From positions 43,926,811 to 43,990,810 of the forward strand of contig OZ025255.1 of NCBI GenBank assembly GCA_964019135.1: a DNA stretch of 64,000 nt. Direction: 5' to 3'. Under the pieces are notes generated by a model. That model had not been told where the DNA came from, did not search any database, and worked only from the letters and a program-made list of their open reading frames with translations. Below are positions 1 to 64,000 of this stretch, one piece after another (positions within the stretch are counted from its first letter, which is position 1; every line of letters begins with the position of its first letter). The position numbers and the translations under genes are program-made. The DNA is from Arenicola marina. Its lineage: Eukaryota > Annelida > Polychaeta > Arenicolidae.

Positions 1-2444
1 CTAGCAATGAACTACATATTAACATAAAGTAACCTATTCTCTGTTAGTTGGTAAAAAAATCCAGTCGTGTCCTTACTCGATTTGTGTGCTTTGAAAACTT
101 ATTCGTTCGGCGAGCTGTTTTGGAGCTTTTCTGCCTGCCGCTGGTGCCATGGTTTGATTGGGGTTCACGCGTACCGGAAGAAATAATCGTTGGGCGCGCG
201 CACATTTTTGGTTGGGAAATGTAAAGTACGGATTTTACATCACATCAAACAGCATGTCATGGTAGTTTAACGGTCGTTTGTTTAAAATGGTCCGACTTTA
301 CCAGATCAGTGACATCGTTGCATTAAAATCTTTGAAAGCATAACTTAAGTGGAAGTTCTTTCAGCATTCCATTGATGTTTAATTTGCATTCAATACCATC
401 TGAGCACTGAGCAAATGACAGCGGGAGGAGTGTGGATCAGTCGGAATATTTGAAACCGTCAGTTACCCGGCGGCCGGGGGGGGGTGGGGGGGGGAGGCCT
501 CGTATACAAAGTTGGTGAGAGGGTTCCGTGGGGTGCCTTGATACCTGAGAGAGTGGATTTTTGTGATGAAAAAGATATCCCTATAGCTATGGAGCCGATG
601 TTTAAAAACTTCTGACCGGGGTGAAAGGGGGGGGAGGGGGGGTAGCTCTGAAAATGTGCGTTCATAGACGGGTTGCCGCAAAAGATTAAAAAGCCCCGAC
701 CGAGCGAATTTCGATAGTAAAACCTCGACCGGATGGGGGGGGGGACTTTACCGTGGACCCCCCTATCCTAAACCGAGCAATGAATTAAATACCATCCCGG
801 AGCCCAGCGGCGGCCCCGGCCCCGGCCCGTCACGGTGACAGTGGAGCATGCACGGGCCAACGGCAATGGCCAACGGCAAATTGTTCGTGCAATTCTTGGT
901 TTAACGCGAGGAGTACGTAATTTCAGCTTCCGCCGTACGCCGAAGTTACGCTCGTCAGTCTTGCCCCCCCGCCCCGTCCCGTCCGCACCTCCCGAGCTTG
1001 ATACCAACAAAGTAGGGGATCCAGTACAAACAGGCGGGGGGCGCCAAATTCATTGTTGCTTCGGGATGTTTCAGAAAAGCGGGTGGGTGAGGACTCCCGC
1101 CCCTGTGTCAGCCCCTGTGTCAGCCCCTGCGCTCACTAATTTGTGGGTTTTGGCGGCATCAGGTGTATTCCCTTTGGAAAATGCCGGAAATATAGCAATT
1201 GATCCCGCTCCGACCGTCAGCTACCTTTATTCCCGCCGGGGGGGGGGGATTTTTCATCAAAATACAGCTTCAGAAATAAAATATTCCTAAAAAAAAGTAA
1301 ATCCACAAAACCCACATTTCATATGAGAACCAACATTAGAAGAGAACGTCTGGAAATTTTCGCTACATTTGGGCGGGTTCCCCATCAACCCCCTCCATAC
1401 TATTCATCACGCAGGGGGACCCCGCGGCACGAAGCCAGCGAGGAGTCTTTCAGTTACGGCGAGCACACAATTTGTACGTTAGTGCGCACCGCTTCTCGGC
1501 AGGAAGTGCAACTGCAATCATGGCGGAGCTTGATTCGTTTTCGGTTGTTACTGGTGCAAAGTTGTTGTTTCTCGCGCTCCAGAACGTCTGACAACAATTC
1601 TACCGCGCAAAATTAGACGCTAATACCTTTTCCTACAAGTTATATTGGTAAGAGCGCTGTACAATGTGTATATTCACTTAAGCGATGCAAAACGTCCCGG
1701 GTGTTGTCGTCGCTTCGCTCTGCTAATGAGCGGGATGCGCTTGGAAGTAAGACGCTGTTGGCGAGCCACAGCGGCTTGCTTGTAGGACTACTTATACCAT
1801 AGCCCCATGTAACGTTGTTGGGAAACAACGCCACATGTCCAGTCTATCAAATCCTGTACGGCATTTTACAAACACGCATGGCGAGAAGCGGTGCTGATGG
1901 CGAGAACTTTTTGGGGTATGGCAATAGTTTCTAAAAGTATGTATCTTACAACTTATCTTGTTATTTTGGTTGAAGTCTCCGTGATTACGACGATATCGTC
2001 TGTTGATTTTTCGAAGCAGCGGACAACTCAGTTCTGTCCGCCGCCTTGCCCACCCAGTGGAGAAACTGCGCATGCGTGCATGTCGTTAAGACCACACCAT
2101 TCGCTTGGTGGCGCTTCATACACGCAGCCATTGACACGCAATAAGCGAAACGCCACCTGGCGAAAGCCGCTGGTGAAGAATGACCAAATACGAAATGCTG
2201 CGGTAAACAACAAGAAAGTCTCATTTCAACCGACTTGATAGTAATGCGATATTTTGTTAGTTCATATGCATGTGGGTTTTGTGGTAAATATAAAATTAAG
2301 GTATCAGAGTACAAAATGACAAGGGTTTGATGGATCGTGCGGTTAACAACACTTAGTCGCCCACAAAAACAAATCTTACACCCTCATTTTCTACATGAGG
2401 AAATGAGACTGTTGTGTGTAGCAACAACTGTCTCATATGGGACT
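1..2444. other. Upstream DNA, no supported gene
   Basis: No open frame here shows a recognisable domain or plausible splice sites. The stretch holds G-rich homopolymers (about 475-500, 625-645 and 735-745), a CpG-rich part (about 780-1000 and 1430-1600), and an NRF1-like GCGCATGCGT word near 2070. The promoter and first exon of the downstream eEF2 gene may lie here, but I cannot fix them. Confidence 0.5.
126..151 (+). promoter_or_regulatory. Possible eEF2 5'TOP leader and ATG exon
   Basis: The first eEF2 exon read here starts with GTG AAT TTC in phase 0, so the initiator ATG must sit at the end of an earlier exon and be followed by GT. Only three ATG-GT words were found upstream (149, 259 and 285). 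The one at 149-151 follows a pyrimidine run, CTTTTCTGCC, that resembles the 5'TOP leader of translation-factor mRNAs. Its donor, GTTTGA, is poor. The true first exon could equally lie outside the window. Confidence 0.18.
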
Positions 2445-2668
2445 ACTTATACCAAAGCATCGCGAAGCACACAAACTGATGACGTTTACCACTAAAATGA
2501 AAACTTGTGGTAAATTGATATCACGGACAAGGCTAAGCGACACTATTTGGCAGTCTGGCATGGGTGGAGTATAGACGAAAGAAGTCTTGAATGATTCAAG
2601 GACTGATTCTTATTTGTATTTGGACTTCTTTAGTTTTGGCGGGAAAGAGCTCGACATGCAACTTTAAT
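2445..2668 (+). repeat. Dispersed repeat upstream of eEF2, copy A
   Basis: About 220 bp that recur in direct orientation at 3406-3623 with high identity. Both begin with ACTTAT.CCAAAGCAT and end near ATGCAACTTTAAT. Part of the same sequence recurs at about 3173-3225. No coding potential or clear terminal repeats are seen, so the class is unknown. Confidence 0.75.
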
Positions 2669-3405
2669 CAAAAGGCAATACTCTAATGTAAAAGTATTTT
2701 TCTATATATAATTGCTGATGTATGAACTCTTCCAGAGTTGTTATAATCTTTAAAGGGATCCATAATTGCTTACTGGCATAAAAATAGACAATAACGTCCA
2801 CCATTTTTTTTTATCACTGCACATGTGCAAGGTCATCACATGATATTATATAAGCCATGCTAATTGGTTCATTGTTCAGGGACCCAGTCATTGGGTCAGT
2901 GAAAACACATGTTTTCATATGAATTTCTGGTGACAGACTAGGCTATTTTTGCCTTTGAAGAAAGGTTACTTATGTGATTTGTCATTACTTGTCAGGAAGT
3001 AATAAGAAAAAGATTAAGGTTTGTTTCTCTTATAAAACTTTTCCCACAGCAAAGGAGAATCAGAGCTACACTTGGTCAAAGTCAAATAACCCTGAAATGT
3101 GGTTGTTTCAGCCCATACAGCCTAGGGTTCTGGCCTAAGCTGCTTGTGGAGCAAAAATAAATATCACAACTTGCAGAAAGCACAAAAACTGATGTTTACC
3201 ACTAAGTACAAAACCTGTGGTTAAAGTTGCATATTGAGTTCTTTCCCACCAAAACTAAGCCCAGGCAAAATTTATATCAAAATTTGCAGAAAACTCAGAT
3301 TGTTTCGTTCTATAAATTCAGAAACCTGATAACATTGCCGTTGCGGCTATGATATGGCAAACATATCTATCCCCGGACATCACAGAACTCTGTTGCAGCA
3401 CTGTT

Positions 3406-3623
3406 ACTTATGCCAAAGCATTGCGAAGCACACAAACTGACAACGTTTAACCACTAAAACGAAAAACTTTGGTAAATTGATATCACAGGCAAGGCTAAGA
3501 GACACTATTTGGCAGTATGGCATGGGTGCAGTATAGACAATCTTGAACCATTCAAGGACTAATTCTTATTTGTATTTTGACCTACAGTTTCGGCGGGAAA
3601 GAGCTTGACATGCAACTTTAATG
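3406..3623 (+). repeat. Dispersed repeat upstream of eEF2, copy B
   Basis: Second copy of the repeat at 2445-2668, same orientation, with scattered substitutions and small indels. A short module just beyond it (about 3636-3695, TTTGCAGAAAACT then TTCTATAAATTC) also recurs at about 3268-3330, so the block is a mosaic of reused pieces. Confidence 0.75.
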
Positions 3624-4152
3624 AATACCACAGGCGACTTATATATCATAATTTGCAGAAAACTATTGTTTCATTCTATAAATTCAAAATATGTGATTTT
3701 AATCATCTGATTTCATCGGGTGGCTGGATATGCGCTAGCCATTCGCAAAATGATTACGCAAAACTGATTGCCCACATTGATGTGGATGGGAAAAATACGA
3801 CATGTGTGGCTAATGAAAATTGGAGGTATTTAGCCACATTGGCTAATTGAAATGAATTGCTAGACCACACCCAGGGTGGTGACTGTTTAGCGCAATGTTG
3901 CGCAGACAAGTTTGGGTACTCATTCCCTTATATGTTCATAGGTTACAGCATTGTGAGCAAATATAATAAGCCAAATTTTACAAAAAGATTATTCAAAACA
4001 AATTTTAATATTTCCTTATTGTGTGCAACTTAAGCTATAACTTTTGGTGTCTTTACTCATATAATAAAGGTACCCAAGTTTTGAAAAAGAGGTATTTATT
4101 TATGTATTATTTATATATCAGTAAAATAATCATTTCACATTTTGATCTGCAG

Positions 4153-7100
4153 GTGAATTTCACGGTAGATGAGATCCGTGAGATCATGGACAAAAAGAAC
4201 AACATCAGGAACATGTCTGTCATTGCCCATGTAGATCATGGAAAGTCAACTTTGACTGATTCCTTGGTCAGCAAGGCTGGCATTATTGCTGGTTCCAAGG
4301 CTGGTGAGGCTCGCTTCACTGACACCAGGAAGGATGAACAAGAGAGATGCATTACCATCAAGTCCACGTAGGTGTACAAAGATATATTACTTCGGCTGAT
4401 TTTTTTATATAAACTAGTTCCAACTGGCTTTGCCAGAGTTCAAGAACCAATTTTGATTATTGCAGACCTTGACACTTCTGTTTGTTGCGAACAAATGATT
4501 TTGAGATCTGTATTACAATGTTAGTCAGACCCTGTTTATCCAACACATTGGGTTACTCCTGAACTTGTGTCTGATAACGCATTCAGAAATCCCAGGTGTT
4601 AGTAGTGTGGCTTACATCACCCATTTGACTGGTTGTTTGTGAATGTCATACATATGGCAATGGGTAACATTCTGTGAAATTGAACATGGGTGGGTAAACT
4701 TTAATTTTTATTTGAGAAATTAAGGTAGAGTTGCATCTTTTGTGGGTGTTCATTCTTGTAGAGGCAGATATCAGCTTTCAGGCCTGTTGACAGTTTCGAG
4801 ACAAGCACACTTGCTAGACATTTTAGGGAAATTATCTGCTTGTATGTGTTGCTTTGGCATAGTTTTACAGCATTGACTGTCAAGGGAGAAAAGTGACAAG
4901 GAATGGTTTAACCATTCAAATTATAGGGACCTCTACCTAAAGTTGGATTGATCAGGCATTGTTCGATCTCTTGGCTGTACAAAGAGAAATGTGACAGGAC
5001 CTTATGCAGTTAAAACCATCAAAAGGCCCTTTTATTTTTTAATGATTACAGCCTGAAAGCCCTTTGATATCTGTAAAATATATGGAAAGACCATAATATT
5101 AAGTGTCCATGCTTGAAAGTGATAACTGTCATTGTAAGCCATCTTGTGTTAACAGTCTGCAGGCCACAACAAAAGAATGGGGTAAAAAAACACTTTTGCG
5201 ACGTCACGGCTGATTGGTCAGATAGACGAAAGAAAACGACCCTTGCAGAAAAGCTGTGTTGGTGTCGGTGAGCGAATATTTGAGTCGAGAGGGCGATTAG
5301 CATTGTGGAAATCTGTTACAGGTCGAACTCGGTCGGATATACACGGTCTGACTATTTAACTTACATTGCAGGGCTATCACTCTCTACTACACCTTGCCTG
5401 AGAAGGACATGAAACTGATCACTCAGCCAAAAGAAGAGGGATGCAACGCTTTCCTGATCAACCTTATCGACTCCCCCGGGCACGTTGACTTCTCTTCCGA
5501 GGTGACGGCTGCTCTCCGTGTGACTGATGGTGCCCTTGTGGTGGTAGACTGTGTGTCTGGTATGTACTACCCACACTTCTGGAATGAAAGTGTTTCTTTT
5601 GTTAAATATAATTTTGTGTAAGTAATCTGCTTCATTTGTCAGTTTTGTTTACCAGTATGCTGTCTCATTCGATGTTGTAACAAATTTATATAAATATGTA
5701 TATAGTTATTGTGCGTGATAAACATTAGAGGGGTCTTCACTTCCCAGCAACGATACTTGTGCTTATGTGACGTTTGTCATTAGGTTTAGCTGCTATTGAC
5801 TTTATTAGAGCACAGCAGTTTCATCCTGGCCACGTGATGAGATCAGTACGTTATTTCCCTAATTAAGACTGGTCAGGAGCTTTCGTAGATTCATTTCACA
5901 GTGTAAATTTTGTTTTGTGGAGTTAACATTTTGTAGACTAGCTATTTCCCTTTAAAATACTAAACCTCGGTAATCCATTTGGCATTGTACACAATTACAG
6001 GAGTATGTGTGCAGACTGAAACTGTGCTGCGACAGGCCATTGCTGAGAGGATCCGGCCTGTCCTATTCATGAACAAGATGGATCTGGCCCTGCTCACTCT
6101 GCAGCTTGAAGCTGAAGACATGTACCAGACCTTCTGTCGTATTGTGGAAACCATCAACGTGATCATTGCCACGTACTGTGATGAGGATGGTCCGATGGGA
6201 GACATCATGGTTAGTGTTGTTGGCTAATGAGAGTTCTTTTAGGATCACTTCCAGGGAAGCTATTACAGAGTAGCTTGCCACATGTCTACATGAAGTAGCA
6301 AAAACATTTTTTTATTAGTTGTATAAAATTTAGATGTAGATGTCCTTATTTCCCCATTATCTTATTAATAACGGATTTTAATCGTGACAATCTATGCAAA
6401 ACGGGGACCATGTGTGCTCGTGAAAACTACCTGACAAATATATGAATTTTTTTGTACCATAGTAGCATTTTTTTTTTACCGGTAGTTCCATGTAGTAGAA
6501 GCTCTTTATATTTGTTGAACTCTATCCCGGTAGGTGTCCCCGGATCGTGGCACAGTGGGCTTTGGCTCGGGTCTTCACGGATGGGCCTTCACCTTGAAGC
6601 AGTTCTCCGAGATGTATTCGTCCAAGTTTGGTATTGAGGAGACCAAGTTGGTGAAGAGGCTGTGGGGCGATCAGTTCTACCACCCTAAGGAGAAGAAGTG
6701 GAGCACCAAGCAGGGTCCTGGTTATGTCCGCGGATTTACCCAGTACATCCTGGATCCCATCTACAAGGTATTTATTATAGCTGTGAAGTAATAACGAAAT
6801 CTCTATAGGCTAAATATATTTACTAATTATTGACCCTTGGATATTCTGGTTCAAGTAAGCAATAAAGCTTTTGTAGTTCAGGCATTGTAATATATATTAT
6901 TTTAAAAATATTATTTATTACAAAAAATAGGCATCTGTTTGTAAAACACAAATGAATGTACCACATTTTTTGTGTATAGAGAACTGTATTGACGTGTGTT
7001 TTTTTCCCAGGTGTTCCAAACTTGCATGAAGGATACCAAGGAGAAGGCCCTGGCTCTGATCGAGAAGTTGGGCATCAAGCTGACAGTGGAGGACAAGGAG

Positions 7101-10100
7101 TTCAGTGACAAGTCCCTTCTCAAGGTCGTCATGCGAAAGTGGCTGCCTGCTGGTGACGCCCTGTTGCAGATGATCACCATCCACTTGCCATCACCTGTGA
7201 CTGCCCAGAGATACCGTATGGAACTGCTCTACGAGGGTCCTCAGGATGACGAGGTTGCAATTGGTAAGCCTCATTTTTCTCTCCGTATCGACGATTCCTG
7301 CATGACAATAGAGATCATTTTACAGAAGTCGTTGATGCTGAATAATTATGCAAACCATATGTATGCAGTTTTCTGGATACATGCAGTATTATCAAGGCAA
7401 GCAGGCTACTGATTACTGCGTCAAATGTTCAACTCTTCTATACTGCAATCTGTGCGACATTTATAGTATCTGGTGATCTTGTTTTTCAGCTTCCAAGGCC
7501 TGTGATCCCAAGGGTCCCCTGCTCATGTATGTGTCGAAGATGGTGCCCACAACTGACAAGGGTCGCTTCTACGCATTCGGGCGTGTCTTCTCTGGCATTG
7601 TCGCCACTGGAATGAAGGCTCGCATCATGGGACCCAACTTCACCCCTGGCAAGAAGGAGGACTTGTATGTCAAGAATATCCAGAGGTAAAATGTGCAGAT
7701 TGGCAAGTCTCAATTCAGTTTTATTTCTAAACACATGTATGTTTTTCCCAATGTATGTCCAAAGTTGGTGGAAAGAGTGACATTAATGATATTGATTTTC
7801 AGGACAATCCTGATGATGGGACGTTACATCGAACCAATTGAGGATGTACCGTGCGGCAACGTGTGCGGTCTGGTCGGTGTGGATCAGTTCCTGATCAAGA
7901 CCGGAACCATCACCACCTTCGACGGTGCCCACAACCTGAAGGTGATGAAGTTCAGCGTCAGCCCCGTTGTGCGCGTCGCTGTCGAGTGCAAGTCGCCGGC
8001 CGATCTGCCCAAGTTGGTAGAGGGACTGAAGCGTCTGGCCAAGTCCGACCCTCTGGTCCAGGTACGTACTTTAGTTGTCACATACACCGTAACATTACCG
8101 AAAGCGCGGAGTTAAATAAGCTGCAGTTTGTAATCTGTATTGGTTTGGGGGCTGATAGTGATTGTCTGGTTTAATGAAGCCTGGGATATTGCTTGTGCAG
8201 TTCATGAATCTTCAGTTTTTGATGGTATGAAAGTTAATATCTGAGTGTCCAACGCTAATGTACTAAATTACTACTTTTTATCATCCAGTGTTCCATTGAG
8301 GAGTCCGGAGAGCACATTATCGCTGGCGCCGGCGAGCTTCACTTGGAGATCTGCCTGAAGGATCTGGAGGAGGACCATGCCTGCATCCCACTCAAGGTGT
8401 CGGAGCCTGTTGTCTCTTACAGAGAAACCGTGTCCGAGGCGTCCGACAGAATGTGCCTCTCCAAGTCTCCCAACAAGCACAACCGTCTCTTCATGAGGGC
8501 CCAGCCCATGCCCGATGGTCTGCCTGAAGACATCGACAGGGTATGAGTTTCAGTTTTTATGCCGCGGTCATACCGCAATTTATGACTGATCATATATGAT
8601 GCGACCGACACTAAATCTAAAACTCCATTTATGCTTCCTACATATTATTGAAATCGTGGGTGTGTGAACGGCTGCAGTAAGTTGTCCCAAGCAATGCCAT
8701 TACGAATAAAAGCACAGGCAATATGTTAACAGGTTGCTGGAATTGTTTCCAGGGTGAGGTGACTCCCAGGCAGGAGTTGAAGGAGCGTGCCAGGTACTTG
8801 GCCGACAAGTATGACTACGACGTGACCGAGGCCAGGAAGATCTGGTGCTTCGGGCCCGACGGCACGGGCCCCAACTTCGTCATGGACTGCAGCAAGGGAG
8901 TCCAGTACTTGAACGAGATCAAGGACAGCGTTGTCGCTGGATTCCAGTGGGCCTCCAAGGAGGTAAGGGAACCTAAGGGACTTTCAAGTATAGGAATGTG
9001 TTGTTTAGACTTGTTTATTATTTCCATTCTGGTTCACCAGAGCGGGGACTTTAACATTGGGAAAGTTTTTCATGTGTTTGAAATTTAATGTATTTATTAT
9101 TATTATTATTATTCGGGAATTACATTAGCCTGGATTAATTCTAGTGTATATGAGCATTTAAGAAAAGCACCACTTTGATCCCTACAATGTGCGCCCTTAG
9201 GGCGTGCTGTGTGAGGAGCACATGCGCGGCATCCGCTTCGACATCCATGACGTCACCCTGCACGCTGACGCCATCCACCGCGGAGGTGGCCAGATTATCC
9301 CCACGGCCAGGAGATGTTTCTACGCATGCATGCTGACCGCCCAGCCCAGACTGCTCGAGCCCATCTACCTTGTCGAGATCCAGGTCAGCTGGAATTTAAA
9401 CTCACTGCAAATATTTGTTGGAAGTAGTTCAAATGTGTTGACCTAGCACATAATAATTTTGATGTGAGCCCTTAATATCATTGACGTATACTTGTCGTCG
9501 TTGATTTAATAGATCGGACTAAGTAGAATAAATTATACTAGCTACCAAGTAGAGCGTTGTCAAGGTCAATACTGAACTGCACGCGCTGGAAAGAATTAAA
9601 TTGTATTAGGGTCGGTAGAAATAGGCTAAAATGTATTTAAACGGAACAATGAACCGTTAATAGCATTGTGAGTGGAATTGAGTGCTATTTACTGACAATG
9701 ATTAAGCGTTTAACGCTAACATTACATTGTACAATTTTAATATTGTTTTGCTATAATTAGGATTTTGTTTTGTTCAGAGAAGAATTGCCTGTAAGCATGT
9801 TTTGACTGTTCTTACTTGTAGTGCCCCGAGCTGGCTGTCGGTGGAATCTACGGCGTGCTGAACAAGAAGAGAGGTCACGTGTTCGAGGAGAGCCAGGTCA
9901 TTGGAACGCCCATGTTCACGGTCAAGGCCTATCTTCCCGTAAACGAGTCCTTCGGTAAGCAATAGTGTGTGCACTGTGTTACTGAGTAGTATATCTAAAG
10001 CTGCTCGTATAGAAAATTTCAACTAACTTTAAAAAAAAAAAAAAAATTTAAATTTAGATTGGAAATAATTCTTAGCCTATAAGTACACTTATAGTGTATA

Positions 10101-10667
10101 TAATAAATAACTGGGCATGCTGTTAAGCCACTTCAAAAAAATCTAAATTGGTGCATCTCTTGTGGGAAAGTTGCGTACTACGTCATCAATATGTGCAGAA
10201 GGTTTTTCCAAAATATTTTTAAAATCCTAATATAGGTGAAAAATTGTTTTATAAGCAATGAGTTTCAACGCATTTTGTATAAACTGCCTGGTCCCATTGT
10301 CTGACTGAATGTCCACTCTTATTGTACATGTTTAACGAAATAGAAATGTTGAAAGATTAAAAAACTAATCGTATGGTGTTAAATGTGGATGAATAATGTT
10401 ACTAATATATTTAGGATACAACATTCAATGGAACCAAGCATTAAACGAAGAGCCATTACTTCCATTTATTCAGGCTTCACCGCTGACCTGCGCTCCAACA
10501 CCGGAGGCCAGGCCTTCCCCCAGTGCGTTTTCGACCATTGGCAGATCTTGCCCGGCGACCCATTCGAGCCAAGCAGCAAGCCCGCCAGCATCATCATGGA
10601 AACCAGGAAACGCAAAGGGCTGTCCGAAAACGTTCCCAGTCTGGAGAAGTTCTACGACAAGTTGTAA
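4153..10667 (+). CDS. EEF2: Translation elongation factor 2 (eEF2), 12 coding exons
   Basis: eEF2 is the GTPase that moves tRNA and mRNA through the ribosome after peptide-bond formation, in the cytosol. Exons: 4153-4367, 5372-5559, 6001-6209, 6534-6767, 7011-7263, 7490-7685, 7803-8061, 8289-8540, 8753-8962, 9201-9383, 9822-9954, 10474-10667. All borders are GT-AG and all phases agree. The sum is 841 residues plus an initiator Met from an unseen upstream exon, the normal family length. Visible motifs are P-loop AHVDHGKST, the eEF2-kinase threonine site [24 protein letters not shown], and the diphthamide loop AIHRGGGQ with His at about 699. The segment between [10 protein letters not shown] and LWGDQF lacks the roughly 14-residue insert of vertebrate eEF2 and resembles the insect form. 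Third positions are GC-rich in the late exons, as expected for a highly expressed gene. Confidence 0.97.
4524..5352 (-). mobile_element. Tigger/pogo-like element in eEF2 intron
   Basis: Both ends match the complete element at 60047-60447. The left end reads GTCAGACCCTGTTTATCCAA and the right end reads CGGTCTGAC followed by TA. The segments 5057-5110 and 5200-5350 also align with that copy's interior. About 450 bp in the middle (about 4590-5050) have no counterpart there, so this copy is either longer or carries an insertion. It has no transposase frame. The whole copy lies inside the eEF2 intron 4368-5371. Confidence 0.7.
9992..10190 (+). repeat. Dispersed repeat (AAAGCTGCTCGTA family), copy in eEF2 intron
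   Basis: Starts TAAAGCTGCTCGTATAG, passes through TATAAGTACACTTATA, and ends near GGTGCATCTCTTGTGGGAAAG. The same order of modules appears at 26230-26680, and the start alone at 13525-13580. It lies in the last eEF2 intron. Class unknown and noncoding. Confidence 0.55.
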
Positions 10668-10934
10668 TCCTTGTGGCCAGTAGCGCCCCCGTTAGGATGA
10701 TTTGTAAGCCGCTGCCATGTTTAACTTCGTCACCGGACATTTCCGACCACTATGCTGAGCATCAAAACCAGTCTCCCCCCCCCCACCCCCACAACAGCTG
10801 TTAGTTGCACACAGGTTTTGCCCCTTTACCAGTGCTCAACAAGAAATTGCATTTCAGCGAAAATGTTTGCTGCATGATATTATTTGACCCAATGTATGAC
10901 GGCAGTTTTTTTGGAAGCCCTGAATGGTGATGTA

Positions 10935-11236
10935 AATAAATAGTGCGGAAGTGTAAATAATGAAGTGAACTCTTCTTGTCGCTGGTGTGACGTAGACGCT
11001 TATGTAATGGTGACTTAAATCCTGGTGTCGCATTTAACTTGCGTGGCCGGCAATGTGGATGAGCCTGTGTTGCGCCGAAGACTTTTCGCGCGTTGGTAAA
11101 AGCGCAAAAGCCTATTTGTAAACAAGATCCGAAGTCCTATGAAGCATTTACTCTCAGAAATAGTGCTTGTAAACCACCAGTCTCGATGTGCTAACCATTC
11201 GGAAGACAGAATTATGGTGACACGGTCAGAAATAAA
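10935..11236 (+). terminator. eEF2 3'UTR polyadenylation signals
   Basis: AATAAA occurs at 10935-10940 and again at 11231-11236 (GAAATAAATTATTG), 268 and 564 bases after the eEF2 stop. The second is followed by a T-rich stretch (TTGATTGTTTTTCTGTTTTG), typical of a downstream element. Either or both may be used. Confidence 0.55.
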
Positions 11237-11259
11237 TTATTGTCCTGCAGTGGTCCTCT

Positions 11260-13520
11260 CTTGATTGTTTTTCTGTTTTGCCTCTGGGTTCAGACACTTG
11301 AAAAGTGAAGGTCTTAGGGTTTTTTACGATTCCGCGACGCACCCAATGTATTTTACCAATTAACGATCGTTTTTTCTATTATATAATTTATTTCTAAGCT
11401 TTTCACGATAATTGAAATACTGTTTGACCACATGCTATTTTCTAAACTACATTAATGTTCAAGAATTAACTGTTGGAGCTGACCAATTGAGATTGACATA
11501 TATTCCAGTTTAACAAGGTTACGAAATCGACAATCGCAGGCAATGCCGGTCATTGGCAATAAGGGCGCTCTGAAACTTGTCGAAACCACAATGGATGGTA
11601 AACTGGAAGCTTTTTTAGCTAGATAGTTTCCCTGCAGCCGAGACAGATAAACAAAACACAAACGCACAGTCCTGGCAGTACACAAAAAACTATATGAAAA
11701 GTGAATGTGTGAAACCAGTAACTACTCTCGTATTTGCTTTGGAGAGCCAATCTTACAAATTTACATAAATTAAACATAACTTGCTCGTTTGTGAACATCA
11801 GCTCTACAAATTTATCCATTGTTGGGAACGTATAATAGTTCTTTATGTAGAGTTTACGAATATCGTCGCACAACAAGCACTTTAGTAAAAAGTGAGCTTG
11901 TGACTACTTCGTCGAAATGGAAGCTTGACGCCCTATAGAATGCTGTGGCAAAAAAGATCGAAATTCCTCTTTAAAACAAGCGTAAAGTTGAGATCATTTG
12001 TAATTCTTAGGCAAAATACATACACCGTCATTTCCTTCTATAATTTTTCTTTTCGTGATTTCCACAAAACTCCTTTTGCAAAGCGTATCCTATTCATCAA
12101 CAACGCACTTCAAGTGCTGTTCCTTGTAAAACCGATCGCAACATATCTGCATATAATTTTATCCAATTAGTTGCACGATTACATCATATTATACCTTCAA
12201 ATGACGACGATCGTCTGTAGAATGACACATGATCCATGTGTTATAGCCTACGCACCTTCAATCGAATTTCTCGTAATCTGAAGATGAACTAAACTAACTT
12301 GTGGCTGCAGGGTCCGACTGTTCTTTCATGCTGGGGCAAACCATTGTTTCGGCTCAGCTCACGTATGACTCCAGCCTACCATTTTCTACAATGCTACATT
12401 TCGTGGATTCTAATATGGAAGATAGACCGGCTTTTTTTCAGCTTTGTTATTGCTTTTGGGAGCAAAGAGTCGCAATGTACATTTAAGAAGTACTCGTATT
12501 CACGCTACGGGGAACAGGTGAGGCTTGAAAAGATGTGTAGTCGACTTGAGCCTCGTACATTCTTTTTCAATAATGTACTGTTGCGAAAGCAAATTTTCGA
12601 CCGAAGCCACAAGATATCGGGAGTCTACTTATTGAGTCTTTGTGGGGAAACCAAAACGTAAGTGTAACGTTAGGTAACAGAAATGTGAATACATGCCTAT
12701 ACTCTTTAATTCGTTCATTAAGGTTGGTATGACTAAAGTACACCATTTGAAATTCACAAATGGAAGTGTCGATGAAAACCTACTTATATCCTACGATAAA
12801 TGACCAGAGATATAACTTACTGAGTCAACTCAAGTTACTAAAGAAAGCTTTATATCCATATAGAGATATATTGTTAAAAGTACGCGATGTCAGGACTATT
12901 CTACCTTGTGTAACTACAGGATTTATTACATGTTCAAACAATAATATAAAATCTAAAGACATATATAAAGCGTTGGTAAGCTGTCAGTACGAGGTCAAAA
13001 AACCTCTGAGTGCGTTAGGCAATTGGTGTCTGCTACCTGCTGAGAAAAATACATTAGCAGCTTTTAGTCGAAAAGTGATTGCCATACCACCCTCTTCTCC
13101 ATGTCAAATAAGTACATTCTGTCTTGAGTTTCAATCCTGAAAGCCTGCGGGCTATCCGGAGAGAAGCATTTTGGTCACCGGAGCAGAAGTTGGTGGCCGG
13201 CTTTTTATTCCTGCGCGCCTGTTCGCAGTTCGCTATTTCGTGTGTGATCATTATACACTATCCTTGGTGTGATGTCGACCGCGGCTCGCTATCACGTCCG
13301 CGCGCGATCAAAATAAACCGCGCAGTTTTATGTTGAAATGTTTGTTTTACAGACTCAAAGAGATATAAAACATATGCATCATGATTTTTGAGATACTTTT
13401 AGTCTTGATTCTAAAATGTAAAAAAAAAAAATATCTAAGATGGCGCATGTTTGTAAATTGCTTTAAAGATTCTAAACGCAATTATCACAATTCTAAACGC
13501 AAAGATTCAGTGGTGGGAGC
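11260..13520. other. Intergenic DNA, no gene recognised
   Basis: Open frames of 60-126 codons occur here (for example 12760-13140), but they lack recognisable motifs, coding-type base use and splice context. A CpG-rich patch lies near 13265-13325. No RNA gene was recognised. Confidence 0.5.
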
Positions 13521-13524
13521 TAGG

Positions 13525-13580
13525 GTTTTAAAGCTGCTCGTACAGCAATTCTCCATCTACATTATGATTCAAAATCGGTT
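13525..13580 (+). repeat. Dispersed repeat (AAAGCTGCTCGTA family), short copy
   Basis: TTTTAAAGCTGCTCGTACAG matches the start of the copies at 9992 and 26230. Only the first part of the family is recognisable here. Confidence 0.45.
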
Positions 13581-14084
13581 GGTAACATATCTATGGTAAC
13601 TGAATAGTAACGCGAAATATTAAGTACGAAATGGAGATGTTATCATACTTAAAAAAACAAAAAAACAGAACGTTTTGATTACATAGTTCGCAAAAAGGCC
13701 ACAAGTTTGTCTGGCCATACGTGATCATTGCAAGCAAGCAACCTGCTTGTAATGGTCATATGTGGCTACAGTCTAGGAAGTTGCTTTAACTTGCTCAACA
13801 TTCCCTGTTATTGATTCCATCCTATAAATGTGTTTTTTACGCTAAGAACCTATAAATACATCACTTCCATTAAAAACTGTTAATTCTTCTCATTGGAAAT
13901 AGGATTGCATGAGTAACTTTGTCTTTAAGAGTGAACGTAAACAATTCAATGAACCATATGAAATCTATCATTGACTTCGATCGTCATGCCGTCGTGCATG
14001 ATTTGCCACAACAGCCACGTGGGGTTGTCAATCTCGTGCACCAACATCCTGATACAAAAACCACTGGCGCGGCCAAAGTTAACT

Positions 14085-14860
14085 TAACGTTATATGATCA
14101 TTAGCAGTTACGTTTAATTAACGTTATATGTTAATGTTATCTTAAATAACATTTCTCATTGATTTAACGTTAAATTAACGTTTGCATTTTAACGAAAACA
14201 GTAAACCATTTTTAAACGAATATCAAACGGTAGCGATCGGCAAAAGACGGCCTTCCTGCCACTGTAAACCCTGTGTCACCGCGTAATTCCCGAAGGGTGG
14301 AGCCAGGTCACCATTGGCAACAGCGTGGTAGTTGAAGTCATAGGACTCTGAAAGTTCATCCCCGCCAGGTCGGAAAATGAACCCCGGTCGCGAGACTATA
14401 AGACACGCACACTAACCACTGCGCTACCAAAGCCGGCTTAAGTTTATATTAGACCTGTATCAAATGGTTCAAACATAAATATAAAGGCATTTAACTTAAT
14501 TTTATGTGACTTAAAACCCCCAAACTTCTGTTCGAAAACTATTATTGAAATAAATCTTTCTTTATTTGTCGATGTTTAAGAGTTAACGATCACGTTTCAG
14601 CTGTGAGCTTAGGTTTTTTGTACACGTTTTTGTAACATTAATTTTCAGTTTACCTTGCAAACGTTTATTTGTAAACGAAAAATAAACGTTAGTTTAAATC
14701 AGTAAAGTAGCTAGAAACCATGCAAAACACAATCTAACGTTAACTTAACGTTACTATTTCGTCGTCGTGCAACCGTTTCTTGTGAAGCAGAAATGTTGTC
14801 AGTTACCGGCAACCACTTATCAACCATGCAAACCACAATCTAACGTTAACTAATCGTTAG
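14085..14860. repeat. TTAACGTTAA-rich region with a local duplication
   Basis: The palindromic word TTAACGTTAA and close variants (AACGTTA, TTAACG) occur many times. A module beginning ACCATGCAAA.CACAATCTAACG is present twice (about 14717-14753 and 14824-14856). It looks like the inside of a MITE-like element, but I could not define its ends. A tRNA-derived SINE lies within it. Confidence 0.4.
14280..14437 (-). mobile_element. tRNA-derived SINE, minus strand
   Basis: Read on the minus strand, the sequence from 14437 gives a tRNA-like head: an A-box-like TGGTAGCGCAGTGGTTAG and, about 40 bases on, a B-box-like GGGGTTCATTTTCC. The B box is degraded. The body continues toward 14280 with no coding frame. 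It is a retroposed Pol III element rather than a working tRNA gene, because acceptor and T stems do not pair. Confidence 0.55.
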
Positions 14861-15534
14861 CATGCCATCTGGGAAACCCCCCATTTGAGGCAGAAAAAAC
14901 GTAGAACTGCCGGTTCGTGGCAAGCGTGTCTACAATCTAGTCAAACCACAAAGAGGATCCTTGGCCTAATATTTGCTTAGTCCTTGTTTGCACAAACTCA
15001 ATAATTGCATACATGTTTTTAAATATTTACAATATACCATTAAATCATTTCAGCAATCTATAAATGATTGCACATGTCTAAATATTTAATATGTTGAAAT
15101 CAATTGGACATAACACCGGACATAACATGGATATAAAATCATCTCATAGAATTTTACATATGTGCAATAGCTTTTATGAGTTTGGTTCCTCACCAATAAA
15201 CATTAATAAATAAGAACAGGACAAGGGTCAGGGGCGGATCCAAGCTTCCCGCACGGTGACGCTACGCAAGCTCGAAGGCGGAGAGTGGGGCGGATCTAGG
15301 ATTTTGGAAAGGGGGGGGGGGCGCGACCCGGTGGGGAGGCGGGGTCTCCCTACATTAAATTGTAGAAAGAAAGAAGAAATGGGCGAGGGTTGGTTTATTT
15401 GGCCAAAGGGCTCAATAAGGTAAAGGGATGTCTAGGCCGGATAGATCACCAGAGTTCTTATAGGCTCGTTGGGGCGGAGAACTCACTAGACAGGAGGGAT
15501 CACCTGAGGGGGGATCACTATGGGGGAAACCTTA

Positions 15535-16389
15535 CTAATGTAAAAGGCTCACTTGGGTGGAAGTCTTACTAATGTGGAAGGCTCACTTGGGTGGAAGGCT
15601 CACTTGGGTGAAAGGCTCACTTGTCTGGAAGTCTTACTTGGGTGGAAGTCTTATATACTAATGTGGAAGGCTCACTATGGTGAAAATCTTACCAATGTAA
15701 ACGGCTCACTTGGGTGGAAGTCTTACTAATGTGGAAGGCTCACTATGGTGGAAGTCTTACTAATGTGGAAGGCTCACTATGGTGGAAGTCTTACTAATGT
15801 GGAAGGCTCACTATGGTGGAAGTCTTACTAATGTAGAAGGCTCACTATGGTGGAAGTCTTACTAATGTGGAAGGCTCACTATGGTGGAAGTCTTACTAAT
15901 GTAGAAGGCTCACTATGGTGGAAGTCTTATTAATGTGGAAGGCTCACTATGGTGGAAGTCTTACTAATGTGGAAGGCTCACTATGGTGGAAGTTTTACCA
16001 ATGTAAAAGGCTCATTTGGGTGGAAGTCTTACTAATGTGGAAGGCTCACTATGGTGGAAGTTATACAAATGTCGAAGGCTCACTTGGGTGGAAGTCTTAT
16101 TAATGTGGAAGGCTCACTATGGTGAAAATCTTACCAATGCAAAAGGCTCACTATGGTGAAAGTCTTACTAATGTCGAAGGCTCACTTGGGTGGAAGTCTT
16201 ATTAATGTGGAAGGCTCACTATGGTGAAAATCTTACCAATGTAAAAGGCTCACTTGGGTGGAAGTCTTATTAATGTGGAAGGTTCACTATTGTGGAAGTA
16301 TTACTAATGTGGAAGACTCACTTGGGTGGAAGTTATACTAATGTGAAAAGGCTCATTTGGGTGGAAGTCTTACTAATGTGGCAGGCTCA
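15535..16389. repeat. Minisatellite, 34-bp unit, about 25 copies
   Basis: The unit contains AATGTGGAAGGCTCACTATG and GTGGAAGTCTTACT, repeated head to tail with CACTTGGG/CACTATGG and GTGG/GTGA variants. Irregular related copies begin near 15480. It abuts the 22-bp array directly near 16390. Confidence 0.9.
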
Positions 16390-16393
16390 CTGC

Positions 16394-19300
16394 AAAGAAC
16401 GGAGCAGGGGTGAGGGAAGAACGGAGCAGGGGTGAGAGAAGAACGGAGCAGGGGTGGGGGAAGAACAGAGCAGGGGTGGGGGAAGAACGGAGTAGGGGTG
16501 AGGGAAGAACGGAGCAGGGGTGAGGGAAGAACGGAGCAGGGGTGAGGGAAGAAAGGAACAGGGGTGGGGGAAGAACGGAGTAGGGGTGGGGGAAGAACGG
16601 AGCAGGGGTGAGGGAAGAACGGAGCAGGGGTGAGGGAAGAACGGAGCAGGGGTGGGGGAAGAACGGAGCAGGGGTGGGGGAAGAACGGAGCAGGGGTGAG
16701 GGAAGAACGGAGCAGGGATGGGGGAAGAACGGAGCAGGGGTGAGGGAAGAACGGAGCAGGGTTGGGGGAAGAACGGAGCAGGGGTGAGGGAAGAACGGAG
16801 CAGGGGTGAGAGAAGAACGGAGCAGGGGTGAGGGAAGAACGGAGCAGGGGTGGGGGAAGAACGGAGCAGGGGTGAGGGAAGAACGGAGCAGGGGTGGGGG
16901 AAGAACGGAGTAGGGGTGGGAGAAGAACGGAGCAGGGGTGAGGGAAGAACGGAGCAGGGGTGAGGGAAGAACGGAGCAGGGGTGGGGGAAGAACGGAGCA
17001 GGGGTGAGGGAAGAACGGAGCAGGGGTGAGGGAAGAACGGAGCAGGGGTGGGGGAAGAACGGAGCAGGGATGGGGAAAGAACGGAGCAGAGGTGGGGGAA
17101 GAACGGAGCAGGGGTAAGGCAAGAACGGAGCGGGGGTGGGGGAAGAACGGAGCAGGGGTGAGGGAAGAACGGAGCAGGGTTGAGGGAAGAACGGAGCAGG
17201 GGTGGGGGAAGAACGGAGCAGGGGTGGGGGAAGAACGGAGCAGGGGTGGGGAAAGAACGGAGCAGGGGTGGGGGAAGAACGGAGCAGGGGTGGGGGAAGA
17301 ACGGAGCAGGGGTGGGGGAAGAACGGAGCAGGGGTGAGAGAAGAAAGGAGCAGGGGTGAGGGAAGAACGGAGCAGGGGTGAGGGAAGAAGGGAGCAGGGG
17401 TGAGAGAAGAACGGAGCAGGGGTGAGAGAAGAACGGAGCAGGGGTGAGAGAAGAACGAAGCAGGGGTGAGGGAAGAACGGAGCAGGGGTGAGGGAAGAAC
17501 GGAGCAGGGGTGAGGGAAGAACGGAGCAGGGGTGAGGGAAGAAAGGAACAGGGGTGAGAGAAGAACGGAGCAGGGGTGAGGGAAGAACGGAGCAGGGGTG
17601 GGGGAAGAACGGAGCAGGGGTGGGGGAAGAACGGAGCAGGGGTAAGGGAAGAACGGAGCAGGGGTGGGGGAAGAACGGAGCAGGGATGGGGAAAGAACGA
17701 GGCAGGGGTGAGAGAAGAACGGAGCATGGGTGAGGGAAGAACGGAGCAGGGGTGGGGGAAGAACGGAGCAGGGGTGGGGGAAGAACGGAGCAGGGGTGGG
17801 GGAAGAACGGAGCAGGGGTGAGGGAAGAAAGGAGCAGTGTTGATGGAAGAACGGAGCAGGGGTGGGGGGAAGAACGGAGCAGGGGTGAGGGAAGAACGGA
17901 GCAGGGGTGAGGGAAGAACGGAGCTGGGGCGAGGGAAGGACGGAGCAGGGGTGAGGGAAGAACGGAGCAGGGGTGGGGGAAGAACGGAGCAGGGGTGAGG
18001 GAAGAACGGAGCAGGGGTGGGGGAAGAAGGGAGCAGGGGTGGGGGAAGAACGGAGCAGCGGTGCGAGAAGAACGGAGCAGGGGTGAGGGCAGAACGGAGC
18101 AGGGGTGGGAGAAGAACGGAGCAGGGGTGAGGGAAGGACGGAGCAGGGGTGAGGGCAGAACGGAGCAGGGGTGGGGGAAGAACGGAGCAGTGGTTGGGAA
18201 AGAACGGAGCAGGGGTGAGGGAAGAACGGAGCAGGGGTGAGGAAAGAACGGAGCAGGGGTGAGGGAAGAACGGAGCAGGGGTGAGAGAAGAACGGAGCAG
18301 GGGTGGGGGAAGAACGGAGCAGTGGTGAGGGAAGGACGGAGCAGGGGTGGGGGAAGAACGGAGCAGGGGTGAGAGAAGAACGGAGCAGGGGTGAGGGAAC
18401 AACGGAGCAGGGGTGAGGGAAGAACGGAGCAGGGGTGAGGGAAGAACGGAGCAGGGGTGGGGGAAGAACGGAGCAGGGGTGGGGGAAAAACGGAGCAGGG
18501 GTGGGGGAAGAACGGAGCAGGGGTGGGGGAAGAACTGAGCAGGGGTGGGAGAAGAACGGAGCTGGGGCGAGAGAAGAACGGAGCAGGGAGGGGGGGGGGG
18601 AAGAACGGAGCAGGGGTGAGGGAAGAACGGAGCAGGGGTGAGGGAAGAAAGGAGCAGGGGTGAGGGAAGAACGGAGCAGGGGTGGGGGAAGAACGGAGCT
18701 GGGCGAGAGAAGAACGGAGCAGGGGTGAGGGAAGAACGGAGCAGGGGGGGGGGGAAGAACGGAGCAGGAGTGAGGGAAGAACGTAGCAGGGGTGGGGGAA
18801 GAACGGAGCAGGGGTGGGGGAAGAACAGAGCAGGGTTGGGGGAAGAACGGAGCAGGGGTGGGGGAAGAATGGAGCAGGGGTGGGGGAAGAACGGAGCAGG
18901 GGTGAGGGAAGAACGGAGCAGGGGTGGGGGAAGAACGGAGCTGGGGCGAGAGAAGAACGGAGCAGGGGTAAGGGAAGAACGGAGCAGGGAGGGGGGGAAC
19001 AACGGAGCAGGGGTGAGGGAAGAACGGAGCAGGGGTGGGGAAAGAACGGAGCAGGGGTGGGGGAAGAACGGAGCAGGGGTGGGGGAAGAACGGAGCAGGG
19101 GTGGGGGAAGAACGGAGCAGGGGTGGGGGAAGAACGGAGCAGGGGTGGGGGAAGAACGGAGCAGGGGTGAGGGAAGAAAGGAGCAGGGTTGATGGAAGAA
19201 CGGAGCAGGGGTGGGGGAAGAACGGAGCAGGGGTGAGGGAAGAACGGAGCAGGGGTGAGGGAAGAACGGAGCTGGGGCGAGGGAAGGACGGAGCAGGGGT

Positions 19301-19676
19301 GGGGGAAGAACGGAGCAGGGGTGAGGGAAGAACGGAGCAGGGGTGGGGGAAGAACGGAGCAGGGGTGGGGGAAGAACGGAGCAGGGGTAGGGGAAGAACA
19401 GAGCAGGGGTGGGGGAAGACCGGAGCAGGGGTGAGGGAAGAAAGGAGCAGGGGTGAGGGAAGAACGGAGCAGGGGTGGGGGAAGAACGGAGCAGGGGGGG
19501 GGGGAAGAACGGAGCAGGGGTGAGAGAAGAACGGAGCAGGGGTGGGGAAAGAACGGAGCAGGGGTGGGGGAAGAACAGAGCAGGGGTGGGGGAAGAACAG
19601 AGCAGGGGGGGGGGAGAACGAAGCAGGGGTGAAAGAAGAACGGAGCAGGGGTGAGGGAAGAACGGAGCAGGGGTGG
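16394..19676. repeat. Purine-rich minisatellite, 22-bp unit, about 150 copies
   Basis: The unit is GAACGGAGCAGGGGTGAGGG followed by AA, with GGTGGGGG and GGTGAGAG variants. Only three of the 22 bases are pyrimidines on the plus strand, so one strand is almost pure purine for 3.3 kb. Because 22 is not a multiple of 3, the lack of stop words keeps several frames open, giving artefactual frames of up to 1,120 codons (minus strand, Pro/Ser/Leu-rich). These are not genes. Imperfect copies with runs of 10-11 G occur near 18590 and 19500. Confidence 0.95.
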
Positions 19677-19703
19677 TATGGGCCCGGTATTTCCCCCTAA
19701 GTC

Positions 19704-19820
19704 GGAATTTACCAAGATCTGTAATTCTCAGAACTGGTGCGAATGCACGGTGCGAACCAGACCAATAAAAGGCGGTGCGACACCAGAGATGGGGAGCTTT
19801 TCCCTCGGAGACACATACGG
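19704..19820 (+). repeat. Unclassified repeat, internally shortened copy
   Basis: GAATTTACCAAGATCTGTAA at the start and ACCAGAGATGGGGAGC near the end match 21094-21430 in order, but about 190-220 bp present in that copy are missing. The join sits after GGTGCGAATGCA. It lies right beside the end of the 22-bp array. Confidence 0.65.
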
Positions 19821-20023
19821 TATTAAAACAATACCGTGTACAGACATGGTATTAAAACCGGAAATGGCGCCTACTGTGTGAGAAAAACAAGAGCGCGTGA
19901 TCATCGCAAAAATAAATAGCTGCGATCCTAACTCCAATCATGTTTTTTTTACGGAGACGGTAATCGTTGCAAGAGATATTATCAATATGTGTGGATGCTA
20001 TTTTTCCATAAAACACTAAGATC

Positions 20024-20110
20024 ATGGTTTACTGCACGGCTTGGAACTGCCGCAATTTATCCTCAAATCGCGGCCCTGATCTCTAGTTTTGCACGGTCCC
20101 CCTGAAGGGT
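20024..20110 (+). pseudogene. THAP-domain-like N-terminal remnant
   Basis: ATG at 20024 opens a 20-codon frame starting MVYCTAWNCRN, which fits the start of a THAP zinc-finger domain (Met-Val, Cys-x4-Cys, then Arg/Lys-Asn). A stop follows at 20084. In the next frame, SSFARSP continues where THAP proteins have SFxxFP. No later Cys/His pair, AVPTIF-like motif or body is visible, so this looks like a decayed fragment of a THAP gene or THAP-bearing DNA transposon. The match is short and could be chance. Confidence 0.35.
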
Positions 20111-21093
20111 ACTTCCACTATGAAGAGTTCCCTCAGCGCGATAACTTCCAGTTCTAAGGTAAGGTGGAGTCACATGAAGGGTCACGGTTTTGCTCCGGCA
20201 AAATGGCGCGCTGCTCGACATTGATGGGGGCCGGGTTGGCTTAGTTTTTTGCCCCTTACCATTCAGCCGAAACAAAGCTAACATTCGCCAAATAAATTTT
20301 AAGATGTTAGGTCTTACAATAGATATCGTCGCAAAGTAATCGCATGATCGGGCCAAATAACACTGCACCAAAGTAATACATGTAGTTAGCCCAATAAAGT
20401 GACGGTTGTGCGCCAATTTAAAATGCAACTACACTTTCATTTAACGCAAATCTTACCGTCCGACCCAACTGATTACGAAAATCGCTCCCGATATCACGTT
20501 TTAAGGCAGAGCCCTTTAATTAATTAACCCCATTACCTTCTTGACATGCATAACGCAAAGGAAAGTAATTAGGCCTACATTTTTAAAAAATGGGCCAACT
20601 ATATGTATGCCACGCATTAAGACAACAGCTTATCGCCGCATCAAAGTAACAAGCTATGGAATATGCTCAGCAAGAAAACAAAGTTAGCCAAATCTGGCTA
20701 ATCTATATTTTCATTGTTCTATATACTATATCTCATTAGCTCATGTCATTTTATCATTGTCAGTCAACAGCAATTGTGCTTATGTTTATTGTTGACTTTT
20801 ACATACCGACATATCTTATCTTGGCCAACCCATGGGAATTATTCACAATAAAACTGTGTCCGTTTACCCAAAGTTGGCTCTGTTTATCACACCTTATGTG
20901 TGAAAAAGATAACACTTATAAAGTTATTGTGGTAATTTCGTCCCACGTTCCCTTATTTATGTATAATTCGAATGTTTTTCTTTATTATAACCTTATATTG
21001 TTATAGTGGTAATTCCCCTCTCTTGATCAGCCACATTGGACTATTTTTAGTTACATATTATTAGATTTCTTTACTTAAGAATTTAAGAATTAA

Positions 21094-21430
21094 GAATTTA
21101 CCAGGATCTGTAATTCTCAGAACTGGTGCGAATGCATTTGTCACACTGACGACCCTTGCGCAAGGTTGATCGACCTAACTCCCTGTCCTCTCGCTGAAAG
21201 CTGATGAGTCACCTTTGGGCGGTTTTCCAAATAAGGAACCCGTTCTCAGTAAAGCATCGATTCCGTGTCAGCGGAAGCGTGGCCAACCTTGACCAGTGTT
21301 AACACGCTTGGGAACCATGGGCTGACCAGTCTGGGCTGAGGACTGGTCAGCTCACGGTGACAGACTAGACCAATAAAAGGGTGTGCGACACCAGAGATCG
21401 GGAGCTTTACCCTCGGAGACACATTTCGGA
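21094..21430 (+). repeat. Unclassified repeat, longer copy with internal hairpin
   Basis: Same start and end as 19704-19820, but with a longer middle. A perfect 11-base inverted repeat (GCTGACCAGTC and GACTGGTCAGC, loop 9) lies at 21321-21351. No coding frame fits and the class is unknown. Confidence 0.6.
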
Positions 21431-21543
21431 CGCACACCCTTTCGTCGAAGTTACGACAGACTGAATAAATGGATCAGTGGTAATAAAACGAGAGAACGAC
21501 ATAACTGCGTTGGCTTGGTTCTCGTACTGGAAATTTCCCTTTT

Positions 21544-21915
21544 AACAATATCATTACCAGGCCTATCTCTAAGCAGCATGTGTGCCGTTAGAGCCAGGCA
21601 GCATTTGCTGTCTGTACGTACGGTGTTGCAGCGCATATTTTCGCGTATAGGGCGCACAGTTTTTAACTATCCAACTAAATATACATCTTTCCAGAAACCT
21701 TATGCAATTTTCTGACCTGGCGGAAAGAAAACATTTTGATTTATTATCTCAACTTGCAATATCAGGGCTTTTTCTGGCCAATTTATTCGATCAGCGATCA
21801 GCGATCAGCGCCAGCCGCGCCAATATGCCCTGCAACACTGCAAAGACAGCAAATGCTGCCTGGCTCTAACGGCACCCGGTGATAAGTTAGAGACAGGCCT
21901 GGTAAACAATATCAC
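21544..21915. mobile_element. Foldback element with arms of about 100 bp
   Basis: The left arm 21544-21645 and the right arm 21817-21915 are inverted copies. They share ACCAGGCCT, GTGCCGTTAGAGCCAGGCAG and CATTTGCTGTCT in reverse order and orientation, with about 80% identity. A loop of about 170 bp lies between and contains GCGATCA tandem words. No transposase is seen, and target duplications were not defined. Confidence 0.7.
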
Positions 21916-21999
21916 TGTTCTGTTCATGTAGGCCTAGGTAGGCCTATACTATAGCCTAGTATAGGCCTAGATCTATAAGGCTATATCTGTCATTATCCT

Positions 22000-23440
22000 A
22001 TAAAAAAAATTAAACTAGGATAACGTAAACGAAAAGTGGACGCCTTATTACAACTAGGCCTACATATTGATACAGATTGGCTGTGAATCCGCTTATTTCT
22101 GTTGAATGCGTATTTTGGGGAGCACCCCCCGGGCCTAATCCTGATCAATCCGCAGCAAGATCCCACGCTCTCCCTTGCGCTTCGCGCGAACTACGCAGTT
22201 CCGATGACGCACGGGTTGCACAATGACGACATCTCTAGATTAGTACAGGTATTTTCCCGCTGAGCGGCGCCACTTCAAGGTTGTACACGTTTGCTAGCAA
22301 AAAAACGGACTGTGACATCACGTTCAAATATGACGGGAATGGAGGCATTTGTAACGCGAATAGGGCTGTGTACATGACATACATCAAAGCTTAGACAGTT
22401 TGTGAATAATACTGACCAACCAAAAACAGGTAAGAATATGCGGATATATGAAAATAGCAGATTGTGTACGCCCATGTCCATGCCCATGAAACCATCGACC
22501 CCCCGTTGTCGTTGAGAGTCCATGAAGACATTTGTTTTATAACAAACACAGTAAGATTTTCTGGCCTTTGGAAGTTTTCTCCGACACCTGATTGAACAAA
22601 GAAAAGGAAGGCTGCATCACGATTCTTATTCGTTACAAAACTACCGTCCATTTCCTTGATTTGTGTGGTCATCGGATCAAGGCCGCACGATTTGCGTTGC
22701 AACGGATGTATATCAGTGCAAAGGTAGAGATCAGGGCGGAGAAGTCGCGCGAGTTCTGACGCCAGTGACCCGTGTTTAGGCTTTATTTACTGATTTATTA
22801 CACGCCTTCGAGACGTGTGGATTCATTCATTTGGCCATACAGGTTGCAGCTGTTGTGGTCCAGTCCTGCAGGGGGCCAAGCCTTGTAATGTTGACGATAA
22901 TGTTGACAACCTTATCGAATCGTAACGATATTCATGTTTATGCATAATGTAGCCGTCGACGGCTCCCATTGGTCGGGCTGCGAATAAGGCGTTTTTCATG
23001 CGGACGGCCAGCGTACTGGTTTACCAGAACATCACGTGCGAGGGACATGGCCCAACCTGCCAACTGCAAGCTCGGGAGACATGGCATGATTGTGGTGTGA
23101 TGTCTGCTTGCAAAGCAACCGGCGTTTTACCTTCAGTTGGGGAACATCTCAGAATATTGAGTCATTCTGTGTTGTACTTGTGAGCTGGTTAGCACTGGTT
23201 CAAGTGGTTGGAATAGGTGTTGTCAAGGTGGAGAAGTATTACTACAGTACAGGTAATACAGACATTTATATTTTTATACACATCATGCAATCTCATAATT
23301 ATGATGCATTATCTGATTATGACTCTCAGAAATGTACAACTTCACTTCCTGCTTAGATTGGTAATGGTTTAGTAGGTTTCATAAAAAAGAGTTTATCCAG
23401 TTATTACTAAAATTTTAAATCAAATATTAGTAACTATTTA
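22000..23440. other. Intergenic DNA, no gene recognised
   Basis: Contains short open frames only. A minus frame near 22390-22700 has a CGLD word also seen in a minus frame near 27290, but neither shows a known domain. An AGGCCTA-rich palindromic patch lies just before it (21925-21985). Confidence 0.45.
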
Positions 23441-23442
23441 TA

Positions 23443-24481
23443 AGGCAAAGTGGGCTAATCTTGACCCCTTAAGACAAGAAAACGTCTATTTTCTTTAATA
23501 ATATGAAATGAACTCATTTTTTATTCAAATAGTAAACCATGGTATTCAAATAATATGATTTTATAGAAAAAACGAAAACCTAGGCAGATTGTGGGGAGTG
23601 CTCATTTTCTGAAAGGTAGTGGGGGCCATGGTCGAACCTCGACCCCCCTGGTTTAACCTCGACCCCCTGGGATAGGTGGGTGATTTAATCTGCATATCGT
23701 GATTCTTAGTGTGCGAAAGCAATAATATTAATTCACATAACTGTGCCTCTTATGCCCAACGATAGATAAAGCAATCACTTGAAACTATATTTATTAGTCT
23801 TATTACACGGGTAATCATAACGCAAAGTTAGAATACTTCATGGGCCACCATGCCAAGGGAATGCCATTTACGAAGCCAAAATAACTCATTTATGTTACAA
23901 TACATTTAAATATTAGTCAACGTCAGAATATGGGGAAGCAGGGCCAGACAGTTATTGTTGCATGTAATTGTGACCATCCACTGCTAAAACATGATATATT
24001 TTTATAACATATTGTTAGAAAATGACGTTAAATTAAAGAGGGGATCGAGGTTAGACCACGGTCGTGAAAAAGGTGGGGTAACCTCAATCTCCCACAAGGT
24101 CAAGGTTGATCTGGGGAAGAACTGTCATGATGTCACACATGTTGTAAACATCGTCTGCTGTCACTCTTTTTTACTTAATAAATTATCATCCTCACTGTTA
24201 ATCAGGCATACTGCTTGCTTTTGAAACTCATGTATCTTATCTTTTGAGTTAAGCTGCAAAAGTACGTATTAATGTAGGGTTGCATGACTTATTTAATTCA
24301 AATTGGATAAAAAAATTACATATCTGTAATCCAGCTTCTCTGTGTCTAGTTACCAGGGGCATCTCTAAGATTGTTATCGAAAAATCAAATCGGCGAAAAA
24401 ACTTGGATTGGTGACATCATCAATAAAAATAGCACATGGGGGTCGAGGTTACCCAAGGATCGAGATTAGCCCACGTTGCCT
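23443..24481. mobile_element. Non-autonomous DNA transposon, about 1.04 kb
   Basis: The ends are inverted repeats of about 30 bp. The left end reads AGGCAAAGTGGGCTAATCTT and the right end, reversed, reads AGGCAACGTGGGCTAATCTC. TATA flanks both sides (23439-23442 and 24482-24485), consistent with a TATA or TA target duplication. The inside carries repeated CTCGACCCCC/GGGGTCGAGG words and one 77-codon frame with no known motif. It has no transposase, so it is a MITE-like derivative of an unidentified family. Confidence 0.78.
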
Positions 24482-24585
24482 TATAGTATTTTCACACTAA
24501 GATGTATTAAGACTTTTTAAATTAAAGAATTGTCTTAGACTCATTATGTGACTGTGAATATAATCTATACAATATAGTATATTAT

Positions 24586-24758
24586 GATGGACTAACAACC
24601 TGAACATATAATTTAACAAAATATCTTCTCAAGGAAAATATTCCTGAGTAATTTTAGTTGTATAGATATTGTGATGGACTAACAACCTGAACACATAATT
24701 TAACAAAATGTCTTCTCAAGGAAAATATTCCTCAGTAATTTTAGTTTTTTGTTCAGCT
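24586..24758 (+). repeat. Tandem duplication, period 87
   Basis: GATGGACTAACAACCTGAAC begins two adjacent copies at 24586 and 24673, nearly identical for about 75 bp through ATTCCT.AGTAATTTTAG. A recent local duplication in AT-rich DNA. Confidence 0.85.
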
Positions 24759-24841
24759 TTGATTAAGACTTAGTAATGAATAATTATCAAAAGAAATGTT
24801 ATTCATTAGTTTAATTAGCTTTTTATATTAGATGCTTTGTT

Positions 24842-25502
24842 AGGGGCTGGCTTGATAGCTCAGTGGTTTAGAAGGCTTGCCTTGAGTGCTCTGGCCACAC
24901 CTTATAGCATGTGGATAAGAGTTTTTTTTCACCCCTTTGTAGCCATTTCTGGGTGGCTGCAGGATAAAGATCCCATATCCTTCTTCGCAAAGAGTAGGGG
25001 ATTACCTCCAGAGATATGGCTCCAAACTTACCTTCCTTTTTCCATTGATGCGATATGACCGAAAGTGGTTAAAGCATCCTGAATATACAACCAACCTAAA
25101 TATACAATAAACTACCGTAAACTGCCTATTTGAAGCTGCATACATATTAGAAGCTGCACCCAAACTTTGGCCTTTCCCCCCCCCCACCCCCTGTATCCCA
25201 CACCTTACAGCATGTGGATAAGAGTTTTTTTTCACCCCTTTGTAGCCATTTCTGGGTGGCTGCAGGATAAAGATCCCATATCCTTCTTCGCAAAGAGTAG
25301 GGGATTACCTCCAGAGATATGGCTCCAAACTTACCTTCCTTTTTCCATTGATGCGATATGACCGAAAGTGGTTAAAGCATCCTGAATATACAACCAACCT
25401 AAATATACAATAAACTACCGTAAACTGCCTATTTGAAGCTGCATACATATTAGAAGCTGCACCCAAACTTTGGCCTTTCCCCCCCCCCCACCCCCTGTAT
25501 CC
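24842..25502 (+). mobile_element. SINE with a tandemly duplicated body
   Basis: The head GATAGCTCAGTGGTTTAGAA is A-box-like. The body contains GCAGGATAAAGATC, TTCTTCGCAAAGAGT and CCATTGATGCGATATGACC, which also occur in the SINE at 41636-41877. The segment 24897-25199 is followed at once by a near-identical copy, 25200-25502 (period 303, from CACACCTTA.AGCATGTGG to CCCCCTGTATCCC). The duplication took the body but not the tRNA-like head. Confidence 0.72.
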
Positions 25503-25871
25503 CTGCTTAATCCCATCCCACCAACCAAGCCAATTAATTGTTTATACAAGCAGTCGCGACTACTAACAACATTCACCTCTCCCTCTCCAATCGCAGCTCT
25601 TATCAAGTGTCACACCTGTGGCTGGCTCTCCTGGCTCTTACTGCACGTTTATGAATCACTGTGGTACCTACCCATGCCCTGCTTTTGGCAGCAGCAGTAA
25701 CTTTCCTATTACTCCCCCCTTCCTCGCTTGTCCCGCCACGCTCACTTGAAATCGACAGAAGGCCCTATTTAAAGCCGCACCCTGGCTTACGACTCCAACC
25801 CTGAAAGTGGAACTTCAAACTTCCTAATATAAGCCACAGCTTCAAATAGGCAGTTTACAGTAATAGCTTTG

Positions 25872-26089
25872 CTGGGCTCGCGTTAGCATTCGCCAATAGC
25901 CATTTGGCGAGAAAATTCGGGATTTGGCAATAAGAACTTCCTGGACACTTGCCAAAATGGCGAATATAAAATTTCAACGACAAACACATAACCAATTTAT
26001 AACCAATATATTTGGCTAATTTTGGCTAATGTTTTTCCACGGAATTAGCCAAATTGGCTAATGAAAAAAATATCCTAATGCGAGCCCAG
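25872..26089. mobile_element. 218-bp MITE with 5-bp target duplication
   Basis: The ends are CTGGGCTCGCGTTAG and CTAATGCGAGCCCAG, near-perfect inverted repeats. CTTTG flanks both sides (25867-25871 and 26090-26094). The inside is rich in TTGGCTAAT/ATTAGCCAA words. Short fragments with the same GGCTAAT words appear near 3745-3850 and 20680. No coding capacity. The superfamily is unproven. Confidence 0.8.
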
Positions 26090-26229
26090 CTTTGTTAGTC
26101 AACTTTGCTTTGTACTCCCTAATCTTTTATGTAATAATGCTTTGCCTCTAATAATTGCTATGAAATATAAGTGGTTATTTCATATTTATTCCTATATTGC
26201 TGAGAACAGCCTCTGTTTGTCAGCAGCTC

Positions 26230-26680
26230 CTTATTTAAAGCTACTCATACAGCAATATTTTTCTTGAGAAACTTAAAAATGTTTTGACTGAAAGTAATGT
26301 GTTTATATTCCTAACTTATAAGTACACATATAAGTCTTATTGTACTGTCATTTACATATGTTTTGGAACACCAAAAATGTAAGTTTTTTTTTAGGGCTGT
26401 GTGTTTTAGTACGCCACGGATGGTGGGTAATTTTTGCATCAATGTTTTAGTACACCCTAATTTTTAGGCAATTTATCTATCTTAGGTCGCTGCTGTGAAG
26501 ATGTAAGACATATTTAACATTGAAATCTATCTCAATAGTTAATTCACTACAACAAGAAAGCAGATTTCATGGCTCTGGCAGTGTCTGGTATGCAATAAAA
26601 AAATAGACATGTTGTAAAGCCCATTTTTTTGGGCCAAATTAGTGCATCTTATGTGGGAAAGTGTGGCTTTCTTATGTACT
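26230..26680 (+). repeat. Dispersed repeat (AAAGCTGCTCGTA family), long copy
   Basis: TTTAAAGCTACTCATACAGC starts it, ACTTATAAGTACACATATAAG follows at a similar spacing to the 9992 copy, and TTAGTGCATCTTATGTGGGA ends it. It is about 250 bp longer in the middle than the copy at 9992-10190. Confidence 0.5.
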
Positions 26681-27329
26681 ATTTCATTTAAATGTGAAAG
26701 GGACTTCAGGTGGACTTCTTGTACGTCATGCATATTATTCTAGTTTTTGGTAAATGAACTCCAGATACCAGTACATGGAAAACATTTTAATATTGAAAAA
26801 CCAAAATTACCTTCTCAAATAATTATTATGCACTTTGTAATTAATTAACTTAATGACAAACGTGAAAATCATTTTTCTGTCTTGTGGGTTTACATTTTGC
26901 TGTCAGTTGTGTTTGAGGATATAATATATATATACTTAATTGTTGTGAGACATTGGTGAGTGAAGTACATGCAGGTGAAGTAACCACAGGTACCTGTACC
27001 AGTAAATAATTTAGTGGGGCATTTTTTAATTGTTTAGATTTGCCAAGTGTTGTTTTAGTGACCAACAGGGTATTAGCCAGAGACCCGCCTGCTTCAATAT
27101 AATTCAATTTAGTTTCAATTTTTTGCGGGCAAGTGCTGTTTACCCGCACAAAACGGGCCTTTTGATCATGAGGTTTAGATGAAATACATCAAGCTCCCAG
27201 TTTCTTATAAACCTGCCAAAATTCTGGATAATTTTTTTAAGGTGGGTTATATCCACTATTGCCATGGAAGTCAGATCAAGGCCACATAACTTGCAGATGG
27301 TGATATGTTGGACCCCATTGTCAGGGCCT

Positions 27330-28110
27330 CGAGACAGGAGATAGAGGTGGTGCTGTTGAAGAGTTGTCATCGTCAGTGCAGTGGAGTCGTGGCATGTATT
27401 TGCCCACCCACGCCTCTCGCGCGTGACAGCTACGTTGGCAATAGCCCGGACCTTACGGGGCGTGGCTTGTGAGACGGTCCCCGGTGTGCGGGCGCCGGGC
27501 CGCATGGTGACCAAGGGGTTGGCAGCACCACTAGTCTTCCTCCGATAGCCTCCAGTGGAGCTGCATCACCCTGGCGTCTTCTGATCCACGCCGGTCTGTG
27601 GCTCCGGATGTAACCGCGTGATTTTAAAGGACTGATTTCTTTGTTGTTAAATGAAACTTTGATTGAGGCTTGTTAATTGTAGCCTGTACAGTGAAAGAAA
27701 ATGGTTCCGCATTTTTTGCGTCTGCCTCTGCTGTGCGTCGAAGTGAGGAGGTGGGTAGAGATTTAAACGATGATTTGTTGACTTTTACAATCACTGCAGC
27801 TCTATACCATTACAGTTTGAGGGTTTACTTTACTTGTTAACTATGTCACATTGTTTGTGGTTAGGAGAGGATTGTAGCAGCTATATAGGAATGTATCGCA
27901 AAATCACTTTCGTCGATTATGGTAGTGGACATATTAAAAATTCGACCCTCTGCCTTATAGCCATCGGGGTCCGCTAATGATCGATCGGGACCACGTCGGG
28001 AACCACTCGGGATCCAATGGGGATCACGTCGCGTTCCGCTAAGAGTCCGATGCATTAGGATCTGCTACGGGTTCGGTCTTTTCCCCGGCAGTGTGTCTGC
28101 CCCTGACCCC
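27330..28110 (+). promoter_or_regulatory. CpG-rich region upstream of HMGCR, possible promoter
   Basis: Two GC/CpG-rich patches (27400-27620 and 27955-28110) lie 0.7-1.4 kb before the first coding HMGCR exon, which itself begins at an acceptor, so a noncoding first exon is expected upstream. GAG-GTGGGTAGAG near 27750 could be its donor. The second patch has CCAAT (28014-28018) and repeated ATCACGTC/ACCACGTC words. I saw no classic sterol-response element (ATCACCCCAC). Position supports a promoter, but sequence proof is weak. Confidence 0.3.
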
Positions 28111-28372
28111 CGGAACACCTTAGGCTGTGTCTACATAAAGCGGCCAAATGCAAATACCAAGTGATAAAGCAGTTTGAGCACCAGCTTGATACCGCTTGAT
28201 ACCGGTGCCATGTATGAAATTGATGTTCTGTAATGCGCTGCGGGGATATAGCTTTTAGTCGAGTAACAGGCGTTTTAATTGCAAACATCACACTGTGTTT
28301 GACCGCAAAGTATGATTTTGACAAGCTCGTTCTAATATTCCACCTTTCTTTCACCATTGGACTTTTTTTTGT

Positions 28373-28445
28373 GGAGCCGCCGTGGTCGAGAGTGTATTGC
28401 GAACCACTGATCAACTAGATGCGGGTTTTAACCCCACCTGCTTCC
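28373..28445 (+). mobile_element. tRNA-like SINE head
   Basis: GAGCCGCCGTGGTCGAGAGT is A-box-like and GCGGGTTTTAACCCCACC is B-box-like, about 35 bases apart, with the general layout of a Leu/Ser-type tRNA head. Stems do not pair well. The body after it is undefined. Confidence 0.35.
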
Positions 28446-28770
28446 GAGACCGTTTCATCGTTTCATCTCATTGTCTCATTTTTTTTGGCCGGTTTCGCCT
28501 AAATGACCACGGGGGAGTGAATAGTAGAGATAACATAACGTGTATATAATACGCAATGAACCGACCTCGACGGCGTGGTCGTATAAGTAAGAGGGTCGTA
28601 TGATAGAGGTTATTTCACCTGCATGTTACACATGAGACTTCCCCAGCCCACTCATCACACCGTCTTTCTTACCAAGCGATTGTACAATGCGTGGACTAGT
28701 TATTACATTGTAATGTATCGACCGACACTGATGCACTGTTTATTTTTAATTCTCCGACAGAGTGCCCAAG

Positions 28771-31700
28771 ATGTTGTCGCGTCTATTCCGGGCCCACGGC
28801 CAGATGTGCGCCGCTCGCCCCTGGGAGGTGATCATTGGGACCATCACCCTGACCGCCTGCCTCATGTCTATGAGTCTCTTCTCTCCAAACACCAAGATCT
28901 GCGGCTGGAACTACCGCTGTGTCGAAGCTGACGTGAGTCTGATCCGGGTAATTTATGTTGGATATGAATCCATATGCATTTGCGTTCTGCGGGTACAGTA
29001 ATATTTCAGCTGCTTAACTTTACCGGCTTCATAGCTCAATTATGTTCATATATACTCTGTATGACAACACCGTTTATGTTCATATATACTCTGTATAACA
29101 ACACCGTTTATGTTCATATATACTCTGTATAACAACACCGTTTATGTTCATATATACTCTGTATAACAACACCGTTTATGTTCATATATACTCTGTATGA
29201 CAACACCGTTTATGTTCATATATACTCTGTATAACAACACCGTTTATGTTCATATATACTCTGTATAACAACACCGTTTATGTTCATATATACTCTGTAT
29301 GACAACACCGTTTATGTTCATATATACTCTGTATAACAACACCGTTTATGTTCATATATACTCTGTATAACAACACCGTTTATGTTCATATATACTCTGT
29401 ATAACAACACCGTTTATGTTCATATATACTCTGTATAACAACACCGTTTTAATTGTGTAAGAATATTTGTTATATGTAAACATTGTCCTTGTAGTGCATT
29501 CGCGAGGTCTCTTTTAAAATAAGAATCGGAAGGTATCATAATGCCGTCTTCAATGTTTGCTCCCTGAGGTATACCCTGATACGGCACTAGTGTTTCTATG
29601 TAGGCCCCACCCCTACTTTGCCACTCCTGCAATTGCTGTTTCCACCGATGGTTCGTCAATGTTTGCCTCTGTTCTATGCAGGACGTGATGAGTTCGGACA
29701 TACTTATTCTGACCATTACTCGATGCTTGGCTGTCTCGTACATGTATCTACAATTCAAGAATCTACGCAAGCTTGGATCAAAATATTTATTAGGTAAGCA
29801 TTATATTCCATATTTTAAAATGTACTAACGCTAGCCAATGGGAACATCCTTCTTTGTTACGATGATCGATGAACTTTAACTGAAGAACGGAAACTTTCAT
29901 TTAACTTTTCTGTTCAGCAAAAAATTGTATAAAAATAGAGCTAAGTAGTAGTTGTTGAATTTGTTGTGCATTTCCTCTATAGAGTGCTTTATCGTGAATG
30001 TTTCGTCTTCTTTTGCAGGAATTGCTGGTGTATTTACCGTTTTCTCCAGCTTTGTGTTCAGTATTGCTGTTGTGAACCTAGTCGGAAGTGATCTCACAGG
30101 GCTTCAGTGAGTATATCATACCTTCTCTTTCCATTATTATTACCTTATTATTATTATTATTATTATTATTAATTTTTGTACAAATAATAACATCATTGTT
30201 ATCAATGTGTCAGTGTTATTATTACGTTAAGAGTAGTAATTTTAGTATTTTTATGCTTCAATAAGCAATGGGGCGGTATTATATGCAAATTTTAAAGCTA
30301 TTTCTGTTTTCTTTCTCAAGTAAAGTAAATCACTTATCGTAGTATATTATTCTGGATTTGGAATAACCATTGGTCATGACATGGTTGTTTTAACGTTGGT
30401 GTTTTAGTGAAGCCCTGCCGTTCTTCCTGTTGCTTGTGGACCTCTCGCGAGCAAGTGTCTTGGCTCGTTTCGCCCTGAGCTCCACCTCGCAGGCAAGTCT
30501 TGCTGCATATACAGCTTTAAGCTATCATTTGATCAAAAAACTTTCCTTCACTCCTTTATTCTGTACTGTCGTGATCATTTGCGTTAATCCCTAGTACATG
30601 TACCGTACACACGCTAAAAAAAATCCCGTTTCAGCAATAATGAGTAACCTATATGAGTATCCGATATATTTCAGACCATATAATGTGTTGTAAACGATTG
30701 CTTTATCATGTGAAAATAAATATGTAGCATAAAGCCTGGCGCCTTACGTTACGAATACCCTGATATGTCATGTCCATGTTATGATTCAGGATGAGGTGGT
30801 TGATAACATAGGCCGCGGTATGGCCGTCCTGGGTCCCACCATCACCTTGGATGCCCTCGTTGAGACCCTGGTGATCGGGGTGGGCACCCTCTCCGGGGTC
30901 CACCGCCTGGAGACCATGTGCTGCTTCGGCTGCCTCTCGGTCATCGCGAACTACCTGGCCTTCATGACCTTCTACCCAGCCTGTCTGGCCCTGGTTCTCG
31001 AGGTAAGCCCCTGTAGTCGGGCAGATATTCAGCCTGTCTGGCCCTGGTTCTCGAGGTAAGCCCCTGTAGTCAAGCAGATATTCAGCCTGTCTGGCCCTGG
31101 TCCTCGAGGTAAGCCCCTGTAGTCGGGCAGATATTCAGCCTGTCAGGCCTTTGTCCTCGAGGTAAGCCCCTGTAGTCGGGCAGATATTCAGCCTGTCAGG
31201 CCCTTGTCCTCGAGGTAAGCCCCTGTAGTCGGGCAGATATTCAGCCTGTCAGGCCTTTGTCCTCGAGGTAAGCCCCTGTAGTCGGGCAGATATTCAGCCT
31301 GTCTGGCCCTGGTCTTCGAGGTAAGCCCCTGTAGTCGGGCAGATATTCAGCCTGTCTGGCCCTGGTCTTCGAGGTAAGCCCCTGTATTCGGGCAGATATT
31401 CAGCCTGTCTGGCCCTGGTCCTCGAGGTAAGCCCCTGTAGTCGGGCAGATATTCAGCCTGTCTGGCCCTGGTCTTCGAGGTAAGCCCCTGTAGTCGGGCA
31501 GATATTCAGCCTGTCTGGCCCTTGTCCTCGAGGTAAGCCCCTGTAGTCGGGCAGATATTCAGCCTGTCTGGCCCTGGTCCTCGAGGTAAGCCCCTGTAGT
31601 CGGGCAGATATTCAGCCTGTCTGGCCCTGGTCCTCGAGGTAAGCCCTGTAGTCGTGCAGATATTCAGCCTGTCTGGCCCTGGTCTTCGAGGTAAGGCCCT

Positions 31701-34700
31701 GTAGCCAAGCAGATATTCAGCCTGTCTGGCCCTGGTTCTCGAGGTAAGCCCCTGTAGTCGGGCAGATATTCAGCCTGTCTGGCCCTGGTCCTCGAGGTAA
31801 GGCCCTGTAGTCGGGCAGATATTAAGCCTGTCTGGCCTTGGTCCTCGAGATAAGCCCTGTAGTCGGGCAGATATTCAGCCTGTCTGGCCCTTGTCCTCGA
31901 GGTAAGCCCCCGTAGCCGGGCAGATATTCAGCCTGTCAGGCCCTTGTCCTCGAGGTAAGCCCCTGTAGTCGGGCAGATATTCAGCCTGTCAGGCCCTTGT
32001 CCTCGAGGTAAGCCCCTGTAGTCGGGCAGATATTCAGCCTGTCAGGCCTTTGTCCTCGAGGTAAGCCCCTGTAGTCGGGCAGATATTCAGCCTGTCTGGC
32101 CCTGGTCCTCGAGGTAAGCCCCTGTAGTCGGGCAGATATTCAGCCTGTGTGGCCCTGGTCCTCGAGGTAAGCCCTGTAGCCGATAAGATATTCAGCCTGT
32201 CTGGCCCTTGTCCTCGAGGTAAGCCCCTGTAGTCGGGCAGATATTCAGCCTGTCAGGCCCTTGTCCTCGAGGTAAGCCCCTGTAGTCGGGCAGATATTCA
32301 GCCTATCAGGCCCTTGTCCTCGAGGTAAGCCCCTGTAGTCGGGCAGGTATTCAGCCTGTCAGGCCTTTGTCCTCGAGGTAAGCCCCTGTAGTCGGGCAGA
32401 TATTCAGCCTGTCTGGCCCTTGTCCTCGAGGTAAGCCCCCGTAGTCGGGCAGATATTCAGCCTGTGTGGCCCTTGTCCTCGAGGTAAGCCCCCGTAGTCG
32501 GGCAGATATTCAGCCTGTCTGGCCCTTGTCCTCGAGGTAAGCCCCTGTAGTCGGGCAGATATTCAGCCTGTCAGGCCCTTGTCCTCGAGGTAAGCCCCTG
32601 TAGTCGGGCAGATATTCAGCCTGTCAGGCCTTGTCCTCGAGGTAAGCCCCTGTAGTCGGGCAGATATTCAGCCTGTCAGGCCTTTGTCCTCGAGGTAAGC
32701 CCCTGTAGTCGGGCAGATATTCAGCCTGTCTGGCCCTGGTCTTTGAGGTAAGCCCCTGTAGTCGGGCAGATATTCAGCCTTTCTGGCCCTGGTCTTCGAG
32801 GTAAGCCCCTGTATTCGGGCAGATATTCAGCCTGTCTGGCCCTGGTCCTCGAGGTAAGCCCCTGTAGTCGGGCAGATATTCAGCCTGTCTGGCCCTGGTC
32901 TTCGAGGTAAGCCCCTGTAGTCGGGCAGATATTCAGCCTGTCTGGCCCTGGTCCTCGAGGTAAGCCCCTGTAGTCGGGCAGATATTCAGCCTGTCTGGCC
33001 CTGGTCCTCGAGGTAAGCCCCTGTAGTCGGGCAGATATTCAGCCTGTCTGGCCCTGGTCCTCGAGGTAAGCCCTGTAGTCGTGCAGATATTCAGCCTGTC
33101 TGGCCCTGGTCTTCGAGGTAAGGCCCTGTAGCCAAGCAGATATTCAGCCTGTCTGGCCCTGGTTCTCGAGGTAAGCCCCTGTAGTCGGGCAGATATTCAG
33201 CCTGTCTGGCCCTGGTCCTCGAGGTAAGGCCCTGTAGTCGGGCAGATATTAAGCCTGTCTGGCCTTGGTCCTCGAGATAAGCCCTGTAGTCGGGCAGATA
33301 TTCAGCCTGTCTGGCCCTTGTCCTCGAGGTAAGCCCCCGTAGCCGGGCAGATATTCAGCCTGTCAGGCCCTTGTCCTCGAGGTAAGCCCCTGTAGTCGGG
33401 CAGATATTCAGCCTGTCAGGCCCTTGTCCTCGAGGTAAGCCCCTGTAGTCGGGCAGATATTCAGCCTGTCAGGCCTTTGTCCTCGAGGTAAGCCCCTGTA
33501 GTCGGGCAGATATTCAGCCTGTCTGGCCCTGGTCCTCGAGGTAAGCCCCTGTAGTCGGGCAGATATTCAGCCTGTGTGGCCCTGGTCCTCGAGGTAAGCC
33601 CTGTAGCCGATAAGATATTCAGCCTGTCTGGCCCTTGTCCTCGAGGTAAGCCCCTGTAGTCGGGCAGATATTCAGCCTGTCAGGCCCTTGTCCTCGAGGT
33701 AAGCCCCTGTAGTCGGGCAGATATTCAGCCTATCAGGCCCTTGTCCTCGAGGTAAGCCCCTGTAGTCGGGCAGGTATTCAGCCTGTCAGGCCCTTGTCCT
33801 CGAGGTAAGCCCCTGTAGTCGGGCAGATATTCAGCCTGTCTGGCCCTTGTCCTCGAGGTAAGCCCCCGTAGTCGGGCAGATATTCAGCCTGTCTGGCCCT
33901 TGTCCTCGAGGTAAGCCCCTGTAGCCGGGCAGATATTCAGCCTGTCAGGCCCTTGTCCTCGAGGTAAGCCCCTGTAGCCGGGCAGATATTCAGCCTGTCT
34001 GGCCCTTGTCCTCGAGGTAAGCCCCTGTAGTCGGGCAGATATTCAGCCTGTCTGGCCCTTGTCCTCGAGGTAAGCCCCTGTAGTCGGGCAGATATTCAGC
34101 CTGTCTGGCCCTGGTCTTCGAGGTAAGCCCCTGTAGTCGGGCAGATATTCAGCCTTTCTGGCCCTGGTCTTCGAGGTAAGCCCCTGTATTCGGGCAGATA
34201 TTCAGCCTGTCTGGCCCTGGTCCTCGAGGTAAGCCCCTGTAGTCGGGCAGATATTCAGCCTGTCTGGCCCTGGTCTTCGAGGTAAGCCCCTGTAGTCGGG
34301 CAGATATTCAGCCTGTCTGGCCCTGGTCCTCGAGGTAAGCCCCTGTAGTCGGGCAGATATTCAGCCTGTCTGGCCCTGGTCCTCGAGGTAAGCCCCTGTA
34401 GTCGGGCAGATATTCAGCCTGTCTGGCCCTGGTCCTCGAGGTAAGCCCTGTAGTCGTGCAGATATTCAGCCTGTCTGGCCCTGGTCTTCGAGGTAAGGCC
34501 CTGTAGCCAAGCAGATATTCAGCCTGTCTGGCCCTGGTTCTCGAGGTAAGCCCCTGTAGTCGGGCAGATATTCAGCCTGTCTGGCCCTGGTCCTCGAGGT
34601 AAGGCCCTGTAGTCGGGCAGATATTAAGCCTGTCTGGCCTTGGTCCTCGAGATAAGCCCTGTAGTCGGGCAGATATTCAGCCTGTCTGGCCCTTGTCCTC

Positions 34701-37700
34701 GAGGTAAGCCCCCGTAGCCGGGCAGATATTCAGCCTGTCAGGCCCTTGTCCTCGAGGTAAGCCCCTGTAGTCGGGCAGATATTCAGCCTGTCAGGCCCTT
34801 GTCCTCGAGGTAAGCCCCTGTAGTCGGGCAGATATTCAGCCTGTCAGGCCTTTGTCCTCGAGGTAAGCCCCTGTAGTCGGGCAGATATTCAGCCTGTCTG
34901 GCCCTGGTCCTCGAGGTAAGCCCCTGTAGTCGGGCAGATATTCAGCCTGTGTGGCCCTGGTCCTCGAGGTAAGCCCTGTAGCCGATAAGATATTCAGCCT
35001 GTCTGGCCCTTGTCCTCGAGGTAAGCCCCTGTAGTCGGGCAGATATTCAGCCTGTCAGGCCCTTGTCCTCGAGGTAAGCCCCTGTAGTCGGGCAGATATT
35101 CAACCTATCAGGCCCTTGTCCTCGAGGTAAGCCCCTGTAGTCGGGCAGGTATTCAGCCTGTCAGGCCCTTGTCCTCGAGGTAAGCCCCTGTAGTCGGGCA
35201 GATATTCAGCCTGTCTGGCCCTTGTCCTCGAGGTAAGCCCCCGTAGTCGGGCAGATATTCAGCCTGTCTGGCCCTTGTCCTCGAGGTAAGCCCCTGTAGT
35301 CGGGCAGATATTCAGCCTGTCTGGCCCTGGTCCTCGAGGTAAGGCCCTGTAGTCGGGCAGATATTAAGCCTGTCTGGCCTTGGTCCTCGAGATAAGCCCT
35401 GTAGTCGGGCAGATATTCAGCCTGTCTGGCCCTTGTCCTCGAGGTAAGCCCCCGTAGCCGGGCAGATATTCAGCCTGTCAGGCCCTTGTCCTCGAGGTAA
35501 GCCCCTGTAGTCGGGCAGATATTCAGCCTGTCAGGCCCTTGTCCTCGAGGTAAGCCCCTGTAGTCGGGCAGATATTCAGCCTGTCAGGCCTTTGTCCTCG
35601 AGGTAAGCCCCTGTAGTCGGGCAGATATTCAGCCTGTCTGGCCCTGGTCCTCGAGGTAAGCCCCTGTAGTCGGGCAGATATTCAGCCTGTGTGGCCCTGG
35701 TCCTCGAGGTAAGCCCTGTAGCCGATAAGATATTCAGCCTGTCTGGCCCTTGTCCTCGAGGTAAGCCCCTGTAGTCGGGCAGATATTCAGCCTGTCAGGC
35801 CCTTGTCCTCGAGGTAAGCCCCTGTAGTCGGGCAGATATTCAGCCTATCAGGCCCTTGTCCTCGAGGTAAGCCCCTGTAGTCGGGCAGGTATTCAGCCTG
35901 TCAGGCCCTTGTCCTCGAGGTAAGCCCCTGTAGTCGGGCAGATATTCAGCCTGTCTGGCCCTTGTCCTCGAGGTAAGCCCCCGTAGTCGGGCAGATATTC
36001 AGCCTGTCTGGCCCTTGTCCTCGAGGTAAGCCCCTGTAGTCGGGCAGATATTCAGCCTGTCAGGCCCTTGTCCTCGAGGTAAGCCCCTGTAGCCGGGCAG
36101 ATATTCAGCCTGTCTGGCCCTTGTCCTCGAGGTAAGCCCCTGTAGTCGGGCAGATATTCAGCCTGTCTGGCCCTTGTCCTCGAGGTAAGCCCCTGTAGTC
36201 GGGCAGATATTCAGCCTGTCTGGCCCTGGTCTTCGAGTTAAGCCCCTGTAGTCGGGCAGATATTCAGCCTTTCTGGCCCTGGTCTTCGAGGTCAGCCCCT
36301 GTATTCGGGCAGATATTCAGCCTGTCTGGCCCTGGTCCTCGAGGTAAGCCCCTGTAGTCGGGCAGATATTCAGCCTGTCTGGCCCTGGTCTTCGAGGTAA
36401 GCCCCTGTAGTCGGGCAGATATTCAGCCTGTCTGGCCCTGGTCCTCGAGGTAAGCCCCTGTAGTCGGGCAGATATTCAGCCTGTCTGGCCCTGGTCCTCG
36501 AGATAAGCCCCTGTAGTCGGGCAGATATTCAGCCTGTCTGGCCCTGGTCCTCGAGGTAAGCCCTGTAGTCGTGCAGATATTCAGCCTGTCTGGCCCTGGT
36601 CTTCGAGGTAAGGCCCTGTAGCCAAGCAGATATTCAGCCTGTCTGGCCCTGGTTCTCGAGGTAAGCCCCTGTAGTCGGGCAGATATTCAGCCTGTCTGGC
36701 CCTGGTCCTCGAGGTAAGGCCCTGTAGTCGGGCAGATATTAAGCCTGTCTGGCCTTGGTCCTCGAGATAAGCCCTGTAGTCGGGCAGATATTCAGCCTGT
36801 CTGGCCCTTGTCCTCGAGGTAAGCCCCCGTAGCCGGGCAGATATTCAGCCTGTCAGGCCCTTGTCCTCGAGGTAAGCCCCTGTAGTCGGGCAGATATTCA
36901 GCCTGTCAGGCCCTTGTCCTCGAGGTAAGCCCCTGTAGTCGGGCAGATATTCAGCCTGTCAGGCCTTTGTCCTCGAGGTAAGCCCCTGTAGTCGGGCAGA
37001 TATTCAGCCTGTCTGGCCCTGGTCCTCGAGGTAAGCCCCTGTAGTCGGGCAGATATTCAGCCTGTGTGGCCCTGGTCCTCGAGGTAAGCCCTGTAGCCGA
37101 TAAGATATTCAGCCTGTCTGGCCCTTGTCCTCGAGGTAAGCCCCTGTAGTCGGGCAGATATTCAGCCTGTCAGGCCCTTGTCCTCGAGGTAAGCCCCTGT
37201 AGTCGGGCAGATATTCAGCCTATCAGGCCCTTGTCCTCGAGGTAAGCCCCTGTAGTCGGGCAGGTATTCAGCCTGTCAGGCCCTTGTCCTCGAGGTAAGC
37301 CCCTGTAGTCGGGCAGATATTCAGCCTGTCTGGCCCTTGTCCTCGAGGTAAGCCCCCGTAGTCGGGCAGATATTCAGCCTGTCTGGCCCTTGTCCTCGAG
37401 GTAAGCCCCTGTAGTCGGGCAGATATTCAGCCTGTCAGGCCCTTGTCCTCGAGGTAAGCCCCTGTAGCCGGGCAGATATTCAGCCTGTCTGGCCCTTGTC
37501 CTCGAGGTAAGCCCCTGTAGTCGGGCAGATATTCAGCCTGTCTGGCCCTTGTCCTCGAGGTAAGCCCCTGTAGTCGGGCAGATATTCAGCCTGTCTGGCC
37601 CTTGTCCTCGAGGTAAGCCCCTGTAGCCGGGCAGATATTCAGCCTGTGTGGCCCTGGTCCTCGAGGTAAGCCCCTGTAGTCGGGCAGATATTAAGCCTGT

Positions 37701-40700
37701 CTGGCCTTGGTCCTCGAGGTAAGCCCCTGTAGTCGGGCAGATATTCAGCCTGTCTGGCCCTTGTCCTCGAGGTAAGCCCTGTAGTCGGGCAGATATTCAG
37801 CCTGTGTGGCCCTTGTCCTCGAGGTAAGCCCCCGTAGTCGGGCAGATATTCAGCCTGTCTGGCCCTTGTCCTCGAGGTAAGCCCCTGTAGTCGGGCAGAT
37901 ATTCAGCCTGTCAGGCCCTTGTCCTCGAGGTAAGCCCCTGTAGTCGGGCAGATATTCAGCCTGTCAGGCCCTTGTCCTCGAGGTAAGCCCCTGTAGTCGG
38001 GCAGATATTCAGCCTGTCTGGCCCTTGTCCTCGAGGTAAGCCCCTGTAGTCGGGCAGATATTCAGCCTGTCAGGCCCTTGTCCTCGAGGTAAGCCCCTGT
38101 AGTCGGGCAGATATTCAGCCTGTCAGGCCCTTGTCCTCGAGGTAAGCCCCTGTAGTCGGGCAGATATTCAGCCTGTCTGGCCCTGGTCTTCGAGGTAAGC
38201 CCCTGTAGTCGGGCAGATATTCAGCCTGTCTGGCCCTGGTCCTCGAGGTAAGCCCCTGTAGCCGGGCAGATATTCAGCCTGTCTGGCCATGGTTCTCGAG
38301 GTAAGCCCCTGTAGTCGGGCGGATATTCAGCCTGTCAGGCCCTTGTCCTCGAGGTAAGCCCCCGTAGTCGGGCAGATATTCAGCCTGTCAGGCCCTTGTC
38401 CTCGAGGTAAGCCCCCGTAGTCGGGCAGATATTCAGCCTGTCTGGCCCTTGTCCTCGAGGTAAGCCCCCGTAGTCGGGCAGATATTCAGCCTGTCTGGCC
38501 CTTGTCCTCGAGGTAAGCCCCTGTAGTCGGGCAGATATTCAGCCTGTCAGGCCCTTGTCCTCGAGGTAAGCCCCTGTAGTCGGGCAGATATTCAGCCTGT
38601 CAGGCCCTTGTCCTCGAGGTAAGCCCCTGTAGTCGGGCAGATATTCAGCCTGTCAGGCCTTTGTCCTCGAGGTAAGCCCCTGTAGTCGGGCAGATATTCA
38701 GCCTGTCTGACCCTTGTCCTCGAGGTAAGCCCCTGTAGTCGGGCAGATATTCAGCCTGTCAGGCCTTTGTCCTCGAGGTAAGCCCCTGTAGTCGGGCAGA
38801 TATTCAGCCTGTCTGGCCCTTGTCCTCGAGGTAAGCCCCTGTAGTCGGGCAGATATTCAGCCTGTCAGGCCTTTGTCCTCGAGGTAAGCCCCTGTAGTCG
38901 GGCAGATATTCAGCCTGTGTGGCCCTGGTCCTCGAGGTAAGCCCTGTAGTCGGGCAGATATTCAGCCTGTCAGGCCCTGGTCCTCGAGGTAAGCCCTGTA
39001 GCCGATAAGATATTCAGCCTGTCTGGCCCTGGTCTTCGAGGTAAGCCCCTGTAGTCGGGCAGATATTCAGCCTGTGTGGCCCTTGTCCTCGAGGTAAGCC
39101 CCTGTAGTCGGGCAGATATTCAGCCTGTCTGGCCCTGGTCCTCGAGGTAAGCCCCTGTAGTCGGGCAGATATTCAGCCTGTCTGGCCCTTGTCCTCGAGG
39201 TAAGCCCCTGTAGTCGGGCAGATATTCAGCCTGTCAGGCCTTTGTCCTCGAGGTAAGCCCCTGTAGTCGGGCAGATATTCAGCCTGTGTGGCCCTGGTCC
39301 TCGAGGTAAGCCCTGTAGCCGATAAGATATTCAGCCTGTCTGGCCCTTGTCCTCGAGGTAAGCCCCTGTAGTCGGGCAGATATTCAGCCTGTCTGGCCCT
39401 GGTCCTCGAGGTAAGCCCCTGTAGTCGGGCAGATATTCAGCCTGTCTGGCCCTGGTCTTCGAGGTAAGCCCCTGTAGTCGGGCAGATATTCAGCCTGTCT
39501 GGCCCTGGTCCTCGAGGTAAGCCCCTGTAGCCGGGCAGATATTCAGCCTGTCTGGCCCTGGTCCTCGAGGTAAGCCCCTGTAGTCGGGCAGATATTCAGC
39601 CTGTGTGGCCCTGGTCCTCGATGTAAGCCCCTGTAGCCGGGCAGATATTCAGCCTGTCTGGCCCTGGTCCTCGAGGTAAGCCTTGTAGTCGGGCAGATAT
39701 TCAGCCTGTCTGGCCCTGGTCCTCGAGGTAAGCCCTGTAGTCGGGCAGATATTCAGCCTGTCTGGCCCTGGTCCTCGAGGTAAGCCCTGTAGTCGTGCAG
39801 ATATTCAGCCTGTCAGGCCCTTGTCCTCGAGGTAAGCCCCTGTAGTCGGGCAGATATTCAGCCTGTCAGGCCCTTGTCCTCGAGGTAAGCCCCTGTAGTC
39901 GGGCAGATATTCAGCCTGTTTGGCCCTGGTCCTCGAGGTAAGCCCTGTAGCCGGGCAGATATTCATTCAGCTTCGCCCAGTGGTATGGATGTGAAAGTTG
40001 GCCAGTCGCGCCCGTGAGAATTGGTTGATATGAAATTTATTTATTTACTGAGGATAGTGAATACACTAATCAATGGCCGTCTCAGTTACCACGTGATTTA
40101 TGTAATAACTATGTACTCGCCAGGCAGAGAGGCCTTAATTGTTGTTATCTCGTTGAAAATCAGTGCAATCCCATGATGTACTATTGACGTTGTGCCTAAA
40201 GTTTATGAACGATTTCCATTTCCAGGCTTTCGCGCGCAGTGGGTCTTAACATGGTTTATGTTTATATGTGAAATTTGGCTAGGTAGTTGTGTGAACTGCC
40301 CAAAATTATACCCTAATGCTGTTGTCCTGCTTGCAATCAACGCTTGGTGTCGCTGCGGTGTTGCAGGTGTCCCGGGAGAGGAACCAGGGTCGGCCTGTCT
40401 GGCAGTTACAGCAACAGCTGACTAAAGTACTGCAAGAACAGGAGAAAAAACCCAACCCTGTCACACAGAGAGTCAAGATCATCATGGTGAGTAGTGTGAC
40501 ATCACATTGAGGGTCAAGATCACCATGGTGAGTAGTGTGACGTCACATTGAGGGTCAAGATCATCATGGTGAGTAGTGTGACGTCACATCGAGAGTCAAG
40601 ATCATCATGGTGAGTAGTGTGACGTCACATTGAGGGTCAAGATCATCATGGTGAGTAGTGTGACGTCACATTGAGGGTCAAGATCATCATGGTGAGCAGT

Positions 40701-43700
40701 GTGACGTCATATTGAGGGTTAAGATTACCATGTTGAGTAGTGTGACGTCACATTGAGGTCAAGATCATCATCATGAGCAGTGTGACGTCACATTGAGGGT
40801 TAAGATCACCATGGTGAGTAGTGTGACGTCACATTAAAGGTCAAGATCACCATGGTGAGTAGTGTGACGTCACATTGAGGGTCAAGATCATCATGGTGAG
40901 TAGTGTGACGTCACATCGAGAGTCAAGATCATCATGGTGAGTAGTGTGACGTCACATTGAGGGTCAAGATCATCATGGTGAGTAGTGTGACGTCACATTG
41001 AGGGTCAAGATCATCATGGTGAGCAGTGTGACGTCATATTGAGGGTTAAGATTACCATGTTGAGTAGTGTGACGTCACATTGAGGTCAAGATCATCATCA
41101 TGAGCAGTGTGACGTCACATTGAGGGTTAAGATCACCATGGTGAGTAGTGTGACGTCACATTAAAGGTCAAGATCACCATGGTGAGTAGTGTGACGTCAC
41201 ATTGAGGGTCAAGATTTTCGTGGCTCAAGTGAATATTGGTTAAAATTAGATATATTGCGTATATATTTATATGCATGAGCAAATTCCAATCTTCGTCGAT
41301 AGGTGTATATACATATACATAATATTATATATATTTATATATATATATATGTAATATTATAACAGCAATGAACTTTTAACTGATCTTGCCCTTTTGCCCC
41401 CTCCTTCCCCGCCCCGCCTTCTGTCCCTCCAGTCTGCAGGGCTTGTGCTGGTGCACTACCACAGCCGCTATCTGGCTGGTGCCGCAGCCGACGATTCGGG
41501 GAGCGAGCTGACAGGCATGCCGGGAAGGATGACCAGTCTGCCCCAGGACTACATCAACCCGGAGAAACCTCTCTGGTACTTCTACATGCTCAAGTGAGTG
41601 CTCGCCTTGTTTATGTTGGGCTGTCGTTGGGCTTGTATGGGTCACCCAAGTGGCCGAGTAGGCATTGGGTTTCAGTATTGTCGAGTGTGCTCTGCTACGC
41701 CAACGAAAGCGGCCGGTGCGTGGTTCGAACCCCATCTGTGCAAATGCCATGTCTGTGCAGGATAAAGATCTCTTTCTTCACAAAGAGTGTGAAGTTACTC
41801 TCGGAGACTCCTATCTACCTTGACCCTTTCCATTGTCTGGATATGACCAACAGATGTTAACGCGTCCTACTTGAACCAAACCAAACCTTGGGCTTGATAT
41901 TTAATCAAAAAGGACAGGACCTTTAAAAAAGGACGACTATTTAGGAACACTTGCTAAACTTCAACTGAGAGAGATTCAACAAGTCCTTGATATAAATTTC
42001 CTATATTCAAGGGAAAACTGAAAATAGTGTGCGCCACCAGTTTCAATTTTAGTATTTCTGAAGCTTTTATCTCTTGTAAAATAGGATTGTGCTGATCCTA
42101 TTTGTATCCATTGTAGGATACAATGAAATAATATATAAGCATGTAATATGCAGGTATTATTGGTAGGTGATATTATGGCTCCTGTTGGGACGCGTCTCTG
42201 TATGTGTATGACCCATGTGTGGACGGGTTGATGACACCAAATCTCCGTCGTCTTACCGCAGACTGGCCTCCCCCAGTTTGGACTACTTGGTGACCCTGGG
42301 GCTAGGTCTGGTGCTGGCCGTCAAGTATATCTTCGTCGACGAGGAATGCGCGGACCCCAAGGAGGTACGGATTATGCGAGAGGATGGAGCCCCAGCCCAC
42401 CCCAAGGCCGACCCCCATCACCGTCCCCCCGCCGTGCTGGACACCTGTGACGGGGAGGAACCCATCACCCAGTCCGAGACGAGCGGGACGGCCTGGCAGG
42501 CGGCCCAGGCCGGGAAGACAGGTGAGTCCTGGCAGCTGTCTGGCAGACGGTCCACACTGCGACTGGTCGGGCGTAACCTGTGTGCACAGAAATGTGGCCT
42601 AAACGCCTTGATTGGTTGATTCAGTGACTGATTCATTCCCTGATATCATTGATTGATTGCTTGATTTATTGATGGATTCATTCACTGATTGATTTCATTC
42701 ATTGATGGATTCGTTCACTGATTCAGTGATTGATTCATTCAATTCACTGATTGATTTGATCGATTCTTTGACTGATTTCATTGATTGATTCATTTACTGA
42801 TTCATTGATTGATTCGTTCACTGATTGATTGATTGACTCATTCACTGACCCTGATTGATTCGTTCACTGATTCATTGATTCATTATTCATTCACTGATTG
42901 ATTGATTGATTCATACCGCTCCATGCATTTCAGCGTGCAATGTGCTGCACAACCCCGGTATGGGTGGGTGGGACTGCCACAGCACGCCCGAGTCAGGACT
43001 ATGTTTTAAGTATCCGTTCGCTTGCTGGACGGGCCGTGTAGTCATTCACCCCTTGCCATACCATCTGCCGTGCACCCACAACCCATCATGATATGCGTAG
43101 GGGTGTAGAGATCGGTGCGTTTGGTGGGGGAGTGGGTGGGGGGGTCAGAAACTCTGGTGTTTTCATGTGTTAAGGTGATGGGCTGGCTGGGTTGGTAGGG
43201 TAGGTGGCATGGTTGGGTTGGTAGGGTAGTTGCCGGGGTCAGATAGTTATAGTATTGGTTGCTCACAGTTCACGTTTTGCAATCTCTGTCGGAGCATTGG
43301 CTGCTCACAGTTCACGTTTTACAATCTCTGTCGGAGCAGTCGCTGCTTACAGTACATGATTCAGAATATCTGTCGGAGCACTGGTTGCTCACAGTTCAAG
43401 TTTTACAGTCTCTGTCGGAGCATTGGCTGCTTACAGTACATGTTTTAGAATCTGTCAGAGCATTGGTTGCTCATAGTACATGATTCATAATGGCTGTCGG
43501 AACATTAGTTGCTCACAGTTTATATTCCAGAATCTCTGTCGGAGCATTGGCTGCTCACAATACATGTTTTAGAATCTCTGTTGGGGACATTGGCTCCTCG
43601 CAGTACATGTTTTAGAATCTCTGTCGGAGCATTGGCTGCTCACAATACATGCTTTAGAATCTCTGTTGGGGACATTGGCTCCTCGCAGTACATGTTTTAG

Positions 43701-46700
43701 AATCTCTGTCGGAGCATTGGTTGCTCACAGTACACGTTTTACAAACTCTGTCGGAGCATTGGTTGCTCACAATACATGTTTTAGAATCTCTGTTGGGGAC
43801 ATTGGCTCCTCGCAGTACATGTTTTAGAATCTCTGTCGGAGCATTGGTTGCTCACAATACAGGTTTTAGAATCTCTGTTGGGGACATTGGCTCCTCGCAG
43901 TACATGTTTTACAATCTCTGTCGGAGCATTGGCTGCTTAAAGTACATGTTTTAGAATCTGTCGGAGCATTGGTTGCTCATAGTACATGATTCATAATGGC
44001 TGTCGGAACATTAGTTGCTCACAGTTTATATTTCAGAATCTCTGTCGGAGCATTGGCTGCTCACAATACAGGTTTTAGAATCTCTGTTGGGGACATTGGC
44101 TCCTCGCAGTACATGTTTTACAGTCTCCGTCGGAGCATTGGTTGCTTACAGTACACGTTTTACAAACTCTGTCGGAGCATTGGTTGCTCACAGTACATGT
44201 TTTAGAATCTCTGTTGGGGACATTGGCTCCTCGCAGTACATGTTTTAGAATCTCTGTCGGAGCATTGGTTGCTCACAATACATGTTTCAGAAACTCTGTC
44301 GCAGCATTGGTTGCTCACAGTACTAAAAGCCTATCCTTCCTGCATACGATGAACGTGCCCAAGCCAACGGACGCAACTCTTTTGGACAAGTACAAGAACG
44401 TTTAGTAGGCTGGCCTTGGCTAAAACTATAGCATGTGTTACCTTGTCTTGCCATGATATGCCTAAACTATTCCGCCGGCGACGAAGATGCAGAATATTTC
44501 GTTTTCTTTCTTGACCACAGTATTCCAGTTTTCAACACCGTTTCCAAATGACCCTTGGGCTTCAAGGTCCTTAACACTTTAAATAGTTTAAAGTAAATAA
44601 GTCAAATTATTTACCACTTTAGTTTCGCTGTATTCACCGAGGCACGGTGGCAGATGTACTGATTCGGCCAGAACACCGCGCCACCAGCCACTCCATTTTC
44701 TAGGCCACCGGAGACTAGAGGTACATGTAACATATCTCTATCACTTGCCTGGCAGGAAGGACTGTGAAATAGCCGTGGTAACGCGTTAACATAGTAATCC
44801 CCTAGCAAGGTTGACGGCATTCCGAGGTTGTTCATTACCCTAGGCCGCCCACCCGTCCCGTCTCGTGGACCAATAGCCTTCCCTCCCCTACCCTTTTCGT
44901 CATCCAGACTCCACGCTAACCCTGCGTGAGCTACCATAGCAACCAACCCCAGCCTGCCCGGCAGTCGACTGTCGGGGGTCAAAATCACGTGACACTGCTT
45001 GGGCGGTGAGATTTGTCTCGAATGATGGTGGACTGCTCAACCCGGCTGCCGAGTTCTGTTGTCGCACTGGGTCATGGCAGTGTTTTTTCGCACATTAATG
45101 TCCAGAAAGAGCTATACCCAATGACGGGACATTGAAAGCCTAACGTCCTTCGCCAGACAGGCGTGTTATTAGTGAATGGGAATATCGGTGAATACAGCGA
45201 GTCTAAACCTGTGTTATTGGCTTCTCAATAGCGCTCCACCAGACCGTTTTGTAAGGTGTACTTTGATTGGTTGATTCCGGAATACAAATTGGTCTATTCA
45301 CAGGGATATAAATAATAAACCTCGTTACTGCTCTTGGATAGCTGAACCTGCGGATACCGATATGGGATTGGATCTCTTGTAGCGTGTGGATAGGACTATT
45401 TCACGGCGTGTCTCACTTTCGTAGCTTTCGCTGTGTGTTTGCGCCGGGTCCTGGCACCCTCCATGGTTACCGCTACCATAGCAACCGCTAGCATAGCAAC
45501 GCGCATCACTAATGGCGGGTAGCAACCGGAGGGGCCGGAAGTCGTTGGATAAACGTCAAACGACTGTCGTCGGTATGACCGTGACGTCGCGCGCGTCGGC
45601 TGACCGACGTCGTAGAGAGTGTCGCGCGTCGACCGGTGACACTATACACCGTAGGGACAGTGACGTCATCGACAGTCGGCGCGGGGTGGCGCGGCCGTCG
45701 TTCTTGGAGGAGTACGGGACGGGGTTGGAGTCGGGGTCGGGGGAGGAGGAGGAGCCCGGGGAGATACGGGAGGACCAGAACACCGTTTTCCTCGGGCGCT
45801 GGATCTTCAAGTTCGTCCACATGCTGCACTCGGGGTACCGCTCGCTGGTCCACGTCATCAGTGGCCACGGTAAGTGAGGCTGGGGGCTGGGGGCGGGCGG
45901 CTTGAGGTTGGGGGCTGGCGGCTGGCGGCTGGGGGCTCGCGGCTGGGGGCCGGGGGCTGGCGACTGGGGGCAGGGGGCAGGTGTCACGTCGGTCAGGGTC
46001 GGTCTTTACTGGGATTCAGTGTTGATGTTTAGGGTTTTTATGTCGTATCGATCAGGGTCTGACCGAAGCGTTGTTTAGGGTCTGATATGGGCAGAGTGTT
46101 GCTGTGCAGTGTTTGACTGAGATTTAGTGTTGTCGCTCAGAGTCTGGTCTTATCGGTCGGTCAAGGTCTAACGTGGGCCGAGTATTGGCTATGAAGGCGC
46201 GGCTTGAGTCACCCGCGGTCAAACCATCCTCAGACAAGTGATGCCTCCTAGCCGACAACCCTGGCATCCCATTGGATCACAGCTCAAAGTCTTCCACCTG
46301 AGTGAGGTGGGCTGACAAGGCGAAAGGTGGAGGGTGGGGGTAGCTGAGCGTAGGTAGGGGTAGCCGAGCATGGGTGAGGGGTGGGGTGGCCATGTAAGTT
46401 GGTATGCTTAAACCTCCAGGGTGCCACGGTGTTTATCCCATTGGTGCACAAAGGTGGCATAAAACATAAATTCATCACCATTGTGCAGGTTTATAACAAG
46501 TCGATTCACCCACCAGACGTGCGACGCTGATCATGTGAAGCTGGCAACAGCTCCTCTAGTGTTCCTCGTTTGATATCATACACTGCATTGTAGGTGTATA
46601 AGAAACGCAATCTCCTTAACTTACAAAACGCTTTGTCAACATGGGCTAGTGTTGTTTAAAGCTGTTTATTCTATGCTTCCGGAATGTTGAAAGCAAACTT

Positions 46701-48314
46701 GTGTGTCCCTATTGTGCAAACAGCATTGCCATGTACACACAACACGTCACTCAGATGGCAGCCCAAAATAATACTGTACACATAATATTGCATTGTACAC
46801 AGACGGCAGTCAATTAAACCGCTTCCCAGTGTTGTGTAACATTGTAAGACATGTTTATATAGTCTGATGGATCGCTGTCTTCTTGATATAATTATGTTCA
46901 ACTTGCATCATCAAAGTGGAGCCAACATTTCCTGTGGGGAGGTACAATTTTCGTAATGACGATACCGCCACTCTTTCACAAGTGTCTGTACATGCATCAC
47001 GTTAAAAGGTAAAGTGACATGAACAGCTATAGATCAATCGTCTGTATTAAACAATTGTATTTTGGTCTCTGTTCGTTGCAGACAACCCGTCCATGGTGTC
47101 GAAGGCTTCCTTTATTATTGGCGGGGACAGCAGCGAGGAGGACTCAGAGGAGGACCATCGTTACCCAGAGCAACCGTTGCCCTCCAAACAAGTAGTTTCC
47201 AAGGAAACACAGACAGAAACTGTTGAGAAGAAAGTTTATGAAGGACCCAGTCGAACTCTGGAAGAATGCATGGCTATTATGAAGTCTGATGTAAGACATT
47301 CCTGTAGTATTATTTCATTATCGTTTCCTTATGCGGCTAGATAACACTCTCGGGTTGGCCGATTGGTAGTCACAGGTGACTAGATATAAGCTTAACAATC
47401 AGATTATGTTTTTTAATCAAACTATGTGATGGACGTAATTGCATAATTCCCAGGACATTCATGTTTATAATCAGCGCGCATGTTTTCACTCTCGGTACGC
47501 CACCAGGCGGGACCAGCTGAACTAAGTGATGAGGAGATCATACGCTTGGTGCGCTGCAAGCAGATCCCGGCCTACAAGCTGGAGAGTCGGCTGGGCGACC
47601 ACGTGCGTGGCGTGGAGATAAGGCGACATCTGGTGGGCGGAGATTTACCCGACCAGCACGCGCTCAGCAAGCTGCCATATCTACACTACGATTATTCCTT
47701 TGTAAGTCACATACAACTCAATGTCTCGCATACGAAAGATGTGTGTCTCAATTGTTCGTTTGTAAGTCACTTAAAGTTCGTGATCTCCCCTACGAGAAAA
47801 GTATGTCTCATTTGTTGTGTTCGTGCTGAGACTATATTCTGTATGTGCGGCATTTATTGTAACTCACATATAATGTCTGTGTTCATATTTGCATCTCCCG
47901 TGAAAGTGATTTTTGTTAACGAACAATGATTATATACATAAAGTATACATAAATATTATACGTAAATTGCATACATAGACTATAACTAAATTATACATAA
48001 ATTACATACAAAAAGTATACATAAATTATACATAAATTATACATAAATTACATACATAATGTATATGTGTATGCAAGTGGGAAAGTTAAAATTGACACAT
48101 ACACTTATACATATACACATCTATAGATATATCAATGTGTTTACTTATATGACAGGCGGACGGGGCGTGCTGTGAGAATATCGTCGGGTATCTGCCAGTC
48201 CCGGTCGGGGTGGCGGGACCCCTGCTGCTCGACGGCCTCAAATACACGGTTCCTATGGCAACGACAGAGGGTTGCCTGGTAGCCAGCACCAACAGAGGAT
48301 GCCGTGCGCTCGGG
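28771..48314 (+). CDS. HMGCR: HMG-CoA reductase, membrane domain to start of catalytic domain (3' part missing)
   Basis: HMGCR is the ER membrane enzyme that reduces HMG-CoA to mevalonate using NADPH. Exons: 28771-28932 (ATG at 28771 after acceptor 28760), 29682-29793, 30019-30106, 30408-30492, 30790-31002, 40367-40486, 41433-41593, 42262-42521, 47082-47290, 47507-47701, 48156-48314. Phases agree throughout and give 588 residues. Visible: HPWEVI-like start ([10 protein letters not shown]), the sterol-sensing domain (about 55-220), and TM8 ([11 protein letters not shown]). A Glu/Ser-rich linker follows, then [16 protein letters not shown] and [16 protein letters not shown] with the catalytic Glu at about 573. 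The Insig-contact motif reads YMYL (human YIYF). Lysines matching human Lys89 and Lys248 are present. The donor after 30492 is GC (CAG-GCAAGT). The remaining 300 or so catalytic residues are absent. The frame ends just before a 200-N gap and does not resume. Confidence 0.96.
29040..29449 (+). repeat. Minisatellite, 34-bp unit, 12 copies, HMGCR intron 1
   Basis: The unit contains TATGTTCATATATACTCTGT and ATAACAACACCGTT, with a few copies reading ATGACAAC. It is very homogeneous, suggesting recent expansion. It lies between coding exons 28771-28932 and 29682-29793 and holds no splice-site copy. Confidence 0.95.
31003..39965 (+). repeat. 53-bp minisatellite made of an HMGCR exon end plus its 5' splice site, about 169 copies
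   Basis: The unit is 27 intron bases (GTAAGCCCCTGTAGTCGGGC, then AGATATT) plus 26 bases identical to the end of the preceding exon (CAGCCTGTCTGGCC, then CTGG..CTCGAG). The real exon end at 30977-31002 is itself the first copy. Every unit thus ends in GAG-GTAAGC, a strong donor. Variants GTAGCCAAGC, GTAGCCGATAAG, TGTCAGG and TTCGAG recur in a fixed order. This gives higher-order blocks of about 1.37-1.43 kb (26-27 units), with one block of 740 bp. The array fills about 96% of the 9.36-kb intron. Confidence 0.97.
40487..41215 (+). repeat. 41-bp minisatellite made of an HMGCR exon end plus donor, with CRE sites, about 18 copies
   Basis: The real exon ends GTCAAGATCATCATG and is followed by GTGAGTAGTGTGAC. 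The repeat unit joins these two pieces again and again, so each unit restates the exon end and a GTGAGT donor (GTGAGC in some). Seventeen units carry the perfect palindrome TGACGTCA. The first reads TGACATCA. A block of eight units (about 328 bp) is itself duplicated, as shown by the TATTGAGGGTTAAGATTACC variant near 40710 and 41038. Confidence 0.96.
41636..41877 (+). mobile_element. tRNA-derived SINE in HMGCR intron
   Basis: The head has an A-box-like AAGTGGCCGAGTAGG and a perfect B box, GGTTCGAACCC (about 41723). The body GCAGGATAAAGATC, TTCTTCACAAAGAGTG, CCATTGTCTGGATATGACC matches the SINE at 24842-25085, so both belong to one family with a conserved core. It lies between exons 41433-41593 and 42262-42521. 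Confidence 0.75.
42602..42912 (+). repeat. Degenerate GATT/CATT-rich simple repeat
   Basis: Irregular runs of TGATTGATTCATTCACTGAT follow about 80 bp after the donor at 42522. Units are mixtures of GATT, CATT and CACTGATT. Confidence 0.85.
43240..44325 (+). repeat. Minisatellite, 42-43-bp unit, about 26 copies
   Basis: The unit contains GGAGCATTGGTTGCTCACAG and TACATGTTTTAGAATCTCTGTC. A variant (TTGGGGACATTGGCTCCTCG) alternates with it, and a block of several units (about 43440-43600) recurs near 43960-44120. Short frames of 60-90 codons across it ([10 protein letters not shown]-type) are artefacts of the repeat. Confidence 0.93.
44618..45207. mobile_element. 590-bp MITE-like element just before the internal HMGCR promoter
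   Basis: The ends are inverted repeats. The left end reads TTTAGTTTCGCTGTATTCAC then CGA, and the right end, reversed, reads TTTAGACTCGCTGTATTCAC then CGA, differing at only two or three of 23 bases. No transposase frame. It contains one RFX X-box-like site (44930-44943). Target duplications are not clear. Confidence 0.68.
45266..45314 (+). promoter_or_regulatory. Candidate internal HMGCR promoter (ATTGG boxes, TATA)
   Basis: Inverted CCAAT boxes (ATTGG) lie at 45266-45270 and 45288-45292, followed by TATAAATA at 45307-45314. The spacing would put a start near 45335-45345, about 170 bases before the ATG at 45512. The order and spacing look like a core promoter, but all three words are short and could be chance. 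Confidence 0.42.
45472..45500 (+). promoter_or_regulatory. RFX X-box-like motifs
   Basis: GCTACCATAGCAAC at 45472-45485 fits the X-box consensus GYNRCC-N(1-3)-RRYAAC exactly. GCTAGCATAGCAAC follows at 45487-45500 with one mismatch. An identical GCTACCATAGCAAC lies at 44930-44943. RFX factors bind such sites in ciliary and other promoters. Function here is unknown. Confidence 0.45.
45512..45869 (+). CDS. Candidate alternative first exon of HMGCR
   Basis: ATG at 45512 (TCACTAATGGCG) opens a 119-codon frame that ends at a good donor, CACG-GTAAGT, in phase 1. That is the phase accepted by the HMGCR exon at 47082, giving [19 protein letters not shown]. The membrane-form exon ending at 42521 is also phase 1 and joins 47082 in frame without this exon. 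An in-frame TAG lies 15 bases before the ATG, and no pyrimidine-backed acceptor of the right phase was found, which argues for a first exon rather than a cassette. The peptide has basic stretches (RRGRKS, DRRRRE), an acidic run (GEEEEPGE) and a hydrophobic end ([20 protein letters not shown]). Third positions are strongly G/C in the second half. A CRE (TGACGTCA) sits at 45661-45668. It could instead be an internal exon linked through an exon I missed. Confidence 0.5.
45878..45984 (+). repeat. G-rich short tandem tract just after a donor site
   Basis: GGCTGGGGGC and GGCTGGCGGCT words are repeated about ten times, giving many G runs of three to five on the sense strand within 110 bases of the 45870 donor. 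This has G-quadruplex potential in DNA and in the nascent RNA. Confidence 0.75.
47690..47811 (+). repeat. Two-copy duplication of an HMGCR exon end and donor
   Basis: ATTATTCCTTT-GTAAGTCACA (exon end and real donor at 47702) is echoed about 60 bases later by ATTGTTCGTTT-GTAAGTCACT. The two roughly 60-base units align from end to end (ending GTGTCTCA and TATGTCTCA) at about 70% identity. The second donor is an unused duplicate inside the intron. Confidence 0.7.
47935..48070. repeat. AT-rich ATACATAAATT tandem tract
   Basis: Repeats of TATACATAAATTATACATAA and TACATACATA words in the intron before the 48156 exon. Low-complexity sequence only. Confidence 0.7.
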
Positions 48315-48427
48315 GTGAGTAGCTCTTGTGGCGGACATCACTTTATGTGGCCCTCTGAAACAAAAACCTTGTTATGTTGAAGGCCGAGCCGGGACGGGGT
48401 GGGGGGAGTGGGGGCTCCTTGTATATT

Positions 48428-48500
48428 GGTTAGCGCACTAGACCGCAGAACAATATATCGTAGGTTCGAATCCGTACCCGGACACCATGATGTGGCATAT
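48428..48500 (+). mobile_element. tRNA-like sequence, probably a SINE head
   Basis: TTGGTTAGCGCACTAGA is A-box-like and GGTTCGAATCC is a perfect B box 34 bases on. Acceptor, anticodon and T stems do not pair properly, so a working tRNA gene is unlikely. It lies between the last visible HMGCR exon and the gap. Confidence 0.4.
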
Positions 48501-48758
48501 GTTTCATCCATTCATCATTGACCCAAGTTAGTCCATTTGTACACATAAACGACAAAAAACAAAACACCAATTAATTTTATTTGTCACAGACCGATCTTCT
48601 TATATAACAATTTCATATATGTAAGATTCATGCGTTTTTACATTTTTTGCATGAATTGTCATCCACGCTGATGATAATTTCGCTTTTAAATTAGTTGCAG
48701 CCGAGAATCTGATCCTTAAATGTTTTGCCTTTATTTGTACGATGGGCCTGGTACCTGA

Positions 48759-48958
48759 NNNNNNNNNNNNNNNNNNNNNNNNNNNNNNNNNNNNNNNNNN
48801 NNNNNNNNNNNNNNNNNNNNNNNNNNNNNNNNNNNNNNNNNNNNNNNNNNNNNNNNNNNNNNNNNNNNNNNNNNNNNNNNNNNNNNNNNNNNNNNNNNNN
48901 NNNNNNNNNNNNNNNNNNNNNNNNNNNNNNNNNNNNNNNNNNNNNNNNNNNNNNNNNN
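48759..48958. other. Assembly gap, 200 N
   Basis: Exactly 200 unknown bases, a typical placeholder length. HMGCR breaks off 445 bases before it, and none of its remaining exons follow it. Open frames drawn across the N run are meaningless. Confidence 0.99.
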
Positions 48959-51545
48959 TTGAAACAGCGGCACCATTAACTGGAATTTATTTTAATATAA
49001 ATGCTGGGAAAATTCTGAAACAATGCGCCCCAGCCTTATTATTAAGAGCAGCTGGCCGGCTTACATCGATCGCATGGTAACAGTCCCGGCCCGACACCAC
49101 GGCATGGCTTATCATCTCTAGACTAGATATATATACAAGCGCTGTTTCAATAACGAGGGAAAGAACAACAAGGAGCGGCGAGGCGGTGGACGGTCGCGAG
49201 CGGTGACAGTGGCGGCGCGAGTGTGTGTATTTGGACGGGCGGGTTCAACTGGGGCGGTGGGATTATTGAGTTGGTTGCTATGAAAGTAATATGCATAGTA
49301 GGCAATGTAGCAACTAGAAATGTAGATCGTAATTGAATAAACGGGGAGTTTGGCTTTAGCAGTTGGCCGAGTGAAAGTTGCGTTTTAAATACTAGCTGTT
49401 GCTGTCCCTAGTGCGAGCGTGCGGCGCTATACAACTTTGGAATCTGGGCCAACCGGCCGGGGAGGATGCTGATTAATGGGCTGCTAACAGGGGGGACCCT
49501 GTTCATTGGGGGGGGGGGGGGGGGGGGGGGGGCGTGCGAGCGCTAAAGAAACTGGGTTTTTCTCGGCAAGCCCCATCCCCCCACCGTATTTGTACAATAG
49601 CCCCCCTCCCTCCCCCTACCAGGGAGTTTAGCCCGATATCATCCACCTAATGTCACAATGTCTACCCCATCACTTTCATTTTGCTCCGACGGTGCTGGGT
49701 ATACATGCATTGGTGTACAAGCGTGGGAACGTGTGTGTATGGGTACAAGGTGTAGAAGACTTAGATTAAATGCATAGACATGGGCCTACTTAGAAAACCC
49801 GTAACCAGTTGCTCTCTTTGCAAACTGGCTTTTACAGACGACACAGAGATTATCGGCCATGGTGCCACATGTTCTTGTTCCAGTCAGCAATGAACTCAGT
49901 CACCGCAGTCATGGTAACCGGCGAACAATGCTGACGTCATTTGCAGCCTGACGCGTGGGAAATCCTTGTACAGTAGAATCGACATTGAATTTTTGAATTG
50001 ATTTTATTTTTCATGTATAATAAACGGTGTTCAATAGTATAATATATTATTAAGTAATTATTTCCATTGTTTTATCGGTCGATTTGCATGCGGATCATAC
50101 TTAAAATTACGGACTGAGAACTTGAGCGTTTGTCTGTGTGTATTTCGTGTGTGTCTCCAGAATTCTTAGTTCGCCGCACCCCGGAAGGTGTCGCTACGAA
50201 AACCATCATGGCTGATCGCGAGAGAAGTGAAATTGCGCGTTCGTGAAAATGTTGATTTATGGAGTTATCTTGCCTGAATGAGTGCGACTCTTGTGTGCCC
50301 ACGCTTTGATTTATATCAAGGAAGAAATATGTGATTTCAAAATACGGCTGACAAGTGAGTGTTTTAGTCAAGATGTTGAAATAGGTTTCTTGAACAGGGA
50401 ACAAGTGCGAGGAGTTCAGACGTTACCATGTCGTCTCATTGCCAACTGTCTTACGACAGTAACGTCTTGTTTTCAGGCTAGGGCGGCGCTAGCCCTGACG
50501 CATGACCCTCACTACCTCAACCCTTCTGCCTATCAGCTTGTTTTCAGATGGGTAAAGTTTACCGGGCTAGGGCGGCGCCACAACTCGTTTGTAACATTTC
50601 GGCCGTAGGCAGACGCGCGAGTTGGAGATCTTACTCTAAACAATCTAGGTCAAGAAATAGTCGACTAGCTGTCGCTTGCGAACGAGGCCTGAGTATATGT
50701 TGACAAGAGAGCGCCTGCTGTCAGTGGAGCGGTAGCAAGAAGAGAGATTGTTTGTCTCATAAACAAAGGATACATTCGCAGTACAAATGTTTGGTATCAT
50801 TAAAATTGCCAGGCCTTGCTTACTCGCGTCAGTGATTGTCAGGGCAATCGCGGTCATTTCATGGGAAATATGGGCCGAACTGTGATTTCAGGGCATTTTG
50901 TAGGCAGGGACTATACCGTATGCTACGCGAGATCCGGTTTCGAGTAATGCTCTAGCTTTTTTGGTTTTCATATGTTAAATGGTATGAATTTCGGCCCTTA
51001 AAGTGGGGGCTGGGGATGGGTCGGCCTCCCCCTAGAATCCCTGTTCGCAGCCGCAGGATGGCGCTGATCGCAGCAAGCACAGGTTTTGGCCGGTGTGCGC
51101 CCTCTTGTTATATTACACTCTTTGATTATACCACGAGGTGAAGTATAACTTTGTAACGTCGACGTGTTAACCACTATGACAGTTACCCGTTACATTTTTT
51201 CGCTCTTGGAAAGTCGATCCGTCTTATTGCAGGGTTAAATCGTCCTACGACTTCAACAAACCAACGAATCAATGTATACTTATCATGATCTAAGAAACGT
51301 CTTGATCTGATGCAAATAACCTGGCTTCCGTCCTTATCACTAGCATAGCCGCTATCAAAGCTTATGAAAAGTAAACTTTATTACTAACGGTTATCATCGT
51401 TCTCAAGTTGACTGTTGGTAAGGCTATGACGACAGTGCGTCTTATGCAGTAACAAACACTTACATGTACACTAACCTGAATCTCGTTTACCGCAACGACT
51501 GAACATTTTTGCTGTAAATTAAGAAACTTCGCCTGTTGCTGGAAT
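48959..51545. other. DNA after the gap, no gene recognised
   Basis: Includes a GC-rich patch (49180-49260), a run of about 25 G at 49508-49532, and a duplicated GGGCTAGGGCGGCGC. word (about 50477 and 50562). A short frame, MADRERSEIARS, at 50209 has a good start context but no proven continuation. No HMGCR catalytic exon was found here. Confidence 0.5.
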
Positions 51546-51547
51546 CA

Positions 51548-51553
51548 TTTATT
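51548..51553 (-). terminator. Polyadenylation signal of the VWD-like gene
   Basis: AATAAA on the minus strand, 55 bases past the stop codon at 51608-51610. Confidence 0.6.
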
Positions 51554-51607
51554 CTCTAGATTTCTTACAGTTGCACTGGCGTTCTGACCGTAGACCTGAG
51601 GTCGGAT

Positions 51608-52373
51608 TTAGCCGTTGTACTGGTGGATACCGTCGATGCAGTCGTAAGCCACGTCACGGGTGTCTCCGGGGCAGAAATCAGCGTCGTTGCTGGAGTCGGC
51701 GTCCCTGTTGCCACAGATACCTTTCAGCTGACCGCTATAGTTGTCGCTGGCGTCCACCGTGATCCTGTCGTTGACGCCAGTGTTGGCGCCACTTCCGGCC
51801 TCCTCGTAGAGGACGGTGAACCAGCAGCCGAGAGAGGGCACCTCGCCCTTCACAGAGAACACGCCGGCCTCGTCAGTGTCTACGCAGAAGCTCCATGCCT
51901 CGGGGAAAGGGTCGGACTCGAAGCAGCCTGTGGTGACGGGGGTTGGGTCATAGCCACGACCTCGGACCTCCACCTCGCCTTGGGTCAGAGACAACTGGAA
52001 GTTCCTCTCGAACTTGGCGTCGTTCTTCTGGTGGATCCCAAAGGCCACTCCGGACCATCCGACTTGGGGTCCGGATCCATCTGGAGCGTCCTCTGTGTCC
52101 ACCCGCACCTGGAATTTGCACTGGTCGTCATTAACCAGGTACTGGCTGAAACAGGTACTTGTTGTTGGTGTTCAACGCGTAGGTTGCGCCGTCATAACTG
52201 GTGACTGTGTTGGGGCCGGCCCATCCAGCTGTGCAGGGCAGACTGTCACAGGTGACGCCACAGGCACAGCTGCACGTGCAGTCGGCAGTGCCATCGCCAA
52301 TGACGTCAGAGCTGGTGCACGTGTCTCCGCCGTGAGCGACGAGGAAGAGAGCTGCCAGGATGAAGATCTTCAT
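51608..52373 (-). CDS. Secreted VWD-domain-like protein, intronless, one frame break
   Basis: A minus-strand gene with a TATA box 70 bases upstream and AATAAA just downstream. Translation from 52373 (or an in-frame ATG at 52394) begins with a signal peptide, MKIFILAALFLVAHG. A Cys-rich segment (CTCSCACGVTCDSLPC) follows, and then DGATYALNTNNKYLF, typical of the start of a von Willebrand factor type D domain. The frame then shifts near 52145, within GTACCTGTTTCAGCCAGTAC, and continues QYLVNDDQCKF through GICGNRDADSSNDADFCPGD, the VWD end motif, to a stop at 51608. The total is about 255 residues. One base too many in the TTT run would explain the shift. Loss of a 16-base unit between two GTACCTG copies would also restore frame. 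A sequencing error, an allele or a young pseudogene are all possible. No VWC, TIL or C8 partner domains are seen. Confidence 0.72.
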
Positions 52374-52442
52374 CTTTCTGTGAATGGTTGTCACTGCTTG
52401 TAATGCTCAAATCAGGAATGTTCTCAACAGACGAGAGATCCA

Positions 52443-52450
52443 CTTATATA
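52443..52450 (-). promoter_or_regulatory. TATA box of the VWD-like gene
   Basis: TATATAAG on the minus strand, 49 bases before the first ATG (52394) and 70 before the signal-peptide ATG (52373). This is ordinary core-promoter spacing and supports an intronless gene start here. Confidence 0.65.
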
Positions 52451-52459
52451 GCTACCTCC

Positions 52460-54590
52460 ATAGCGATCATGTCACACGAGAAGTCAACATCACATGCGAC
52501 AAAAATGTCTGACACGCATCTTAACTGGGCGTGATAATATAATATATGCTGCAATATCGTAAAATTTGTTCAAAACAGAACGTAGAACCCAAATTACTAA
52601 TTTAAATGTAATGATATACAGAATTATGCTAACCAGCTTCGTATTTGCCTCTGTGAACATGAAGCCATCGTTTCGTGAACCTCAAAATGTATGGTGGTAC
52701 CGATATGTTCGTTATTGAAGTCACTGATTGAAGTTTGTAAAAACGACAAGATTGGCACTCCACGACACACCATCACACTGATGTGTGGTTACACGTGTCC
52801 CTTCGGATCACTGATGGATGATCTTACTTGTCAGTGAAAAAAACAGACGAAATTCCTAGCCGCGACAAGAGATGAAAGGAAGCGAAAACAAATTACCGGA
52901 TATTAAAGTATAAGGCATGAGAGCCTGCTGTGGGTCATGGTAAACCAGATGCAGTGCATTGGGTATACATGGACAGCTGGCATTGATAGGCCTACGAGAC
53001 GAATTGGATTCTTGAGAGGACTTCGCCCTCCCATAAACTTGGTGATTGACGTACGATACGGTTAAACAGCGAAGTAGCACCGATTTCGTAGTAAGGTAGG
53101 CCTACAGTTGATTTTCTTTCTTTTGATGTAATGTTCCTCCATTTTGAATTACTGTCAATCCAGCTGACGAGCGTCGCATCGTAATCTATATGTACCCATG
53201 CGACTGATAGTCTAAGCTCACTTTCGTTTTCATCTCACCGAGTTGGCCATTCTCCAACGTATTTTTTCACGTCCTTTGTGTCACAGTCATCGCGTCGTTA
53301 ACCAACAAGAGCGATCCCCCACAGGACATCAATTAAAGAAACTTGCGATTTGTATGTTCGTTTTTATTAAGAATATCTATGCGTACCGCACACAGAAGCA
53401 ATATGTATATTACATAAACCATATGCTACACCAATTCACAGGTTGCGCGTGCATCATTGAATACTCGCAGAAACAACATTAAAGTATCGATCCACCCACA
53501 AGTATTAGCAGAATCAATCAATTTGATTGAATAGATATAAGATATATCAGGTTACATTAAATAGAGATTCAGTTCCAGTGTAAGTCATGAAAGGATTATG
53601 CAGGAAGATCATCAACTTGAGACCTTGACGATCGTGGCATGTCATCGTTACCAAAACCGAGTGTTTATGCAGTTGGTGATACGCCAAAACAACTTTAGCT
53701 CATATTTTCTCCGCAGGTAATTTCAAAGCGTCCTAATACGTACCACCAAGCTAATGGAATATTAATAGTAATATTAAAGGAAGAAAAAGGACGTAATGGA
53801 GAAGCACAAATCAAAGTGTTTTCATTCTGAAATTATGATTTTCTTATGCTTTATTATGACTCCCTTTTCACTTTTGCAAGTTTGCATCCCATTTTAAAGA
53901 TTTTAATGGAATACCAGTTATAAGCCCTATTCATTCGTCTCTTGGATAACATGCTGACGTATACGTGTTGTTGATCATATAACTGCCGTATCATACACGT
54001 AGCCGTGCACGGGCTTTCAACCTGCTGCCATGTGCGGTGGCTGGGGTCACAGGACACGAGTCGAGTCGCCCAATGCAGACTTCTCTCCCCTCTTCACTCG
54101 CTGATCCGGTCAGGTCGTGCTTCCGGCCGCTGTTCCGGCCCAGTAGGAAATACCACACACGGTATGAGATATCAACAAAGTGGCCGGTGTGCCATCATAT
54201 CCATGTGGAAATTTTCGTTTATTGTATAATATATATAGCTAAACAAACAATCTTTGAATTTCGTGACTCTGTAGCCTTAATATGCATAAAATCGGCATAA
54301 CACACGAGCATTGACTAACAAGACTTACCCGGGACTACACTGAGAGTTGGCTTGTTACCGCGGCGTCTGGGGGTCGCTGGGCCGCGGACATAAAAACGAT
54401 GTCTGCTAAATGAACAATTCTTCTTTCTTCATAATTGAAAATTAACCAGCAAAATATCAAGATGTGATATTCAAGAAGATCCCCTTTTTTAGCTGTTATT
54501 GACGACACAGTAGCATGACTTTTGCACGTTAAATATACTGCAGTTAATACATGTGTAGTTAGGTTGTTCAAGCCGTAGCTTGGATAATGT
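52460..54590. other. Intergenic DNA, no gene recognised
   Basis: AT-rich with scattered TAGGCCTAC words (about 52988 and 53098). Frames up to 87 codons lack motifs and splice context. Confidence 0.5.
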
Positions 54591-54593
54591 GAT

Positions 54594-57500
54594 TTATTCA
54601 GTTGTTTTTCTTTCATATACAAAGGGCGCAAGGACAAAAAGTAAGACATAATCACATCTTAAATTCCATGTGGACAAATACGGCCAAACGCCAACGTTTG
54701 CACCATTACAAGAAATCAATGTGTTTGAGAAGGGTTTATCAGACTGACCAGAATTATTCACTATGGCAAGTACCGTTCTTGCCCTTCGGTTCGCCAACCA
54801 GCTGCCAGCTCTATCATAGCTGAAGAAAAAGGGCCGACACGGTCAATATCCAAACAATTTGCACCGCACCATGACAGGTGGGATTAGAACCGTACCATGA
54901 CAGGTGGGATTAGAACCGCACCATGACAGGTGGGCTTAGAACCGTACCATGACAGGTGGGCTTAGAACCGTACCATGGCAGGTGGGATTAGAACCGTACC
55001 ATGACAGGTGGGGTTAGAAACGTACCATGGCAGGTGGGATTAGAACCGTACCATGACAGGTGGGGTTAGAACCGTACCATGGCAGGTGGGATTAGAACCG
55101 TACCATGACAGGTGGGGTTAGAACCGTACCATGGCAGGTGGGATTAGAACCGTACCATGGCAGGTGGGATTAGAACCGTACCATGGCAGGTGGGATTAGA
55201 ACCGTACCATGGCAGGTGGGATTTTTATCGTACCGTACCACCGTAGCCAAATTAGATTACTTACAGTAGACACATGCTGCTCATAGATTACCCACAGTAG
55301 GGAGACATGCTGATGATATGACTACCCACAGTAGGGAGACATGCTGATCATACAACTACTCACAGTAGGGAGACATGTTGATCATACAACTACCCACAGT
55401 AGGGAGACATGCTGATCATATGACTACCCACAGTAGGGAGACATGCTGATCATACAACTACCCACAGTAGGGAGACATGCTTATCATACAACTACCCACA
55501 GTAGGGAGACATGCTGATCATATGACTACCCACAGTAGGGAGACATGCTGATCATACAACTACTCACAGTAGGGAGACATGTTGATCATACAACTACCCA
55601 CAGTGGGGAGACATGCTGATCATATGACTACCCACAGTAGGGAGACATGCTGATCATACAACTACCCACAGTAGGGAGACATGCTGATCATACAACTACC
55701 CACAGTAGGGAGACATGCTTATCATACAACTACCCACAGTAGAGAGACATGCTGATCAGACTACTACCCACAGTAGGGAGACATGCTTATCATACAACTA
55801 CCCACAGTAGGGAGACATGCTGATCATACAACTACCCACAGTAGAGAGACATGCTGATCATACAACTACCCACAGTAGGGAGACATGCTGATCATACAAG
55901 TACCCACAGTAGAGAGACATGCTGATCATACAACTACCCACAGTAGGGAGACATGCTGATCATACAACTACCCACAGTAGAGAGACATGCTTATCATACA
56001 ACTACCCACAGTAGGGAGACATGCTGATCATACAACTACCCACAGTAGAGAGACATGCTGATCATACAACTACCCACAGTAGGGAGACATGTTGATCATA
56101 CAACTACCCACAGTGGGGAGACATGCTGATCATATGACTACCCACAGTAGGGAGACATGCTGATCATACAACTACCCACAGTAGGGAGACATGCTGATCA
56201 TACAACTACCCACAGTAGGGAGACATGCTTATCATACAACTACCCACAGTAGAGAGACATGCTGATCAGACTACTACCCACAGTAGGGAGACATGCTTAT
56301 CATACAACTACCCACAGTAGGGAGACATGCTGATCATACAACTACCCACAGTAGAGAGACATGCTGATCATACAACTACTCACAGTAGGGAGACATGCTG
56401 ATCAGACTACTACCCACAGTAGGGAGACATGCTGATCATACAACTACCCACAGTAGGGAGACATGCTTATCATACAACTACCCACAGTAGAGAGACATGC
56501 TGATCAGACTACTACCCACAGTAGGGAGACATGCTTATCATACAACTACCCACAGTAGGGAGACATGCTGATCATACAACTACCCACAGTAGAGAGACAT
56601 GCTGATCATACAACTACCCACAGTAGGGAGACATGCTGATCACACGACTACCCACAGTAGAGAGACATGCTGATCATACAACTACCCACAGTAGGGAGAC
56701 ATGCTGATCACACGACTACCCACAGTAGAGAGACATGCTGATCATACAACTACCCACAGTAGGGAGACATGCTGATCACACGACTACCCACAGTAGAGAG
56801 ACATGCTGATCATACAACTACCCACAGTAGGGAGACATGCTGATCACACGACTACCCACAGTAGGGAGACATGCTTATCATACAACTACCCACAGTAGAG
56901 AGACATGCTGATCAGACTACTACCCACAGTAGGGAGACATGCTTATCATACAACTACCCACAGTAGGGAGACATGCTGATCATACAACTACCCACAGTAG
57001 AGAGACATGCTGATCATACAACTACCCACAGTAGGGAGACATGCTGATCACACGACTACCCACAGTAGAGAGACATGCTGATCATACAACTACCCACAGT
57101 AGGGAGACATGCTGATCACACGACTACCCACAGTAGAGAGACATGCTGATCATACAACTACCCACAGTAGAGAGACATGCTGATCATACAACTACCCACA
57201 GTAGGGAGACATGCTGATCATATGACTACCCACAGTAGGGAGACATGCTTATCATACAACTACCCACAGTAGGGAGACATGCTGATCATACGACTACCCA
57301 TAGTAGGGAGACATGCTGATCACACGACTACCCATAGTAGGGAGACATGCTGATCACACGACTACCCACAGTAGAGAGACATGCTGATCATACAACTACC
57401 CACAGTAGAGAGACATGCTGATCATACAACTACCCACAGTAGGGAGACATGCTGATCATATGACTACCCACAGTAGGGAGACATGCTTATCATACAACTA

Positions 57501-60500
57501 CCCACAGTAGGGAGACATGCTGATCATACGACTACCCATAGTAGGGAGACATGCTGATCACACGACTACCCATAGTAGGGAGACATGCTGATCACACGAC
57601 TACCCACAGTAGAGAGAGATCCTGACTCACATTCACCGTAAATAAATAAATCACTCACCATTTATACACGATAATGACGGTCGCCATGACTACAGCCAGC
57701 CCACAGGCAGCGGATACGACCGTCAACAGTAACCTCGCCGGGGCCTCGACAATAGCTAATAACAAAAGTACGTGTAACTATGAAAAGTGGAGACCTAATG
57801 GATCAGTTAATTGTGCGAAAAATATTTGGCATGATCTACATTGACACTCATGAATTATCGGGTGCCGTTATGCTGTAAATCCGGTTTCTAACTGAAAGAA
57901 ATGATTAATACCTTCACATGAGGAGTTGTCTGCTGACAAGCGGGAGCCGGTCGCGCATGCGCAGCTAATGGTATCGTCCTGCAGGACGCCACCTAGCGGG
58001 CAGGAACAGGTGTATCCGCCTTCTGTGTTGTTACAGCGATGGGTACAGCGATGAAGTCCGGCTTCACACTCCTTCACGTCTGGAAGCGTCAATGGTGTCA
58101 TAACGATTTTAAAAGCGAACTGATCTCCAAACCAAATAGTTTGAGTAAATGACTGAGTCCATGTCAGTGACAAGTGTTTACCTTGGTCACAACTCTGACC
58201 GGTCCATCCAGTGGGGCAGGAAGGTACACAGACCCCATCAGTGAAGCGACACACCGAGGAATCACAATTACAATCCATGTGACATGTGTCGATGTAATTG
58301 TTCTGGTCTCGCCTTCTTCCATACGTTCTGCGAGGGCAGACTGCAAGGAGACGTTACACCACAGTAAACATTAAGAATCCTATTGTCATATTTATTTATG
58401 TCCTTTACGTGATATAAAAGTGGCAAATCAGAAAAATAACAGAATTTCCGCGAGGGCAGACGGAAAGTGACAAATGGAAATTAATAATATAGTTAACATA
58501 ATTAATTCGCATGACATACAAACAGGATAACAAAATGACTTTCAGCCATAGGCTGAAGAATGCCGGCAGCAGTAGCCTTCGCCCAGACTGGGATCCTAAA
58601 CGCAACTAGTGGCGTCGATTACAAAGTTAATTACTCGTAATTTGTTGACCTCGTGACTGCGATGCCACATCGAAAGCATCATTGAAAGAACTAAGCCATT
58701 GTGGTTTGTGGCAATAGTCTTAAATAAACAACACTATATGGTGCAGCTATAATGAAGTAAGCGTGACCACTAATTTACACAACCATTTCTTTCTCCACCT
58801 GATCGTAACATGGACTAGATCTATTTTGGGGTTTAAGTGTTGATCTATATATATTCTGGTGTTTAAGTGTTTAAGTGTTCAACGGGTGTAGTTGAAAATC
58901 GTTATATGTATGCATGTACCATAAATAATTTAAATCAATAAAAAAAAAAAAAAAAAAAAAAGGTCTATGGACGGGTCAGAACACCTTCTACATCCTCGTG
59001 CCAATTAACATCCACGAGGCCCGTATATTTCCGACTGCAACTGCCAATCGAGGATAAGGTGCATTACCATGCTTGAGTTGCCTACCACACTGCCAGATGT
59101 ATCTACCTGTGTATGCCGCCATCGCCCCGGCAGTGCCATACCAGCTACCATCCTTGTTCTCACAGCTAGCTACATCAGCCCGCTGCCAATTGGTTACGTC
59201 ATTGGTGCAGAGGCAGTCCACTTCTCCTTCTCGGATCTGAAAACAAACACAATTATACACCGATTATTAAGATATAACGCTGTTGATGTAATCTTTAGCC
59301 TAACCATTAACGTCGTTCACGTTCCCGGTTGCCACGACGGAGGTTAAAAGTCATCACAAATGTCCTTCATTGTTTCCACCATACAGTTTCAGCGTCTTAC
59401 ATATATATTTACATTAAACCGAAACCGATTTTTGTGAATCATTGCGCATGAAAAAAACACATATTTTGTTAAAATGTGAAACCAGAATGCTTAGTAAGTT
59501 CAGCAGAATGTTTTCATGCCATTGCCTAAGATAACATGTGCCATGTTCAAACGATGCTTTCGCCATTTTCACATCAAAGACGCCCTTAATCAAGCGATTC
59601 CCCAAACAACTTCGCATCTCCGATACGCATGATTAAAGCGCTTGAGTAAGATTGCTTACCTTCTGTCCGATAAAGGTGAACTCGTTGTACTTGCACCATG
59701 TTGTGCATGTGTAAGTATTATCTGAGAGAGTCTTCATGGACATGGTGTTGTTTATTAGGTAACACCCAATAAACGGGGCAGCCTTACCTAAATTGATAAT
59801 AGAAGGAAACGCTCAGTTAGATGTCACAATTATTGGCAATGCTATACAATGCCGCACATTATAAAGCTGTCATTATACCAAGTTAGTTTCTTCTAACTGG
59901 CAGTTTGATATTTGAAATATATTTGATACATATGCATGTACTTATCTAAGCAAAATTGTGTCTTTGGTAGACACGTATTCCTGCGGAAGGCATTTCCTTG
60001 ACCTGCTAGAGATCGATGTGGTGTTTATTCCTCAATGTGCTATATACAGTCAGACCCCGTTTGTCCGGAAACCCAGCTATCCGAAAGAGTTCGACCTGTA
60101 ACCGATTTCCACAATGCTAATTGCCCCCGTTAATCCGACATTTGCTTTCCGATACCGACACGGCTTTTCTGCAACCAAAGTGCCTATTTCTCTTGTTTAT
60201 CCGACGAATTGGCCGTGAAGCCGCGCCGTGTTAATTGGCTTTCGCTCCATTCATTTGTTGTGATAAGTGGCGGTGCACTCTTAACTCACAAAGGATTAAC
60301 ACTGATGGTTATTGCTTTCAAGCGTCGACACCTGAAGGTGTGATGTCTTTGTTTTACAGATATCAAAGATATCCTTATTCCGACATATTCGTTATCCGAC
60401 ACAACTTCGGGTGTAACCGAATGTGTTGGATTAACGGGGTCTGACTGTACATATATGTCAACAATGGAATCTAATGCAAGGAGAACATGAACATACAAAC

Positions 60501-60683
60501 AAAATTAAGTTATAATAAAAATTTACGACGCAATTAACTGATTATTGGAAAATTCTGGTGATTTGCTTATGGGGCGACTTCCATTAAATATGAATATGAA
60601 ATATGCACATGGACGCCAATGAACTTACCCTCTGCGAAGGTCAATGTGAAATGAACAATGAGAAGGCCACAAAGCCTATACAT
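54594..60683 (-). CDS. Type I membrane protein: signal peptide, WSC-like, EGF-like, EGF, TM
   Basis: Minus-strand exons in order: 60629-60683, 59660-59787, 59107-59236, 58182-58340, 57912-58079, 57659-57755, then probably 54594-54819. Splice sites are GT-AG and phases match throughout; with the last exon this gives 320 residues. Exon 1 encodes a signal peptide, MYRLCGLLIVHFTLTFAEG. Exons 2-3 encode a WSC-like Cys module (FIGCYLINNT, TWCKYNEFTFIGQK, CLCTNDV, ending MAAYT). Exon 4 is an EGF-like repeat (CPTGWTGQSCDQ). Exon 5 is a second EGF repeat (KECEAGLHRCTHRC, GGYTCSCPLGG). Exon 6 is a membrane span (LLLTVVSAACGLAVVMATVI) ending IVYK. The last exon (strong TTTTTCTTCAG acceptor, tail YDRAGSWLANRRAR) is the least certain. 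Its stop codon overlaps AATAAA at 54593-54598. I know no named gene with exactly this layout. It is probably a cell-surface glycan-binding or adhesion protein, by inference. Confidence 0.72.
54867..55225. repeat. Minisatellite, 26-bp unit, about 14 copies
   Basis: The unit contains ACCATGACAGGTGGGATTAG and AACCGT, with ACCATGGCAGG and GGGGTTAG variants. It lies in the last intron of the WSC/EGF membrane-protein gene, about 45 bases from the acceptor of its presumed last exon. Confidence 0.95.
55247..57612. repeat. Minisatellite, 34-bp unit, about 70 copies
   Basis: The unit contains GATCATACAACTACCCACAG and TAGGGAGACATGCT. Variants CATATGAC, CACACGAC, CAGACTAC, CTTATC and TAGAGAG recur in the same order, so larger blocks have been copied (for example around 55600-55830 and 56090-56320). 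With the 26-bp array it fills nearly all of the 2.84-kb last intron of the minus-strand gene. Confidence 0.96.
58940..58961 (+). repeat. Poly(A) tract after AATAAA, possible retroposon tail
   Basis: CAATAAA runs straight into 22 A on the plus strand, inside an intron of the minus-strand WSC/EGF gene. This looks like the tail of a retroposed transcript read on the plus strand, but no body or target duplication was recognised. Confidence 0.3.
60047..60447. mobile_element. Complete 401-bp Tigger/pogo-like MITE with TA duplication
   Basis: The inverted ends are CAGTCAGACCCCGTTTGTCC (left) and, reversed, CAGTCAGACCCCGTTAATCC (right), flanked by TA on both sides (60045-60046 and 60448-60449). CAGT..ACCCCGTT.ATCCG ends with a TA target are typical of Tigger/pogo elements in the Tc1/mariner group. 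TCCGAC-type words recur inside. No transposase. It lies in the first intron of the WSC/EGF gene. A relative sits in the eEF2 intron (4524-5352). Confidence 0.85.
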
Positions 60684-61588
60684 GGTGCAACTTGGCAATC
60701 GGTGGCATCAAGCAAGCCGGACCAGAGACGGCCAAAAGTCCTTATCAGACTGTATCCAATCCGATGGTTGTTCCTGTCGAGATCCGTTCTGACGTTATCA
60801 TAACTGCGTCAGCCTGTGATCCTACTAAGAGGCTCTGGACCCGAGGGTGTGGAATGTTGGAACATGTATGTCGTATCTAAGCCATATTACTTGGCTGTAT
60901 CACTAAGTCAATATATATTCAGTGGACTCGGATTATGTCTCCAGGCGATGATTGCAAGCGGATGTTCCGATATCGGGGCACAAATAAAGCCAGACACACG
61001 AGAAGCCGTGTATAATAAACCGAAATATCCAGTGTTGGTTTAGCTAACATGTCAGATAAGATGTCATATATTATAATATAATTGAGAAACATCATGTTCA
61101 GGATACCAAAGAGAGTACGCATTTATAAGCGTGGTGATTTATGGATATATTTTGGCTCTCGTAATCTCCTAATAAACAGGGGGCTCAATCAGCTGTTTGC
61201 AAAGCCGGGGGAGGGGCAAGAATAAACCAAACATTACATCCTCGTGTCAGTTTTATGTTTTTATTACAATAGCATAAGCAGTTGTGTTATTGAACACAGG
61301 GGCGATTCTCAAACAAAGAGCAAAGCATACGGAAATGAAACATACGGAATACGGAAGTAGCATTACCGCCTCGCTCGAGGCGACATTACGCCATATTTCG
61401 GTAATAACAAAATATGGCTGCCTAGAAAGGTCTACGTGCAAGTTAGACGGTTCACATTAGAAGATTAATTTGGCAATATATATATAATACGAATCAAGAA
61501 ATAAAAAAACGATTTATGGTCATTAAAAGACAACATTTATCAGTCTGAGAAAAATAGAACAACATATATAGACAACTGCTGCCCTCTG
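60684..61588. other. Upstream of the minus-strand gene, no other gene seen
   Basis: Probably contains the promoter of the WSC/EGF gene; CCAAT occurs at about 60756 on the plus strand. A CGCCTCGCTCGAGGCG hairpin lies near 61368. No clear TATA box or second gene. Confidence 0.4.
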
Positions 61589-61589
61589 C

Positions 61590-61930
61590 AGTCTCACAGA
61601 AATACAACAACATAGCAACACCCACCTTCATCAGTCTCACAGAAATACAACAACATAGCAACACCCGCCCTCAGCAGTCTCACAGAAATACATCAACATA
61701 GCAACACCCGCCCTCAGCAGTCTCACAGAAATACATCAACATAGGCAACACCCGCCATCATCAGTCTCACAGAAATACATTAACATAGGCAACACCCGCC
61801 ATCATCAATCTCACAGAAATACAACAACATAGGCAACACCCGCCGTCATCAATCTCACAAAAATACAACAACATAGCAACACCCGACATCATCAGTCTCA
61901 CAGAAATGCAATAGCATAGGCAACACCCGT
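61590..61930. repeat. Minisatellite, 43-44-bp unit, about 8 copies
   Basis: The unit contains AGCAACACCCGCCCTCAGCA and GTCTCACAGAAATACAACAACAT. CATCATC and TAGGCAAC variants are mixed in. Confidence 0.9.
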
Positions 61931-62759
61931 CACCCAGATAACAGCTAGGAAACAACGACCTTCACATTTTGTGGCCGTTTGATGACTTTTAAAAAGTTGG
62001 CGGTGTTTCTCTGCATATCGGCATATTTTTACTTCATTTCCAACAACGGTAAGTTCGTTTGAATCAATAAATCATGTCAGACGTAACATAATGATCGACT
62101 GCATCGGAAAACATATCTTCTGAAGCTTAATCCGCTTTAGTCACAGTCAAAGACAACTCCATTGTTGCTTTTGATCTCCCCTTCACAGCCACTGCTCAGG
62201 CATGACCAGATCGGACTCACTCTCCTTGGAGTGAGCCCTTTCTCGTTGGACTGAGCTCTCTGTCCTTGCAGCGAGCCAGGCCTGGGGTCGTAGTCATAAT
62301 CCCCTCGTAAGTTTTCATCTTAGCCTCACCAGCTCGTTCTGGTGATGCTCATGATTAAGAAATCCTCTTCAACATAATTTTAGCCCTTTCTTAATTCCGA
62401 AAATCCACTTCTTGGGTGACTACTGTATGTATTTTTTTTTAACCCGGTAATCGCTCGACAAATCTTTCACTTAGCGCTAAGTCTAGTGGAGTAGCCTAAG
62501 TGGCGATTATGAATACGGCCCCTGGTGACCACAAGCACAGCCGACACGGCCACACTACTTACACAGACCACGATGAACGGATATGCCCCTCCCCCCCCCT
62601 CCCTACAGTAAGGGGGGTGAGGGTCTGCACTACCTACCAATAATGTGTGTTGACGTGAGAGGTTCTGAATGATTTCGAACATCCTATTATGTTAAATGCG
62701 TTTTGAGTTACAAATTGTATATTCTGTTGTACAGAACTGGACAACATGACCCAGCAGTT

Positions 62760-62892
62760 GCAAGAATCTGACTGATCCGGTGTATCTGATAGAGTCAGTG
62801 GCTGTTCTCCCCCCCCCCCACCACTGATCCGGTGTATCTGATAGAGTCAGTGGCTGTTCTTCTCCCCCCCCCCCACCACTGATCCGGTGTAT
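62760..62892. repeat. Short tandem repeat, unit about 60 bp, 2.3 copies
   Basis: GATCCGGTGTATCTGATAGA, GTCAGTGGCTGTTCT and a run of C then CACCACT occur twice, followed by a third start at about 62880. Confidence 0.85.
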
Positions 62893-62950
62893 TGTGTTCA
62901 ATAAATGTTATGTTAAGCCTGACATGTGTATTCATTCATTACTTACAGTC

Positions 62951-63286
62951 AGTCGTCCAACGTCGGTCAGTTGACGGCCCCATGTTGTTGTACCAACGTC
63001 GGTCAGTTGACGGCCCCATGTTGTTGTACCAACGTCGGTCAGTTGACGGCCCCATGTTGTTGTACCAACGTCGGTCAGTTGACGGCCCCATGTTGTTGTA
63101 CCAACGTCGGTCAGTTGACGGCCCCATGTTGTTGTACCAACGTCGGTCAGTTGACGGCCCCATGTTGTTGTACCAACGTCGGTCAGTTGACGGCCCCATG
63201 TTGTTGTACCAACGTCGGTCAGTTGACGGCCCCATGTTGTTGTACCAACGTTGGTCAGTTGACGGCCCCATGTTGTTGTACCAACG
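62951..63286. repeat. Minisatellite, 36-bp unit, about 9.5 copies
   Basis: The unit contains CAACGTCGGTCAGTTGACGG and CCCCATGTTGTTGTAC. The copies are almost identical, and 36 is a multiple of 3, so frames stay open on both strands (up to 146 codons); these are not genes. It grades into irregular ACGTTGGCCC words (63287-63480) ending at GTGCTATCTGGG. Confidence 0.95.
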
Positions 63287-63489
63287 TTGGCCCGCTGGAC
63301 AAAACTACGTTGGCCCGACGCTGGCCCAATGATGGTCTACCGCTGGTCCAATAATGCCGACGGTGTACCAACATTGGCCCGCTGAACAAAACCACCCTGG
63401 CCCAATGATGTTTGCCGACAGTGGGCCAATGTAGCGGCCGACGTTGGCCCGACAATTGGTTCACCGTCGTTGTGCTATCTGGGATACAA

Positions 63490-64000
63490 CAACAACAAAC
63501 ATGTTCCTACATCACTTGATTAAATTAATTTAGTTACATTTAGTTACTTTATGATCGTTTCTTGGGTAACATACGAATAATCACGGCAAGTACTGAATAT
63601 TAGGAAGTCAAGCTAAGATTGCATCGTTATGCAGTTTAGCAGCTTTGCAATGCATCAGAGCAGTTTGAATACAGAGGAATCAATGACTAGACGCACGCAA
63701 CTGGTTAATGGTGACAGTAGTAATGTTATATAATGCACTGAAAATCATGTTTCTAGAAATCGGAACTTCTTATTTGACTAACATATGGTTAATATGTTAA
63801 CCTACGGGAACTAGAGTAGTTATCGTCACCAACCCAAGATAAGATGCATCTACTGACAGTTCCATGGCCATTTCGAACGATATTTGTCATCCATCAAGAT
63901 CAAAGGCGTTAAAACCCTTAAATTAAGATCCTTTTTTGACAAATTAGTCTAAAGCTAAATTATGCGTCACATATTTAAGGAAGAACAAACAATCATGGGA
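63490..64000. other. AT-rich end of window, nothing recognised
   Basis: No frame, RNA gene or repeat could be supported in the last 500 bases. Confidence 0.5.

Follow-up and report, generated by a model that had tools for sequence, protein, structure and literature searches.

The question raised by this locus is how an HMGCR exon of Arenicola marina can be joined correctly to the next one when its own exon-intron boundary is repeated downstream of it about 170 times, and what kind of sequence such a repeat is. The window referred to below is the whole stretch of DNA that was analysed, 64,000 nucleotides in length, and all coordinates are positions within it. The gene content around the repeat is as follows.

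30790 to 31002, plus strand: HMGCR sterol-sensing-domain exon (PDB 8djk; Pfam Sterol-sensing), ending in phase 0 with ...CTC GAG; acceptor CAG/GATGAG, donor GAG/GTAAGC
31003 to 40366, plus strand: HMGCR intron, nearly all 53-bp array; GT at 31003, gttgCAG at 40360-40366
40367 to 40486, plus strand: next HMGCR exon, 40 codons, ending ...AAG ATC ATC ATG, in the frame LVLE/VSRERN...RVKIIM
41433 to 41593, plus strand: HMGCR exon ending ...WYFYML, read from sequence; donor not amplified
48156 to 48314, plus strand: HMGCR catalytic-domain exon, edges read from sequence; last HMGCR exon found in the assembly

The assignment of the gene to HMGCR, made in the earlier note, was upheld by the alignment of the exon at 30790-31002 with PDB 8djk, which covered residues 1-70 of the 71 translated (E 1.5e-31) and ran to ...LVLE at the donor, and by a match of the same exon to the Pfam sterol-sensing domain (E 6.2e-11). 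The exon closes with CTCGAG at 30997-31002, followed by GT from 31003, and homology indicates that the boundary repeated in the array is in all probability the real HMGCR exon-intron boundary. The acceptor of the long intron had been placed at 40366; its AG occupies 40365-40366, so that the next exon starts at 40367. The HMGCR domains found in the assembly were the membrane (sterol-sensing) exon and one catalytic exon, while catalytic positions beyond about 85 of PF00368, which make up most of the catalytic domain, were not found there, and the gene looks incomplete in assembly GCA_964019135.1. A Pfam scan of the reading frame at 28750-28929 returned no family.

The 53-bp array and its main subdivisions are these.

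30977 to 39965, plus strand: 53-bp minisatellite over the exon-intron junction, 170 units (TRF and our own segmentation)
30977 to 31029, plus strand: unit 1, with the authentic donor; exact copies at 31718, 33145, 34520 and 36635
31718 to 37376, plus strand: stretch with four 742-bp (14-unit) blocks, starting at the same four positions

TRF reported for the array a period of 53, 170.0 copies, 94% matches and a score of 15633, and segmentation into 170 units gave lengths of 53 bp for 147, 52 bp for 22 and 54 bp for one, the end unit. The composition proposed previously was confirmed, in which each unit joins the 26 nt of the exon end (30977-31002) to the first 27 nt of the intron, in register with the exon. 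The mean pairwise difference between units was 5.9% and the four 742-bp blocks were identical to one another at 740 to 742 of 742 positions (99.7-100%), and the units thus show concerted evolution. Near-identical blocks of this size are what block duplication would leave. The array is private to the HMGCR locus: a 21-base probe with at most one mismatch gave 138 matches genome-wide and all 138 lay within the window, which rules out a dispersed repeat or transposon.

Such regularity may be suspected of being an assembly error, in which misassembly inflated a small number of true units, and the near identity of the four blocks, a 200-N gap about 9 kb downstream (48759-48958) and the failure to find most HMGCR catalytic exons in the assembly would be in keeping with it. 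We nevertheless regard misassembly as very unlikely, given that the array comprises 40 distinct unit types arranged in an ordered pattern, that unique sequence flanks it at both ends, and that junction-spanning arrays recur at other loci, as described below.

About 169 decoy donors had been claimed for this array. The array itself is real and has 170 units, but the same core, GAG/GTAAG, is kept in 161 of them, that is, in the authentic donor and 160 decoys, while GT is present in 163 of 170. The argument that nothing in the local sequence distinguishes the true donor was supported, as unit 1 has four exact 53-bp copies and at least one copy matches its context over 72 nt, from -26 to +46. As unit 1 is copied exactly, what singles out the true donor must be its position, the exon context upstream of -26, or sequence lying further than about +46. 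Splicing from donor 2 (+53 nt) changes the reading frame, with a stop in the next exon, and use of donors 3 to 7 (+106 nt and more) meets an in-frame TAA that comes from unit 2's own GTAAGC; every alternative donor checked (2 to 7) therefore gives a premature stop. Two extra units thus suffice for the TAA, and not three as had been stated. The period of 53 and the in-frame stops rule out a coding array at this locus, and the periods found elsewhere mostly do so for the other arrays.

A correction applies to the resemblance of each unit to a 23-base microexon. The acceptor of the putative 23-nt exon was weak, with a crude score of 4.5, and neighbouring copies were only 30 nt apart; one of the 81 acceptors surveyed in other genes, which had been picked as best-scoring, was as low. 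Other AGs inside the unit scored 5.5-6.0, on a par with the value of 6.0 for both authentic HMGCR acceptors. The array could also be considered as a recursive-splicing ladder, by which the 9-kb intron would be removed in whole-unit steps with no trace in the mRNA: since the exon end directly precedes GT (GAG/GTAAGC), joining the true donor to this AG in any later unit would remake the same donor in nearly the same context. This reading appears highly improbable, as the AG which it would use scored 2.5 as an acceptor, below all 81 surveyed acceptors. Were it true, junction-spanning arrays genome-wide would be recursive-splicing tracks and not inert decoys.

HMGCR is a classical feedback-controlled enzyme, and the earlier note suggested that the array tunes its output. 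Under this explanation, partial use of internal donors would yield stop-bearing transcripts that are degraded, and array length would set the productive share. Feedback control of the enzyme, the premature stops given by the internal donors checked and the retention of one core by 160 decoys agree with it, as does the rarity of variants in the core from -3 to +5 (9 of 1360 cells in comparison to 326 of 7650 elsewhere), which could hint at constraint. Against it, donor columns vary about as often as others (4 of 9 versus 22 of 44), and among the 53 eight-column windows three others are as quiet as the donor core, which makes four together with it. The evidence for conservation of the donor copies, or for selection on the decoy donors, was thus mixed and ambiguous.

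Arrays of this kind are not peculiar to one junction even within this gene.

40460 to 41215, plus strand: second junction-spanning array, 41 bp x 18.5, each unit with 27 nt of exon end and 14 nt of intron

This second array contains 14 ATGGTGAG copies, the authentic donor at 40487 included; the amplification of that donor was absent from the earlier note. TRF listed no array across the donor at 41593.

Among the 109 donors and 104 acceptors of exons sampled from myosin, dynein, CCT and kinesin genes, 15 and 6, respectively, were spanned by arrays, a difference that was not significant with the weak case described below dropped (P = 0.066). The myosin and dynein genes contributed 11 spanned donors of 86, and the CCT and kinesin genes 4 of 23; at the spanned myosin and dynein donors, copies of the exon tail with its donor numbered 3 to 32 in the DNA surveyed. 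For the myosin and dynein sample, 77 of 77 and 51 of 94 exon matches were entered, and 88 of these 128 lay within the surveyed DNA; most of the 43 omitted rows either fell outside the surveyed DNA or represented short, repeated copies (about 18 rows). Boundaries were called by a simple scoring rule, which gave 84 donors and 81 acceptors for the 88 exons. Twelve of the 84 donors were called spanned at first, and the weakest of them (C12:10169582), which was unconvincing, is now counted as not spanned. Two further proper myosin or dynein exons were added later, neither with an array at either end. The second sample comprised 12 CCT matches, taken from the first 14 of 49, and 12 kinesin matches, taken from the first 18 of 133, the kinesin rows skipped being five on unplaced contigs and one other. 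The copy threshold was looser for CCT and kinesin (1.9) than for myosin and dynein (2.5), because the flank covered in the second sample was 300 bases.

Since tandem array makes up about 31% of the surveyed DNA, raw material for junction arrays is plentiful, and the counts were compared with random intron points (this comparison and the edge profile below exclude the two exons added later). The results showed that 11 of 83 donors were spanned in comparison to 5.25 expected, a number reached in 68 of 5000 draws, which is an approximately twofold excess of donors over random intron points, while spanned acceptors (5 of 81, 5.73 expected) were at background. Array 5' edges numbered 11 in the 60 nt before donors and 9 in the 60 nt after, whereas the 60-nt bins between +60 and +1200 had 0 to 5 each. 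The periods of 15 of 17 donor-spanning arrays were not multiples of 3, and their copies are therefore mostly not frame-preserving; three of the six acceptor arrays had periods that are multiples of 3.

A twofold donor excess with acceptors at background is not obviously explained by pure neutrality, and tandem duplication might be actively targeted to donors, for example by transcriptional pausing, U1 binding or the presence of RNA-DNA hybrids where the exon ends. The piling up of array 5' edges at donors and the lack of an array excess on the acceptor side, where GC is similar, point in this direction. Still, the enrichment is modest and could also result from selection that removes arrays at acceptors and further inside exons, the donor-acceptor difference falls short of significance, and we consider targeting improbable. 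As to the regulatory explanation, like arrays occur at donors of four other gene families, so that the array looks like a habit of the genome and not a device of HMGCR, and a role in tuning HMGCR output, unlikely in our judgement, was not supported. The tolerance of the array might reflect a damaged HMGCR copy, yet other genes share the feature.

The explanation we consider probable is that the HMGCR array is a 'mirage', a silent, junction-straddling duplication that has grown as a minisatellite while splicing takes place at the first donor. It would have begun with a tandem duplication straddling the exon-intron boundary, after which the first copy would still have the complete exon with a functional donor, all later copies lying inside the intron. 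A duplication across a donor is silent while the first donor is used, because further copies fall in the intron. Growth to 170 units would have proceeded by slippage or, as we infer, by unequal exchange, with recent duplications probably involving blocks of 14 or more units. Unit 1 would be used if, as exon definition predicts, recognition takes in the entire exon between its acceptor and the nearest donor downstream; its donor would also be transcribed first, with about 9 kb of array still to come. Decoys that are skipped would be harmless, and those that are used would lead to a stop codon. This explanation is favoured by the start of the array 26 nt inside the exon and in register with it, by its restriction to the locus, by the near-identical blocks, by the recurrence of such arrays at other donors with periods that mostly break the frame, and by the abundance of array DNA. 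The twofold donor excess, the quiet donor core and the incompleteness of HMGCR in the assembly count against it.

The name comes from amphioxus, in which mirages are described for Adh3, globins BflGb6 and BflGb9, troponin C and PGBD5 in the excerpts of PMC3087553 and PMC3902484. As far as those excerpts go, the likeness lies in a minisatellite-like duplication of the exon-intron boundary that carries splice signals in many units, in homogenised units, and in several genes being affected. The phylum differs, and so does copy number, with 170 and 18.5 in HMGCR in comparison to 6 and 3 units, or one duplicate, in the amphioxus globins as there described, the values 6 and 3 belonging to two haplotypes of the same gene. 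For amphioxus, those excerpts report unstable lengths as well as regular splicing, RT-PCR results having been interpreted as suggesting that mirages leave the latter undisturbed (PMC3087553), whereas the HMGCR array is known from one assembled sequence. In an annelid, earthworm metallothionein genes likewise have large first-intron minisatellites with higher-order structure and units of about 180 bp on average (PMC12783039), but the excerpt describes these as intronic and does not describe a splice junction in the unit. The Rogers model of intron gain by tandem duplication of AG/GT proto-splice sites, as discussed in the excerpt of PMC3087553, shares with our case the creation of new potential splice sites by duplication with a splice signal; unlike in that model, the HMGCR array lengthens an existing intron, and no new intron was seen. 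The mitochondrial contig (C762) has the annelid gene order, with protein and rRNA genes on one strand and a non-coding region between trnR and trnH (cox1 identified by Pfam, the others named by eye and by tRNA neighbours), and both that order and the control-region position are described in the excerpts of PMC2639372 and PMC4866719. No report of annelid junction-spanning minisatellites was found among the literature matches listed. The HMGCR array would place junction-spanning minisatellites in Annelida.

The finding carries a warning, in that introns of this kind may defeat gene predictors and the calling of junctions from short reads. Donor choice among equal donors is usually studied with few engineered copies, and here a single exon comes with its 53-bp donor context in five identical copies and with 160 decoys that share the core, which makes it a natural test of correct splice-site choice by the cell. 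The small sample suggests that about one donor in seven of this genome lies in such an array (15/109), and a 'first donor wins' rule would thus be measurable in vivo across many genes from RNA data.

The array at the HMGCR junction was confirmed as described in the earlier note, spanning 30977-39965 of the window (C8:43926811-43990810 in this 867 Mb assembly) with a period of 53, 170 units and 94% matches. The assignment of the exon to HMGCR also held: 70 residues align with HMG-CoA reductase in its membrane domain (PDB 8djk, E 1.5e-31), the alignment stops at the donor, and the exon matches the Pfam sterol-sensing domain. The next HMGCR donor, ATCATG/GTGAGT at 40487, which the earlier note did not mention, was found to be amplified likewise, with 14 copies of the ATGGTGAG donor in the second array.

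Arrays spanning HMGCR exon-intron junctions.
30977-39965: 53-bp array, starting 26 nt inside the 3' end of coding exon 30790-31002
40460-41215: second array, 41 bp x 18.5, each unit joining the final 27 nt of the exon to 14 nt of intron

The 53-bp array fills nearly all of the 9.4-kb intron, the next exon starting from 40367. Of the 170 units, 161 contain GAG/GTAAG and 163 contain the GT. The unit with the authentic donor, unit 1, recurs unchanged four times, at 31718, 33145, 34520 and 36635. In the array listing of the window, no array crosses the HMGCR donor at 41594.

The units are of 40 types, which follow one another in an ordered pattern and recur at lags of 26, 27, 40 and 66 units. Four 14-unit blocks (742 bp) are identical at 740 to 742 of 742 positions, and a 27-unit comparison gave 1406/1426. 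A 21-base probe allowing at most one mismatch matched 138 sites genome-wide, all 138 accounted for by the count in the window, so as far as this probe shows the array sequence is private to the HMGCR locus. Unit variation gave no clear answer on whether donor copies are constrained: 4 of 9 donor columns vary in comparison to 22 of 44 others, and four of the 53 possible eight-column windows, the donor core itself counted, are as quiet as that core. The core (-3 to +5) holds 9 variant cells in 1360 in comparison to 326 in 7650 elsewhere, which we do not read as selection because a few variants carried along in block duplications weigh heavily.

The intron after exon 30790-31002 is phase 0. Of the frame consequences claimed earlier, the shift on extension by one unit stands, donor 2 (the donor copy of unit 2, +53 nt) shifting the frame and running into a stop in the next exon, but a TAA is met from donor 3 already and not only after three extra units. 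Donors 3 to 7 share this one in-frame TAA; it is part of unit 2's GTAAGC and stands ahead of every later donor too. The proposed likeness of each unit to a 23-nt microexon was weakened, since its acceptor scores 4.5 by a crude measure, as low as only 1 of 81 surveyed acceptors, and just 30 nt of intron separate adjacent copies. By the same score two other AGs of the unit reach 5.5 and 6.0, on a par with the authentic acceptors of the two HMGCR exons at 6.0. Random choice among 161 donors would give less than 1% correct transcripts, and thus position or context outside the unit presumably must decide.

To see whether HMGCR stands out in its genome, exons of unrelated, conserved genes, namely those for myosin heads and dynein AAA_6 domains, were collected by Pfam match (88 exons, 40 stretches, 153 kb), with splice sites set by homology and a simple score, not transcripts. 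An array crossed 12 of the 84 donors that were called and 5 of the 81 acceptors; one weak donor case was dropped on inspection, and in the remaining 11 repetition of the exon's tail together with its donor is plain to see, in 3 to 32 copies within the DNA examined. Two exons overlooked initially each contributed one donor and one acceptor, with no array across any of these. Among 24 exons of CCT and kinesin genes, taken as a second sample, arrays crossed 4 donors out of 23 and 1 acceptor out of 21, and the pooled values were 15/109 and 6/104 (P = 0.066 for the difference). In the first sample, 11 of 83 donors were spanned in comparison to a mean of 5.25 when points were drawn at random from the introns of those stretches (11 was reached in 68 of 5000 draws), while acceptors were at background, 5 of 81 in comparison to 5.73. 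Twenty arrays start within 60 nt either side of donors, in comparison to 0 to 5 per 60 nt in the other bins from +60 to +1200. Tandem arrays make up 31% of the surveyed DNA, so much of the donor effect simply reflects an array-rich genome.

Two donors of one myosin gene (C7:32812-32815 kb, stretches L018 and L026) are amplified as in HMGCR, with periods of 32 and 37 bp, and a dynein-type gene (L050, C1:2966919-2967821) has a junction-spanning array on the acceptor side, an intron end and exon start repeated about 11 times at an 87-bp period. Kinesin-like matches with internal stops on small unplaced contigs (G000 C390:12-653, C536:12679-13687 and C504:46195-47024) are possibly pseudogenes or another organism's DNA. 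The mitochondrial contig (15,942 bp) has its long protein reading frames all on the same strand and arranged as nad4L, nad4, rrnS, rrnL, nad1, nad3, nad2, cox1, cox2, atp8, cox3, nad6, cob, atp6, non-coding, nad5 (cox1 named by Pfam, other proteins by eye, atp8 and rRNA genes from tRNA neighbours). This is the annelid order, and published reports describe non-coding DNA lying between trnR and trnH in Clitellata, Maldanidae and Terebellidae (PMC2639372, PMC4866719).

Other features of the window.
4009-9085, + strand: elongation-factor-2-like gene upstream of the HMGCR array, named by eye, two ORFs matching the EF-Tu GTP-binding domain; no array listed inside it by TRF
16395-19675: minisatellite, 22 bp x 149
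54863-55223: minisatellite, 26 bp x 14, unit including CAG/GTGGGA, outside any assigned gene
55272-57625: minisatellite, 34 bp x 69

By established splicing concepts, exons are recognised between an acceptor and the nearest donor, and a site transcribed first has an advantage. The most likely mechanism is silent junction duplication with the first donor chosen. A tandem duplication that begins in the exon and ends in the intron would leave exon and first donor intact; the extra copy would fall in the intron and be spliced away, and the event would be silent provided the first donor wins, plausibly because the exon is recognised from its own acceptor to the nearest donor, which is also transcribed first. 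Repetition and block duplication could later enlarge the array. That acceptors show no such excess fits the idea of poorer tolerance of extra acceptors upstream of an exon, though the counts are small.

Minisatellites whose unit straddles an exon-intron boundary, termed mirages, are described in amphioxus Adh3, globins, troponin C and PGBD5, where regular splicing is suggested and length instability noted (PMC3087553, PMC3902484). The structural features given there are found in the HMGCR array. The nearest annelid report among the matches listed concerns minisatellites inside intron 1 of earthworm metallothionein genes (PMC12783039); these matches, most subscription literature being outside their coverage, included no other report of such arrays, whether from annelids, from earthworms or from animals in general.

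HMGCR appears incomplete in this assembly. A Pfam and human protein piece search of the assembly, which if empty proves nothing alone, found no catalytic exon for PF00368 beyond roughly position 85; the last one located ends at 48314, and a 200-N gap lies downstream at 48759-48958. If this copy is dead, its decoys would mean less, yet the arrays in other genes would still be unexplained. The HMGCR array is unusual among mirages in its copy number, its phylum and the apparent frequency of such arrays in the genome.
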